64,000 nt of DNA from contig KV748222.1 of NCBI GenBank assembly GCA_001692895.1, positions 960,683 to 1,024,682 on the forward strand. Direction: 5' to 3'. Origin of the DNA: Cenococcum geophilum 1.58. Taxonomy: Eukaryota; Ascomycota; Dothideomycetes; Gloniales; Gloniaceae. The position numbers were made by a program, and so were the translations under genes. Shown in pieces: positions 1 to 64,000 of this stretch (positions are counted from its first letter, which is position 1; every line of letters begins with the position of its first letter). The notes under the pieces were generated by a model. The model did not search any database and was not told where the DNA came from. It saw only the letters and a program-made list of their open reading frames with translations.

Positions 1-156
1 CCAATATTGGTTCCTTTTTGGGACTAGTGGCTACCTCCTATAAGGTCGCTAAAGTTGTAGGGGCTCTGTCTATGCCCCTAGACCCACTAAATGCCAAAAC
101 CTCAGCAACCTTATGGGCACCCTATGGGGAGAAGACCGCTAGCTCCGCCCTCCGTA
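1..156. repeat. Remnant of the short TIR element also found at 11141-11383
   Basis: Positions 11-31 (TTCCTTTTTGGGACTAGT and flank), the AAGGTCGC segment, the AACCTCAGCAACCTTATGGGC segment and the final CCTCCGTA match the 243-bp MITE at 11141-11383 in the same order. The outer part of the left terminal repeat is diverged or lost at the window edge, and part of the right terminal repeat is missing. This is an old, decayed copy with no coding capacity. Confidence 0.65.
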
Positions 157-2675
157 CGCCTACCCCCCCTCTACCCACAGTATTAAAAATAAGAGATAAT
201 TTAAAATCTTTAATTTCTTAAATTCTGGAAGATCTATTATACAATATTATATAGATAGAAGATAACCTTTAGGTGTAGTATAAAATTTTAATGTGCCAAA
301 AAATATTGCAATATTATCGGAATATCGGCAATATTGGCGCATCCTAATCATGCACGGCCTCCCCGCTCTGCCGTCTTCGATTCTTTCGCCTCCACAAACA
401 CCGGTTGGACAATTTCACCTTTGCGTAGGCTAGGAGATAGCACAGCCTTGTAAAAGATCTACTAGATGGAGTCTGAAGTGGACGAATGGTTTCTTTCTGC
501 GGTCATTTTAAACTGCACCAACTGTGGCTGTGTCTAAGGTTGTGACCCACAGGTAGACGGGAGCTTGCGTTTAGTGCCAGGGCTTGGACCTTCGCAATTT
601 GATCTCCGCACAAGATCCTCAGTCCTTCCATAACCATACTCATTCTATCAAAACAAAAAACTACAATTCTTCAAGAATTCTTGGGTATTGAATAATGTGC
701 TAACTCTAGCCTCCTTTGGGATTCAACCCGGCTGCGGTTATGACGGAGTCGCATACAATCTCACTCCTTGGCCACCCTCCTCCAGGCCTGATTTACGAAG
801 CGATACCGTTCATTTTGGGTTACACGCCGATTGCCTTAGCGATATTAGGCGCCTGAAACAATAGTAATTACAATAGACTGCATCAACCGCCAGGATCCCT
901 TTAATACCTAGATCAGCCGCGAGCTCTTTGGGTGGATGCTATCTCTATAAAGTTTGCTGATCTGGCTAAGCGTAGCTAGCAGGTCGAAGAGAGGTATCTG
1001 CAGCCAAGCGCACAGTCTTGATCCGAGGGAGCAGATCTGGTCATAGGGTTAAGGATTTGATGAAGGCGAGGATGTAATAGCACGGAAAGGGCCCCGCAGG
1101 CTGAAAGAAGGCGTCTGCCAGTACACATCGAGCATCACACTGGGGACGTTGGCTTGTTATTAGTCATGAATATGAGAAGACTGAAGTGGGCACATCCACC
1201 TGCACTTTGACACGGAGCGCATCTAGTCTGTTAGAAAACTTTTCTCTATCCTGGGCCCTGCGGTTATCGATAAGAGGTAACCAATCAAATTAACAGAACC
1301 AAGGACTCGTACTTAAAGCTTTTGATATTACTTAATTATATTCTATATAGATATACGCGTTGTTTTGATTCTTGTGTTGTGCACGGACCATCTACCCGCA
1401 GAGTCTCAACGTTGTTAGGGATAAGGTGTGGGGTTAAATCGGCGTCCGATCCTCAACATTTTCAATTCCGAATTACGTTTGAAGTATATCGAGGGATTGA
1501 GCATGTCGGATGTCTTAGATCCTTAAGATAGTAGTAACGCCTGTAGGGCATCAGTAGTCCCACCCCGGAAACGGCTTATGAGGTGAGCGAAGACCGCCGA
1601 TCTCTGAACGCCGCTGGCAAATCTAACTTGTTCAATTTCGCCACATTGGAGGTAGTGAGGCTGCGTATATGGCCGAGAAACATAAATCTTGCAATATCCG
1701 TTACTGTGAAATTGCCGGACAGGCTCACCGTTGTAATATTCGTAAGTGGAAACTCGTTCACGGAAGGACACTGGAGCTTATCCTCTCCACGTCTCTCAAT
1801 AAGCGTTGCGTGACACCTCATCCTCGGGTGGTAGTCGGAGGGAAATCGCAATGGTCGGCCGGTGCTCAGTTGGTGGAGATTTGGGTACCGGCGGAGGTCC
1901 CTGGCATTATGGTCGACCAACAGACCCCCTTCTAGATGTATGTTAGGGCCTAATCGGACCAAGAGAAGCACAACGGGATGCACGTTAAAGCTACACTCTA
2001 GCAAGTCATACTTCAGCAATGGTGCGTCGCCTGGATGTCGGAAGATTCAGCGGGGCGTTAAAGAGTTGAAGCGACAGCACCGAAGCGCAAGGTTACAAAG
2101 AGTAGCTTTGTCGTACTCAAAGTAGGCAAATATCTCATCGAGGACATCGCCAGGCAGGTCATCAAGAGACAGCATAGTGGTGCAATATATCAGTTACTGT
2201 TGGCGCAGAGGGTGAGAAGTAGAGGTTAGTTCGGCCAGCAGCCTACAGCAGCCCGAGTGTCTGGTGATCACGAACAGTGCACAAGCGAGTTTTACCCATG
2301 CCAAAGATTTATTGTGGTAGCATATTATTCAGTTTTCTATTGATTCAGTTATTTGTTTCTTGGGTATATGGATGATTATACATCCAAGCGACGCGATTAT
2401 GGCAGACGGTCAAGCGGTCGCAAAGTGCAGAGCTAAGATACATGGCAGGAGATTTTCATATCCAGCAAGAGCAAAAGTCCATCGCCAAACGCCGACCCCA
2501 CAATACCCACAATATGAGAAATAAGGTTCACAAACCCAGATGCATGTTAGATAGCAAAAGTAGAGAAGAGGTATGGATCGGATCCGGAATTTTGAAAATA
2601 TGAGGATGGTCAAAGCACGCGAAGCGGGCAGCAGGGACCAATCAAGAAGCAAGAGGGACTGCATAATTTCATCCC
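157..2675. other. Gene-free stretch of about 2.5 kb
   Basis: The first 200 bases are AT-rich. The rest is of balanced composition but has no open frame that looks like a protein; the longest is 147 codons on the minus strand at 1576-2019 and has no recognisable motif. I see no tRNA-like folds, no terminal repeats and no strong RIP signature. Bases 2410-2675 probably include the 3' UTR of the next gene. A non-coding transcript or a very old decayed gene cannot be excluded. Confidence 0.5.
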
Positions 2676-3617
2676 TTAAAGTTGCATGACATCGTCTTCC
2701 GCCATCACAATGTCTTTGTGACCAAGCATCTCGACGTCTTGCAGTGGAGTAGCGACAGGTTCGGTTGAAGGAGTACGTGGACGAGATTCGATTCGCTCTC
2801 CCTCAACGACAGGGCCTGGTCGTGCCATAAGATTCTCTACGGTCTTCTGAAGCGACCAACCAACGAGTTGGCACCAACGAAGGCTGTCACCGAAGAGCCA
2901 ATATTTCTCGACGCCATACTGTTTTGCGCGCACTAAGTAGGCCGACAGCGCCTCGCTTTCCAACATGATGAGCGGATCGGTGAGATCAAAGTGATTCTCG
3001 ATCACACGAGCGTAGGCACGTGCGGCGTCGCGAAGCGTAGGATTGGTCATGATGTTCTTCCAGCCAACACCAAGCGACTTGATTAGCACGTCGATAGTGT
3101 TGCCTTTATCGTCGATGATGCTTTCGGTTGGTCGCTGCATTGATAGAGCAGAAACATCGCTCTTCGAGTCGAGGCGTTGTGATTTACGTGACACTGCGAC
3201 GGGTCGGACGGCTGGAGCTTGCTTCTCGGTAGTCTCATGCTTCTCTTCGCACCATGTGCCAGTTTGCGATTCGGCAGAGATGTTTAGACCAGGCTCGTCG
3301 GGATAGATCAAAGTCATACCAGGGCCATAGATGGGTTCAGGTTTGGGCTTGGGAGGCAATTGGCAGACGACCGAGCCATCTGGAGAGTGGTCGTCTGGGT
3401 CGACGTCGGCGATGGATCTTTTACGCCCTGCTGTAGCATTGGAAGCAGCGGCTAGATAGTTGAGCGATGGTGGTGTAGGATATTTTGGTCTGAAGTTGCC
3501 CGCGGCTGGCGGTGGTAATGGCTGGTGATGGGATGGATTGCAGTTGGCGAAATAGTGGGATGGTTGTTGCGGAGGCAGGACGACAGTGGGCGAGGAGGCA
3601 TAGTAGTTGAGACCCAT
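2676..3617 (-). CDS. Conserved fungal protein of unknown function
   Basis: This is a single-exon frame of 313 residues. The N-terminal half is Pro-, Ser- and His-rich and probably disordered. It contains a basic patch (AGRKRSIAD near residue 65), a possible nuclear localisation signal. Residues about 175-265 look like a compact domain: GVGWKNI, then ARAYARVIENHFDLTDPL, then YWLFGDSLRWCQLVGWSLQKT. I associate this type of domain with uncharacterised filamentous-fungal proteins from memory, without a search. The start was chosen as the first ATG after a pyrimidine-rich leader. The gene is divergent from CCT3. No catalytic motif is visible, so no function is assigned. Confidence 0.75.
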   Translation of the reverse strand: MGLNYYASSPTVVLPPQQPSHYFANCNPSHHQPLPPPAAGNFRPKYPTPPSLNYLAAASNATAGRKRSIADVDPDDHSPDGSVVCQLPPKPKPEPIYGPGMTLIYPDEPGLNISAESQTGTWCEEKHETTEKQAPAVRPVAVSRKSQRLDSKSDVSALSMQRPTESIIDDKGNTIDVLIKSLGVGWKNIMTNPTLRDAARAYARVIENHFDLTDPLIMLESEALSAYLVRAKQYGVEKYWLFGDSLRWCQLVGWSLQKTVENLMARPGPVVEGERIESRPRTPSTEPVATPLQDVEMLGHKDIVMAEDDVMQL

Positions 3618-4276
3618 GGTAACTGTATGTTTAGTAGATCAATAAAGGGGAAGTGAGTATGTGGTACGAGTGCCTATACGGCGAATGGGAGACGGGAGTA
3701 TGAGACGGCAATGGGAACGCTGTCAGGGAGACAGGAAGGTTGATGAAGGAGATGGATGAAGGATGGTAGGATGGAGGGATGGAATGGATAACAGGTAGGT
3801 TTATAAAAGGGTGAAAGAGTGGGTGGGTACTGAATTGAAGTAACAAGTTATAGGGGAGAAAGGCTGCGGCAGTGAGCTGAAGTGTGGGAGTGAAATGAAA
3901 GAGAGACGGTTCAGAGGAGCGAGAGGCTGCGGTCTTGTAAGCGGTAGGTCCGAAGATCACGGGCGATGGCTGGAAGCGTAGTCTTGGCGTTGCGGGTAAA
4001 TCGGAATTACACAACCTCCGGGGGTAGCCCGATGGAAGTTAGTGAATACCTAGCTTGATATGGACTAGTGCTAATCTCGCTTAACGGTATGATAAATACG
4101 CATGTCGTGCTCTGTTAAACACATTTCGCTAAAAATTAGGTATCGCGACGAGGGACGCGCTCGGAATTTGATGGAGCAAAGGTCCAACCTCGACAAGGCA
4201 CCAGATTGCCGTATTGCTCCTCAGTAAATAAAACGCACGAGCCCTACTTGGAAGCGCTTTCTTATCTTCAGTCACT
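3618..4276. promoter_or_regulatory. Divergent promoter between the conserved protein and CCT3
   Basis: This 659-bp interval separates two opposite start codons. Read toward the minus-strand gene, roughly 3650-3960 is a long CT-rich tract (repeats such as CATCCATCTCCTTCATC), typical of fungal leaders and core promoters. It happens to leave an open 127-codon frame (3631-4014, minus) that is low-complexity and is not called as a gene. The CCT3 side contains CTTCAGTCACT just before the ATG. Confidence 0.55.
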
Positions 4277-6136
4277 ATGCAAGCTCCAGTGGTGGTGATG
4301 AGTACGCCGGCTCCATCCTTGACGAATAACTGTAGCTAATATAAACCAGATACCCAGACGGGGGAGAGGCAGTTTGGCCGGAAAGCGCAGCTCTCAAATA
4401 TCACAGCGGCGAAGACGTGAGCTTGATATTACCCTCTGTTTACTTGTTCAGAGGCTTATTCGAACCCAGAGTAGCGGACATCATCCGGTCATGTCTAGGG
4501 CCCAAAGCAATGCTGAAGATGTTACTTGACCCTATGGGCGGCATCGTTCTCACCAATGACGGCCATGCTATCCTTCGAGAAATCGAGGTTGCGCATCCAG
4601 CTGCAAAAAGCATGATTGAGCTGAGCCGAACACAAGATGAGGAAGTGGGGGATGGCACAACAACGGTCATAATATTAGGTTTGCAATCCGCAAATTGCAC
4701 ATATAATTTCTTTGGAAACATCCTAATAATAGTTATAGCCGGCGAAATACTAGCTCAGGCTCTCCCTCAACTCGAACGGAATATCCACCCAGTTATCATC
4801 ATTTCCGCCTTCAAACGCGCACTTGCAGACGCTCTCGCCATCATCGACGAAATCTCGGTTCCTGTTGACATTAATAACGATAAAGCAATGTACTCCCTTA
4901 TCTCCGCCTCGATTGGTACAAAATTCGTTTCGCGGTGGTCGGAATTAATGTGCAACCTTGCCCTCAAAGCTGTCCGCACCGTCTCCCTCGACGTTGGTGG
5001 TGGTAAAAAAGAGGTAGATATCAAGCGCTACGCACGTGTGGAGAAGATACCCGGCGGGGAGATTGAGGACAGTGAAGTATTGGACGGTGTTATGTTGAAC
5101 AAGGATATCACACATCCTAAGATGAGGAGGAGGATAGAGAACCCAAGAGTTATGCTTCTGGACTGCCCGCTAGAGTATAAGAAGGGCGAGAGCCAGACAA
5201 ACATCGAAATCAGCAAAGAGGAGGATTGGAATCGGATATTGCAGATCGAAGAGGAGCAGGTTAAGGCTATGTGTGACGCTATCATCGCACTGAAGCCGGA
5301 CCTGGTAATCACCGAGAAGGGCGTCAGTGGTGAGTGACCCCACCTAATATTCACATAGTCTCTTGAGACACCATCTAACACCACCCCTAGATCTCGCCCA
5401 ACACTTCCTCGTCAAAGCAAACATCACCGCCCTCCGCCGCGTCCGCAAAACCGACAACAACCGCATCGCCCGTGCCACCGGCGCCACAATCGTGAACTCT
5501 ATCTTCTCCGCCACAAGCTCCGACATCGGGACGCACTGCGGGCTCTTCGAGATCTCCAAAATCGGCGACGAATACTTTACCTTCCTGACTAAATGCAAGG
5601 ACCCGAAGGCCTGCACGATCCTACTGCGTGGCCCCAGCAAAGACGTCCTCAACGAGATCGAGCGGAACCTGCAGGACGCGATGGGCGTCGCGCGGAACGT
5701 TATCTGGAACCCGCGACTGTGTCCCGGCGGCGGCGCGACTGAGATGGCGGTCGCGGTGGGGCTGGAACGCCGTGCAAAGAGCGTTGAGGGCGTGGCACAG
5801 TGGCCGTACCGTGCTGTGGCGGAGGCGATGGAGGTCATCCCACGCACCCTGATTCAGAACTCCGGAAACAGCCCCATTAGAGTGCTCACACAACTCCGCG
5901 CCAAACATGCCGAGGGTGCCGACGGCAGTGGCAGCTCTTGGGGAATTGATGGCGATAACGGGAAGGTTGTAGATATGAAGGAGTATGGCGTCTGGGAACC
6001 ATTGGCAGTTAAGGCACAGAGCGTCAAGACAGCAGTGGAGAGCGCGTGCTTGTTGTTGAGGGTTGACGATATTGTTGCTGCGAAGGCAGCGAAACAGGCT
6101 TCTGGGCCAATTGGAGGTGGAGGCGGTGAGGAGTGA
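4277..6136 (+). CDS. CCT3: T-complex protein 1 subunit gamma (cytosolic chaperonin CCT3)
   Basis: This is one of eight paralogous subunits of the CCT/TRiC ring, which folds actin, tubulin and other clients in the cytosol using ATP. I model five exons: 4277-4301, 4350-4416, 4470-4678, 4739-5329 and 5391-6136. They give 545 residues, the usual family length. The N-terminus reads MQAPVVVMNTQTGERQ, followed by LSNITAAK and CLGPKAMLKMLLDP. The ATP-site signature GDGTTT follows, then VEKIPGG, LLDCPLEYKKGESQT, VITEKGVSD, GGGATEM and WEP near the C-terminus. The introns are 48, 53, 60 and 61 nt, with branch-like CTAAT/CTAAC before the acceptors. The 60-nt intron (4679-4738) is a multiple of three and has no stop, so its retention would add 20 residues. 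The protein ends in a Gly-rich GGGGGEE tail. Confidence 0.96.
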
Positions 6137-6583
6137 TTACAAAATGTGTATTGAAGGCTGGTTTGTGTCTAGTACAGTTGTCTAGATTTCTACTGGTTGC
6201 GAAAAGTATGTAACAGTAGATCGCGAAATCAATGCATAGAAGATTAAGAATATGTACTAAGTCACATCAGTCGTCCAATCGGGGTGTGGAGAGAATTTGC
6301 TGAATAGTCGCATGAGCCCACGGAATTTATTTATGATGCGGAAGCATCCTCCATGAATGGCGAGATTAACGAAGAGCAGTTTCGCGAATATGAATAGGTT
6401 TGCATCATTCTCATATAATAGGAACCAATGTCTCCTTAAATGTAACTGTTGTGAAAGCCCAAAAGAATCGCAAACGCCTGCCGCTCTCTCCAAGAAATCT
6501 AACCTCCCGATCTGTCAATCTACCATGTGGTATCAACCCCGAAACACTTTCACGCCCCACTCCACTCGAAATGATCTCAGCAA
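6137..6583. other. Tail-to-tail spacer between CCT3 and the DET1-like gene
   Basis: The spacer is 447 bp between two convergent stop codons. It should hold both 3' UTRs. I see no gene or repeat in it; short frames here lack any protein-like features. Confidence 0.5.
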
Positions 6584-8474
6584 TCAATAAATTTCATCAA
6601 ACCCCTTCTTCTCCGCCTCCTTCATCTTCTCAATCTCCGCCTCTCCAGTAATCCTCTCCATTACCTTAATATCGATCTCTTCATCCTCGCATCCTTCCTC
6701 AACCTCCATACACCCCTTCAGTGCCTCCTTCAAAATTGGCGTCCCCCCATCCCCCTCCACCCCCGCATCATCGCTAGTCCCGCCCCCATCACCCAACGCA
6801 TCCGCCCGCGCCCCCAGCCCCATCCCACTCTCAGCAACCCACCCGGCCTCCGACATCTTGCGCGTAGCCGCCTTGCGCTCACGGGACTTCTCGCGCTCGC
6901 GCTCGCGCAGCCGCGACGTCGCGCGCGGCTTCAGCTTGCTGCCGCCGTTGACCGTCCCGGGTGCGCTCTTGCCGGGCGTCATGCTAAGCGTGTGCATGGC
7001 CGGGAAGTAGTCCGAGTCGTCCGAGAGGCCTTCGGCCGGCGTGCCCGTCCCACTCATGCTGCCGCCGAAGTCGCGGCCTGGGTGCAGGTGCCGCATGATG
7101 GATGCGGCGTGCGGGACTGGGTGCTGGTGCGCGCGCGGGATAGACGTGGAGGCTTCTCCGGCTTCGCTGCTGCGGTCGCCCTCGTCCTCGCCTGAGGATG
7201 CGTCGTTGGAGGCGTCGTTCGGTGAGGCGGGAGTGAGCGGCATCTCAGGTATGGGGGTTTTGGGCACGACGCTGGGCTTGCGTGGGGTGGGTTTGGAGGC
7301 GGACTGGCTTGGTTCGGCGATTATGGGTATCTTGTTGGCTTCTTGAGAGGTAACTGGATTGTCATCTTTCTCGTCGTCTGCGGTGGGTGGAGGGAGGCTG
7401 AAGTCGGCGGTGTTTTGGCGGCGGTTACGGCGAGGGAAGGACATTTTGTCGTGATTGCAGCCGTTTACGCAACCACCCCAGCGTTTGACGGGGATGGTTG
7501 GAGAAGAGTGAGGCTGCGGAGGGGGAGGCGGGCCCTTCGTTGTGGTTGACATTGATGTCGTGCTGCCGTTCTGCGAGGCTAGAGCTGAGGCTCGATGTTT
7601 CAACTCGGACCAAGTGCGGAGTTCGTTTTCAAGGATGTATTTGCCATTGGAGGGGCTTTGCTTCATAACAATGAACTCGCAGTGGTGGACGTTACGGAGA
7701 TCTTCGAAATATTCTACGGACCAATGGTACCTGCTCTAGATGTTAGCATACCGCCTGCTCATAGAGCCTGCTTCCCCGACCAGCAATATTCTTTACTTAC
7801 CACTTCATCAGAAACACTCTCGTCATTAATCCATGCGTAACGAGAACGCAGACGCTTGGAAAGTCCTCTTCTCCAAACAGCCGCCACATACTCTCATTAA
7901 ATCCGCTTATTCTATCATACGCATCGGCGGCGCTCTCTCCGCTCGGTATGCGGTAGAAGAAATGTCCATAGTCCGCTCGCTCCTGCCACATTCTCTCCAT
8001 TTCCGCCGAGCATGGCTGGAAATTTCCAAAATCTTGTTCACGCAGGCGGGGCTCCTCGAAGACTTTGACTTTATGGCGGGGAAATGGTGACGGTGTGGGG
8101 TCGTCTGAGGTCAGCGAACGTAGGATGCCTTCGGTGGTTTCACGAGTACGGCGGTAAGGAGACGTGAAGAACTGGAGGGTATCGTCGGGCTTAAGCATAG
8201 AACGGAGGCGGCGTCCTGCTTCTTCTGCCTGTACGGAAGGGACTTAGATATTGCTTTTGGTGGGCTGAACGAGGTAGGACGTGACACATACTTGATTCCA
8301 GCCATCTGGAGTAAGCTTGATTCTGTGGTCTGGTATAAATTGATGGACATCGCGATTTTTATTTCCTTCTGACTGTGCATGTCTAACAAGTATAATCATC
8401 TGCATGCAAGCATTAGCCGCTGCTGGATCAGATAGAAGAAGAGAAACTTGCACGAGGCTTTCCCATTTTGCCAC
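6584..8474 (-). CDS. DET1-like histidine phosphatase (phosphoglycerate mutase fold) with long C-terminal tail
   Basis: I model three exons: 8474-8292, 8228-7801 and 7730-6584. Introns 8229-8291 (63 nt, GTATGT...ACAG) and 7731-7800 (70 nt, GTAAGT...GCAG) join the frames cleanly to 585 residues. The catalytic RHG-type box is ILVRHAQSEGNKN, followed by SPYRRTRETTEG, REQDFGNFQ, FFYRIPSGESAADAYDR and the second catalytic His in VLVTHGLMTRVFLMKW. This set matches yeast Det1 (YDR051C), a phosphatase linked to sterol transport. Residues beyond about 270 form a disordered tail rich in Pro, Ser and acidic residues, with an Arg/Glu helix (SRLREREREKSRERK) and NLS-like stretches, absent in yeast. The start is uncertain. 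A 54-nt in-frame segment (8400-8453) looks like an intron (GTGCAA, CTAAT, GCAG), and its removal would place MIILVRH after seven residues. Confidence 0.88.
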
Positions 8475-8899
8475 AATACTACTTGAATTTTAACTTTTGG
8501 GTGAACAGAAGGTTAACAGCTCCTCGAGATATATAGGAGGCTTAGAAGCGTGGCGATTGTTGTCTGTCAGGAAGCTGTGCTTTATTATTCACGAAAGAAT
8601 GACGACTTCGGCTGAGTTGTAGTTCGAGCTGCGACCTCCGCAAATCATCACGGGTCATCTACAGATACACATCTTTGACTCCACTACTGATCACAACACC
8701 ACTTGAATTTTATTTCAAGCGCCAAACGACGTGTCACCGATTGATCTCGAGCGCTCCGGCTTACTATACGCGCCGAACTCTCCGCCTGCGCTGCGCCCCT
8801 CACCCGCTTCCCTCCGCACGAGGCAAGAAACTATTCACGAGCAATCACAGCCCCACCCAACTCTCGGAGAGCATCCAGTACTCCAGTCCGAAAGCCAAC
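8475..8899. promoter_or_regulatory. Divergent promoter of the DET1-like and PRKRIP1-like genes
   Basis: This 425-bp interval lies between opposite starts. An AT-rich core (TTTATTTCAAG, TTTATTATTCACG) and CCACTCC/CACC-rich segments are visible. No specific operator is recognisable. Confidence 0.45.
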
Positions 8900-9529
8900 A
8901 TGTCCGAGCCCATCCCCGAATCCATCCCCACATCAGCGGATCCTCGTTCCAAGCGGCCCACAAAGAAGCGCGCCCTCACCCCCATCTCGCAGCAATCTGC
9001 GCAAGTCGAAGCCCTCTTTGCTAAACCAGATCGAGAAATCAAGATTCCCTCTTCAAATCCCAAATCCAATTCTCTCGCCCCGCCTCCCGAAATTGTCGCC
9101 AATGTGCAAGGCAGCAGTGCTGGTGCGGGCAGTGGCGAGTTCCATGTCTACAAGGCTAGCAGGAGGCGGGAGTATGAGAGGCTGAGGCTGATGGATGAGG
9201 AGGTGAAGAAGGAGGAGGCAGAGAAGGAGTTCCTGAAGCAGAAGGAGGAGAGAGAAAAGAGAGATGCGGAGAAGACACTGAAGAATAAGGCTAAGCGGGA
9301 GAAGGCTAAGCAGCGGAAGGCAAAGAAAGGGAAAGGGGAGAAAATGGATATGGACGATGAGGGGAAGGATGCGAATGGCGGCACGGGGAAGATGAAGAAG
9401 CTGGGTCCGAATCTGGGCGCTGCGAAGGCGAGAGATACTGAGGGAGATGATGATTCTGCTGTGATGAATGGAGGTGGTGAAGTTAAGAATGCCGATGAGA
9501 TTGGAATCGTAATTCACGATGAGGATTGA
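8900..9529 (+). CDS. PRKRIP1-like splicing protein (DUF1168)
   Basis: This is a 209-residue frame. It carries the family hallmark NVQGSSAGAGSGEFHVYK followed by ASRRREYERLRLMDEE at about residues 74-105, nearly identical to the core of human PRKRIP1. PRKRIP1 bridges U2 snRNP and other parts of the catalytic C* spliceosome through a long helix. Here residues 95-150 are an almost continuous charged helix (EEVKKEEAEKEFLKQKEER..., then KAKREKAKQRKAKKGKG), as in the family. The C-terminal tail is Gly- and Asp-rich. I chose the ATG at 8900 (MSEPIPESIP). The frame stays open 225 bases upstream, but that part is basic and unlike the family. Confidence 0.9.
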   Translation: MSEPIPESIPTSADPRSKRPTKKRALTPISQQSAQVEALFAKPDREIKIPSSNPKSNSLAPPPEIVANVQGSSAGAGSGEFHVYKASRRREYERLRLMDEEVKKEEAEKEFLKQKEEREKRDAEKTLKNKAKREKAKQRKAKKGKGEKMDMDDEGKDANGGTGKMKKLGPNLGAAKARDTEGDDDSAVMNGGGEVKNADEIGIVIHDED

Positions 9530-10150
9530 GAGCTGCGGAACCTGCAATAGAGAATTAATCGAAGTGGATCACAGATTGATAATGGAAAGGGGAAGAGCAC
9601 TGGCTTGACAGTTCTGTTCCTTGGTCAACGTTGGCATGGAGAGCTAAATTCAAGCGCTGAAGTAGCTTCCTACTGTCCCTCAAGACTCCCCTTCACTTGA
9701 GTAAAGGTGATCCAAAGGTGTATAGGTACGTGTCGTTTTATAGGTTGAGGGCCTCTTAGTTCAGTTATTGCTGTCACAAGCCTCTGACGTGGTCTAAGGT
9801 AAAGCAGGATGTAACAGGGCTTGTTTGAGTACTCACAGGAGTTGAGGTTAACATTGTGATTAAATATTTTCAATAAAAGTGGCATTGTATTTGTCATGTT
9901 TGGCATTAGCTTCAAATGCTGGTAGCCATCGTGCCTAGAAAGCCTTCATCCTCTATAAAATATCCCTAAATGAACCACACACGAATTAATATGCGGAAAA
10001 GGCCGTGTATTATTTACATGAATTCTTCCCAACATCCTTACGCCGGCCTCTCGCAAAGATGGATAACTCTGTATCAACCTTAGTGTCATGATCTTCTCTA
10101 ACCTATTAACTCCAACAAATAACCTTACTTTCTCTCATCACGAGTTTAGC
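9530..10150. other. Tail-to-tail spacer
   Basis: This is 621 bp between the PRKRIP1-like stop and the F-box gene stop. It is moderately AT-rich. I see no gene, repeat or RNA fold in it. Confidence 0.5.
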
Positions 10151-11080
10151 TCATGTCTCATCATCGCTGAATCCCAAACTTGCCAAATCATCTCTTGATC
10201 GCTTCATAGACCTTAATCGGTGGTCATCATCATCATCGAAACTCCAACACGCACATTGTAAGTCGAAATTGTGATGTTTCTTGTACCAGCTTTTGAGGCG
10301 CGCACGACGAGCCTCCTTCCAGGCTCGGTGCTCTATCCTATCCTTTTCCATGAGCTTTAAAAGGTCAGAATCAATTCCAGGCATGCTACCCTGGTTGTTG
10401 GACCCCGTGGACTTATCGATTGGTTGCACCGCTTTGAGAGCTTCCATGCTACCCTGGTTGTTGGACCCCGTGGACTTATCGATTGGTTGCACCGCTTTGA
10501 GAGCTTCGTCCTTCTTCCGCCTGACATACTCTTCCTCACAGAAGAACAGATCATACATCGTCGTCCACTCGAACGAGATCTCGCGGGCTTCATATTTGAT
10601 TTCCAGTCCAGGAATATCGGTATCATTGATCGATCTTCTCACTTTGATGGTATACGGCGGTGGTTGCTCACGTTTACCACCACAGGCATCACGACTTCCG
10701 AGATACCAAATCATGGAGCTACGCCAGTGAACTCTAATAGCGAGCATATACTGAGCGTCCATACCCTTTTCCGCGAAGTACTGAGGTGGCCTATTATCTT
10801 TAAAATAAGCGCGTTTTCGATCGTCTGAGAAGCGGTCAAAAACGGTGGGAATCTGGTAGTGGTGGAAGCTCTGAGGCGCAAATTCAATGCGTGTCTTCTT
10901 GATGTGCTTATCGGCAAACACTGTTTCGACGTATGAGCGGAAATCTGTCGAGACACGCCGGCAAGTTGACCAGAGGTGATTGCAGTCTTGCACATGCGAC
11001 AAAACGCTGATCCAGAGTTCTGCTGGGAGATGAGGACATTTTGTACCAGGCAGAGTTTCTGCCATTTGTGTAAACTGCAA
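10151..11080 (-). CDS. F-box-like fungal protein
   Basis: This is a 309-residue single-exon frame. Residues about 15-60 (CPHLPAELWISVLSHV, then LWSTCRRVSTDFRSYVETVF) have the LPxELW...V...L...CRxVS pattern of fungal F-box-like domains. Such domains couple targets to SCF ubiquitin ligases, but the target here is unknown. The remainder resembles lineage-specific fungal F-box paralogues, with HWRSSMIWYLGSRD and FEWTTMYDLFFCEEEYVRRK. It ends in a basic region followed by acidic DDDDDHRLR and a possible nuclear signal (MKRSRDD). A perfect 63-bp tandem duplication adds a second copy of a 21-residue unit (EALKAVQPIDKSTGSNNQGS plus M). A second Met five codons in (MAETLPG), just after a TTTGCAG acceptor-like sequence, may be the true start. 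Confidence 0.75.
   Translation of the reverse strand: MQFTQMAETLPGTKCPHLPAELWISVLSHVQDCNHLWSTCRRVSTDFRSYVETVFADKHIKKTRIEFAPQSFHHYQIPTVFDRFSDDRKRAYFKDNRPPQYFAEKGMDAQYMLAIRVHWRSSMIWYLGSRDACGGKREQPPPYTIKVRRSINDTDIPGLEIKYEAREISFEWTTMYDLFFCEEEYVRRKKDEALKAVQPIDKSTGSNNQGSMEALKAVQPIDKSTGSNNQGSMPGIDSDLLKLMEKDRIEHRAWKEARRARLKSWYKKHHNFDLQCACWSFDDDDDHRLRSMKRSRDDLASLGFSDDET
10382..10507 (-). repeat. Perfect 2 x 63-bp tandem duplication inside the F-box gene
   Basis: Copy 1 is 10382-10444 and copy 2 is 10445-10507. I see no mismatch between them. The unit is 21 codons, so the frame is kept. Complete identity suggests a recent slippage or unequal exchange, or an assembly duplication. Confidence 0.95.
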
Positions 11081-11140
11081 ATATTACAGCCAAATTTTGT
11101 TTCGTGGGGATTTATGGTAGTGGTAGTGCGTGAGAGCCTA

Positions 11141-11383
11141 CGGAGGACGACGCAAAAATGGATTTCCCTTTCCTTTTTGGGACTAGTATATACCCCCATA
11201 AGGTCGCCAATATTATGGGGGCTCTATCGCCTAAGCAACGAGATTTTAGGCGGTCTACGTCCCGAAGACCCCCTAAAGGCCCCCCAAAAGGCCCAAAACC
11301 TCAGCAACCTTATAGGCACCTTATGGGGGGGAAAACGCTAGTCCCAAAAAGGAAGGGGAAATTCAATTTTGCGTCGTCCTCCG
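11141..11383. mobile_element. MITE with 46-bp terminal inverted repeats and TA target duplication
   Basis: The element is 243 bp, flanked by TA (11139-11140 and 11384-11385). The ends begin CGGAGGACGACGCAAAA and run to TTTTTGGGACTAG. The two 46-bp arms differ at three positions. The outer 34 bp of the right arm are identical to the ends of the 2.07-kb Tc1/mariner element just downstream, so this is probably its non-autonomous relative. The interior holds further short palindromes (CCCCATAAGGT / ACCTTATGGGG) and no frame. It sits 60 bp upstream of the F-box gene start. Confidence 0.88.
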
Positions 11384-11523
11384 TACTTACAGCATCTCTT
11401 CAATTCCGGTGGTTAGCGCAGCCACTTCCGCACGGCCTTTTTGTAGGGGAAATTTTGGTATTTTTGCTGTTTAGGGGAAAGTCGATAAAACACGCTAACC
11501 ACAGGATGCGTCAGGATGCTGTA

Positions 11524-13593
11524 CGGAGGACGACGCAAAATTGAATTTCCCCTTCCTATTTGGGAAAAGCGTCGTTTTGATGCCAAGACCCCACCAAAAA
11601 TCAACTTAATCAACTTAATTGAAGCTTTTGATACTAATATATCATCTATATAGCTTCCAAAACGTGGTGTTTTACCGTTTAATATTTACGTGATTAACCT
11701 CATTCCATTGCACCTTATATTCTATAGGCTTTCGAGGCTTTTGAGGCCTCAATTGCCTCTGTTTTTGGCTTTCTGCTTGGCTCTCTACCTGTTTAACTAC
11801 CCGTTTAACTACCCGTTCAACTACCTGGTTACAATTGTTCCTTTGGAGTCTTTAATTATAGAGCTGTTGATCTACAATTAAGCTAGGGCCCTAAGTATCT
11901 TGACGTTGATTTGGAACCACTAAATTAACTAATTTTTGCCACTTTTTTTTAGTAATCTCCTTAATTTCCTTACGGCTCTGCGTAGGGAGGAAGAATTACA
12001 GATAGGCGTTAGGTAAGCCATAGTAATTATATAACGTCTCGTAGCCCGTTTAAAGCACCTTAACGATTATAGAAAGCTTGCGATTGGCTTCCTTAGAGAG
12101 TTACTTTTAGCTTCGCTACTTTTCCTCCACTCCCTCTCTATAATCGTTGCCTCCTTTAAGTTCTATAAGCTTCTTAATATGGCAAGGTATCCTCTTAATC
12201 CACTGCTGAATTTGCTACTACTTAAGATCTTGCCAAGCTCTAAGCTAAGCCTTCTCTACAGCTGCACGGGAGGTAAGTAGGCCTCTTTTTATAGTCACCC
12301 GTTTTAGGTAGCTCCAATAAGGCTCAATTATATTTAGATCAGGCAAATTACCTGGCCAAAAAAAACGTTAAATCTCGCAGGCGTTAAAGTAGACCTGGTG
12401 AATCTTTGTAATATGAGAAGTAGCCTTATCTTCCTGCACGATTATATTAGAATTTAAGCATATAAGGCTCTGGGCGAACGGAAGAAGTTTTAGTATTAAA
12501 ATATTCGTTAGATATTGCTACTAGTTAATTTTACCTCTATCTAATCGAGTAAAAGCTCTATATAATGCTGTAAACTTCTATTTAGCAGGAGCTCCGCCTA
12601 TACGCCTTCCGTAACGTAGTTTGTGTAAGCTTTTTTTAGTGTTTTGTTTTTCTTTTCAAGCCTTATACGCCTCTAGCTCTAAAGCTTTATTCCAGATCTT
12701 AATAATAGATTTTAATTTATCTAATTTCTTTTTTATTTAAGGCTTCTAAATATAGCATGGGCCTTTAAAGTTATATAAAAAGCAACCCCAGAACATAAAC
12801 TTGGAGTACCCCTTCCACCGTTCTTGTACGCAGCTATGTACGCAGGCCTTGTGCAGTCGTCGCTATACTTGGTAGCCCCCTTAACGGTAGCCTAAAACAA
12901 TACTCGTCTTATCTAACTAAATTACAGCCTTCCAATCTTTTAGTGTCTAGTGGCGGTAGGCTAATGTAAATCTATATTATTCGCTCTTTATAGCTGCAGT
13001 TAATCTAGGCTTCCTTATTGGCTTTGTCTTATGGAAGCTGTATTTTTAGAGTATCTTTTAAACAGACGATATAGAGAGGCCTGTTTGGCGAGCAATTATT
13101 TTAGTGCTTTTTTTACGCCCGTAACAATCGCATGTGACGGCGTTAATGACTTTTTGCTTAAGATCAGGGGTAATAGTTTTCTTACGCCCTGGGCCAGGCT
13201 TATTCTTAAGGTAGTTATTAAGAAGAACCTAATCTGCATGCTAGCTATTCTCTACTGCCTTTTTTACTAGGTTGCCGATGTGCCTAGCGCTAATTCTAGT
13301 AACGTAAGCAATTACCTTTAGGGGTGTTCCTAGAGCCTTTATTACTATGGCCTGCGCCCTCGTTGCAAGGCCGTAGCGAGGCATTTTGGGCTCCAAAATT
13401 GATAGAAAAAATAGTAGAAGGTATGTAAAGGACGTTATAAGTGACTATAAGAATAGATTCTATTAAAAAGTTGGTGTAGAGTTGCTTTTTACAAGCTCAA
13501 AGTCAAAAAGTTGGTATTTTTGGTGGGGTCTTGGCATTAAAACGACGCTTTTCCCAAATAGGAAGGGGAAATTCAATTTTGCGTCGTCCTCCG
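11524..13593 (-). mobile_element. Tc1/mariner-superfamily DNA transposon with 78-bp TIRs
   Basis: The element is 2070 bp, flanked by TA (11522-11523 and 13594-13595). The terminal inverted repeats start CGGAGGACGACGCAAAATTG and continue to CCCCACCAAAAAT, about 78 bp with one mismatch. The interior is AT-rich and depleted in CpA, a RIP signature, while the terminal repeats keep normal composition. It encodes one transposase on the minus strand. A short triple repeat (GTTTAACTACCC, 11789-11825) lies in the 3' non-coding part. Confidence 0.92.
12116..13384 (-). pseudogene. Tc1/mariner transposase, RIP-inactivated
   Basis: The frame of 422 codons opens with MPRYGLATRAQAIVIKALG, a helix-turn-helix start typical of fungal Tc1-like transposases. 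It keeps phase to a DDE_3 signature WPGNLPDLNIIEPYWSYLK around 12292-12352, and to a typical C-terminal IQQWIKRIPCHIKKLIELKG. The three landmarks share one frame (spacings are multiples of three). The frame is interrupted by many TAG/TAA codons at former CAG/CAA sites, as expected from RIP, so no functional enzyme is made. Confidence 0.85.
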
Positions 13594-13595
13594 TA

Positions 13596-14114
13596 CAGCT
13601 CACGGCTGGGCCTGTGGCTGAGAGAAGCTTTTTGGCCCGCGAGTTACTGTTTTAGGATAAGACTCTTCCCTATTTGTCGCGCACGGACGCGCACGGACTC
13701 ATGTTATAACGATACCATCGGTATAACAGTTGGCCGCACCAATCGTATCGTAATAAGGAGATTTTACTGTACCGCGAAGTCTCTGTCCCTGCCCCCTGCC
13801 TTCAAGGAATCGTGATTAGAGCGTCCGCTTTAGCAAAGAGATCTCTGGATTAGATTGCCTGATTGATTACATTTAGGATAAATCTGGTCAAGGATTAGTT
13901 CGTCTATGTAACATCTTGGCGTCCAAGCGGATACGACAACACCAAATATAACAACTATCCCATCTCCCCCGCATTTGTTATAGTCACTAACCATAGATGG
14001 ATTCATAAAAATGACCAGAAGCTAAACAACGAGCTCTAAATAAAATCTGCTCGGCGTTTTGAGCAGAACCAGCGCAACCATGAGTGCGTCCGTCGATCTA
14101 GATACCCACGACAT
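13596..14114. other. Intergenic, probable promoter of the Pro-rich protein gene
   Basis: This is 519 bp of near-balanced composition with no recognisable frame. Positions 13930-14035 become AT-rich before the coding start. Confidence 0.4.
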
Positions 14115-15104
14115 ATGTGCTCACGTGTAGCAGCTGCAAATAGTACAACTCCAGCAACCATCTCTAATTCATCCCCACTCACATTCAACAAAACCAGAGA
14201 AATCGTCAATGAAGATATTCCATCTACCTTAACCGCACCAGAAAAGAAAAAATGGAAAAAGATGTTCCGATTTCTGAACAGTTCCAAAAAAGAGAAGGAT
14301 AAAACGATCCCTCTCTCACCTCCACGGTCCTCACTCCCTCCCCCACTCTCGCAGGATCATGCATCTCACGACACTTTCCTTACCGGCGGTGCTGTAGTCC
14401 AACCGAAAACCCGGCCTCCTAAGGCTTCGCCCGTCTCTCAGACCTCATCTACCCCTGAGACTACATCTGTCTCTGAAACTACTCCCGTCTCCAAGGTCCT
14501 AACAGGTCCCAAAGCCGCACGAGCTCCTGAAGCCTCTCCAGCCCCTCAGGCTGCACTGAACCCCATAGACAAGACTCTCACACAGGAGGGAATAAATTTC
14601 CACATAGGCGGCACAGTCGTGCAGCGGAATCTCCGCCCCAAGATCACGCCAATCGCCCAAACCACGCCAGTCCCCCACATATCCCCAATCCACGAAGCCA
14701 CACCAGCCCCCGCCACTTCGCCCGCCCCCGCAATCTCCCCAATCTCGTCCGCTGCGCTCACGAAACAGAAGACCGCATTCGCGCCTCCCCCTCCAAAACC
14801 AGTTTCAAAACCCCAACCCTATAGGGACCACAAAGCGATCGCTGAATCCATCGCCTCGCAAGCTGCGACCCCGGCCCAGCGCCGTGCTAGCTGGAAAACG
14901 CCTGCTTCGTCCACATCTACCTCCCAGTCTTATCCTCTTAATAAGTATGTGAATGGCAAGAAGGTGCTGGCTAGTTATCCCCACCATCAAGACAAGGGGA
15001 GTGTAGGATCGTCGTCTGGGTCGGGTTCTTCATATAGGCCGTATCCGATTAGACAGTACGTGAATGGGAAGAAGATCTTGGCATCGTATCCTCACCATCA
15101 TTAG
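14115..15104 (+). CDS. Pro/Ser/Thr-rich protein with internal repeats, unknown function
   Basis: The frame is 329 residues. Residues 40-70 are strongly basic (APEKKKWKKMFRFLNSSKKE), followed by a long Pro-, Ala-, Ser- and Thr-rich disordered segment. Two repeat types are visible. FLTGGAVVQPKTRPPK (about 90-105) and FHIGGTVVQRNLRPKI (about 161-176) form one pair. The other is a C-terminal pair, YPLNKYVNGKKVLASYPHHQ and YPIRQYVNGKKILASYPHHH, the second ending exactly at the stop. There is no signal peptide or membrane segment. I do not recognise the family. The start is uncertain: ATGTGCTCACGTGTAG lies close to a possible splice acceptor, so a 5' exon may be missing from the model. Confidence 0.6.
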   Translation: MCSRVAAANSTTPATISNSSPLTFNKTREIVNEDIPSTLTAPEKKKWKKMFRFLNSSKKEKDKTIPLSPPRSSLPPPLSQDHASHDTFLTGGAVVQPKTRPPKASPVSQTSSTPETTSVSETTPVSKVLTGPKAARAPEASPAPQAALNPIDKTLTQEGINFHIGGTVVQRNLRPKITPIAQTTPVPHISPIHEATPAPATSPAPAISPISSAALTKQKTAFAPPPPKPVSKPQPYRDHKAIAESIASQAATPAQRRASWKTPASSTSTSQSYPLNKYVNGKKVLASYPHHQDKGSVGSSSGSGSSYRPYPIRQYVNGKKILASYPHHH

Positions 15105-15657
15105 TAGGATGCGATGTATTGGGTAGGAAGTGTAGTGGGTGGGGTTGAGGGGGTGGGTTGTGTGGAGTTTTGGTCTGCGTTTGAGATACTCGTGATGAAT
15201 TATGCCAGTATCTTCTATTTTATTTACTATTTGGGGACTGGGCTGGCAGAGGGGAGTATTTTAGTGATCTGGGGGTTCAGTACTATAATGATCTTCGAGG
15301 GTTTGGCTAGAGGATTATAATTTCGCTAGATTCGGGGGATTTGTCGATGTAACTGAACATTTCAGCAATATCCCAAAGTTCTTTGAGTGATATTTATTAT
15401 ACAGTAGCGCCGGGCAGGAGGACATGGGGTGCTCTAAATCCTTTTTCGCTGTTTCTCTTCCATCCCGCTGTAGTACTAACGCTTTCCACGACACGAGAAG
15501 TTTCTCAATGACCACACCCGAATCGAAGATAAATTCATCCCGCGGATAATGCGATATCCAGAAGTATCTCAAAACTCCCAAATTCTTAACATCTCTGAGC
15601 CTTCAATTACAGTCGGCTCCTAAACACTCCATGTTCCACTAACTTCTTATCACAAAT
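15105..15657. other. Tail-to-tail spacer
   Basis: This is 553 bp between the Pro-rich protein stop and the ARP10 stop. It should hold both 3' UTRs; I see no gene or repeat. Confidence 0.5.
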
Positions 15658-17349
15658 CTACGCCCACACGCCCAGCGTCCAACTCCCTCTATCCCCAGCC
15701 TTCATCCCCGGCCCCACATTCTGCCTTTGCGGCACAACACTAACCTCTTTCTCCCGGCTCGCACCCTGCAACCCATGCTGAAGGAACTTCTCCCTCTCGA
15801 TCTCCACGATCCCCCGAATCCGCAACTGCGCGACGAGCGAAGCACCAGCCCACGCACCGAGCGACTCAACACCCCGCACAACGCCTCCAACAACAGCAGC
15901 AGACGGCGCAGCCCTAGCGGCCTGGCTCGCCAATTTCAGCGTGATGGGGTCCGGCTCCGGATCCACAAGGCCAGCGGGGACGGACGCGGCAGCAGCGGCG
16001 GACCGGTCGGTCGACTCGGACACCTTGGCGGCGTCCGAGGCGCGGAACTGCTGGCCCTGCTGGCCCTGCCGTAGCGCCTGTTCGTGGCGCTCAGCGGCCG
16101 AGCCGTAGGACTTCACGGCGTCCCACCCGCGCTGCTGGACGAGGGCGGCGAGCTCGGCGAGGAGTCGGGATTTGAGACCTGGCAGGTTGGCCACGCCGCC
16201 TGTGATGATGATACGCGACATGCAGACGCGGCGGACGTCGATGGGGAGGGAGAGGAGGGCGCGGTAAGTGAGGAGGTGTAGGGGTTGGTCGTGGTCGTCT
16301 AGGTCGTGGGGGAGGATGTTGGAGGCGAAGAGGGCGGTTTCGGCGGGGGAGGCGAGGGAGGAGAAGGGGAGTGCGAGGGTCGTTGGGGGGTTGGCTGCCG
16401 GGAATGGGATTGAGATTTCGGGGTCGGAGAGTTCTTTAGAAGCGTCGGCGAATCCGTCGTTGCTGGATGCTCTGGTCGATATGGTGGTCTGGCGGGTGTT
16501 GGCGTGAGGTTCGCACCACCCTACTCGTGTGAGGACTTCTTCGGTTTCTTCGAAGCTGACCTCCTGTTGGGAGGTGGTTGAAGTTTGAGGATTGTTCTTG
16601 GCAAGTTCTGCGTTCAGCATCTTGCTCATCTCCTGGCTCAAAAGCTTTCCTGCCCGTACGCTCCTCCTCTGATGTACCTCGCGATACTCAAATATTCCGG
16701 TGACGATTGTTTCTGCCCACCCAATGTCAACCACCAACGCTGATCGTAGTCCGGCGGCAACGGTCGAAAGAACTGGTGATGAGAGAAGAGTGATGCTAGG
16801 AGCCTGAAAATTGCCGAAGAGTACCGTGAGGACTGTAGAAAGAAGCGGTCGCGGCATGAGAGGTGGTAATGCGAGGAGAACCCGTCGAGGTTTGGGATCC
16901 AGAAGAAAGTACTTGTTACACGCTTCTCGCATTGCTCGTTCGAACTTGTCCTCGACCAAGCCCAAGTCAAGGTCTCGCAGATCCATACGATATAGCTCAT
17001 ACTCTGCTCCCCATTCCTGCCCCCGCTTTCGCTTCCGACGCGTATTTGAGTACTCAGGATCCCATTGTCTGTAGTCTCCCACCCTTCGTTGTTCATTTGG
17101 CCCGAAGCCGAGCATGNATCTTGGAGCGCTCTCACCCGGAAATCCGCCGCGTAGGAATCGTGATCCTAGTTCGAGAACAATATATTCTTCTTCGGAGCGA
17201 AAACTACCTCCCGGAGACCCGTAAATGGACGATGTCGAACGAAGGAGAGGGGTACGAGGGGTTTCTAGTGTAGAAGCCAAATCTTGAAGACGCGCAGGCG
17301 CAGGCCTACTACGGCCTAAAGAGACCTTACGATCGGTTGCTGTTGTCAT
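15658..17349 (-). CDS. Actin-related protein ARP10/ARP11 (dynactin pointed-end; ro-7 type)
   Basis: The frame is a 563-residue single exon. After a Ser/Pro-rich leader the actin fold starts at EEYIVLELGSRFLRGGFPGES (phosphate 1-type loop). Further signatures are QRRVGDYRQW, YELYRMDLRDLDLGLVEDK, PRRVLLALPPLMPRPLLS, SALVVDIGWAETIVTGIFEYREV (phosphate 2-type loop) and CMSRIIITGGVANLPGLKSRL (adenosine loop). This combination matches Neurospora ro-7 and other fungal ARP10/11 proteins. These cap the pointed end of the dynactin Arp1 filament and support dynein-driven nuclear movement. A low-complexity insert (RQGQQGQQFRASDAAK...) precedes the C-terminal part. One base (17117, N) is unresolved and makes one codon ambiguous. 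The gene is divergent from NOP58. Confidence 0.88.
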   Translation of the reverse strand: MTTATDRKVSLGRSRPAPARLQDLASTLETPRTPLLRSTSSIYGSPGGSFRSEEEYIVLELGSRFLRGGFPGESAPRXMLGFGPNEQRRVGDYRQWDPEYSNTRRKRKRGQEWGAEYELYRMDLRDLDLGLVEDKFERAMREACNKYFLLDPKPRRVLLALPPLMPRPLLSTVLTVLFGNFQAPSITLLSSPVLSTVAAGLRSALVVDIGWAETIVTGIFEYREVHQRRSVRAGKLLSQEMSKMLNAELAKNNPQTSTTSQQEVSFEETEEVLTRVGWCEPHANTRQTTISTRASSNDGFADASKELSDPEISIPFPAANPPTTLALPFSSLASPAETALFASNILPHDLDDHDQPLHLLTYRALLSLPIDVRRVCMSRIIITGGVANLPGLKSRLLAELAALVQQRGWDAVKSYGSAAERHEQALRQGQQGQQFRASDAAKVSESTDRSAAAAASVPAGLVDPEPDPITLKLASQAARAAPSAAVVGGVVRGVESLGAWAGASLVAQLRIRGIVEIEREKFLQHGLQGASREKEVSVVPQRQNVGPGMKAGDRGSWTLGVWA

Positions 17350-17709
17350 TATGAAGCTCTTGCAATTGTCAATTACATGTCATTAAACATAAAAAGCCAG
17401 GGAAATTTCGAATATCGTAGGGTAACCCGTAATTCGAGCGAGAGGATTCAAATATTTTCATAATAACATTACAACACGGTGAATTTTGTCCAGCAATGGC
17501 CTATAGAATAAAATTTAATAGGGCGCAGCCGGTATTCTTGTCAGAGCGTGAGTATCTTCACCAGCCACGAGAGTTCTCGCTAGCGACTAGCGCAATTTCG
17601 ACCACTCTTGAGCCGCAACCTCCGAAATTTTTATCTCGACAAGACCAAACTCCACGGAAAGTGCCAACCACCACCCCACGTTGGACAGCACCACTCGAGA
17701 CTGCCCAAC
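17350..17709. promoter_or_regulatory. Divergent ARP10/NOP58 promoter
   Basis: This 360-bp interval lies between opposite start codons. It is AT-rich near 17380-17480. No factor site can be named with confidence. Confidence 0.45.
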
Positions 17710-19570
17710 ATGACACTTTTTATCCTCACCGAGACAAGTGCTGGTTATGCGCTTCTTAAAGCTAAAGACAAGAAGCTGCTCAAGCGGGACGACATCGCTA
17801 CTGATATTGAGACTGCAGAGGGTGCGTGCAGCCTGTAAGTAGCTTCCAATGCTCTCGAATTATCTCCTTGAAAATATTCAGGGGCTGTATGCAAGTTCAA
17901 TTGCTTACTAGAATGTTTGGTATAGGTTGAAACTGAAGCAATTCGTCAAATACGAAAATGCAGCCACCGCTCTAAACGAAGCCGCAGCTATTACAGAAGG
18001 AAAAGTCACACCGATGCTATCATCTCTTCTGGATACCCTTAAAGATGAGAAGAAGGTCTCTCTTGCAGTAGCTGACCCGAAATTGGGAAATGCGATCAAT
18101 AAGTTGCCAGGACTATCTCTCTCTCCAGTGTCAGATTCTTCAACAGCAGACCTCTACCGTGGCATTCGAACCCACCTTACCTCTCTCATCCCAGGCCTCC
18201 TTCCATCTGATGTCAACACCATGTCTCTCGGTCTCTCACACTCTCTATCCCGCCACAAGGTAAAATTCTCCCCAGATAAAGTCGACACAATGATCATCCA
18301 CGCCATCGGTTTGCTCGACGACCTTGACAAAGAGCTCAACACCTACGCTATGCGCACTAAGGAATGGTACGGCTGGCACTTCCCGGAGATGGCTAAAATC
18401 ATCAACGACAATCTTGCCTACGCACGCGTCATTCTCGAAATGGGCATGCGCATAAGCGCGCACTCAGCCGACCTCTCCGGAATCCTGCCCGAAGAGATCG
18501 AAACCGCCATCAAAGCCGCCGCCGAGGTATCCATGGGGACCGAAATCACGAGAGAGGACCTCGAAAACATCCGCGCTCTCGCCGAGCAAGTCGTCGACTT
18601 CACACTGTACCGGCAACAGCTATCCTCGTACCTCTCCGCCCGCATGCAGGCCATCGCGCCCAACCTGACCGCACTGGTCGGTGAGCTCGTCGGCGCCCGC
18701 CTAATCGCACACGCCGGCTCGCTCACGAACCTGGCCAAGAGCGCCAGCTCCACGATCCAGATCCTCGGCGCGGAAAAGGCGCTCTTCCGCGCGCTGAAGA
18801 CGAAGCACGACACCCCAAAGTACGGCCTCATCTACCACGCCTCACTGATCGGCCAGGCGACCGGCCGCAACAAGGGCAAGGTCGCGCGCATGCTCGCGAA
18901 CAGAGCCGCGCTCAGTCTGCGCGTCGACTCGCAGGCCGACTGGGGCGCGGGCCGCGAGGGCAGCGGCGACGCCGCTGAGCCCACGGACGAGGAGAGGGCC
19001 GCGTATGGCACGGCGGCGCGGGTCGGGATCGAGCGCAGGCTGCGCGTGCTTGAGGGCAAGCCGCTAAGGGCGATGGGCACGGGGGTGGGGCCCGCGGGGG
19101 CCGGGGCGGGGAAGTGGGAGGTCAAGGAAGCGCGGAAGTACAACCCCGACGCGGACGGGCTGGCGGGCGACGAGCCGGTGGCGGCGAAGAAGGCGGTTGC
19201 GGCGAAGACGAACGGGACCTTGAATGGGGATGTAAGGATGATTGAAGAGGTCGACAGCGAGGACGAGTCCGAGTCCGATGACGATGATGAGGCGGAGGCC
19301 GGCGCGGAGCAGGCGACGCCTAAGGCGGCGAAGAAAGCGGATGGCGAACTCAGCAAGGCGGAGCGCAAGGCGCTGAAGGCGGCGGAGAAGGAGGCTAAGC
19401 GCACGCGGAAGGCGGCGCGGGCTGCGAAGCGGGAGGCCAAGGCTACGAAGAAGGAGGCGAAGAAGCGGAAAGCCAAAGCCGCTTTAGAGCCCGCGGAGGG
19501 GAAGAAGAGGAAGCGGGATGATGAAGGGGAGAAAGGGGAGAAGAAGAAAAAGAAGAAGAGCAAGGATTAG
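17710..19570 (+). CDS. NOP58: Nucleolar protein NOP58 (box C/D snoRNP core)
   Basis: I model two exons: 17710-17834 and 17926-19570. The intron is 91 nt (GTAAGT...TATAG). The product is 589 residues. It starts [20 protein letters not shown], followed by NOP5NT, then the coiled-coil and NOP domain: [65 protein letters not shown] and [20 protein letters not shown]. The last of these contacts the guide RNA and the 15.5K protein. Nop58 pairs with Nop56 and fibrillarin for 2'-O-methylation of rRNA. The C-terminal 150 residues form an acidic patch ([20 protein letters not shown]) and a Lys/Ala/Glu-rich tail ending KKKKKKSKD, the family's nucleolar KKE-type tail. GC content is high in the 3' half. 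Confidence 0.96.
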
Positions 19571-19989
19571 AATGATGTTGGTCGCTGCTGTTGTTGTTGC
19601 TGCTGTTACTGTGGATTTTCGTGTTCGTGACCGGATCTATGTGTGGAAGGGTTTATATTTGTCTGTCAAAATGGGCACTGGCGTTTGCGGACGAAGGGCT
19701 CTGCTTGTATCATTCCCACGGCGCTTGTTTGGCTTGGGTTTCTGGGTTGGCGCATTTTATCGTCGCGGTCGCTATACACCATGTCCTTCTCGGAAACGCC
19801 GCCGTATGTAGAGCGCAATCGGTTGGAACCGTTCCGATCGATGATAGTCAGGTGGAAGGAGAAAATGACATGGAGATAATCTCGCCGGTCGTGCCATATA
19901 AACATCAATTACCGTGTCCTGTACGAGCAGCAGACTCTACACTCTGAATGATCTTATATCTCCAAATACTTCTCGCTCCCCTCTTCCCA
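19571..19989. other. Tail-to-tail spacer NOP58/RPC9
   Basis: This is 419 bp. It begins with a (GTTGTTGCTGCT) trinucleotide-like run just after the NOP58 stop and otherwise shows only UTR-like sequence. Confidence 0.45.
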
Positions 19990-20678
19990 TCACCGTTGCC
20001 TCTCCACCGTTTTCTCCACCCCCTCCATCTCCTCCGCCTCTACCCCCGCCCCCGCCCCCGCCTGTCCCGAACCACCACCCGCATACCCTAGCACGTCCGC
20101 CACAGTCTCCAATATCTCCATCAGCTCCTCTTCGCCGAACCGCGTGCTCGCCTCCTCGATAATGACCTCCAGCTCCGCCAAGTTCTTCGGTCGCAGATTG
20201 AACAGCATCACGTATTCCGCCTTCGTGATGCGATATTTAGGCGCCAGCCGCGCGAAGAGCGAGGACGACGAGGTGAGGGCCGAGGCGTTGTAGGGGTCCG
20301 TCAGGGGGGCGTTGGGGCGGCGGAGGTAGGTCAGGGTCTGCGGGCGGGTTAGGCATCCTGCAACGCCAATGGTAGGGTCGGGATATGGCTGCGGAGAGAT
20401 GGTGGGAGGGGAGTGGAGAGCTTGGAGAGGGAAGGGGGAAGGGGAAGGAAGGGGAAAAGGGAGGACGGCCTACGTCTTTCATGATGATCTTGAGATTGTC
20501 CGGTTTCTTCCGCGCGCGCCCTTCGCCGTCTGCACCGCTGTATTCGGCGTCTAGCTCTAGGAGGTGCGTGAGCACTTCGTAGTTTGTTAGGACGGCGGAT
20601 TGGGATTCCAGGATCTGGGGTTAATGTTGATTAGCACAAGCTGAGGACTCGTCTGGGGTTAGGTGGCCTGACCTTCAT
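19990..20678 (-). CDS. RPC9: RNA polymerase III subunit RPC9 (Rpc17/CGRP-RCP)
   Basis: I model three exons: 20678-20673 (only ATG AAG), 20614-20474 and 20337-19990. Introns are 58 nt and 136 nt, and the second has a CCTAAC branch site 10 nt before its CAG. The product is 164 residues. The N-terminus MKILESQSAVLTNYEVLTHL is the diagnostic Rpc17 start, and TYLRRPNAPLTDPY and YRITKAEYVMLFNLRPKNLAELEVIIEE match the HRDC-like domain. Rpc17 pairs with Rpc25 as the Pol III stalk and contacts TFIIIB (Brf1) for initiation. The C-terminus is a Gly- and Glu-rich tail unlike yeast. The microexon is supported because both the yeast and the expected fungal proteins begin MK and the splice keeps frame. Confidence 0.9.
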
Positions 20679-21808
20679 TTTTTTAAATAAGATTTATCGA
20701 ATTGCGCCTTTATGTGGGGCTTGAGAACGGAGAAGATCGATGAGGTTGTCCCCGATTCTGTAAAATAACATTAGGGTAAAGAATTTGACTATAGGAAGGC
20801 GAAGTGACATGAGTAGCTAAAGGAAGGGATTTTGGAGGCATAGAGGTTAGGGGGTTGACGGAAAGAATGGGTGTAGGGGGTAGGCGGAGAGTATTTTATA
20901 TACTAATGAAAATGTTTTATTTCGGAAGTTGCTAATGGAAAGTTTTATTCGAATGAGACTTTAAAGCACCGAAAAAGACTTTGATATTTATTTGCTAGCA
21001 AGAATACATACGATACGGTCTACTACGAGGTTTCAAAACCGAGATAGGATAAAAACGAAGAATAAACTTGAAAAGTATTGAGACAAGGAGCCTTACCAGC
21101 ATTCGCAGTTGGAGGTTATTGGTAACACCCACACAATGACGTTTAATGGCACTGGAACTAGTGCTGAAATGTGTACCCCTACAACTTATGCCTTCTAGAG
21201 ACAAAAAGTTACTATAGAAGAGATTAAGAGCAGAAGTTGAAGAGGGCTAGGAACTATTTCATCCCAATTAGACTTAAGAATCAGTGTTCCTTGGCATTCC
21301 TTGGCATGTCGCTTGTCAAGCTAATCATTCAATTTCGAAGAAATATTAAGCGGTATGAGCTGTAGCTGTAGAGACAGTTTCAAGACTCATTTATAAAGTT
21401 GTTTATATTTGTCTTTGAAATTTATTTGCGTTCGATGTATATTCAAGAGTGTATGCGCCAATATTCTTACTTTGATCGAATTTAACTTATTCTGTCGTTT
21501 CTATAAATAAGAAGTACAAGAAGATAATTGAGGGTTTAGCATGCTCAAATAGGCAGCGTACACCAAAAAAACCCGTATAAATAACATATATACACAAACA
21601 CAACACCAGGGTATCCCAAGCCGCGATGCCAAAACTCCCCCCTACACAAACTGTCATCATCCAATACTTCTACCCCCTTAACACACCACTAACCCACCCA
21701 CCTCTCCAACCTCCTCTCTAACCCTCATCCAGCCCACCCACCTTCCACCTCCACCTCCACCTCCACCTCCCCAACCCCCTCTCACCTCCACTCCTCTCCT
21801 TTCCCCTC
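20679..21808. other. Intergenic 1.1 kb with AT-rich core and CT-rich end
   Basis: The part next to RPC9 is its promoter. Positions 20880-21560 are AT-rich without clear terminal repeats and may be old repeat debris. Positions 21600-21808 are C/T-rich, with a CCACCT microsatellite at about 21743-21770, the 3' flank of the glycosyltransferase gene. I see no gene. Confidence 0.5.
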
Positions 21809-23318
21809 CTACCACAACCCCTCCCACACCTCCCCCCACGCCTCAAACCCAAACGCCCACGTACTCCGCATATTCACAACCTCATTTCCCCGGCTCGACA
21901 CCAACCCCACATGCTGCAGCACCTGCGGCGCAACCGCAAACCGATCCCACCCATCCCGATCTGCAAACTCCTCAATCAGCGAGTCCGTCTGGCCATGGCC
22001 GCGCTCCTCCAGATACCCCAGCAACGGCGGCACGGCATCGCGCGGGAAAACCAGGCCCTGCGTGCAGCAGCCGTAGCGGTTCATCTTGACGACGCCGCGG
22101 AGGGGGCGGAGAGAGTAGGGCCCGATCATGTAGAGGAGGGCCGTGAAGGCTGGGAAGGTGAGAGCGGCGAGGACGGCGAGGGCGGGGGCGTTAAGGTGGG
22201 GGCGGGTTTGCGGGAGGAGGCGGCGGAGGGTGAGGAGGCTGGCGAGGCTGAGGGCGGAGGTGAGGAGGAGGGCGAGCGGGAGGTGGGCGTACCAGAAGTC
22301 GGTGGGCTGCCACATCAGGCTGGTTTCGGTGTAGAAGAGGCGCAGGTAGAGCCAGGAGAGCGGGGTGTGGGCGTCGGAGGGGAGGATGGAGCGGACGAGG
22401 GGCGGTGGGGTAGTCGAGAGCGTGGTGAGGGCGTGGAGCGTGCGGCGGAGCCAGTGGCGTGCGAAAATGATGTCGTCTTCGAAGATGGCGACGTAGGGCG
22501 CTGAGGTAGCCATGCAGCGCTGCAGGGTATACTTGTAGTCGCTGCGGAGAGGTGGTTAGTGAGGGGGCTAGGGAGACCACAGCCACGGTGTTGTACTGCG
22601 CGCCCGTATATCGCTGCTACCGAGATGCTAGGACCTAGGGCAGATGGAGGGTAGAGGTAGGTAGGTGGTAGGAAACTCACAAGACGCCCTTGACGTAGTA
22701 ATTCCGCTTCTCCTCTGCCTCCCGCACGCGCGCAAGGTCCGCATCGCTGATCTTGTACGGCTCTGCAGCATCCACAACCCGTCGCAGCCACGGCTCCTGC
22801 CAGCTTGGGTGCTTGTCCGGCTGCGTGTCCGCGAACAGCACGAACAAGTACAGCTGCTCCCGCTCCTGGTCCGTCAGGCCTTCCAGCATCGAGCCCACCG
22901 CTTCGGCGAAGTAGTTCGTCTCGCGCGCTACGGTTACGAAGGCGGCACAGAGGACAGGTTCTGCTCCCGCTAGCTTGAATGTCCTCTTTCCTCCTGCTCC
23001 TCCGGCTCCTGTCGCATCCGCATCCTCAATTGTTGTGTTCGCGGCACCGAGATATTCTTGTGCCCGGCTCCGCTGTAATAGGCTGTAGTGCAGGTCGTAG
23101 ACTCTTTCGCTGCGGAAGAATGCGGAGTGGGGATCTCGCCAGAAGGCGTGGGAGCAGTAGGAGAACGCGAGGAAGTAGGCGAGAAGGGAGGCGAGAAGTG
23201 CGCGGAGGGCAGGGGCGAGCGGGCCAGTTTGCAGGTGCCGAACCAAGAGGCGCTGGAGGAGCTTGAGGCGATGCAAGCGGCCAGGGAGGAGCATGGTTGG
23301 GGGGGTCGGTATGCACAT
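21809..23318 (-). CDS. PGAP4/TMEM246-like glycosyltransferase (GPI-glycan side-chain enzyme family)
   Basis: I model two exons: 23318-22681 and 22541-21809. The intron is 139 nt (GTGAGT...CGCAG) and the product 456 residues. An N-terminal membrane anchor (about 38-60, LRALLASLLAYFLAF) precedes a GT-A-like domain with VAIFEDDIIFARHW (EDD metal site, about 228-241). Two closely spaced membrane segments (about 297-315 and 330-352) are inserted inside the transferase domain. The domain resumes with MNRYGCCTQGLVFPR and TDSLIEEFADRDG, and ends with VLQHVGLVSSRGN and WAFGFEAW. A tandem membrane hairpin inside the GT-A fold is the hallmark of PGAP4, the Golgi enzyme that adds GalNAc to the GPI core in mammals. 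Donor specificity in fungi is not shown by the sequence. The start could also be the Met at MLLPGRLHR. Confidence 0.85.
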
Positions 23319-24162
23319 GTGCTTGAGAGCTCCAAGTTCTGGGTTTTGAAGGTTAATAGATCAGCCGCGTGGATCGGCGCTAGCCATGCTTAATTGGTCT
23401 GTTAATTCTCCGATAGGCGTGCGGTGTGAAAGGTGTATAAGGTGTATTAGCCGTGTGTGAGGGGACTTTGTGGACAGGGGGCTATAAGGCACGATTGTAG
23501 GAACAGGATAGATTGTGGAGAAGACGAATCCTTGAGGAGGTGAGGCCTCTGGGATCGGAGAGACTATATACTACGGGAAAGTGCCGGGTGTCCAGGGGTT
23601 GTCCTGAGGGCAACCCGAGGTATACCGCAATAATATCCCTTATATTACCCCCCCTCTTATAGTCGGCCCCTAATCGCCATTACCTTATAGTAAAGGGAGA
23701 TTATGTCACACGGGAATGCAGGTGTATGGTGGTGTGAGGACTCCATAAGGTGGAGTAGTCTCAAAGGATGAGAATATATACAACAGGCGAAAGCAATCAC
23801 GTGATCTCAGGAAGCTCCTGTGGATGTCCACGTACCCCCCCCCCTACCAACAGATTATTAAGGGCTTATCCCAGAAGGGGTTTAGAAAGATATTAATATA
23901 CTACTATATATAATCTAGCCACCCAACCCCTACTTTAAGCTTCTAAAAAACCTTAATAAGAAAAATATATAGCTAGAGAAAAGACGCGGCGACCGCTAAA
24001 AGACCTATTAGAAGCCTGCTAAAAGTATCCAGTGTCACGGGACACTCCCGTAACACCTTATACACGTCCACCTATTTCCACCGACTCAGCAACCAGAGAC
24101 CGACCACGAGACAGCAATCTAATAGCAATCTGCGGCAATCTAACGGCAACCTGCCGCATTCT
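23319..24162. other. Transition from genic DNA into the AT-rich repeat island
   Basis: The first 250 bases are the glycosyltransferase promoter. From about 23580 CpA becomes rare and TA-rich strings dominate. A C9-10 homopolymer lies near 23836. From 24032 (TGTCACGGGACACTCCC) the sequence looks like the start of an LTR or leader that is interrupted by the gypsy element at 24168. No host gene is seen. Confidence 0.5.
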
Positions 24163-24167
24163 GCTAT

Positions 24168-24354
24168 TGTTACAGTGCTGCAATAAAGTAGACTAAATAA
24201 CTACGTTGTGGTATGAAGAGGGGAAGAAGGTGGAAAGGGGGTATTATATATAAATAGTAGGGCCGGCCGCCAAGTCGCTAGTGGTGGGCCAGCTAATAGT
24301 AGGAAATAGTACAAGACAGTATAAAACAGTATGCGCTAGGTTAGTGCCGTAATA
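24168..24354 (-). repeat. LTR of gypsy copy A (3' LTR in element orientation)
   Basis: The 187-bp LTR contains the conserved block GGGCCGGCCGCCAAGTCGCT. It matches the other three LTRs of this family in the window (30896-31082, 37482-37668, 44209-44395). Confidence 0.92.
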
Positions 24355-24486
24355 GTACTCCTCTCCCCTAAATAGTTTAGTCCCTAAACCAAATAGATAA
24401 CTTAAAAATAGGCAGTGTATGGGGTTGCCTATTTTTTACTGTAAAGATATTAGTTCCGCTTACCGCCCTTAACTAAGCTAATAGTG

Positions 24487-24511
24487 ATTTTCTATACCGG
24501 GTATAGAAAAT
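24487..24511. repeat. Perfect 11-bp inverted repeat in the gypsy 3' region
   Basis: ATTTTCTATAC and GTATAGAAAAT flank a CGG loop. The same structure occurs in copy B at 37801-37825, so it belongs to the family. It lies about 130 bp inside the 3' LTR in element orientation. Confidence 0.85.
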
Positions 24512-27500
24512 CCTAATTAGTTAGTCCAGTAAGTAAGGTTGGTAGAACTCTATACCGCCACCTAAATTAATCCGCGTGGCATTTCTTAGCGAGAATTTGG
24601 CTAATTAAATAACTTTAACCGCCGATCGAAGTTCTATAACATTTTAACCACTATAAATTTTAATACGGTGGTCGACCGCGACCTTAGCGTAACTTTTCCT
24701 TATCTTATACCTAGTTTAGGGGTCCTGGCTTCTTAGGGTATTACTTATAAAAGCGCTATATAGCTTATTTATAACCCTTTAGGTCTTCCTTTAGCTGCTA
24801 GGTTATATCCTTATAATATTTCTATTTAATCTTATAAGTTAGGCCCTAGGGGTCTTTATTATATATATTAAGGATTTTCTTAAACTCCTATTTGTCTTCT
24901 ATATTGCCGTTATTATCTCTCTCTATTACTTATCCTTGTATATTATAACGCTTTATAGTATTAATATTTACTTAGCTAGGGATCTCTTTAGTAGCTTAAA
25001 GGCGGACCTTAGATATATAAAAGGATTTATTTACTTAGATATAGTCTGGGAGGTCTACTATAACTACCCCTTAGTATACTGCGAGTACGGGGTATAGGCC
25101 GTCCCATTTATCGTCCTATTTCTTCTTAGGTTTATTTATCTTTATATTTTTTAAGCTAATTATAACTATATTGCCTTTGTAGAATAATGCGCTCTTATCC
25201 CTATAGGTATTAGTATTATCTTTATAGCGTTACTATAAAATCCGGGCTAGGGCCTTAAGCTATATTAATATCCGCTTAAAGCGGTTGGCTATAAAGTCTA
25301 CGCGGAAGAACTCCTTCTTTACTTATACTAATAGTGTTAATAGGTAGGGGCCAGTAGGCTTAATTCTAAGGCGAGGGTTAAAGCTATAGTTTATAAAAAA
25401 TAGGGAGATACCTATACTCTTATTAACTTAGTTATTCATAGCAAACTTAGTAAGTAGTAGGTAGTTAACTTAGTTGTCCTATATAAAGCTAATAAAAGTA
25501 TAGAGGTATTTATTTACGGCAGCGTTAATAATTTTAGTTTAACTATCTGTTTCTAGGTGCTAGGCTAAGCTTAGTTACAAGATTGTTTTAAGGCGTTTAC
25601 TTAGTTATTGCCAAAAGTCGCTAATAAATTGTATGCTGTAATTGGAGATAATTGTGCTTAGTGCACCGTGGAGCTTATATACGTTATTAACAAAGCTATT
25701 AACTAGCTCCTTTATTAAGAGTCCTATTACTAGGATAAGGTATTATATTTTAGTTAGGCGGTCTATAATAATANGGATATATTTATATNCCTTNCNNTAG
25801 CGTNAGTATACNNGNAGCGTTATAATATAGTTAATTAAGATATCGGTCTACAGGCGGGNAGGNAATTTTAGTAGCTTTAGGAAACCGGGCGGGGCAGAAT
25901 AGGGGGTTTTAGTATAAAAGTATAGGGCATAGTCTTTAATAAAGGTAGCCGTAAACTGGGAGATTCCTAGCTACTAGTATATTTGGTTTAAGAGGTTAAG
26001 AGTCTTAACCTAGCTAGGGTAATTAGCGGGGCCACTACTATAAGAGCGATAGGTAACTTTTAGGTGGAGGTCTAGGGCGTTAAGGATAAAGAGACGTTGG
26101 CGGAAGTAGATCTATCTATTAATAATACTATATTCTAACTTATCGCAATAAAGTAGTTTCCTAATTTTCTTTAGTTAATGGCGAGCTTTCTAATTATATA
26201 GGGCTGCTACTATATCTCTTATAAGTTCGTTCTCCTAGTATCCTAGCTAGATTAACTTATTTAGTGACTTTTTAGCTATTTTAGGGTCTAGAGCGGCTAT
26301 AAACTCCGCGTTATTAGAGTTACGGGACTTATATAGTAATTTTTCTAAGATTATAGGGTTAACTTTCTAGGGCGGTATAACAACTTAGGCTTAGTAGCAG
26401 AGGCGTTTATTATTAGCGTCCTTAAGCCTTATTCCTAGTAGCCGGCTTAGGGCGTTAAGGAGCGTGGCTTTGCTACTAGGTCTATATATAATTATAAAGT
26501 TAAACTATAAAAGAAACTCTGCCTACTAGACTTAGCGCTAGTTTAGCTACTTAGTAGTTATAAACGTCTATAGGTTCTTATAGTTAGTAATAATTTTAAA
26601 CAGCTCCTTAGTCCCTTATAGCTTAGGATACTATTCCTTTAAAGCCTTAATAATAGCTAAGAGTTCTTTATTATAGATTTTATAGTTATACTTTAGCGTA
26701 AAGTGCTTTACAGAGAAGAATACGACCAGTTTTAATTTTCTGTTATTATTATACTGGGAAAGGACTCCGCCAGAAGCCTAATTTAATACATCTATCTCTA
26801 CCACTGTTTTTTTCGTATAGTTATAGTATATTAGTACTAGTGCTAAAGTAAAGGCTCCCTTAAGGGCCTTAAATAATTTAGCTTGTTCTAGTCCTTATAA
26901 CTATCTAATATTCTTCTTTAGAAGTTTTATTATAGGTATAGCGATAGCAGAGTAGCCTTGAATAAATTATTAGTAGAAGTTCGCAAAGCCAAGAAATTAT
27001 TATAGTTCTTTAATTAATGTCGGGTTCTTCTATTTCTATAAGGCCTATACCTTCTTAGGGTCTATAGTTATACTATTAGTTAAGATAATTAAGCCAAGGT
27101 ATTTTATTTTAGTAGAGTAGAACTTAGACTTATTAATATTAATCTAAAGTCTAGCATTGCCGAGTCTTTAGATAACTTTATTTATATACTTAATATACTT
27201 AGCGCGTGTTTTAGAAAAGATAAGGACGTTATTAAGGTAGGCAGTGTAGTAGTCGTTAAGGGCGTTATATAGAATATAGTTAATATAGTTTTAAAATATA
27301 GCGGGTGCGTTATAGAGGCTAAATAGTATAACTAGTATTTTATAGAGTCTGAACCGGGTAATAAATACTATAAGCTATTTATAGCCCTCCGCAATCCGGA
27401 TCTAGTTAAACGTAGCAATTATATTAAGTTTAGTAAAGTACTTAGCACTATAGAGTGCGTTAAGTGTCTCGCGGATTAGTAGCAGTAGGTATTAATTCTT

Positions 27501-30500
27501 AATAGTAACTATATTTAGGCCTCGGTAGTCGTAGTAGATTTATATACTACTACTAGGCTTAGTAGCGAGGAGGAGTAATACGGCAGCTAGTAAGGTCGAT
27601 TCGCGGATAAAACCCTTATCTAGCATCTTATTAATCCACTTCTTTACACACCTAAGTTTAGTAGGTGAGAGTGGTCTATTTTTATAATACGGGGCCTAGT
27701 TTCTAGGGGTAATCTTAATTTTATGGTCCTATAGTTGGTAAGGGGGCAGCTTATCTACGTTTTTAGGGAGGAAGTGCTTAATATATTTACTAAACTCCTT
27801 TAGTAGGCGTTATAGAATNTCTTCNNNGGTTAATCCNGGTTTNCCTTTTAGNAATTTTTNAANATTAGTGTTAACTATCTTCTAACGTAAAAGCTCGGGT
27901 TTAGTTTTTAGATTTATCTTAAGGAAGTTATAGAAATAAAAGGGGAGCACTTTACAGGCTTCCTTTATCGTATAGTTGCCTTCTACTAGTTAGTAGAAAG
28001 ACCTTTCTAATAGGTTCGGTACTTCTATTAGGCCTATAGGCAGCTCTTTAAGCAGCTATTAGTACTTATCTTATTTAACTAGTTCTACTAACTCCGCCAT
28101 ATAGATCCTTATTACCTTTACGTCTTTTTATTTATAGAACTGGGTGAAATTAATAGCATAAGTGCATTTAATATTATCTAGGTTAGGGCGTATCTAGTTC
28201 TTTAGTGCTATAGCTAGGCTAGCACAGCTTAGTTGGCCCAGGGGGGCGGAAATAAGGCGGCGGCCCTATACGGTACGCGCGGGAGATAGGTATAAGGTTA
28301 GGCGTTACGGTGGCGCGGTTTCTATTATCCGGGTTTTAGTAGTTCTATAGCCAGTCCTTACTATAACGCGAGCTATAGTATACGTATATAGTATATAGCT
28401 TAATTCCAGGTATTAGGCTAGGCGGCTAGGGTTTAAATAGTACCTAAGTTAGGGTTAGATTCTTTATAGTGGCAGCGTAAAGCGGACCTTCTTCCTTAGT
28501 CTCGGCAGGGCTAGCTAGCCTATTATTTTAGTCTTAAGTGCTAGGGTAGTCCAGTCTTCTACTATCTCGTTTCTTTACAGTTATATAGGCTCTCCTTTAT
28601 TAGGAACGTCTTCTACTATTAGGGCTTTATATATAGTTCTAGGCACTAGGCTTAGTAGTGCTAAGTATCTATATAGGGCGTCCCTACTAACGTCGGCTAT
28701 CCCCTACGGGAGGCAGTACTTAGAGTAGTAGTCTAAGTCAAAGTAGATCTTAAGTTTCCTAAAGCTAAGACAGGGCTTATGCTTCTAAAGCTAGGGCATA
28801 CCTAAGATAATTAGGGTAGTGGGCGAGAGTTTAGTAACAAAAAAGAGCATAGCTTTAGTATGGAGGCCAATTAATATTTAGGTGGTAAAGTAGTCCGTAA
28901 TAAGCGAAGTTAGGATACTATCTGCGAGGTATAGTAGCCTAGGTACTAGCAGCTTCTTAGTTATAACGTTATACTTTCTTATAATAGACTCTGCATTAGT
29001 AAATGCTATTATAGTACTACTGGAGTCCACTAGGCTTACTATATTAATATAAACTTAGGGGTATAGGTTACGTAATAAGGAGAGTTAGGTTTAAATAAAG
29101 ATTAATTTCTTATTACTATTTACTAATCTAAGATTAAGTAGCAGTTTACTAATAGAAAGGACTAATTAATCTAGTAATAGGGACCTAATCTTTTTATCTT
29201 CCTCCTTATATAGTTTAGACCCTTAAACGCAACTTAGTTTAAGGGTTTACCTTTTAATAACTAGGGTATAGGGCTGTCTTAGTGGGGTGGTCTAGTGTCC
29301 ATCTAACTAGCAGTATTAGTCTTAGTTTCAGTCGGGGTATAAGAAGATAATACCTCGCCGACAATATGGCTGTGTTTATATTCGCTAGCATAAAGTCGCT
29401 AATATTAGGCATTGTTAACGGGTTAAGCTCCTATATAGGGTATAGTTTAAAGTAACTAAGCTATAAGGTTAAAGGGGGGGGGTTATCTACCATGGCTATA
29501 ATAGGCTCCGTAGTTGCCGCGTCTATAATAGACTTTATAGTTGCCGCGTCCGCGGTTATTAGTTTACGTTATTTAATAGGGTGGCATTAGGACTAGGTTT
29601 ACTATCTTAGCGGGGTTATAGGCATTCTTTTAGTGGCTGGGCAGGCCATAGGCAAGGTATAGTCTATTATTAACGCGGCGCTTACGCTCTATATCTAAGA
29701 TTTTATTAAGGTCTATAGGTTTTTTAGTTACTACTAGGGTCGGGGTTAATATAGGGGTAGGGGCTTAGGTAGGTAGGCAGTAGTTAGCGTTCTTCTTAAG
29801 GTTGGCTTAGTATATATAGTTTACAAGGTTCTTAGCGAATACGTCTATCTACTTACTCTAACCTATATAGTCGCTATTATTAATTTTATAGGCAAGTTTA
29901 AGTACCAGCTCTTTCATCTTTGGAGAGATAAACTTTTAGAGTAGGTCCACCTTTTATTTATTTGTCTTCTTAGCGCGGACTATTAGCTTATTAAGCTCTC
30001 CCTTCCANNACTAGTAATTACNCTCGCCNTAGGGGAAATNGTTAAGCTTATTCTTTANNACCTAGGTTATNTTAAGGACCTTATAGTAGGCAGTAAGGTC
30101 TTTAAGCATATCTTCCTTAGTAGGCCATTTCCACGCAGATATATTATTTGGGTTCTTATATATAAGCTCTAAGCCCTACTTAATAAACTTATAGGCCTTA
30201 TCCTTTAGTATGTCCGAGATATAAAGGATCTGGGACTAAACTATATTAAAGTAGTCCTAGTCCCGGTTAAAGACTCCCTTAATCTTAATGTGCTAGGTCT
30301 TAAAATTAGCTTATCGTTCTAATAGGGTGCCTTTTCTACTAAATATTGGCGGGTCTTTAGATCTCTGTTTTTTCTACTAAGTTGCTACCGTTGTTATAGG
30401 GGTTAATTATTTTAGAACGGTGATAGTCTCTACCTAAGAGTTAATAGTTCCTATCTAGGAAGCGATAAGGGCACTAAGGTTTTTATTAGCTTTCTTATTG

Positions 30501-30895
30501 GTAGTATTTGTATTATATATACACTATAATCCTACTTTAATATTATTAAGGAACTCATTAGTATAGTTAATAAGGGTAAGGTAAGCTTTACTAGGCTTAA
30601 AGGTCTTAGGGTACGGTGGGGAGCGGCGGATTGTCTATGCGATATTAGGGTATATTTCTATAAAGAGGTCTATAAAGACATCGCGGGGGTTCTAGGTTTT
30701 AGTTATTTCGGCGTCGTTAGTATTGCCTATTTAGGCGCTAGGTAAAAACTAAGGATCGTTCTAGGACTATGCTAGGGACGTATTGGTTTCAGCAGAGGCA
30801 TACGTAGGTCGCAATTGCTCTAGGGTAAAGGTTAATTAGCTAGGGTACAAGGAGTCAGTAATCGCGATAGGGCGCAAATTAAAGATACCACAAAC

Positions 30896-31082
30896 TATTA
30901 TAGTACTATAATAAAGTAGACTAAATAACTACGTTATAGTATAAAGAGGGGAAGAAGGTAGAAAGGGGGTATTATATATAAATAGTAGGGCCGGCCGCCA
31001 AGTCGCTAGTAGTAGGCCAGCTAACAGTAGGAAACAGTACAAGATAGTATAAAACAGTATGCGCCAGGTCAGTGCTGTAACA
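30896..31082 (-). repeat. LTR of gypsy copy A (5' LTR in element orientation)
   Basis: This LTR is 187 bp, the same length as its partner. It is bordered on the right by the GCTAT duplication. Confidence 0.92.
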
Positions 31083-31087
31083 GCTAT

Positions 31088-33230
31088 ATTCTGCTATATT
31101 CCACTAAGTTCCACTAAGTTCTACTAAATCCTGCTAAGTTCTACTAGGATTACCACCTAAATCCTATTCTGCTCTGTGTACGTATTAACTAAGTAACTAA
31201 GTCTATAATATATACCCTTTCTTCCTATTTTCCTACCTTCTTTCCTTACGCAACGTCTTAACCTCCTTATATAGTTTATGTATATAGCTTAATAATATCT
31301 ACCTTGCTATATATTATTGCCGCTTATACTTACTCCGTAACACTACGTTGCATTAACTAGCTATACTACCGTTAAAATGCAGAACGCACCTGAAGCTCCT
31401 ATAACGGCAGCTAATATACTTGCCGTGCTTAAAGAGTAGATAGTAAGTTTATAGACATTCTTTACAGACGCCCTTATAGAATAAAAACCCTAACACTAAT
31501 AATCAATTAAAGCCCTTTAAGAAGAAATCCGTATCCTTAAGATACCTACGCTAGGGTCCTAAGATTAAACGCTATCCCTAGAGGCCTATAAACGGGACGC
31601 GAGCCCTAAACTAGCAGTAGTTATTTACTCCAAACCAACTACTACACCGTAACGATCTAAAAAACTACTAGACCTTATAGTATTTACTAGTAAACGATAA
31701 GAGCTTTAGTTATTTTTAAGCCGGCTTAAGAATAAGCTAACTAGTAATATTAATTGCTACCTAACTAAAGCTAACTAACTCTACTACGCCCTAAGTTAAC
31801 TAGGAGGAGAGGTAGCTAACCTTATTAAACCTCTTTAGCTAAACTTGGTATAAAGCCTAGTTAGACTTCTTAAAGCTATATACGGTAACCTAAACCGCTA
31901 AGCTACCGCTTAAAGAAAGATAAACTATATAGCTTAAGAAAAGAAAAGTTTTCTAGTATACTTCTCCAAATTTAACCGCTATATAAGGGAAATAGGCTAA
32001 AATAACTCCATACTAATTAATAGCTTTATTAAATCCCTAAGCCCTAAACTAAAAACCTCTCTAATAGGCGTAGACCTACTAAAAGCCCTTAACGCCTGGG
32101 TAAACGTTATTAATAAACGGTATAATAATATACTACGTCTGTTATTAAAGCCCACTTCTTAATATAATATAACAGCCTTATAAATCCCTACTAAGTTATC
32201 TTTTTAGTTTAAGCACCCTAATGCTATAGATATTAACTCTAAAACTCTAGAGTATGCCTTACTAGGGTCCCCTAAATAAGAACGACGTATTAAGCTAGGC
32301 TTTATTTTAAATGCGGAAGTAAGGCTTATATCTTAAAATACTGCTCTATTTCTATACCCTAATACAATTTATAAACAGCTAATACTAGCGGCTGTTTACC
32401 ATATTAATCTTCTAGTTACCGCCTTTAATCCTTATCTAGTTCCAGCCCTATATCTAGTAAGTACCACTTATAAGGATAAAGCTATAACCGACGTTTTATA
32501 GGAACCCCTTCCCGCTTACTACTAAAAGATATATTCTAGAGTTAAGTCGCTTTTTAGAATAGCTTTATTATAAAATATCGTTAAATGCATTAAATGTTAC
32601 AGACCCTAACTCTTAGGATTGTATTATAACCATTAATTACTATCTTTGGTAGAAAGGTTAATAGGCTAATACTTAAGTCCTAATTAATATAGGAGCTAGC
32701 AGTATAGGATATATTAATAAGATCTTCGCGTAAGATAATAGGTTTACCCTAATACGCCTTAACTGGCATATTAACGTATTTAGATTTAATGGTAAACGCA
32801 CTATCTTAGGCCGTATTATTTATATAGTAGCCCTAAGACTCTAATACCTAAACTATAAAGAATTGATTAAGCTCTTTATAACTACCCTAAGTTACCTAGT
32901 AATCTTTAGATAACCCTAAATAAAGCTATATAAGATAACTATTAATTAAAACAACCTTAAACTTATATTTACCGCCTCCCATTATAAGTAGAATTGCCTT
33001 ATAACTTACTACTTAGACTTTAAACTAAAATTTAAAAGATTTACTAAAATCCACCAGTCTAAAATTTCTACTAACGTCTACCTTATACCTAAGAAGTCTA
33101 CCTAATTCTACTAACCTAGGAATTCTACCGAATTCTACCAATATAAGATTTCCGCTAATATTTACTAGGGATCTAGAAATCCTAGGGAAGTAATCTTTAT
33201 TAACTTTAAGCTTATCCCGTAGTTAAAGCT
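31088..33230 (+). mobile_element. LTR retrotransposon fossil D: leader, gag and protease-like region (broken, partial)
   Basis: After a leader with repeated CCACTAAGTT-like units, a gag-like region begins near 31377. A retropepsin-like active-site region is recognisable near 32690. The strand is plus, opposite to gypsy A. Reverse transcriptase and integrase are not seen, so this is a partial copy with many breaks. Its left end probably lies at about 24032-24162, separated by the insertion of copy A. Family assignment to the Ty3/gypsy group is likely but not certain. Confidence 0.55.
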
Positions 33231-33800
33231 TTCAATTATTAAATATAGGGTTAGTCCTATCTATAAGTAATGGGGGGTCCGCGACTTTTGCGGATCTTAA
33301 TAATATAGTATATTAGGCTAGGGCCTTAAGGACTATAGCAAGTCTGTCTAATAGGTTATCTTAAGATATAGGGGTGTCTCTAGTTTTGAGTAGTTCTTAT
33401 AGCCGTTTAATTTTAGTATTAGCTGCTATAAGCTCCGCCTAGGGGGTTAAAACATTAATTATTTCTTCGTCTAAGGTATTTACAAGTCCTACAGCTACTT
33501 TACCTACTACTGTATTTTATGGCATAATAGTAGGGGTATTAGGTAATTCTAGGTAATTTCTTTAAGGGTTCTGGTCTATGCGTATCTTATAGGTCCTTTC
33601 CTTAGGGTTCTATTCTTTTCCTATAGGTCCTGTCCTTATAGTCCTAGTAATATCCTTAGGGTCCTATTCTTTGTCCTTATTCTATTTATAATCTTATAGA
33701 TATTTTTTAAGTTCCTTTTTAGGAAGAAAGGGTGGTTTAAGCTTTAGATAATATTAGTGACTTAGTTAATTAAGGCACGAACACAGTAAGAGGGACGCGT
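33231..33800 (-). mobile_element. LTR retrotransposon gag fragment G (broken)
   Basis: Read on the minus strand, this segment resembles the N-terminal coiled part of a fungal gypsy-type gag. It ends against element D. The copy is short, partial and heavily RIP-mutated; I see no LTRs for it. Confidence 0.35.
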
Positions 33801-34318
33801 AAGCCTATACCATTAAATTGTCTATAAACGAGAATCTAAAGCTAGAGAAAGAAAATGAGAAGAAGAGTAGCGCCGCTTAATGTTTTATACGATCTTCGCG
33901 TTATATAACCGCAATCTACAGCAATTTGTAGCAATTTGCTAGTACCGTAACGACGGCTATATAAGGTTTTCTGTTATAATGCTAATTTTTTATATAAAGG
34001 AAGGTATTAGGGGTATGGTTTTAGGCCAGATAAGCCGTCTATTCTATATATTAAGCTATAAGCCTAGATAGGCTAGCTATTTTTTTTAAGATTATATTAT
34101 AGTTTTTAAGATCTATAATAAGAAAGGGGATAATATATTACTGTTATTTATTAATATAGAGGTAGATCTATAAGATAGTTATAATAGGTAGTCTTACTTA
34201 TCTATTATACCTATAAATAGAAATTAGCCTAGGCAGTTCTTCGAAAGATATATTAAAAAAGTTAGCTAGTTATATAGCATATTTTATATTAATTAGGGTA
34301 AAGATATTTGCTCCTAAG
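33801..34318. other. AT-rich repeat debris
   Basis: CpA-poor, TA-rich sequence with stops in all frames. A GCAATCTACAGCAATTTG block near 33910 resembles 24115-24155, so part may be an end of element D. I see no host gene. Confidence 0.4.
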
Positions 34319-37150
34319 TGTTACGGACGCTTTCAGTACAATGTTATAACTACTTGGAGAGGAGTTAGAAGAAGCTAGTTGGTTAATATAGGCACGGTCT
34401 AGGATAGAACCCATAGAACCATATGACGAGGAATAGTAACCGAGGTTATATAATGTGCTACGTATTAAATAAGAGGAACAAGAGGAACTTACGTACCTTA
34501 TATATAACACGTATATTACGTATAAGAAGGATTTTATAGAAGTATAGTTGTGTATTTAAGGACCCTTAGTCCCTACCTAAATAGTTCCTTCCTTATAGTG
34601 ATTCTTAGAATATAATTAGAGTTAATCTATTAGGCAACTACTCCACCAGTTATTATTATATTATTAACTTACTTGCAATACCTATATACCTAGCCTATTA
34701 ATATGTCTACCGTAGTTCCTACTATAAGGCTCCGTTATACAATCACTACTATAGTTATAGTTTTAATAAGTCAAATAATATGCTACCAAAAGCAGTCACC
34801 ATGACGCCGTTAATAGTAGCGACCACTTTAAGGTTAAGTGGAGATATAAGTATGCAAGATATTAACTTATAACTAGTTACGGTTGGGCAGTTATAGGAAA
34901 TTGTTAATAGGTTAAATAAGAACAACTAAACACTTAAAGAAAGACTTAATAGGATTAGAGTAGTAAAGGTTAAGTTACCTTTAATTAAACAATTCTTAGG
35001 GGAGAGATTAAAGCTTAAAGAATTCTTAACGTAAATGCATTTTAAAGTTATATAAGAAGGGGCTAAGTTAGCCATAATAATAGATTAGATAGCCTATATA
35101 GGACTATTCCTAATAGGTTGGGCACTTAAATAGTTTAAACCCTACTTAATAAAAATATAGACTAACGGAATAACTACTACTAATTAAGAGGTATAATTTG
35201 TATTTTCTAGCTAGGTAGGATTCGCGAAACGATTAATATAGATGTTTGGGGACCTAGAAGTAATAACTATAGTAAAGAAAAAGCTTTAGAACCTAATACA
35301 GCGAACTTTAGTAATTAAGTATACGATATAATTTTAAATACTTACTATATAGGTTAAATGGAATAATAAGGCGCTTATAGCATAGTATAAATAGGGACTT
35401 AAGGCTAAAGTCTAGGATATAATTATTCTAATAGAAGATATAGACACCCTAAGGGAATTAATAGATTAAGTGATTAAGATTAATAATAGGATCTTCTAAA
35501 GAGAATAGGCTAAGAGAGGCTAGGATAGAGTTCTATAGTTATATAAGGCGTAGAGCACGTAATAACTAAAGCTAAGTTAGAAACTATAGTATGGCGCAGA
35601 GCTAATAGACCTAAGTAGTACTAAAGAAACCCATAAGAGATGGAGTAAAAAACTATAGAAATTTAGAGGTTAAGGATTAAGTAATTATAGGACTAAGGAG
35701 TATAGGCTAAACTAAGGATCTTAATAGTAGAAGACGTTTGAGCGGACCCTATAATAAAAGTAATGGTTTAAAGATAGAGCTTATATAAATTATAGAAAAT
35801 AGGGTTATTTCGCTAGAGACTATAGAAGTAGTTAAAGTTATTACGTAGTAAAGGGAACTAGACTAGTAGTATGTAATATATATATATAGAGGGATAATAG
35901 TATGCTGTAAGGAACAAAAGAATGTTTAATTAGAAGTTTTGCGTTTTGTTATAATAATATATACCAAATTTATAAAGACGCTAAGTATAGTGTAAGCTAT
36001 TAGCCATAAGAGCTAAAGTTAAGAGGACTTAAAGGAACTAAAGAGTTAGATAAAGAATAAGATTAACTCTATAAGCTAGATTAAGATATTGCAGTAATAT
36101 ACAGATAATAATTAGCAATAATAACAATAGAGTTAGAGTACTTATTAATTAATAGCGATAAGGATAGTAAAGGAATTAACTAGGGGTATCTAAACCTTAA
36201 TAATGTAATAGAAGTAGAGACTAAGACCGCTATAGAGCAAGGTTTAGTAACGGGTATTATAATACCGTTAGATACGGCATCTATTGCTTCGCGAGATAAA
36301 AGGAGTAATATCTAAAGACAATTAAGCAAGCAGATAACTGCTAGTGCTAGCTTACTACTTAATAAAGGTAAAAGGCTACAGGCTTAAGATTCTTAAGATA
36401 AGATAAGGTATGCTTAAGGACCTATAACGGACGAAAACCAATAGGATAGAGCAACGGCTTAGTTTAGTAATATATAAATAAGCTTAGGACGAAGTTTCCT
36501 AAAGGTATAAGACTCTTAAGACGAGATAAGTGAGATTTAAGACTCTTAAGATGAGATAAGAACACTAATAAAGCCTAGTTAGACTAAGGCTAGAGATAAG
36601 CTTAAGTTAGAAGCAAGCTTAGGGATAAAGAATCTAAGGGATTAAGAATTTGGAGTATAAATTAGAATACCTATAAGCAAGAGGCAAAGAGCTTCTTTAT
36701 AAATTAGAGAATCTATAGTGTAAATAGTAATTAGACTAGGAGATAGATATATAGACTTAGAGGACCTACTAGTTAAACAAGATATTTAGACTAAAGATTA
36801 AGAGTTTAATACTAAGATTAAGAAGTAAGAAGACTTTAAGGATCTACTTATAAGACGCGAAAAGAAAGAAACCATGGAGGAATTTAGAGCGAGAATTACC
36901 TTATAGTAAGAACAGAAATTAGATAAGAGATTTAGTATATTAGGACGTATAAGGGATAGAGCACCTATATAAAGAATTACTAATAGACCTAAGACAGGTA
37001 TATTAAGAGCTAAGTAGCTTACTAAACTGGAATAAGAAGAGGATCTAGGGATTCCTACTAGGTTTAAAGAACGACATATAAAAGGCTATTATAACGTAGT
37101 AATAAGAAGATACTTTCTTATAGACAGACCGTATATACTTTAATAGCTAT
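34319..37150 (+). mobile_element. Ty3/gypsy-type fossil C: LTR/leader plus gag with zinc-knuckle remnant (broken, partial)
   Basis: The left part (34319-about 34740) behaves as LTR and leader; an inverted fragment of it recurs at 48778-49046. A gag domain of the fungal Retrotrans_gag type runs from about 34800 to 35500, and a CCHC-type knuckle region lies near 35770-35830. A long Gln/Glu-rich segment follows to about 37130. No polymerase domains are present, so the copy is partial, with many breaks. Both boundaries are approximate. Confidence 0.6.
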
Positions 37151-37481
37151 ACTAAAAGTAGTAGGTAGGATAGTAGCTTTATCCTTATTCTTGGAGGTAT
37201 ATATAAAATTTAATTTAGAATACGTACAATAGAAGTGCATTACGTATCTATTGCCGTTATACCCTGGTTCTCTAAGGGTAATAATATTAAATACTACCCG
37301 CTCGAATAGTTAAGTGGCTAAAAATTCATGTTCTTATCTTTAAGAGATCGGCTACGTATACTTTACTAATAAGTAAACTTTACATTTAATTTAAGCGGTG
37401 CTTATTTAGTAGTTAATTTAGTTAGCTCTATACCATTAACGTGCTTAGGAAGCTGCTTAATAGCATTAGGTCCTACATAGC
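37151..37481 (-). mobile_element. Ty1/copia fossil E, integrase-side piece
   Basis: On the minus strand this piece continues, after the gypsy B insertion, the copia pre-integrase and integrase core region. It shares the ATAGC target duplication with gypsy B (37477-37481). Beyond it the copia element is missing; reverse transcriptase is not found. Boundary at 37151 is approximate. Confidence 0.55.
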
Positions 37482-37668
37482 TGTCATAGTGCTGTAATAA
37501 AGTAGACTAAATAACTACGTTATGGTATAAAGAGGGGAAGAAGGTGGAAAGGGGGTATTGTATATAAATAGTAGGGCCGGCCGCCAAGTCGCTAGTAGTG
37601 GGTTAGCCAATAGTAGGAAATAGTACAAGACAGTATGAAACAGTATGCGTTAGGTCAGTGCCGTAACA
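37482..37668 (-). repeat. LTR of gypsy copy B (3' LTR in element orientation)
   Basis: This LTR is 187 bp, from TGTCATAGTGCTG to GTGCCGTAACA, matching the three other family LTRs. Confidence 0.92.
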
Positions 37669-40600
37669 GTACTTTTCTCCCCTAGATGGTTTGGTCCCTA
37701 AACTAAATAAATAACTTAAAAATAGGCAGTATATAGGGTTGCCTATTTTTTACCATAAAGATATTAGTTCCGCTTACCGCCCTTAACTAAGCTAATAGCG
37801 ATTTTCTATACCGGGCATAGAAAATCCTAATTGGTTAGTCCAGTAAGTAAGGTTAGTAGAACTCTATACCGCCACCCAAATTAATCCGCGTGGCGTTTCT
37901 TAGCAAGAATTTGGCTAATTAGATAACTTTAACCACTAGTTAAAGTTCTATAATATCTTAACCACTATAAATTTTAATACGGTGGTTAACCGCGACCTTA
38001 ACGTGACTTTTTCTTATCTTATACCTAGTCTAGGGGTTCTAGCTTCTTAGGGTGTTACTTATAGAAGCGCTATATAGCTTATTCGCAACCCTTTAGGTCT
38101 TCCTCTAGCTACTAGGTTATATCTTTATAATATTTCCATTTAATCTTATAAGTTAGGCCTTAGGGGTCTTTATCGTGTATATTAAGGATTTTCTTAAACT
38201 CCTATTTATCTTCTATATTGCCGTTATTATTTTTCTCTACTACTTGTCCTTATATATTATAACGCTCTATAGTATTAATATTTGCTTAGCTAGGGATTTC
38301 TTTAGCAGCCTAGAGGCGGACCTTAGATATATAAAAGGATTTATTTACTTAGATATGGTCCAGAAGGTTTACTACAACTGCCCCTTAGTATACTGCAAGT
38401 ACGGGGTATAGGCCGTCCTATTTATCGTCCTATTTCTTCTTAGGTTTATTTATCTTTATATTTTTTAAGCTAACTATAACTATATTGCCTTTATAGAATA
38501 ACACGCTTTTATCCCTATAGGTATTAGTATTATCTTTATAGCGTTACTATAAAATCTAAGCTAGGGCCTTAAGCTATATTAATATCCGCTTAAAGTAGTT
38601 GGCTATAGAGTCTACGCGGAAGAACTCCTTCTTTACTTATACTAATAGTGTTAGTAGGTAGGGGCTAGCAGGCTTAATTCCAAGGTAAGGGTTAAAGCCA
38701 TAGTTTATAAAAAATAGGGAGATGCCTGTGCTCTTATTAACTTGGTTATTTATAGTAAACTTAGTAAGCGGTAGGTAGTTAACCTAGTTATCCTATATAA
38801 AGCTAATAAAAGCACGGAGGTATTTATTTACGGTAGCGTTAATAATTTTAGTTTAGCCGTCCGTTTTTAGGTATTAGGCTAAGCTTAGTTACAAAATTAT
38901 CTTAAGGCGTTTACTTAGTTATTACTAGAAGTTACTAATAAATTATATGCTATAATTAGAGATAATTATACTTAGTGCACCGTAGAGCTTATATACGTTA
39001 TTAATAAAGCTATTAACTAGCTTCTTTATTAAGAGTCCTGTTACTAAGATAAGGTATTATATTTTAGTTAGGCGGTTTATAATAATAAGGATATATTTAT
39101 ATGCCTTACCATAGCGTTAGTATACTAGCAGCGTTATAATATAGTTAATTAAGATATCGGTTTATAGGCGGGCGGGTAATTCTAGTAGCTTTAGGAAACC
39201 GGGCGGGGCAGAATAGGGGGTCTTAGTGCAAAAGTATAGGGTATANTCTTTAANNAAGGTAGCTATAAACTAGGAGATTCCTAGCCACTAGTATGTTTAG
39301 TTTAAGAGGTTAAGAGTTTTAACCCAGCTAGGGTAACTAGCGGGGCCGCTGCTATAAGAGTGATAGGTAACTTCTAGGCGGAGGTCTAGGGCGTTAGGGA
39401 TAAAGAGATATTAACGGAAGTAAATCTGTCCGTTAACGATACTATATTCTAACTTATCGCAATAGAGTAGTTTCCTAATCTTCTTTAGCTAATAGCGAGC
39501 TTTCTAATTATATAGGGCTGCTACTATATCTTTTACGAGTTTGTTCTCCTAGTATTTTAGCTAGATTAACTTATCTAGTAACTTTTCAGCTATTTTAGGG
39601 TCTAAAGCGGCTATAAACTCCGCGTCGTTAGAGTTACGGGACTTATATAGTAATTTTTCTAAGATTATAGGGTTAACTTTCTGGGGCGGTATAACGACTT
39701 AGGCTTAGTGGCGGAGGCGTTTATTATTAGCGTCCTTAGGCCTTATTCCTAGTAGCCAGCTTAGGGCGTTAGGGAGCGTGGCTTTACTACTAGGTCTATA
39801 TATAATTATAAAGTTAAACTATAAAAGGAACTTTACCTACTAGACTTAGCGCTAGTTTAGCTGCTTAGTAGTTATAAATATCTATAGGTTTTTATAGTCG
39901 GTAATAATTTTAAACGGCTTCTTAGTCCCTTATAGCTTAGGACACTATTCCTTTAAAGCCTTAATAATAGCTAAGAGTTCTTTATTATAGATTTTATAGT
40001 TATACTCTAGTATAGAGTGCTTTACGGAGAAGAATATAACCAGTTTTAATTTTCCGTTATTATTATACTAGGAAAGGACTCCGCCAAAAGCCCAATTTAA
40101 TACATCTATCTTTACCACTGTTTTCTTTATATAGTTATAGTATGTTAGTACTAGTGCTAAAGTAAAGGCTCCCTTAAGGGCCTTAAATAATTTAGCTTAT
40201 TCTAATCCCTATAGCCATCTAATATCCTTCTTTAGGAGTTTTGTTATAGGTATAGCAATAGTAGAGTAGCCTTAGATAAATCGTTAGTAGAAGTTCGCGA
40301 AGCTAAGAAATTATTATAGTTCTTTAATTAATATTAGGTCCTTCTATTCCTATAAGGCCTATACCTTTTTAGGGTCTATAGTTATGCTATTAGTCGAGAT
40401 AATTAAGCTAAGGTATTTTATTTTAGTAGAGTAGAACTTAGACTTATTAATATTAATTTAAAGTCTAGCATTACCGAGTCTTTGGATAACTTTATTTATA
40501 TACTTAGTATGCTTAGTATATATTTTAAAAAAGATAAGGACGTTATTAAAGTAGGTAGTGCAGTAGTTGTTAAGGGTGTTATATAGAATATAGTTAATAT

Positions 40601-43600
40601 AGTTTTAGAACGTAGCGGGTGCGTTATAGAGGCCGAATAGTATAACTAGCATTTTATAAAGTCTAAACTGGGTAATAAATACTATAAGCTACTTATGGCC
40701 CTCTGCAATCCGGATCTAGTTAAACATAGTAATTATATTAAGTTTAGTAAAGTACTTAGCACTATAGAGTGCGTTAAGTGTCTTACGGATTAGTAGCAGT
40801 GGGTATTAATTCTTAATAGCAACTATATTTAGGCCTTAGTAGTTATAGTAAATTTATATACCGCCGCCGGGCTTAGTAGCAAGGAGGAGTAGTACGGTAG
40901 CTAGTAAGGTTAATTCGCAAATAAAACCCTTATCCAGCATCTTATTAATCTACTTCTTTACACACCTAAGTTTAGTAGGTAAGAGTAGTCTATTTTTATG
41001 GTACGGGGCCTAGTTTCTAGGGGTAATCTTAATTTTATAGTCCTATGGTCGGTAAAGGGGTAGCTTATCTACGTTTTTAGGGAGGAAGTGCTTAATATAT
41101 TTACTAAACTCCTTTAGTAGGCGTTATAGAATATCTTCGCGGGTTAATCCCGGTTTGCCTTTTAGAAATTTTTTAATATTAGTATTAACTATCTTCCGAC
41201 GTAAAAGCTCGGGTTTAGTTTTTAGATTTATCTTAAGGAAGTTATAAAAATAGGGGGGGAGTACTTTACGGGCTTCCTTTATCGTATAGTTGCCTTCTAC
41301 TAGTTAGCAGAAAGACCTTTCTAATAGGTTTACTACTTCTATTAGGCCTATAGGCAGCTCTTTAAGCAGCTATTGGTATTTATCTTATTTAACTAGTTTT
41401 ACTAGCTTCGCTATATAGATCCTTATTACCTTTACGTCTTTTTATTTATAGAACTAGGTAAAATTAATAGCATAAGTGTATTTAATATTGTTTAGGTTAG
41501 GGCGTATCTAGTTCTCTAGTGCTATAGCTAGGCTAGCATAGCTCGGTCGGCCCAGGGGGGCGGAAATAAGGCGGCGGCCCTATACGGTACGCGCGGGAGA
41601 TAGGTATAAGGTTAGGCGTTACAATAGCGCGGTTTCTATTATCTGGGTCTTAGTAGTTTTATAGCCAGTCCTTACTATAACGCGAGCTATAGTATGCGTA
41701 TATGGTATATGGCTTAGTTCTAGGTATTAGGCTAGGCGGCTAGGGTTTAAATAGTGCCTAGGTTAGGGTTGGATTTTTTATAATAGCGGCGCGAAGTAGA
41801 CCTTCTTCCTTAGTCTCGGTAGGGCTAGCTAGCCTATCATTTTAGTCTTAAGTACTAGGGTAGTCCAGTCTTCTACTATTTTGTTTCTTTGCAGTTATAT
41901 AGGCTCTCCTTTATTAGGAACGTCTTCTACTATTAGGGCTTTATATATAGTCCTAGGCACTAGGCTTAGTAGTACTAAGTATTTATATAGGGTGTCCCTA
42001 CTAACGTCGGCTATCCCCTATAGGAGGCAGTACTTAGAGCAATAGTCTAAGTTAAAGCGGATCTTAAGTTTCCTAAAGCTAAGATAGGGCTCGTACTTTT
42101 AAAGCCAGGGCATACTTAGGATAATTAGGGTAGTAGGCAAGAGTTTAGTAATAAAAAAGAATATAGCTTTAGTATAGAGGCCGATTAATATTTAGGTAGT
42201 AAAGTAGTCTATAATAAGTAAAGTTAGGATACTATCTATAAGGTATAGTAGCCTAGGTACTAGCAGCTTCTTAGTTATAATATTATACTTTCTTATAATA
42301 GACTCTGTATCGGTAAATACTATTATAGTACTACTAAAGTCTACTAGGCTTACTATATTAATATAAACTTAGGGGTATAGGTTACGCAATAAAAAGAGTT
42401 GGGTTTAAATAAGGATTAATTTCTTATTACTATTTGCTAATCTAAGATTAAGTAGTAGTTTACTAATAGAAAGGACTAATTAATCTAGTAATAGGGACCT
42501 AATCTTCTTATTTTCCTCCTTATATGGTTTAAACCCTTAGACGTAACTTAGTCTAAAGGTTTACCTTTTAATGACTAAGGTACGGGGCTATTTTAGTAGG
42601 GCGGTCTAGTGTCCGTCTAACTAGCGGTATTGGTCTTAGTTTTAGTCGGGGTATAAAAAGATAATACCTCGCTAACAACGTGGCCGTGTTTATATTCGCT
42701 AACGCAAAGTTACTAATACTAGGCGTTGTTAACGGGTTAGGCTCCTATATAGGGCATAGTTTAGAGTAACTAAGCCATAGGGTTAAAGGGGGGGGTTATC
42801 CGCCGCGGCTATAATAGGCTCCGCGGTCGCCGCGTCTATAATAGACTCTACGGTTACCGCGTCCGCGGTTATTAGTTCGCGTTATTTAATAGGGTAGCAT
42901 TAGGACTAGGTTTACTATCTTAGTAGGGTTATAGGCATCCTTCTAGTGGCCGGGTAGGCTATAGGTAAGGTATAGTCTATTATTAACGCGGCGCTTACGC
43001 TCCGTGTTTAAGATTCTATTAAGGTCTATAGGTTCTCTAGTTACTACTAGGGTTAGGGTTAATATAGGGGCGGGGGCTTAGGTAGGTAGGCAGTAGTTAG
43101 CGTTCTTCTTAAGGTTGGCTCGGTATATATAATTCGCGAGGTTCTTAGCGAACACGTCTATCTACTTACTCTAACCTATATAGTTATTATTATTAATTTT
43201 ATGGGCAAGTCTAAGTACTAGCTCTTCTATCTTTAGAAAGATAAACTTTCGGAGTAGGTCTACCTTCTATTTATCTATCTTCTTAGCACGGACTATTAGC
43301 TTATTAAGCTCTCCCTTTTAAGACTAGTAATTACGCTCGCCCTAGGGGAAATATTTAAGCTTATTCTTTACAACCTAGGTTATATTAAGGACCTTATAGT
43401 AGGCAGTAAAGTCTTTAAGTATATCTTCCTTAGTAGGCCATTTCCACGTAGATATATTGTTTGGGTTCTTATATATAAGCTTTAAGCCCTACTTAATAAA
43501 CTTATAGGCCTTGTCCTCTAGTATATCCGAGATATAAAGGATCTAGGACTAAACTATATTAAAGTAGTCCCAGTCCCGGTTAAAGACTCCCTTAATCTTA

Positions 43601-44208
43601 ATATACTAGGTCTTAAAATTAGCTTATTATTCTAGTAGGGTGCCTTTTCCGCTAAATATTAGCGGGTCTTTAGATCTCTGTTTTTTCTACTAGGTTACTA
43701 CCGTTATTATAGGGGTTAATTGTTTTAGAACGGTAATAGTCTCTACCTAGGAGTTAATAGTTCCTATCTAAAAAGCAATAAGGGTACTAAGGTTTTTATT
43801 AGCTTTCTTATTAGTGGTATTTATATTATATATGCACTATAGTCCTACTTTAATATTGTTAAGGAACTCGTTGGTATAGTTAATAAGGGTAAGGTAAGCT
43901 TTACTAGGCTTAAAGGTCTTAGGGTACAGTAGGGAGCGGCGGATTATCTATATAATATTAGGGTATATTTCTATAAAGAGGTCTACAAAGATATCGCGGG
44001 GGTTCTAGGTTTCGGTCATTTCGGCGTTATTAGTGTCGCCTATTTAGGCGCTAGGTAAAAACTAAGGATTGTTCTAGGACTGTACTAGGGACGTATTAGT
44101 TTTAGCAGAGGCGTGCGTAGGTCGCGATTGCTCTAGGGCGGAGGTTAATTGGCTAGGGTACAAGGAGTTAGTGATCGCGATAGGGCGCAAATTAAAGATA
44201 TCACAAAC

Positions 44209-44395
44209 TGTTATAGTGCTGTAATGAAGTAGACTAAATAACTACGTTGTGGTATAAAGAGGGGAAGAAGGTGGAAAGGGGGTATTGTATACAAATAGTA
44301 GGGCCGGCCGCTAAGTCGCTAGTNGTGGGCCAGCCAATAGTAGGAAACAGTACGAGATAGTATAAAACAGTATGCGCCAGGTTAGTGCCGTGACA
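44209..44395 (-). repeat. LTR of gypsy copy B (5' LTR in element orientation)
   Basis: This LTR is 187 bp, from TGTTATAGTGCTG to GTGCCGTGACA, followed directly by the ATAGC duplication. Confidence 0.92.
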
Positions 44396-45501
44396 ATAGC
44401 TAAGAATTTTGTGCTATTTAGTAGCTAAGGCTCTAACTAGTTTACGGGCTATATAACTAAGCTAGAATCTTCTTATTAAGAAGGTTAATTGAGGTATTAA
44501 ATCTAGGGTGTTCGTAGGCTCTCTATATATTAGTGCCTAGTAGCCCCCTAGTTGTTTTGCATAGCAAACTATTTCGCTAGTTACTAGACGGTATAGTACG
44601 TTTTATCCTAAGTTAAAATAAATATCGTTATTAATAGCTCTTAATAGTGCTACGACATTTATAAAGAAGGTAGGTGCTAGTGCTACATAAGATAGCTTTA
44701 ATTTTGACTTCCCAGTAAGTATATTGACAGTAATGGTTACTATTCCATAAGTTTATATTTTTTTAAATTTCCGCCAGTAATTAGGTAGTCGTCTTCTATA
44801 GCTAAGTAGGAGAAGGTAAAATCTTCTTAGTTATTATAGACGTGGGTATTTGCACTAGGGTTAAGTATCTAGGTGTTCTAGAGTTTAAATAGAAATTAAC
44901 TAGTACTAAATATAGTAGTATAGCTAGTCGGGGTCTTAGACGGTAGGGTTTTAGAATTAAAATTAATTATAGATTCTATGCTCTTTGCTTTCTATTCTTC
45001 TTTTTAAATATGGTTAATTATGCATCTAACCTAGGGTATAGAGGACATTATTTATTCTATTTTTTTAAGGACGTCTGGCCTTAGTTTCTACCCTTAAGGG
45101 CGCTTCTACTTAGCGATGTAGTAGCAGTCGCTGTATTAATATTTACGACCGTAAATGCATTTCTTATGCCATTTTAAATCAGAATTTAAATTAGGGTTAC
45201 AAAGGCAGAGCTATTAGTAGTGGTAGACAACGATACTACTTGCTGCATGCGGTAGTGCTCCTTAAATTCTTTAATTAGGTTAATAATAGATAGGGCTTTT
45301 TCGTCCTTACGTTTCTTATAAATAAGGTCTACTTCTAAAGCTCCTATAAAGCTAGAAGAGATAGGCTTAATTACTTAAACGAAGTTGTAGTGTGGCCTAA
45401 AGCCTTACATATTTAGTAGGTCTGATTACTTAGCAAGCTTATAGACGTTCCGCTAGCTATTTAACCATTTTTTAATACTCTATTTTTTGTTATAGGCTTT
45501 T
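44396..45501 (-). mobile_element. Ty1/copia fossil E, gag zinc-finger and protease piece
   Basis: On the minus strand, a gag zinc-knuckle region (about 45110-45170) is followed by a copia-type protease/pre-integrase region (about 44550-44880). It is bounded on the left by gypsy B and on the right by the gag-only element F (CTTTT duplication at 45497-45501). It is broken by many RIP-type changes. Confidence 0.65.
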
Positions 45502-45669
45502 TATTAAAATCACGGTAGGGGGGTTTTTGGTTCAATTGTATTCGTCTCCCCTTTCTTCTACTTCTATAGGTGGAATTTAATAGACCTCCTAAGCTCGCTT
45601 AGCTTATGTAATCAACCTAATTGGTTATAAGCAACCGTATCCACTGTATCGTAAAACCTTATTTAGACA
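45502..45669 (-). repeat. LTR of gag-only element F (left copy)
   Basis: The LTR is 168 bp, containing GGGGGGTTTTTGGTTCAATT and CACTGTATCGTAAAACC. It is nearly identical to 47338-47505. Confidence 0.9.
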
Positions 45670-46649
45670 CTGGCAACAACTAGGAAATAAGAAAAGTGGT
45701 AAATAAGTCCGTAGTCTCTATTCCTATTCCCTTGCAAATTCGGTCCAAAATACCTCTGCCTTAAGGTCATCGTGATAACTAGAATAGGGTTCTATATCGA
45801 GGTAGAAGTTAGAGGCTCCCTAATCCTTAGTATTGCCATTACTGCCCTTAAAATTAGAGATATATTAACGTATTCTCCAGTCCCTTTCATCCTTTATATA
45901 GTTTGTAGACCAATATCTAGATCTACTGCATATAAAGCACTTTTTGCCCTTATTGCGGTAGTTAGAGGAGCAGTATCGTTAGTTAGAGGGGTGGTATCAT
46001 TGGTCGGTATAGAATAATTCAGTCTCTTATTCTCGTTTACCATACGTCGCGATTAAGGATTTAATATCGCTAATAAGGCCAGTAAGGGTAGTAGCGGGTT
46101 AAAAGTAGGCTGGTTTGCAAGCTAATACGTCTTAGCACGCAGTAAGGAGCTTATTATAGAATATTATATTATTTTAAAGGTCCTTTGCTAACCCGCGTTG
46201 TAGTTGCCATATCTCATCAATTAATACCTAAAATGCTTGGCCTGTATCAAGTCCTTTTTAAGCAGTAACTTATTTAAGCGTAATTGCATTCCATTTTAAT
46301 AGGATATCGCGTTTATATTCGTCGCCTTTAAAGTATAATTTAAGGCCTATGCATATATTCTCGAGAAGGTTAAGATCTTTAAGGTAGGTAAAATAGTATT
46401 TAAGAGTAAGGCCGCGGAGCATAGTAGGAATAGCAATGATATACGCTTACTTAGGGACGCCAGCTCGGAGGCAGTAGTTTTGGAAGATCTTAAACTTAAA
46501 ATTAAAGTTATCTTGTTTGCTAGAGTATTTGACTTCATCTGTATAGAGCTTAGCTAAGTTAGTAATCTCTCTTCCGAAGCTTCCTTGTAGGGCGAGCTAG
46601 TCTATAGCTAGGGTAGTTTAAATGGGAGCAGTCAATAGTAGAGGTGGGG

Positions 46650-46725
46650 TAGGGTCGTCGGTAGAGTCGTCGGTAGGGTCGTCGGTAGGGTCGTCGGTAG
46701 GGTTGTCGACAGGGTCGTCGGTAGG
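46650..46725. repeat. 12-bp minisatellite in element F
   Basis: About six head-to-tail units of GGGTCGTCGGTA with one or two variants. Read on the minus strand it encodes repeated Asp-Asp-Pro-Thr in the gag-like frame. Confidence 0.9.
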
Positions 46726-47337
46726 CCATTTTAAGGGAGTTGGTTCATAAATAGCTCCTAAAAGGCCGTCTACAATTAACTTCCTTGCCTCCTTCCGTAC
46801 GTATACTCTATTTTTACGGAGGTAATCCCTAATCTTCTTTAATCGATCCTTGCCAAGATTATTAAGTATATCCCTCGTAAATAACTTAAAATTGTTAATA
46901 AAGCTCTCCTATAGGTCGAATCCCTTCCATCCATTCTCCTTGTATATTAATAATCGCCAATTAACGAATGCTTTGACTTCCTTGATATTAGTTGCGGTCA
47001 CGTTAATTCCGGTCTTCTATTTTTTAGTCTCCCATTTTTTAGTATTTAACGCGGAGGTAGCTATCGCGGAGGTAGCCATCGCGGCAGTATTTATTGCAGA
47101 GGTAGCCATCTTTTAGTTCCGCAGTTAATTCGACAGTTAGACTAGAAGCGTAGATATACCCACAAACTAGTTGCTCTAAAGGCGTAATAGACGCAGGTCA
47201 AAAGCGCGAGTAACCTCACAAACTAGCCTTTAGGCTTAGTAAGCAATACCTTAATTCTTAGCCTTCGACAAGAGGTCTAGAGAATTAGATAGTGCCTCTC
47301 TTCGTTATACCTTGCTGATCTGTGCAGCACTAATCAG

Positions 47338-47505
47338 TATTAGAATCACGGTGGGGGGGTTTTTGGTTCAATTGTATTCGTCTCCCCTTTCTTCTACTTC
47401 TACAGGTGGAATTTAATAGACCTCCTGAGCTCGCTTAGCTCACGTGATCAACCTAATTGGTTATAAGCAACCGTATCCACTATATCGTAAAACCTTATTC
47501 AGACA
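47338..47505 (-). repeat. LTR of gag-only element F (right copy)
   Basis: The LTR is 168 bp. It differs from the left copy at only a few positions, mostly transitions. Confidence 0.9.
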
Positions 47506-47990
47506 CTTTTAGAGCCGTATATTATATTAGGACGTTATACTTTTAACCTAATATAGTAGGAGCTAGAGCTTTCTTAAGTGCCTGTAGCTGTCCGTATACT
47601 ATATCTAGGCCGTTAATAAGTAGGAGGTAGGCTACTAACGTTGTTCGCATAATATAGTTGCTGATATCGTTAATAGCCTATTCTTACTTCTAGTATATTC
47701 GGAGATCGTCCTTATATTTAGAATAGAGCTAGTTATAGGCAATAAGTTGGTTTAGTTCTAGCTTCGCTATTAATGTAGCCGTTGGTAGTACGTCTCTTAG
47801 TATAGGTTAACTTGGTAGTTCTAGCGTTGGAAGATTCTTTTCCTTCTTTAATAGGTTAATATATTGCCATACCTTGTTTGTTTTAGCTATGTCTTAAATA
47901 ATAAAGAACCACTATGTCCAATTAGAAGGCTAGTTAAGGATAAGGTTAACTTTTAATTCGTTTATAGTTATCATTTTTAGGATTTTAACA
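47506..47990 (-). mobile_element. Ty1/copia fossil E, N-terminal gag piece
   Basis: On the minus strand a copia-type gag begins near 47976, with a recognisable WxxWFFIIxDxAKTNKxWQY-like core. It runs leftward until interrupted by element F. With the pieces at 44396-45501 and 37151-37481 this makes one copia copy split by two later insertions. Confidence 0.65.
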
Positions 47991-48777
47991 GGTCAGTAAG
48001 GGTCCAATTGACGTCTTAGCAAAAACCTTATTTTGACATTCCAAACCTTTAATTTAATTCGTCAGTTCGTTCATTGGTTAGGTACGTTCGTCAACTGGGG
48101 TTAATCGTCCGTTCGTTTAATAGGTGAAGAAGCTTAAGACACTACAAAGGTGGTGGAAGTTATAACTTCTTAAATAAGGTAGTAGATTAATTGCTTAGCA
48201 GACAATGCAACAGGTAGTGCGATTTAGGTAATTGCTTAGTAGGTAGTGCGATTTGGGCTTATAACTGTAAGCTTTACAGTATAGGAGAATTAAGTGGTAT
48301 ATATATATGAGAAAGGTGCAGATAATAAGGGGTAATTGACCGAGTCAATAACCAAGTTAGTGACTAAGTCGGTAAGCGAGTTAAGAGGTAGGTGACTAAA
48401 ATGGAGACAGTTTAATATGCAGTCGAGTTAGTGTGGTACTCTGGCGGTGTGCTGGTAGTCGGTTACAGTACTTCTTAGCTAGTTTATTATAACTATTACT
48501 AAGTTATTATCCCTTATACTAGTATCTCCTCCTAATCCTAAAGTAGTTACTACTATAAATAGTGTAAGCTTTTGCAGTGTGTGGGTATTAAACGAGCAAC
48601 TTGATTGTAAATCTATGGGTATTAAGTGGAATATATACATGAATGTAAAGTCCTGTAGAGTAGGGTTTAACTCAATCTTTGACCATATCCGAGACATACA
48701 AGGGTAGGGTCGATCCTGTCTCGGAGCCTTCCAGGCTGCAGTATTGTGTCTCAGCACAGTACCGGTAGTCGGTTACA
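47991..48777 (-). mobile_element. Probable copia LTR/leader region and adjoining repeat
   Basis: This is upstream (in element sense) of the copia gag and lacks coding frames. The 14-bp motif TGTAACCGACTACC (minus strand) occurs twice, ending at 48467 and 48777, with the spacing and TG start of LTR edges. I cannot decide whether it is one long LTR or two adjacent ones. Confidence 0.4.
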
Positions 48778-49046
48778 AATAGCGTTATAACTACTACCTT
48801 AAGTAGTATATTATTTAACTTTCTTTACTATAACCTTAATAGTAAATATATAATAAAGCCTTGTAGAAAATACTATAGTAGACTTATTAAAAGGATAGGT
48901 ATATAGGTATAGAATAGTTAATAATATAAATATATCTAGTAGAGTAGGTTGCTTAATAAATTAACTCTAATTATATTCTAAGATTTACTATAAAGAAGAG
49001 AACTATTTAGGTAGGGACTATAGTCCTTTATATTACGGCACCGTAA
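48778..49046 (-). mobile_element. Inverted fragment of the element C LTR/leader
   Basis: The reverse complement matches 34560-34790 in order (ACCTAAATAGTTC, TATAATTAGAGTTAAT, CCTATATACCTA). It is a partial, RIP-mutated copy. Confidence 0.6.
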
Positions 49047-49857
49047 CGGATCTAGTTAGGGGGCTCGCTTAAGCCTTGGCATATATATATAGACATATTC
49101 TTTTCCATCTTCTACTCCTTATCTTGATATCCGAGTCTATAGACTACCAATTATACAGGCTTGCGCTCGTTGTATTACAGTGCTAGAGTCTCGATTAACT
49201 GAGTCGCCGTAACACTTTAAATATATAATGCTACGCCTAGGAAATATACTAAGTACGTTAGAATATTAATATGTTAGTATATCCTACGTTCCCACATTCC
49301 TACATTCTTATATTCTAAACTTATAACGTAACTAGCTATATAACTCGGCTACCCCTTATCCTATAGCTCGATCAGTTTTAGCGCCTCTTATACTGTCTTA
49401 ACTAACCTGTTCATATCTCTCCTCAGTAGTTGCACTACTGCTAATATAAGGTCCACAACACTTTACGCTAGCCTAGGGCCGTATTAGCAACATTAGCAAT
49501 ATTATTTTTAAAAATTATAATATATCTTTTCACTATAATAGTTATAATATTTCCTATAACTGTAATATTTATAATAAAATTAAAAAATTAAAACTCGGGT
49601 ATTAAGCAATTAAGATAAGCAGTGTTTAGGCACAGTAAAACGAGGAGTCCAAGGAGTTTCCATTATCAAACAAAGCTGGATTCTATCTACGCTACCTAGA
49701 AGGCATTGAGGGTAGGTGGCAGCGAGGCTAAGATCATCACCGCTTATGGCGTCAGGCATCCAGCAGCGACCCGTGATACCCCCTGTGCGCCCACCCTATC
49801 TGGGGACTACGCGTCAGTTTAGCCTTTATTTTACCTGTGGGACGTGGATATGAGCAT
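49047..49857. other. Right edge of the AT-rich island
   Basis: Positions 49047-49600 are TA-rich repeat debris, including possible LTR pieces (GTAACGGATCTAG to GCCGTAACAC, 49045-49213). Positions 49600-49857 return to normal composition and form the 3' flank of the decayed kinase gene. No open frame is seen. Confidence 0.45.
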
Positions 49858-50709
49858 TTATAATGTAACACAGAGCGCAGAACTCACCGCAGCGCAATCC
49901 GCGCTGGTCCGAAGCCCCGACCAAGCTCGCACCATTGCCTTTAGGTTCTGAGACTTGTCGATGGGAACTTTGTTCCTATATGCCGCTGGAAGCGGGTGTC
50001 TGATCGTTGTATCTAGGACGAGGCTCCGGAGGTCCTGTATTAAGACGCCAGAGTGGTCGAAGTCTACTACCCAAGTTTGGCCTTGGCGGTCAACAGGAAA
50101 ATTCTTCCAGAACATGTCAGAGTAGTACATGCAAAGTTTTGCGCCGGAAAAATCGACTGTTCCCTTTTTCATGGTGTGCTGGAGAACCTGTTGAAGCATT
50201 AGCGCATGGAACGAGATATAATTGACGGCGAACTATACATTATTAATGTAGGTCTACATTTCCTGCACGGTTGAGAACCGTCTGGGGGCTTCATTATCCA
50301 TGAAGAAGCAGTGTTTGACAAGGCCACCGCCGATTGGACCAAGTGCAGTACCGGAGGGAGGCTCGATGCTAACGATCTGAGCGACGGCATTAGCTCTCTC
50401 CTCGTCCGAGGCGTAGCTAACGATATCGATGTATTCCATCACGATGTATGTCCGGCCTCTAGTTTCAAAGGCACGATATATCTTGGGGATCTTGACGGTC
50501 GTCCCGCACTGCGAGTGGATCTTCTTATAGAAATAGCGCTGGTTATTCGCCTCGCCCACTGTCACTGTAAATCCATATTTGATGAAGAATTTCCCGTCCT
50601 TGGGGAGGTACGTGAGCTCCCGGGTTTTGTCGCCGTTTTTGGGGCAGGCTGCAATAATATCCTCTTGGCTGGGAAGATTGGGGGTATCGCAGTAGATAAA
50701 TTCGTTCAT
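49858..50709 (-). pseudogene. Decayed fungal kinase-like (APH/PK superfamily) gene
   Basis: A single reading frame runs from MNEFIYCDTPNLPSQED at 50709 to the stop at 49858. It has the layout of fungal kinase-like proteins: FFIKYGFTVTVGEANNQ (nucleotide loop and Lys), KIPKIYRAFETRGRTYIVMEYI (hinge), MYYSDMFWKNF (catalytic-loop position) and WVVDFDHSGVL (metal-binding DFD). The frame is interrupted by two in-frame TAG codons, at 50254-50256 and 50233-50235. An intron spanning both would be at most 36 nt, too short for this genome. The first (GAAATG-TAG) and second (GTA-TAG) stops fit CAG-to-TAG, the RIP-type change, next to the repeat island. The protein would otherwise be 283 residues. A selenocysteine-like or read-through explanation is not supported. 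Confidence 0.7.
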
Positions 50710-50766
50710 GGTGGAGTGTAAGAGTAGATAATCAGAAGCGATCATGGGAGTGTTAAAGTGATTGAA

Positions 50767-51070
50767 TGTAAGGTTATCTCAGTCCCAGACCTTCTTGTTG
50801 AACGGACGATCAGGAATGAGAACTCTGTTTTATTAAAGAGGGCTCTAGAAGCTCTCTTATATACATCAGGTAGGTCCCAAATACAATGACGACGACGTCG
50901 TCATGTAGTAGGTCATAGTTAAGAGAGACAACTGAGACATAGTTCGTATAGACGATCTAGGTCGTCAGACAGTATTACGATGGTAGTAAGGAACTTCGAT
51001 TCAGGTCGACACTTCTTGCCAAAGCTTGATAAGGCGCTAACCGCTTTGGGCAAGACCTTCATAAGAAGGT
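50767..51070. mobile_element. Possible solo-LTR-like segment
   Basis: The minus strand shows TATATAAGAGAGCTTCTAG, then CTTTAATAAAACAGAG and CAACAAGAAGGTCTGGGAC, resembling the TATA-box/poly-A end of a fungal copia LTR. A palindrome GACGACGACGTCGTC lies at 50889-50903. I find no clear target duplication, so ends are approximate. Confidence 0.35.
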
Positions 51071-51357
51071 CGATTGGAAGCGATCGTTCACTCTAACAGC
51101 GTCGCCTTTCTTTGGCTTTCCCGGGGTTGTTGTAAGAGGGAGAGAGGATAAGAATGAAACGTAGTTTTTGGATAAAGTAGAGGTCTAAAAGTTCGAGATT
51201 GTGACGATTTGTCCTGGAAGTATTTCGTGAGATCAGACGCTGAAATTAGCGGATGAAACGCTGGCCAGCTTGGAACAGCTGGTCTTTTGTTGTTTTGGTC
51301 TTGGGTAGAATTACCAGACCGAAACCCTGGGGTCACTTTGCGCTTATTTGGAGGCAT
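51070..51357 (-). pseudogene. 5' relic of a 2OG-Fe(II) oxygenase (prolyl-4-hydroxylase-like) gene
   Basis: The start is intact (MPPNKRKVTPGFRSG, then PSWPAFHPLISASDL). The family's next conserved segments appear in two other frames: LPGQIVTISNF, then KNYVSFLSSLPLTTTPGKPK with KGDAVRVNDRFQ. This indicates at least two frame-changing indels. Homology stops near 51070 at LTR-like sequence, so the catalytic His-Asp-His part is absent. I recall this N-terminal motif set from fungal oxidoreductases of the P4H type. No search was possible. Confidence 0.5.
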
Positions 51358-51735
51358 TTTGTTGACCTGAAGGCCGTCTTGGGGGCTAGAATGCGCTTCG
51401 GCTTTTTTGGATTCTGTTGCTCAAGGAATTTTGGTGAAGATCAAAGAGCTGCAGTGGGAACCTTGCTGAAAAGAGCAATCTAGCTTCAATTAAGAATTGC
51501 TTACCGGAAAGCCTGTGCGACTAAGCAATACTCAGTAAAAAGTAAAAATGTAGTTCAGTTCACTGCTGAGCAAGGCTATAGCTACTGCGTAGCCAAGCAG
51601 TTTTCGCACACAGATTGACAATCATACATTCGAGAAGTATAAGCTCGACTTCTCACATGCTTGCGGCTATGCACAAGGCCAGGCTGTTTTCCTTTTCGAA
51701 ACTTGACGAAGACTAGAATTGAACGATTATGTGGA
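51358..51735. other. Unassigned spacer before the two-gene transposon
   Basis: This is 378 bp of balanced composition with no recognisable frame or repeat. Part may be the promoter of the decayed oxygenase gene. Confidence 0.4.
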
Positions 51736-51737
51736 TA

Positions 51738-51859
51738 CAGCCTGTACGAGCTCCGGTGTCCCCCCCCCGTGCGCGCGCAACACCACACACCTAATTTCGC
51801 TTCGTCTGCAGCTAAATTAGTATGTAGAGCTAGCAGAAAGTGGTGTAGTACGTGGCCAG
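51738..51859 (+). repeat. Left outer terminal inverted repeat (122 bp)
   Basis: Exact reverse complement of 55037-55158. It contains many CpA dinucleotides (CAACACCACACACC), so it escaped RIP. Confidence 0.93.
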
Positions 51860-51974
51860 TTGAATTCGGAGCTCGGAGCTCAATTTTGAAGCTATTCTAA
51901 ACTTCTATCCCTTACCAAAAGTCGTAATATCTGTTCTAGATCGTGGTGTCGCAAAGCTTCTTTCTCTCATTAAT

Positions 51975-53792
51975 ATGAGCTCCAAACGCCCTGCTCCTGC
52001 CTCTGCAGGTAGTCCCTCTAGTCGCCCACCTACTTAGCAATTTCGATTGTCACCAGTACCGCCTTCCACAGCGATTAGTCGTCCACCTCCTTTTATGCAG
52101 AGCTTAAGTATGAGTACGGTCGTGAATCTTCCACCCGTATATAGTAGCCAACTTAATATGCAGCTTAACTACCCTCTACCGCTAATGTATAGCACCCCGC
52201 ATGCATTATAATAGGCTGCCTATTTTGCTGTAGGCGAGCTTAATAAGATTTTAACTAATCTAGCGGCTGCCAAAGAGCATAATAATAAGGAAGTTTGACA
52301 CTTTTATATACCGCCGGAACAGAATATAGTAAGAGCTCCGCGGTGTACGGGCGTAGCTCCCCCTATATTACAAAGCTAGCCGCCTACTAAGAGGCCTTAG
52401 TTGCTAGAGACTTCGGTATATAAGCCTTTAGTAGAGAGTAAAGAGGAGTTAGCTCTAAGGCTTTAAACAGAGCAAGAGAAATATATAGTAAAGCCTCTAG
52501 GTAAAGGCTTATTCTTTAAGTACCGCCTAGTGTTGTTAGCAAAGCTTTAAAAGATAAGTTGCTTAACTATTATATTGGCTTATATATTTCCTAAGGCTTA
52601 CCTTAGCCTCTTAGCAATATATAATTGTAAAGTTCTTCTTAAAATAAATAAGGCTTTATAGTAAAAGTTTACTGGTTATACTTTCTAAAGGAAGTTGTAT
52701 AATGCTACCGTAAAGCTTACTAGGCGATTAAACTCCACTAGATCTACGTTCTATCTTAACCTAAGCTATATAGTTAATTAGATTAATTCTAAAGAAGAAC
52801 TCTTAAGGGTAGCAAAAGGGTGTTATAATTGCGACGATGGCTTATTTAAGCGGCTTAAAGTTAAACTCGCCATAGATTATATTAAGACGATTAAGTAGTA
52901 AGCAGCTTATACTCCTGTCCGTTCCTCTATAGTAACGTAATTAGCTTTACAGTTAGCTCTAGAATCCTCGCAGAGCTCTTTACTAAGTACACTATAGCCT
53001 ATAGATGGTAATATTACCGCTTCCTCTATAATTCCTAAAATAAGCTTTATAAAGGTATCTTAACGGTAGTAGTGTTGTAAGAACTGCGGTAGTAACTGGT
53101 GCTGGGTATATTAGTAAGTTGATTATAAGCTTATGTAGGAGGACATAAGAGAATAGGGTAGGGCGATCAATTAAGGCCTTACTACTAAATATACTCCTCT
53201 AGTTAGCTTAATATAGAAGCTCCTTAAGAGGAAGACGGGTAATAAGAAGAAGGAGTAGCTTACCTCTAAGGCCTCTACACTAAGTACTCCAGGCGTTATA
53301 AATTAATTCTATATTGACCTAACTAGCAGTTACTATAGGCGCCTATCTATACCTCTAGCGGCCTTGCTCTCTAGCTTAAAGTTATTACTAATTACTTCTT
53401 TACTATGTCCTTAAGGCGTTAATCGGCTTGTAGATTTATGGGAGTATTTTAAGTAGTATAAGAAGGTGGTAGAAGACTTAGAGGCCTAGAAGGAGGATAT
53501 TAACGCTACCTACTAAGTTGCTTTTACTAAGCGGTGGGATTTAAAGATAATTAGAGAGCAAAAGCCGGATAAGCAAGGAAAGATACCTATTGAGGTAATA
53601 ATTAAGGCGGGCGTTCTAGAGGCAATCGCTAAGAGATTGTAAGTAGATATTAAGGAGTGGAGAAGTTTAAGAGGCGTACTTAGTGGTAATCTAGAGAGTC
53701 TCGGGCTTAACTAGTAGTAGATTTTTAACTTAAGTGTGCGCCTGCTTGCAGGCATCTATTATATATACCCTTTAGTAGTAATTCTTATATAA
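51975..53792 (+). pseudogene. Accessory frame of the two-gene Tc1/mariner element, unknown function
   Basis: From MSSKRPAPASAGSPSSRPPT at 51975 to TAA at 53790-53792 is 1818 nt, exactly 606 codons. Checked landmarks stay in phase (start, CCKNCGSNWCW at 53073, end). The N-terminus is Pro- and Ser-rich. The middle has CYNCDDGLFKRLK and later CCKNCGSNWCWVY, a possible zinc-binding site, followed by QEDIREQGRAINQGL. The C-terminus has IPIEVIIKAGVLEAIAKR and DIKEWRSLRGVLSGN. About twenty in-frame TAG/TAA codons interrupt it, most at positions where CAG/CAA is expected, consistent with RIP. I do not recognise the family. It is neither a transposase nor a gag that I know. Its place inside the inverted repeats suggests an accessory or captured gene. 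Confidence 0.65.
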
Positions 53793-53861
53793 ATTAAATA
53801 TTATAATTATAAGGTGTAGCTACGCCTCCCTCTATATAATAATAATACCCTATTATATTAT

Positions 53862-54905
53862 AGAATCTTACTCTCCTCTACTAATATACCCACTATAGCG
53901 GAAATAAGCTCTTGTGCTGTTAGATTTACTTCCTATAATCTCTATATACTAACTTAGAAAGCTATTAAAGCTATTACCCTATTACTCTGGCGCCTCCTTC
54001 TACGTAACAAAGTATTGTTAAATAAACTCCTTTAGCTTACTAAAGAACTCCTTAATTGGATTTAGATCGGGCGAGTATATAGGCAAGTATATAAGCTTTA
54101 CGCCGGCTCGCTTAAAGAGAGAGCTAATATAGGCTAAGTAATGGAAGCTCGCGTTATCTATAACGACTACCGATCTTGGTTCTGGATAAGGATTATAATG
54201 AGGTAGAAGGATATGCTTAATCTAGTAGTCGTAGCCCTCTAAATTTATTAAGCTAGTATATACTAACGATACTAGTACGCCGTTAATAGTATAGGCAGGT
54301 AGTATATTAACTTGCTACTTACTATAATTATATAGTATATATAGAACTGGTATAACTCCCACTAGTAACTAAGACGCCTTTTATATACCTGTCTTTAAGT
54401 TAGCTCCAAATTCGTCTATAAACACTAACTAATTAACGGTAAACTGCGAGATTATGGCCTAGAATAAGGTGCGATCCTCCTGGCTTCACTTAAGGGCGAC
54501 TCGGCGAGCCTTATATATAATTAGCAACTTCCTTATATGCGCCTGTAAAAGCTTCCTTACTAGCTTCTGGCTCTAGCCAGCAACTCTTAGTTCTGCACTA
54601 AGTGTCTGCCTATTTATAACCACCTTAAACCGATTATAGATAAACCACGTTATCTTATTAAGATATAAGTTCGGAGCCTTATTTAGTCGGCAGAGCAATG
54701 CGATAATTATCTCGTTGTTTAGTATGTGTCTCGACTTATATTCGTGACCGAGCCTCGTCTTTTTGTGTAGTCTTATCTTCTTCCGAATACGTTAGATTGC
54801 CTTAGGAGAGCAATCAGCTTGACGAGCACATATAGGCTTACTGGCGCCGGCTGCAAGAAGGATTTCAATAAAGGCGTGCTGCCAGTCACCTATATTTAGA
54901 GCCAT
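53862..54905 (-). pseudogene. Tc1/mariner (DDE_3, DD34E-type) transposase, RIP-damaged
   Basis: The frame is 348 codons, from MALNIGDWQHAFIEILLAAG, with start, middle and stop in phase. It shows a helix-turn-helix (ASKPICARQADCSPKAIQRI, with TAA in place of the Q codon), the first catalytic Asp in VFIDEFGANLKTG, PYPEPRSVVVIDNASFH with the second Asp, and YLPIYSPDLNPIKEFF with the third site. The residue 35 positions after the second Asp, where the family has Glu (PIE), is Lys (AAG), a G-to-A RIP-type change. Several CAG-to-TAG stops are also present. The length (347 residues) is typical of fungal Tc1-like transposases. No active enzyme can be made from this copy. Confidence 0.88.
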
Positions 54906-55036
54906 ATTAAGGAAGGCGACGGGGTAAAACACCGATATCTAGAGGCGATATCACAATTTGGTGAGGGAGAGAAGTTTAGAATAGCTTCAAAATTGAGCTC
55001 CGAGCTCCGAATTCGATGTGGGCCGTGGCTCAAGCC

Positions 55037-55158
55037 CTGGCCACGTACTACACCACTTTCTGCTAGCTCTACATACTAATTTAGCTGCAGACGAAGCGAA
55101 ATTAGGTGTGTGGTGTTGCGCGCGCACGGGGGGGGGACACCGGAGCTCGTACAGGCTG
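55037..55158 (-). repeat. Right outer terminal inverted repeat (122 bp)
   Basis: Exact reverse complement of 51738-51859. It is followed inward by a 22-bp segment (55015-55036) absent from the left arm. Confidence 0.93.
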
Positions 55159-55160
55159 TA

Positions 55161-55449
55161 CAGTGTGGGCTTTGGATGTGGTATATCGGGACGAGGCTCG
55201 GACTTGTTCTGTCAGCTCCGCCAAGACTCCAGGCCGCCCCAGGCGATCTCGATGTTACGGCGGCCCTTCCAGTAGCCCTCCCTTCCGAACCATAAACCCG
55301 TCACTTCTCTCCGTACCAGGCGCCTGCGCCTGTGGGTTGTGTCATCTTTGCACAAGTACAGTATCCTCGACCTCCAAAAGCAAGCCGAGCGCAATGGGCT
55401 GACTGGGGATGCAGGTTTTGGCCGGGTCAGCTCCTCTCAAGATGCCGAC
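55161..55449 (+). promoter_or_regulatory. FHL1 upstream region between the transposon and the first ATG
   Basis: This 289-bp GC-rich interval begins exactly at the transposon's right TA. The FHL1 frame is open back to 55276 without an ATG. A further 5' exon or the normal promoter may therefore have been displaced to the other side of the insertion. Confidence 0.45.
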
Positions 55450-58400
55450 ATGGACGGGTTGAACTTTGCAACACCACAAGATTTTTTCGTGACTGAGTCG
55501 TCCAGCCATGAAGCGACTGCTCCAGCCGCGCCGGTTCTCTCAGTCGCGGAGGGTGCGACCGACGAGCAAAGCGCACCTAGCCCTACCAACAATACCCAAG
55601 CGCCGACGACTACAATGAACCACGACGAAATCAATGCTCATGCATCTGGGATCATTCACTCATTCCCACAATCTGCAGATGACCACGACCACGTGGGTGC
55701 CGGGCATCGAGACCCTGCCGACGCTATGCACCCTTCAGCGACGCTTGACGAGCCAATGCTTCCTCAAGACTTTCCTAGCGATATGGCCGTGTCAGCCAAT
55801 CCGCTCGTTCCAGTACAATCGGCGTTAGACCCCATATCTGCGGATGAGGCTGTGAGAAGATACAATACTATGGAGGCAGAGATGGAGTTGGCAGAAATGG
55901 AGTCTCTCCCGCCACCCGAACAGCGCATTAGTGCATTCGCAAAGCTAAAATTTCTGGATGGAGAATACTACATGACTACCTATCAGGTGGAACTAGGTCG
56001 GGATATAGTGCAGGCTCACGAAGCAATGCGACGCATGATGAAATACCAAAAGGCTTTAAAAAAATCTGGTCAGAATTCAGGCGATGCTTCTCATATGCCA
56101 AGCAGGAAAAGGAAGAGAGCAAGAGGCACTAGTAATACTGCTCGGAGTATTGTCAGCGAAAGCGGAGGGATCGTTAAAGTTCCTGTAGAAGCACTCCCAG
56201 TCGAATACCGCCGGCGGAGGAAGAGCGATGTATCCCAGTCAGCAAGCTCGTCGTCACATCACCATTCCCATGGAAATCCCCTCAGTCAGCAGAATGACGC
56301 GCCAGATAACGGACTACAAGCAGTGATGATGGAGACATTTCCTCCGGTTCCTCAACATCTCGAACACCTAGTGCCAGATCCCAACGACTGTCCATTCGTG
56401 CCTATTCACCCACAGCAGATTACTGCAGTCAGTGGCCACAAGGGCCCAAAGGGTATATCTAGGAAGCATGCGAGAATATCCTACAACTTTGAACTTGGCC
56501 AGTTCGAGTTAACTGTCTTGGGTGCAAACGGTCTCTTCTGCCAAAACATCCACCACAGACCCGGAGACGTCGTTCCTCTTAAGCATAACGATTTCATACT
56601 TATTGGCGCGGTAGAGATATGGTTTCAACTTCCCAACGATCCATTGACCGACGAAGAACCGGCGTCTGAAGATGAGAGCTGTAGCCGCCCAATGAGCTTC
56701 GAATTTCAGAATGGACGAGGAGAAAGCGAGCATATGGAGGACGATAGTGCAGAGGAGCGCCAGAGCTTGGATCCTCGTTATCTTTGGCAAACTAGAAATG
56801 GCTATGAGTCGGATAGGCTTGAGGATGATGATGATGAGGACGGGGATGAAGAAGATGATCGTGATGCCACGCCAGACGATGAGCCCAAAAGGCATACTGT
56901 TCGCTTAAAAATGAGTCTGAAGCATTCACAAACCAAATCTGCCCAAAGAAAGAAGGGTAAGAAAGTCAAGCATCAGAGGCCTCCACCTAAACCAGCACCA
57001 AAAGCACAATCAAAACCCAAGCCAAAGGAGTCCATAAAGGAACTACCTAAAGAAAAGCCAAAGGTTCAACCCAAGGAGCCAGCCAAAGACAAATTAAAGG
57101 AGAAGAACAATGAGCCACCTAAACCACCAGTTAAGGAAGAACAACCAAAGCAGACTGTTGGCGAAGTTAAGGAAAAGCCAAAGGATCAACCAAAGGAGGG
57201 CACTGTTCTGACAGCTGACGATATTGCACGATTTGGATTGCCCGAGAGCATGATTGGTCAAACGGTACAAAAACGCAAAGGTCCAGGTCGACCACCAAAA
57301 GATGGTTTCATGTCTAAACGAGAAAAAGCTCTTCTTGCGAGACAAGCTAAAGAAGCTGAAAAGGCTAGGAAACTCGGATTGGACCCGTCGGAGCTTCCTC
57401 CTCCACCTACGAAAACCAAAACCGGCCGACCTCGGAAAGACTCCAGGGACGAAGGCGACGGCGATGAGCTCAACGTCAAAGATGGTGCCGAAGGCCAAGG
57501 GGGAAATGGCGGCCCATCAAACGTAGATCAAACTGGCGATAAAAAGCCGACGAAGTCTGCCAAACCTCCTCGTTCGCCTTCACCTGAAATGAAAGAGTCG
57601 GATTATACAGAGCAAGAGCTCCAAAGACCGGCTGCAAACTACGTGATCCTCATTCATGAGGCTATATCGAGTTCTAAAACAGGGGCTATGAATCTTCAGC
57701 AGATATACAGCGCTATCGAACGAAAGTATCCCTACTACAAGTTTAGGGTAACCACCAATGGATGGCAAAGCAGTGTCCGTCATAACCTTGGCCAACATGA
57801 AGCCTTCAAGAAGGCCGATAAGGAGGGCAAGGGATATAATTGGGTGATTGATCCAACTGTGTCTATCGAGAAAGAGAGACGTAAACGAGCCAGTCCACCT
57901 CCGCAGCCTCAACCTCAACAGCAACGCTTCTACCACCCACCGGCACAATATCCCATGATGCAGCACCACGGTATGCAAGGCTCGTATTACCCACCTTACC
58001 CTCCGTATCCTCACCCGCCCCAAGCTGCTCCTGCCGATGCTAGCGCAAGAGTCGGAACTCCAGACAACAAGGATGGCTCTACAGGCTCACGACCATTCGT
58101 TCCTCGTTTGCCACCAAGTCTGGCTACGAGCAATGCTCCAGCAAACGTGCCAACAACCCAAAGCGCTTCACCATATGCATCGCCATGGGCGGGAGGGAAT
58201 GATACAAGTCCAAAAGGAGCTGGGAATACGCCCACTACTCAAGCCGGACATGCGTACCCACCCCATCCGCCATATCCTCCAGTTAGCTCTGCGCCACCCG
58301 GATCATATAGCATTCTTGTCACCACATCGGTGCCATATCCATATGTATACACCACCGCAGGCCCCTATCCACCACAATATGCCGGTGCTCCCTTAACACC

Positions 58401-59235
58401 ATCCCAATTCAGTGGCCCATTACGACCCTATTTTCCTTACGTCACTTCTGGAACTTCTCAATCATCTCCCTATGCTCCAAATCCTCAGCTGCAACCCCAA
58501 AACCAGTCCCAACCACAAGCTCCATCACAACCTCGCTACCCGCCCCACATTACTGCTGCCATGGCTGAACAACTGGACGCCTTCCGCAATACCTTCATCG
58601 CAAGATCTACCGAAGACAAAGCATTTGCTGAGCGCAAGGTAGACAACGCAATCAAGCATATCGTCTCACCGTCAGACCCGCCTGCTGCTCTTATTGCCGC
58701 CGAACAGGAGCTCGTCAATATCATCAAAAAGATTCTGGGGGATGATGTAGAGAGACGCGCATCACAAAATGAAACCGAAAAGCAAGGGCAAGAACAACAG
58801 CAAGACCCGCCCGCTGGCCGTACCTTATCGGAACTAGCTACGAGTGCCGCTACAATTGCTGCATCATCGGCTGCGGCTGCGGCTGCGGGTTCTAAGTCTA
58901 CCGAAGTAGCGCCGCCTTCTGCTGAGCCAGCATCAAAGTTAGCTTCACATCCATCAAAATCCGAAACACCAGCTCAGCCCCCTAGCATTCTGCAACCTCA
59001 TCCTGCTTCTGCACAGGCAAAGGTGCAAAGACCAAGCGTTGAGCCACTTACGCCGGTTCCTGGGAGTCCAATGGTTGCGCCAAACGCCCAGACTAATGGC
59101 GTGACTACGCCAACGCCCGGTGCAAAACGTACTTATGGGGAGATGATGAAAGCCTCTACAGACATCTCTGAACAGCTAGCCGAGGTTGAGCGAATTGTTG
59201 ATAGTATAAGAGATGCGAAGAAAAGGGCGCTATGA
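55450..59235 (+). CDS. FHL1: Forkhead transcription factor FHL1 (FHA plus forkhead)
   Basis: The product is 1261 residues in one exon. The FHA domain is split: FAKLKFLDGEYYMTTYQVELGRD (about 160-185) is separated by about 150 residues, including a nuclear signal SRKRKRARG, from KGISRKHARISYNF to LIGAVEIWFQLP (about 330-395). An acidic stretch (EDDDDEDGDEEDD) and a Lys/Pro-rich region follow. Two AT-hooks are visible: KRKGPGRPPKDG (about 607) and KTGRPRKD (about 656). The forkhead domain (about 725-800) includes NYVILIHEAI, YPYYKFRVTTNGWQSSVRHNL and KGKGYNWVID. The tail is Pro/Gln/Ala-rich and ends in a short helix (SEQLAEVERIVDSIRDAKKRAL). In yeast Fhl1 binds ribosomal-protein gene promoters and recruits Ifh1 through FHA. 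The start is the first in-frame ATG; longer fungal N-termini are possible. Confidence 0.92.
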   Translation: MDGLNFATPQDFFVTESSSHEATAPAAPVLSVAEGATDEQSAPSPTNNTQAPTTTMNHDEINAHASGIIHSFPQSADDHDHVGAGHRDPADAMHPSATLDEPMLPQDFPSDMAVSANPLVPVQSALDPISADEAVRRYNTMEAEMELAEMESLPPPEQRISAFAKLKFLDGEYYMTTYQVELGRDIVQAHEAMRRMMKYQKALKKSGQNSGDASHMPSRKRKRARGTSNTARSIVSESGGIVKVPVEALPVEYRRRRKSDVSQSASSSSHHHSHGNPLSQQNDAPDNGLQAVMMETFPPVPQHLEHLVPDPNDCPFVPIHPQQITAVSGHKGPKGISRKHARISYNFELGQFELTVLGANGLFCQNIHHRPGDVVPLKHNDFILIGAVEIWFQLPNDPLTDEEPASEDESCSRPMSFEFQNGRGESEHMEDDSAEERQSLDPRYLWQTRNGYESDRLEDDDDEDGDEEDDRDATPDDEPKRHTVRLKMSLKHSQTKSAQRKKGKKVKHQRPPPKPAPKAQSKPKPKESIKELPKEKPKVQPKEPAKDKLKEKNNEPPKPPVKEEQPKQTVGEVKEKPKDQPKEGTVLTADDIARFGLPESMIGQTVQKRKGPGRPPKDGFMSKREKALLARQAKEAEKARKLGLDPSELPPPPTKTKTGRPRKDSRDEGDGDELNVKDGAEGQGGNGGPSNVDQTGDKKPTKSAKPPRSPSPEMKESDYTEQELQRPAANYVILIHEAISSSKTGAMNLQQIYSAIERKYPYYKFRVTTNGWQSSVRHNLGQHEAFKKADKEGKGYNWVIDPTVSIEKERRKRASPPPQPQPQQQRFYHPPAQYPMMQHHGMQGSYYPPYPPYPHPPQAAPADASARVGTPDNKDGSTGSRPFVPRLPPSLATSNAPANVPTTQSASPYASPWAGGNDTSPKGAGNTPTTQAGHAYPPHPPYPPVSSAPPGSYSILVTTSVPYPYVYTTAGPYPPQYAGAPLTPSQFSGPLRPYFPYVTSGTSQSSPYAPNPQLQPQNQSQPQAPSQPRYPPHITAAMAEQLDAFRNTFIARSTEDKAFAERKVDNAIKHIVSPSDPPAALIAAEQELVNIIKKILGDDVERRASQNETEKQGQEQQQDPPAGRTLSELATSAATIAASSAAAAAAGSKSTEVAPPSAEPASKLASHPSKSETPAQPPSILQPHPASAQAKVQRPSVEPLTPVPGSPMVAPNAQTNGVTTPTPGAKRTYGEMMKASTDISEQLAEVERIVDSIRDAKKRAL

Positions 59236-60337
59236 AATGCCTAAGCGCGTTTCTGTAACGGTATCGGGTTAATAGCATACGGGATGACGAGACCATGGAT
59301 TCAAGACTACAGAAGGGCAAATATTTTTTCGATCAAGGCATTTCTATGTGTCCCGTGGCTTATGGGTTGGACTGAACGACGGAGTCCTGGTTATATGATA
59401 CATTTCGTCGAATCGACTTGGGCTGGTATTATAGGTGCTTTCCATTAATAACACCGCAAGGAACATAATGCATGGCAGTGGCATGCATTGGGCAAGCCCT
59501 GGATGACGGAGACAGTTTACTTGGACTCGCGTCTGTACCCCCACCCTGCTGTCTTCCTGGTTGTGGTATTTTCCGCATTTTAGGTTACGCGCTCACGAAT
59601 GTCATGACACACATAGAGCGCTTGTTCTGCCTCTTCAGCACAGCACTGAAGTATTTTCTTCTTCGTCCCCTTTCCTATTTTCTTTGCAATTCGTTCTCCA
59701 TTTTCGGCATATAGACTCCTCTCACGCATACCAATTTTCGCTGGTGTAGTCTGTGTTCCAGCGAGTTGGGTGCGGGTCAAACTTTTCTGATGGACGAGAC
59801 GCTGTTTTACGTGTGTGTGCATAGCCGTTTTATATCTTTTCGTTTCTCGGTAAATATATGTATGGTAAAACTCTAGATTGCGGTGGTTTGCCATTTTCAT
59901 TATTGAGAGGGATTGACGGTTAGGGGAATAGAACGAATGAAGAAAATTCAACGCCAAACAAAAGTTTGTTTGAGTGATCAAAGTAAAGGTTGAATAATTA
60001 TTCAACCTAGGTTACTAGGAGTGAAGGAAATCAGACCTCGAATTGCGCTAAGAGTAGGAGAGAAGTAGGAGTAGTGGCTTGGATTGGATTAGACAGAACA
60101 GCTACATATCTGCATGTAAAGTGCCTCATCGCTAGCGCTACAGAAAAAGCAAGCCACGGTCATCTGGGGGGGACGGAGGCTGTAGGCACAGATCATGAAG
60201 ACAAACGCCACCGTATACCTTAACACCAAAACCTGACGCGTATGATTGGCTGGGAAGGAGAGAGATATCGAAATATTGCTACGAGGCATTGCGGTCCGCT
60301 AGGGAGGATTACGCTTCAAAATGCTAGCGAAATGAAA
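59236..60337. other. Tail-to-tail spacer FHL1/SNF7
   Basis: This is 1.1 kb between convergent stops. CT-rich and AT-rich UTR-like stretches are visible. Short frames on both strands show no protein-like features, and I see no repeat. Confidence 0.5.
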
Positions 60338-61395
60338 TTACATAGCCATTTCAGCTTGTAGTTTCCGTAGCTCTTCCTCCTCGTCTTCCTCTTCGGCTCG
60401 TGCGGGAGCTTTACCTTTGACTATTAAATCACCAGTCAGCACCCGATCGGTAATGAACTATCATCTTGCGGGTATCACTTACTTTCTCCCTGTGCTGCGG
60501 TTGGTAACTGGTGTACCTTATCCCCTACCGGTACGTTTCCTGTATCAAGCATTCTGTTATCAAGCTCCTCCTGCTGGAGCTCCGCAAGCTCTTCGTCCAG
60601 CTCATCCTCGTCCACATTTTGTGTGCCAACGGATTGCGTGATAGCCTCGCTGATTTCTTCGCCGATGGCGTGCTGTTCGCGGAGATCTTCCCTATAGAGT
60701 AGATTTGTGAGCATTCGTCACAAGTGCCCATTACCGAAAACTCCGAGACAACCCCAGATTTTTCCGAAAGATGACGGAAACGCTCGAATTGTGCCCTGCA
60801 AGGGAGCTTGTAAAGGTGATAGTATGAAATACACTGGGGTAGATATAACATACATTGTCTGATCGACCTTGTCGATAGTAAGACCCTGGTGGATCTGTTG
60901 CATCGCCTTGCCAGCATTCTTCATCGCGTCTAGCGTTTCCTTGTTAATATTTGCAGTTTCGATGGAATAGATCTCGCGCTCGAGAGTCATAATTTGTGAA
61001 GAAGTTTGTTCAAATGAGTGCTCAAATTGCTTCTTGCGGCGGAGAGCAGCTTTGGCAACTATCACGAACATATTGAAATCAGCCATATATTCCAAAAACA
61101 CCCATTTCTCCGAACTCCATCATTTCCTCAGCCTCTCAAAGTCCAAACTGCCATGACCACCTTTTCCAAAGACATTTGGTATAGGTAAACTTTGGGCCTC
61201 GGCTTACGTACCATTTTTATTAGTACTGACGTTTTTCCTTGCAATAGCATCCTGCTCGGCCATCTGATTCTGTAAATGTTTTTCCCTCTTTGACAGCATC
61301 TCCAGTTGCCCTCGGAGCTGCAGTATCGCCTTCTTTGGTGCATCTTTCTGCTTCGCACCTCCACCGCCGAACCAACCCAGCCCCCATCCGGACAT
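60338..61395 (-). CDS. SNF7: ESCRT-III subunit SNF7/VPS32
   Basis: I model four exons: 61395-61212, 61058-60854, 60691-60483 and 60420-60338. Introns are 153, 162 and 62 nt. The product is 226 residues. It starts MSGWGLGWFGGGGAKQKDAP, followed by KKAILQLRGQLEMLSKREKH (helix 1), NKNVAKAALRRKKQFEH (helix 2), NAGKAMQQIHQGLTIDKVDQ and MEDLREQHAIGEEISEAI. The end is acidic, with EEEDEEEELRKLQAEMAM as C-terminal MIM1-like helix that binds Vps4. Snf7 polymerises on endosomes to drive inward budding and scission, and also acts in pH signalling through Rim20. The length matches the family (about 220-240). Internal frames within the introns were rejected because the spliced protein fits the family without them. 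Confidence 0.94.
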
Positions 61396-61882
61396 CGTGA
61401 CGCTGGTGCTGGGTGTATAGAAGCCCTCGAACCTCAAGACGGTGGTTGAAAGTGAGAAGCGATCTACGGATATCAAGGGTGCTCAGAGGTGTGTACCCGG
61501 GATGTTGGAGGTTGTGGTGGGGCGCTTTGTGACTAGAATGGGCAGGCGGAAGTCGTCAAAGAGGGGGGGGAATATGGGTGCCTGAAGACCGTGTTATCAC
61601 TCGAGGCTGGAGCTGGAAGGTCGTTACAGGGCGGGAATCCCGGTGGTGAATATGTATTACTTGGAGCCTAAGATGGCATAGGCTCGTGGTATCGCCGTCG
61701 GGATGATGTCGCCGCTAGTGCACTTGGCACGTGCGCGAATCTCAAACAAGCTCCAGATACAAAAAGATACCCTTGAAAGCTTGTAGAACGTTATTCTCTG
61801 TCCGAGGCTAGTCTTTCTCGCCACCTACCTCCTAAATAATACATGACTTTCGTTCAGCGCGACCTGAAATAGGGCATGCGAT
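61396..61882. promoter_or_regulatory. Divergent SNF7/TEN1 promoter
   Basis: This 487-bp interval lies between opposite starts. A G9 run (61563-61571) and a GGCACGTGCG E-box-like site (61726-61735) are visible. Their roles are not known. Confidence 0.45.
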
Positions 61883-62379
61883 ATGTCAGGCCCATTACCC
61901 AGTCGCTTGATCTTCCTATCTGATCTTCCGAGCTCGAATTCGGGTGAAAAGATTCGGTTTCTAGGTTGGTGAGCTCAACGTACATGCTGGCATAGATTTC
62001 GAGATACCGGTATGACTAACATGGTGTCAGTGTTGAAGAATACATTGCATCCTCCGCAACCCTCGTTCTAAAACACCAATATCCGTCCTCTGCGCCTCCC
62101 ATCTTCGCCCACGCGAATATTGATCATGTGCGAGAAGGGGTCAAGAACACAGAGCTTGACGTCGGAGCCTGGGTCAATGTAGTCGGATATGTCACCTCTA
62201 AACCCGTTGAGGTGCCTAGGAATACCCTTCAATCAAAACGGGAACTAAAACGAGGACCTAACGTAGTCCGACAAGTGCATGTTCAAGCCTTGGTCCTATG
62301 GTCCGCTGGACCTGTAAAACTAGATGTGTATGAAAGGGCGCTGGAACAACGGAAGCTTGCCGAGCTACAATCGGGATGA
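61883..62379 (+). CDS. TEN1: CST telomere-capping complex subunit TEN1
   Basis: I model two exons: 61883-61968 and 62031-62379. The intron is 62 nt (GTGAGC...TGACTAAC...CAG) and the product 144 residues. It starts MSGPLPSRLIFLSDLPSSN, followed by GEKIRFLGCVEEYIASSATL, LVLKHQYP and ELDVGAWVNVVGYV, the OB-fold pattern of fungal Ten1. The C-terminus is VHVQALVLWSAGPVKLDVYE followed by a short helix. Ten1 joins Stn1 (and Cdc13/Ctc1) to protect telomere ends and help fill-in synthesis. The join restores FLGCV, which supports the splice. The gene is small and diverged, so annotation programs often miss it. Confidence 0.85.
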
Positions 62380-64000
62380 TGATTTCCAAAGGGAATAAGA
62401 TCGCGTGAACCGCCACCAAGCAGTGCCCGTGGCAGATTCACACTCCACATCACGTTTCATAGTCTTATCCTAAACCTAGCCCACATCAGACAACTTGGCA
62501 AATGAATTTCCTAACACCATAGTTCGATCATCAGAATTGGTTTATCTACACCATTTCCGGGAGCAGAAGACAGGACAATTGCATAAGCCTCCCGGAGAGC
62601 CTATAAACGCAAAAACTGCAGTATGACGGAAACCTCTAACCAACCTCTACCACACAATCCGTGAAGATGGCCATTCATTTAGCTCCTTATGTCTCAAAGC
62701 GCGGGTAGACCACGCCTGATAGTCTAATGACGTGGAGGTTTGCTAAAACAATGTTCCAGTTTTTCACGAAGGCTTTAATCAAGCAGGGAATATCCTCAGA
62801 AGACTACTCTTTAGATTTCGCCGCGAGTTGGACGGTTTGCCGATTGCAGGCTTGCAGATACTTCAAAATCCGATCACCAGGATCAGCCATAAAGCACCAT
62901 TAATCAGTTCTAATTACTAGGATATCTTTAATTGCAAGAACTTTGGCCAGCCGGCGTCGCTAGCTGAATCTTATAAATATGATTCTACGTGCACTTGCGA
63001 ACTAGTAGCAGCCCAAATTTCAGAACCTATGACGGCTTCATTATCCGCGCTAACGGGACAGGACGGTGATTTTGTAAGCGTAATGGTTAAATACGCGTCG
63101 TTTGGTCTCTTTTCGTTCTATAATTTGTTTATCCTTAGTATCATGGTGTTATGTATATGTGCTTCTCATCATCCCTATTTCAAAAAGAGGGTTTTACTTC
63201 CGGTTCAGATAACCAGGCTTTCAATTTGGCTCAGCTCTTTATCTACCTCAGTTGCAGCTTTTCCTTTTCTTAACCACCTTTAAAAGTGTGTATGCGGCTG
63301 AAACATAGCTCGTAACTGTCTCCAGCGAATTCATACATCTTTACTTACATTTCTGCAAGGAAACGCCATTCTCAGGTCGTTTGCCGTCGCTAACAGAATT
63401 TGAATCCTTTCCTAAACATCTGCAGCCTACCAGTTCTTCCCCGTCTTATCAAAAACAAATTTCCACCTAGTATCTGAAAGCACCATCCCGCCTGCAACGA
63501 CAGATTGTTTGTCTTATTCTAATATTTTTCGAAGCTGAAAGCGTGCAGTATACCCGTCTCGCTCAGCCCATCCAAGTGCATAAATACCCTAAGATCTGCT
63601 TGAGTAAGATCATTTCCATCTAACCCGCCACCACCATCTCTTAGGCCCGTCCGGCCAGGTAGCATTCCGACCAATCTAATCCGTCTTCCTGAACCTTACC
63701 TTCCATGTGCTTCTCAGCCATCCTCATTGACCTTCTTCCTTGTTCAGCAAGCCGCAGTCATTCATCCATACTTATATCTGTATTATCTTCAATTCTGCCA
63801 TCACTCATCCTTCAATCAAGGCAACTCCTGCTTCAAGTTGGCCTCTCCAAGCTCTAGCGAGTACACTCCTTCTGGCTTAACACCACTCCTTCTATTCTAC
63901 TGGCATTCACGTTCATACTTCGTACTCGGGCTGGATTTCCATTCATCTGGCATGAAGTCGCTCAGCAGCGCCTACTTACTAAGAATTTAGTACAAACCTC
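62380..64000. other. Gene-free right end of the window
   Basis: There is no recognisable frame. The 84-codon frame at 63029-63283 is hydrophobic, but it lacks a recognisable family or splice context. From about 63420 onward the plus strand is CT-rich (CATCCTCATTGACCTTCTTCC), as in fungal promoters and leaders, so a plus-strand gene may begin just beyond 64000. Confidence 0.45.

Follow-up and report, generated by a model that had tools for sequence, protein, structure and literature searches.

A candidate two-gene lineage of Tc1/mariner transposons in Cenococcum geophilum

The Tc1/mariner transposase is a textbook enzyme that needs no helper. Among fungal elements with a single gene, those of Verticillium are about 2 kb long and hold one intronless gene between terminal inverted repeats (TIRs) of 41 to 102 bp (PMC3441728), and those of Paracoccidioides reach 2.3 kb (PMC2836289). 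Cochliobolus copies range from 1.3 to 3.9 kb, and the potentially active ones have a single ORF (PMC4112212). Multi-gene Tc1/mariner elements are already known from ciliates, and a composite one from Fusarium (PMC7325037, PMC3212892). The ciliate elements Anchois, Sardine, Thon, TBE and Tec associate a Tc1/mariner transposase with further genes, several of which have no assigned function (PMC7325037). MarCry-1_FO of Fusarium oxysporum is of the Mariner type, with TA duplications, TIRs of 16 bp and, as second component, a Crypton tyrosine recombinase (CryptonF, GCR1_C; PMC3212892). TremE of Paracoccidioides is a Tc1/mariner element of 1883 bp with ORFs of 335 and 217 codons, the second ORF resembling a hypothetical protein (PMC2836289). 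PIF/Harbinger elements, which have a transposase of another family, also carry two separate genes, ORF1 and TPase; transposition requires ORF1, which in the zebrafish element binds the TIRs and without which the TPase does not localise to the nucleus (PMC2836001).

The element described here lies in a 64,000-nucleotide stretch of C. geophilum DNA (the window). It shares with the single-gene elements of the fungal IS630-Tc1-mariner group a DDE-type transposase, TIRs, TA duplication and MITE-like derivatives, but differs from them in its second, convergent gene, in a short transposase intron, and in the size of the elements, 3.4 to 3.7 kb; the window copy, with 3425 bp and two genes, falls outside their typical single-gene format of about 1.3 to 2.3 kb. 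By their descriptions, Anchois is set apart by TIRs of about 22 nt and three ORFs, TBE by three ORFs of which one encodes a zinc finger protein, and Tec, Sardine and Thon by the recombinase that they carry. The GCR1_C domain of MarCry-1_FO was not found here, and TremE, again by description, stays within the usual size of elements with a single transposase. PIF/Harbinger elements differ by their 3-bp target duplication and PIF-type transposase, where the present element has a TA duplication and a DDE_3 domain, and no Myb-like domain was found in the accessory protein. A literature search recognised no fungal Tc1/mariner family with the same second gene. Our main reading, to which we give a probability of roughly 0.6, is that the window holds a decayed copy of an old two-gene Tc1/mariner lineage, in which an accessory protein would aid the transposase.

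Bounds and gene content of the element

The decayed copy extends from 51736 to 55160. Its arms, 51736-51859 and 55037-55160, are perfect inverted repeats of 124 nt, 100% complementary with the flanking TA counted in, and a looser match spans 51736-51949 and 54929-55160. An earlier note on this DNA had reported perfect inverted repeats with TA flanks, and these are real; its arms of 122 bp, starting at 51738, are the same arms minus the TA. It had also described a minus-strand transposase converging with a plus-strand frame, in agreement with homology that ends at about 53816 and at 53711, respectively. The 605 codons given to the plus-strand frame were slightly too many, since the homology begins with the start codon at 51975 and runs on to 53711, a length of 579 codons. 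The features are as follows.

51736..51737, no strand: presumed left TA target-site duplication, based on the empty sites of three sister copies
51736..51949, plus strand: left TIR, first 124 nt perfect, beginning TA-CAG and stopping 25 nt short of the accessory start codon
51975..53711, plus strand: accessory gene, 579 codons, interrupted in frame by 32 stops; no relative found in Pfam or PDB
53712..53815, no strand: short gap separating the convergent 3' ends
53816..54905, minus strand: transposase gene, 19 in-frame stops, ATG at 54905, C-terminal limit approximate
54006..54431, minus strand: catalytic domain of the DDE_3 type, spanning read-through residues 159-300
54510..54560, minus strand: probable spliceosomal intron of 51 nt (GTAAG ... 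GCTAAT ... AAG), position kept in three subfamilies
54929..55160, minus strand: right TIR, last 124 nt perfect, terminating CTG-TA, 23 nt short of the transposase start codon
55159..55160, no strand: presumed right TA target-site duplication, based on the empty sites of three sister copies

The transposase is of the DDE_3 type, with matches to Pfam PF13358 for the window copy (E = 2.1e-19) and for another copy, L030 (E = 3.1e-29). Over 35 copies compared with the DD34E/D catalytic triad of the superfamily, the first two columns hold D in 31 and 32 copies. The third column, with 34 residues between, holds K in all 35, and the adjacent next residue is E in 31; RIP decay or a shifted triad would each fit this K. 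A Pfam search for an N-terminal HTH gave zero matches across nine read-through transposases or N-terminal pieces.

In many copies the reading frame changes near residue 121 of the transposase, and ribosomal frameshifting is known from some IS630 elements. Programmed frameshifting was nevertheless rejected here: the change sits on a GTAAG...AG stretch of 49 to 55 nt, whose length modulo 3 fitted the frame change in 31 of 37 comparisons. Seven of 44 comparisons had been left out as they did not show the search pattern (L027, L030, L031, L050, L061, L063 and L065). The six misfits, on our reading, consisted of a wrongly chosen 3' site giving a length of 61 (L024, L029, and L026 twice), a duplicate L033 segment, and the damaged L023. 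The best explanation of the frame change is a small intron.

Recurrence of the two-gene layout and empty sites

The survey covered one genome of 177 Mb, and the counts that follow are drawn from the matches listed. The convergent accessory and transposase layout is common to three diverged subfamilies, A, B and C. Among 101 transposase rows, 93 were at least 39% identical to the transposase of the window, and 87 of these had a convergent accessory match on the opposite strand, beyond the transposase 3' end. This match lay within 1.2 kb in 67 cases and at 1.2 to 40 kb in the other 20, some of which are possibly unrelated neighbours. An accessory match accompanied none of the eight rows with 37% identity or less. 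Six of the 93 rows had no detectable accessory neighbour among the matches listed; one of them, C63, has only four stops, and the accessory gene is absent from the 1151 bp read on its 3' side. When 47 two-gene loci were fetched, one inverted pair enclosed both matches at 27 of them, and TACAG/CTRTA stood at both ends of 17. Recurrence of both frames, enclosed by related ends, at many loci of a 177-Mb genome places the layout well beyond chance.

The earlier note had asked for several copies holding both frames with TA flanks, and such copies were found, the layout recurring in three subfamilies. Copies with these ends and the transposase alone, which it had named as counter-evidence, were not found among the best 40 of 194 candidate ends. 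In the stretches fetched for L023 and L026 a transposase stands without an accessory gene, accessory matches lying 5.3 and 8.3 kb off. Short copies with family A ends, of about 440 to 620 bp, contain no complete gene; of the transposase, no more than the first 48 codons remain.

The flanks of the window copy itself are unique in the genome, and the evidence for TA duplication comes from three sister copies, L009, L010 and L011. For each of these, the joined flanks match contiguous genomic DNA with a single TA and unchanged length (156 nt, 89% for L009; 160 nt, best 99% for L010; 166 nt, 91% for L011). In these three copies, the whole two-gene unit was inserted at TA in one piece; segmental duplication of one locus is excluded for them by their unlike flanks and by the empty sites.

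Decay, selection and co-inheritance

Both frames of the window are now closed by RIP-type stops, 32 in the accessory gene and 19 in the transposase gene. All accessory matches listed (best 75 of 131 and best 74 of 128 candidates) carry stops, and none is intact. Opposite 28 of the 32 accessory stops, one or more of 20 further copies have CAA, CAG, CGA or TGG. Recoding of TAA and TAG as glutamine, an idea raised by columns that are stops in many copies, was rejected, since in each of the three codon phases CpA is scarce compared with TpA, and CAA or CAG is present at the same columns.

Selection was measured with transversions only, since RIP makes none. The transversion-only N/S ratio of the accessory frame was 0.535 (A-A), 0.594 (A-B) and 0.532 (C-C), against 0.88 to 1.58 in the other two frames; for transposase exon 2 it was 0.35 to 0.42. 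The contrast between frames was weak for one pair, the window copy and L030 (0.67 in frame compared to 0.80 and 0.92 elsewhere). The low in-frame ratio shows purifying selection on the accessory frame.

Subfamilies A, B and C form distinct groups in each of the two gene trees (16 loci), with a distance correlation of 0.975 that was matched by none of 2000 permutations; within A and within C, the branching disagrees between the accessory and transposase trees. The two genes have been inherited together, and purifying selection has acted on both across at least three subfamilies. Conservation in three subfamilies, purifying selection and agreement of the trees together make an integral gene more likely than recent cargo, and we favour the view that the accessory gene is an old, selected component of the transposon, and neither recent cargo nor a nested insert. 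Of the two roles proposed in the earlier note, assistance in transposition or captured cargo, these data speak against the second; the first is suggested by analogy. Such long co-retention suggests that the second protein belonged to how the elements moved or survived.

The TIR of families A and B ends no more than 25 nt from each start codon, or runs slightly past it, in all nine cases measured. In the same families, the 60 nt upstream of the accessory and transposase genes look similar by eye.

Possible roles of the accessory protein

The accessory protein of the window matched nothing in Pfam or PDB, and no relatives were found in two non-eukaryote collections, viral_contigs and genome_contigs. 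Two structure predictions of the accessory protein from single sequences gave mean pLDDT values of 41.4 and 52.6, too poor for a fold search. Because the protein has no recognisable domain and fold prediction failed, a helper role is put forward by analogy, and our preferred guess is that the protein helps transposition much as ORF1 of PIF/Harbinger does. Each gene would have its promoter and 5' leader within one of the TIRs, and the near-identity of the TIRs may cause both genes to be driven together; the accessory protein could then aid the transposase in end binding, complex assembly or nuclear entry.

An integral second gene might instead have the host as its target, by countering silencing or in some other way, outside the transposition reaction. 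This is the strongest of the alternatives, though we consider it rather unlikely. The accessory protein evolves faster than the transposase (mean A-C identity of 27%, compared to 51% for transposase exon 2; transversion ratio within A of 0.53 compared to 0.37), an arms-race pattern, and the elements are heavily RIP-marked. However, the stops in all accessory matches listed indicate that any protection eventually failed, and the Pfam search gave no domain with a known function of this kind.

A second gene captured from the host and carried along as cargo is improbable. Extra genes do occur in fungal DNA transposons, TET/JBP dioxygenases for instance being reported in diverse groups (PMC12730594), but here place and orientation are constant through three subfamilies, with purifying selection, and no stop-free host relative was present among the matches listed (best 75 of 131 and best 74 of 128). 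Even less probable is an accessory recombinase that shares or takes over mobility, as in Tec and MarCry-1_FO, where the partner of the Tc1/mariner transposase is a recombinase of the site-specific or tyrosine type (PMC7325037, PMC3212892, PMC3464196). No recombinase domain was found in a Pfam scan of 21 accessory copies, the best match to any family having an E value of 0.013, and insertion at TA with TIRs fits a DDE enzyme. A by-eye resemblance of the C terminus to GCR1_C was unsupported, as a hand check placed none of the GCR1_C matches listed on an accessory row. Finally, the plus-strand frame is full of stops, with no intact copy among the matches listed, but it is hardly conceivable as a non-gene, nested insertion or assembly artefact, given that the stops are RIP-type, the frame is under coding constraint, the layout is repeated at many loci, and the unit as a whole was inserted in one event, as seen from three empty sites.

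Returning to the two-gene lineage with a helper protein, we propose, tentatively and at somewhat less than even odds, that it represents an unrecognised fungal two-component Tc1/mariner system, in which transposition would depend on a second protein of new fold, encoded head-on from near-identical TIR promoters. Together with PIF/Harbinger and the ciliate elements, it would then make three independent origins of cut-and-paste transposition by two proteins.

A second gene kept through deep divergence would offer a natural experiment on the circumstances and reasons that bring a one-protein transposase to need a partner, and the accessory protein would add a family that has no Pfam match. RIP conceals such genes from annotation, and similar second genes may go overlooked in other fungi.

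Structure and decay of the window copy

The earlier note described perfect inverted repeats enclosing a minus-strand transposase and a separate plus-strand frame, and this layout was recovered in the window:

51736-55160: whole element, bounded by 124-nt perfect inverted repeats
ATG at 54905, minus strand: Tc1/mariner-type transposase (Pfam DDE_3, E 2.1e-19)
51975-53711, plus strand: accessory frame, without a relative in Pfam and PDB searches

The element starts with TACAG and ends with CTGTA; a looser TIR match spans 214 nt on the left and 232 nt on the right, leaving 25 nt to the accessory start codon and 23 nt to that of the transposase. Both frames are broken, with 19 in-frame stops in the transposase and 32 in the accessory, and the element bears marks of RIP (TpA/ApT 1.77; (CpA+TpG)/(ApC+GpT) 0.63; CpA 0.47 of expectation). 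For 28 of the 32 accessory stops, one or more of 20 aligned copies have CAA, CAG, CGA or TGG in the same column; for 25 of the 28, such a source codon is present already among the eight other copies of family A, to which the window copy belongs. Four stops have no such source in the 20 copies. Between the window copy and L009, a family A locus, the accessory frame shows 162 transitions and 1 transversion, an excess such as RIP would leave. Genome searches with the window and family C accessory proteins gave no stop-free accessory row (one match) among the matches listed, so that no host gene ancestral to the accessory is visible there. In some DDE_3 (PF13358) matches, C11:2267286-2267711 and C5:4224280-4224726 among them, the domain is free of stops, and RIP has thus not wrecked every Tc1/mariner relative in the genome.

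A conserved transposase stretch of 49-55 nt, GTAAG...CTNAY...AG, is read as a putative intron; its length modulo 3 fits the frame change in 31 of 37 comparisons, seven more being missed by the pattern. The third catalytic residue column holds lysine (AAG or AAA) in 35 of 35 copies from all subfamilies, followed by glutamate in 31 of 35; this may reflect either RIP decay to saturation or a triad that has shifted.

The flanks of the window copy are unique in the genome. An open frame of 1298 codons (55339-59235, plus strand), which carries Forkhead and FHA domains, starts 179 bp from its right end, which places the element at the edge of an AT-rich island, adjoining a transcription-factor-like gene. 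The island covers about 24-50 kb of the window (GC 0.30-0.39), and its four 300-nt direct repeats (24168-44508; starts 24168, 30896, 37482 and 44209; spacings 6728, 6586 and 6727) probably belong to a tandem of two decayed LTR retrotransposons related to each other. Upstream of the island lie two ordinary eukaryotic genes, open frames with an Actin domain (15658-17349, minus strand) and a Nop (snoRNA-binding) domain (17927-19570, plus strand).

Family composition and linkage of the two genes

The genome searched comprises 177 Mb in 162 contigs; its RIP marks, its short introns and the genes next to the element would fit a filamentous ascomycete. Match counts are lower bounds: at least 86 accessory rows with the window protein as query (75 of 131 candidates scored), at least 75 with the family C protein (74 of 128 scored), and at least 114 transposase rows (112 of 430 scored). 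Three subfamilies were distinguished among the fetched loci (L numbers):

Family A: window copy, L009, L010, L011, L024, L027, L029, L030, L032
Family B: L035, L036, L037 and others
Family C: L046-L049, L051, L052, L055, L060 and others; also the second element of L040

Both genes were compared at 16 loci: identity averaged 42% (A-B) and 27% (A-C) for the accessory, and 62% and 51% for transposase exon 2. At L040, a family B element (637-4232) adjoins a family C element (4230-7707) with one TA common to both, as if one had inserted in the target-site TA of the other; in the left flank of L052, what appears by eye to be a family A TIR end is followed directly, at locus position 391, by an inserted family C element.

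Linkage was counted on 101 transposase rows, after 11 N-terminal-only and two C-terminal-only rows had been dropped from the 114; the partner sought was an accessory row past the transposase 3' end and on the other strand. Rows are not elements, certain elements yielding two rows. The accessory rows used were 83 of 86 (window-protein search) and 56 of 75 (family C search), so that the pair number can only be underestimated. For the 93 transposase rows with at least 39% identity, an accessory was found within 1.2 kb in 67, at 1.2-40 kb in 20 and nowhere in six; nested insertions likely account for the larger distances, and some of these partners may be chance neighbours. None of the eight rows with 37% identity or less had a partner. 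This sharp boundary links the accessory gene to a single transposase clade. Copies with only the transposase between these ends, which the earlier note named as a sign of a later nested insertion or unrelated host sequence, were not found among the places read (40 of 194 candidate ends scored). Of the 93 clade rows, 87 have a partner, and six do not. One of the six, C38:1245-2144, sits near a contig start; another, C63:666477-667115 (plus strand, L069), carries just four stops, and no accessory was found in the 1151 bp read, starting 135 bp past its 3' end.

Selection, co-inheritance and joint movement

RIP produces transitions only, and transversions were therefore counted. The accessory nonsynonymous/synonymous transversion ratio, relative to expectation, was 0.535 within A, 0.594 for A-B and 0.532 within C (pairs of related copies not being independent), compared to 0.88 to 1.58 for the two other frames of the region; transposase exon 2 gave 0.35-0.42.

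Transversion ratios for single pairs of copies (accessory frame; two other frames)
Window copy-L027: 0.49; 1.02, 1.26
L051-L046: 0.53; 1.08, 1.39
L027-L030: 0.58; 1.08, 1.15
Window copy-L030 (weak pair): 0.67; 0.80, 0.92

This substitution pattern marks the second frame as a former gene. At the 16 loci, the accessory and transposase identity matrices correlate at 0.975, a value reached in 0 of 2000 permutations; both trees set A, B and C apart, but they differ in the branching within A and within C.

The count of copies holding both frames, called for in the earlier note, bears out a two-gene unit: in 27 of the 47 two-gene loci fetched, an accessory match and a transposase match lie between the arms of a single inverted pair of 80 nt or more. 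In 17 of the 27, one end reads TACAG and the other CTGTA or CTATA. Sixteen of the 17 measure 3.4-3.7 kb, and L030 6980 bp; for the other 20 loci, no such pair of ends could be made out in the stretch fetched. The joined flanks of seven copies (one in part) were searched against the genome, and three gave empty sites with a single TA, contiguous across the junction: L010 (at numerous sites, the best match 99% over 160 nt), L011 (C3:1052599-1052764, 91% over 166 nt) and L009 (C38:847981-848136, 89% over 156 nt). For the other four, no empty site was among the matches listed, which says little, as 40 of 388 candidates were scored, mostly L010 rows. The two genes have therefore been selected, inherited together and moved together.

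Short derivatives with family A ends (L012-L016, L021) retain no more than the first 48 codons of the transposase and are about 440-620 bp long, as measured in L012, L013, L016 and L021; products of full copies probably acted on them in trans.

Possible role of the accessory protein

The TIR of families A and B reaches to within 25 nt of both start codons, or slightly beyond, in nine of nine measured copies, and in these families the 60-nt stretches preceding the two genes of one element resemble each other by eye. The two genes may therefore be expressed jointly, from promoters and leaders that are nearly identical. In family C (four of four copies), the TIR measures 115-135 nt and the start codons lie another 100-136 nt inward.

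The accessory protein has a pI of 9.8-10.4 in the five of 21 copies computed, a basicity on paper that is exaggerated because RIP turns glutamate into lysine codons. In the same five copies, P, Q, S and T make up 0.28-0.40 of the first 140 residues. A partly conserved C-x3-C-x4,5-C motif was seen by eye around residues 367-376. Pfam gave no match for the window copy and a best E of 0.013 over 21 copies, a profile search against PDB gave a single hit (E 0.4), and structure predictions were of too poor quality for use.

Extra genes in Tc1/mariner elements are already on record, in ciliates (PMC3464196, PMC7325037) and in the Fusarium composite MarCry-1_FO (PMC3212892). TremE of Paracoccidioides also has a second ORF, in a 1.9-kb element (PMC2836289). 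In Cochliobolus, Tc1-Mariner copies are up to 3.9 kb long, but those that are potentially active have one ORF (PMC4112212). No description of a fungal Tc1/mariner element with the present gene pair was recognised in the literature searched.

The main rival reading is that the accessory was directed at the host, for example in counter-silencing; in its favour, the accessory protein evolves faster than the transposase. By analogy, a partner of the transposase is the most likely role. The closest functional model is ORF1 of PIF/Harbinger, which is required for transposition and, in a zebrafish element, binds the TIRs and is needed for transposase localisation (PMC2836001); the accessory would likewise act beside the transposase. 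The best-supported reading is that the accessory protein of this two-gene transposon served the element's own spread.
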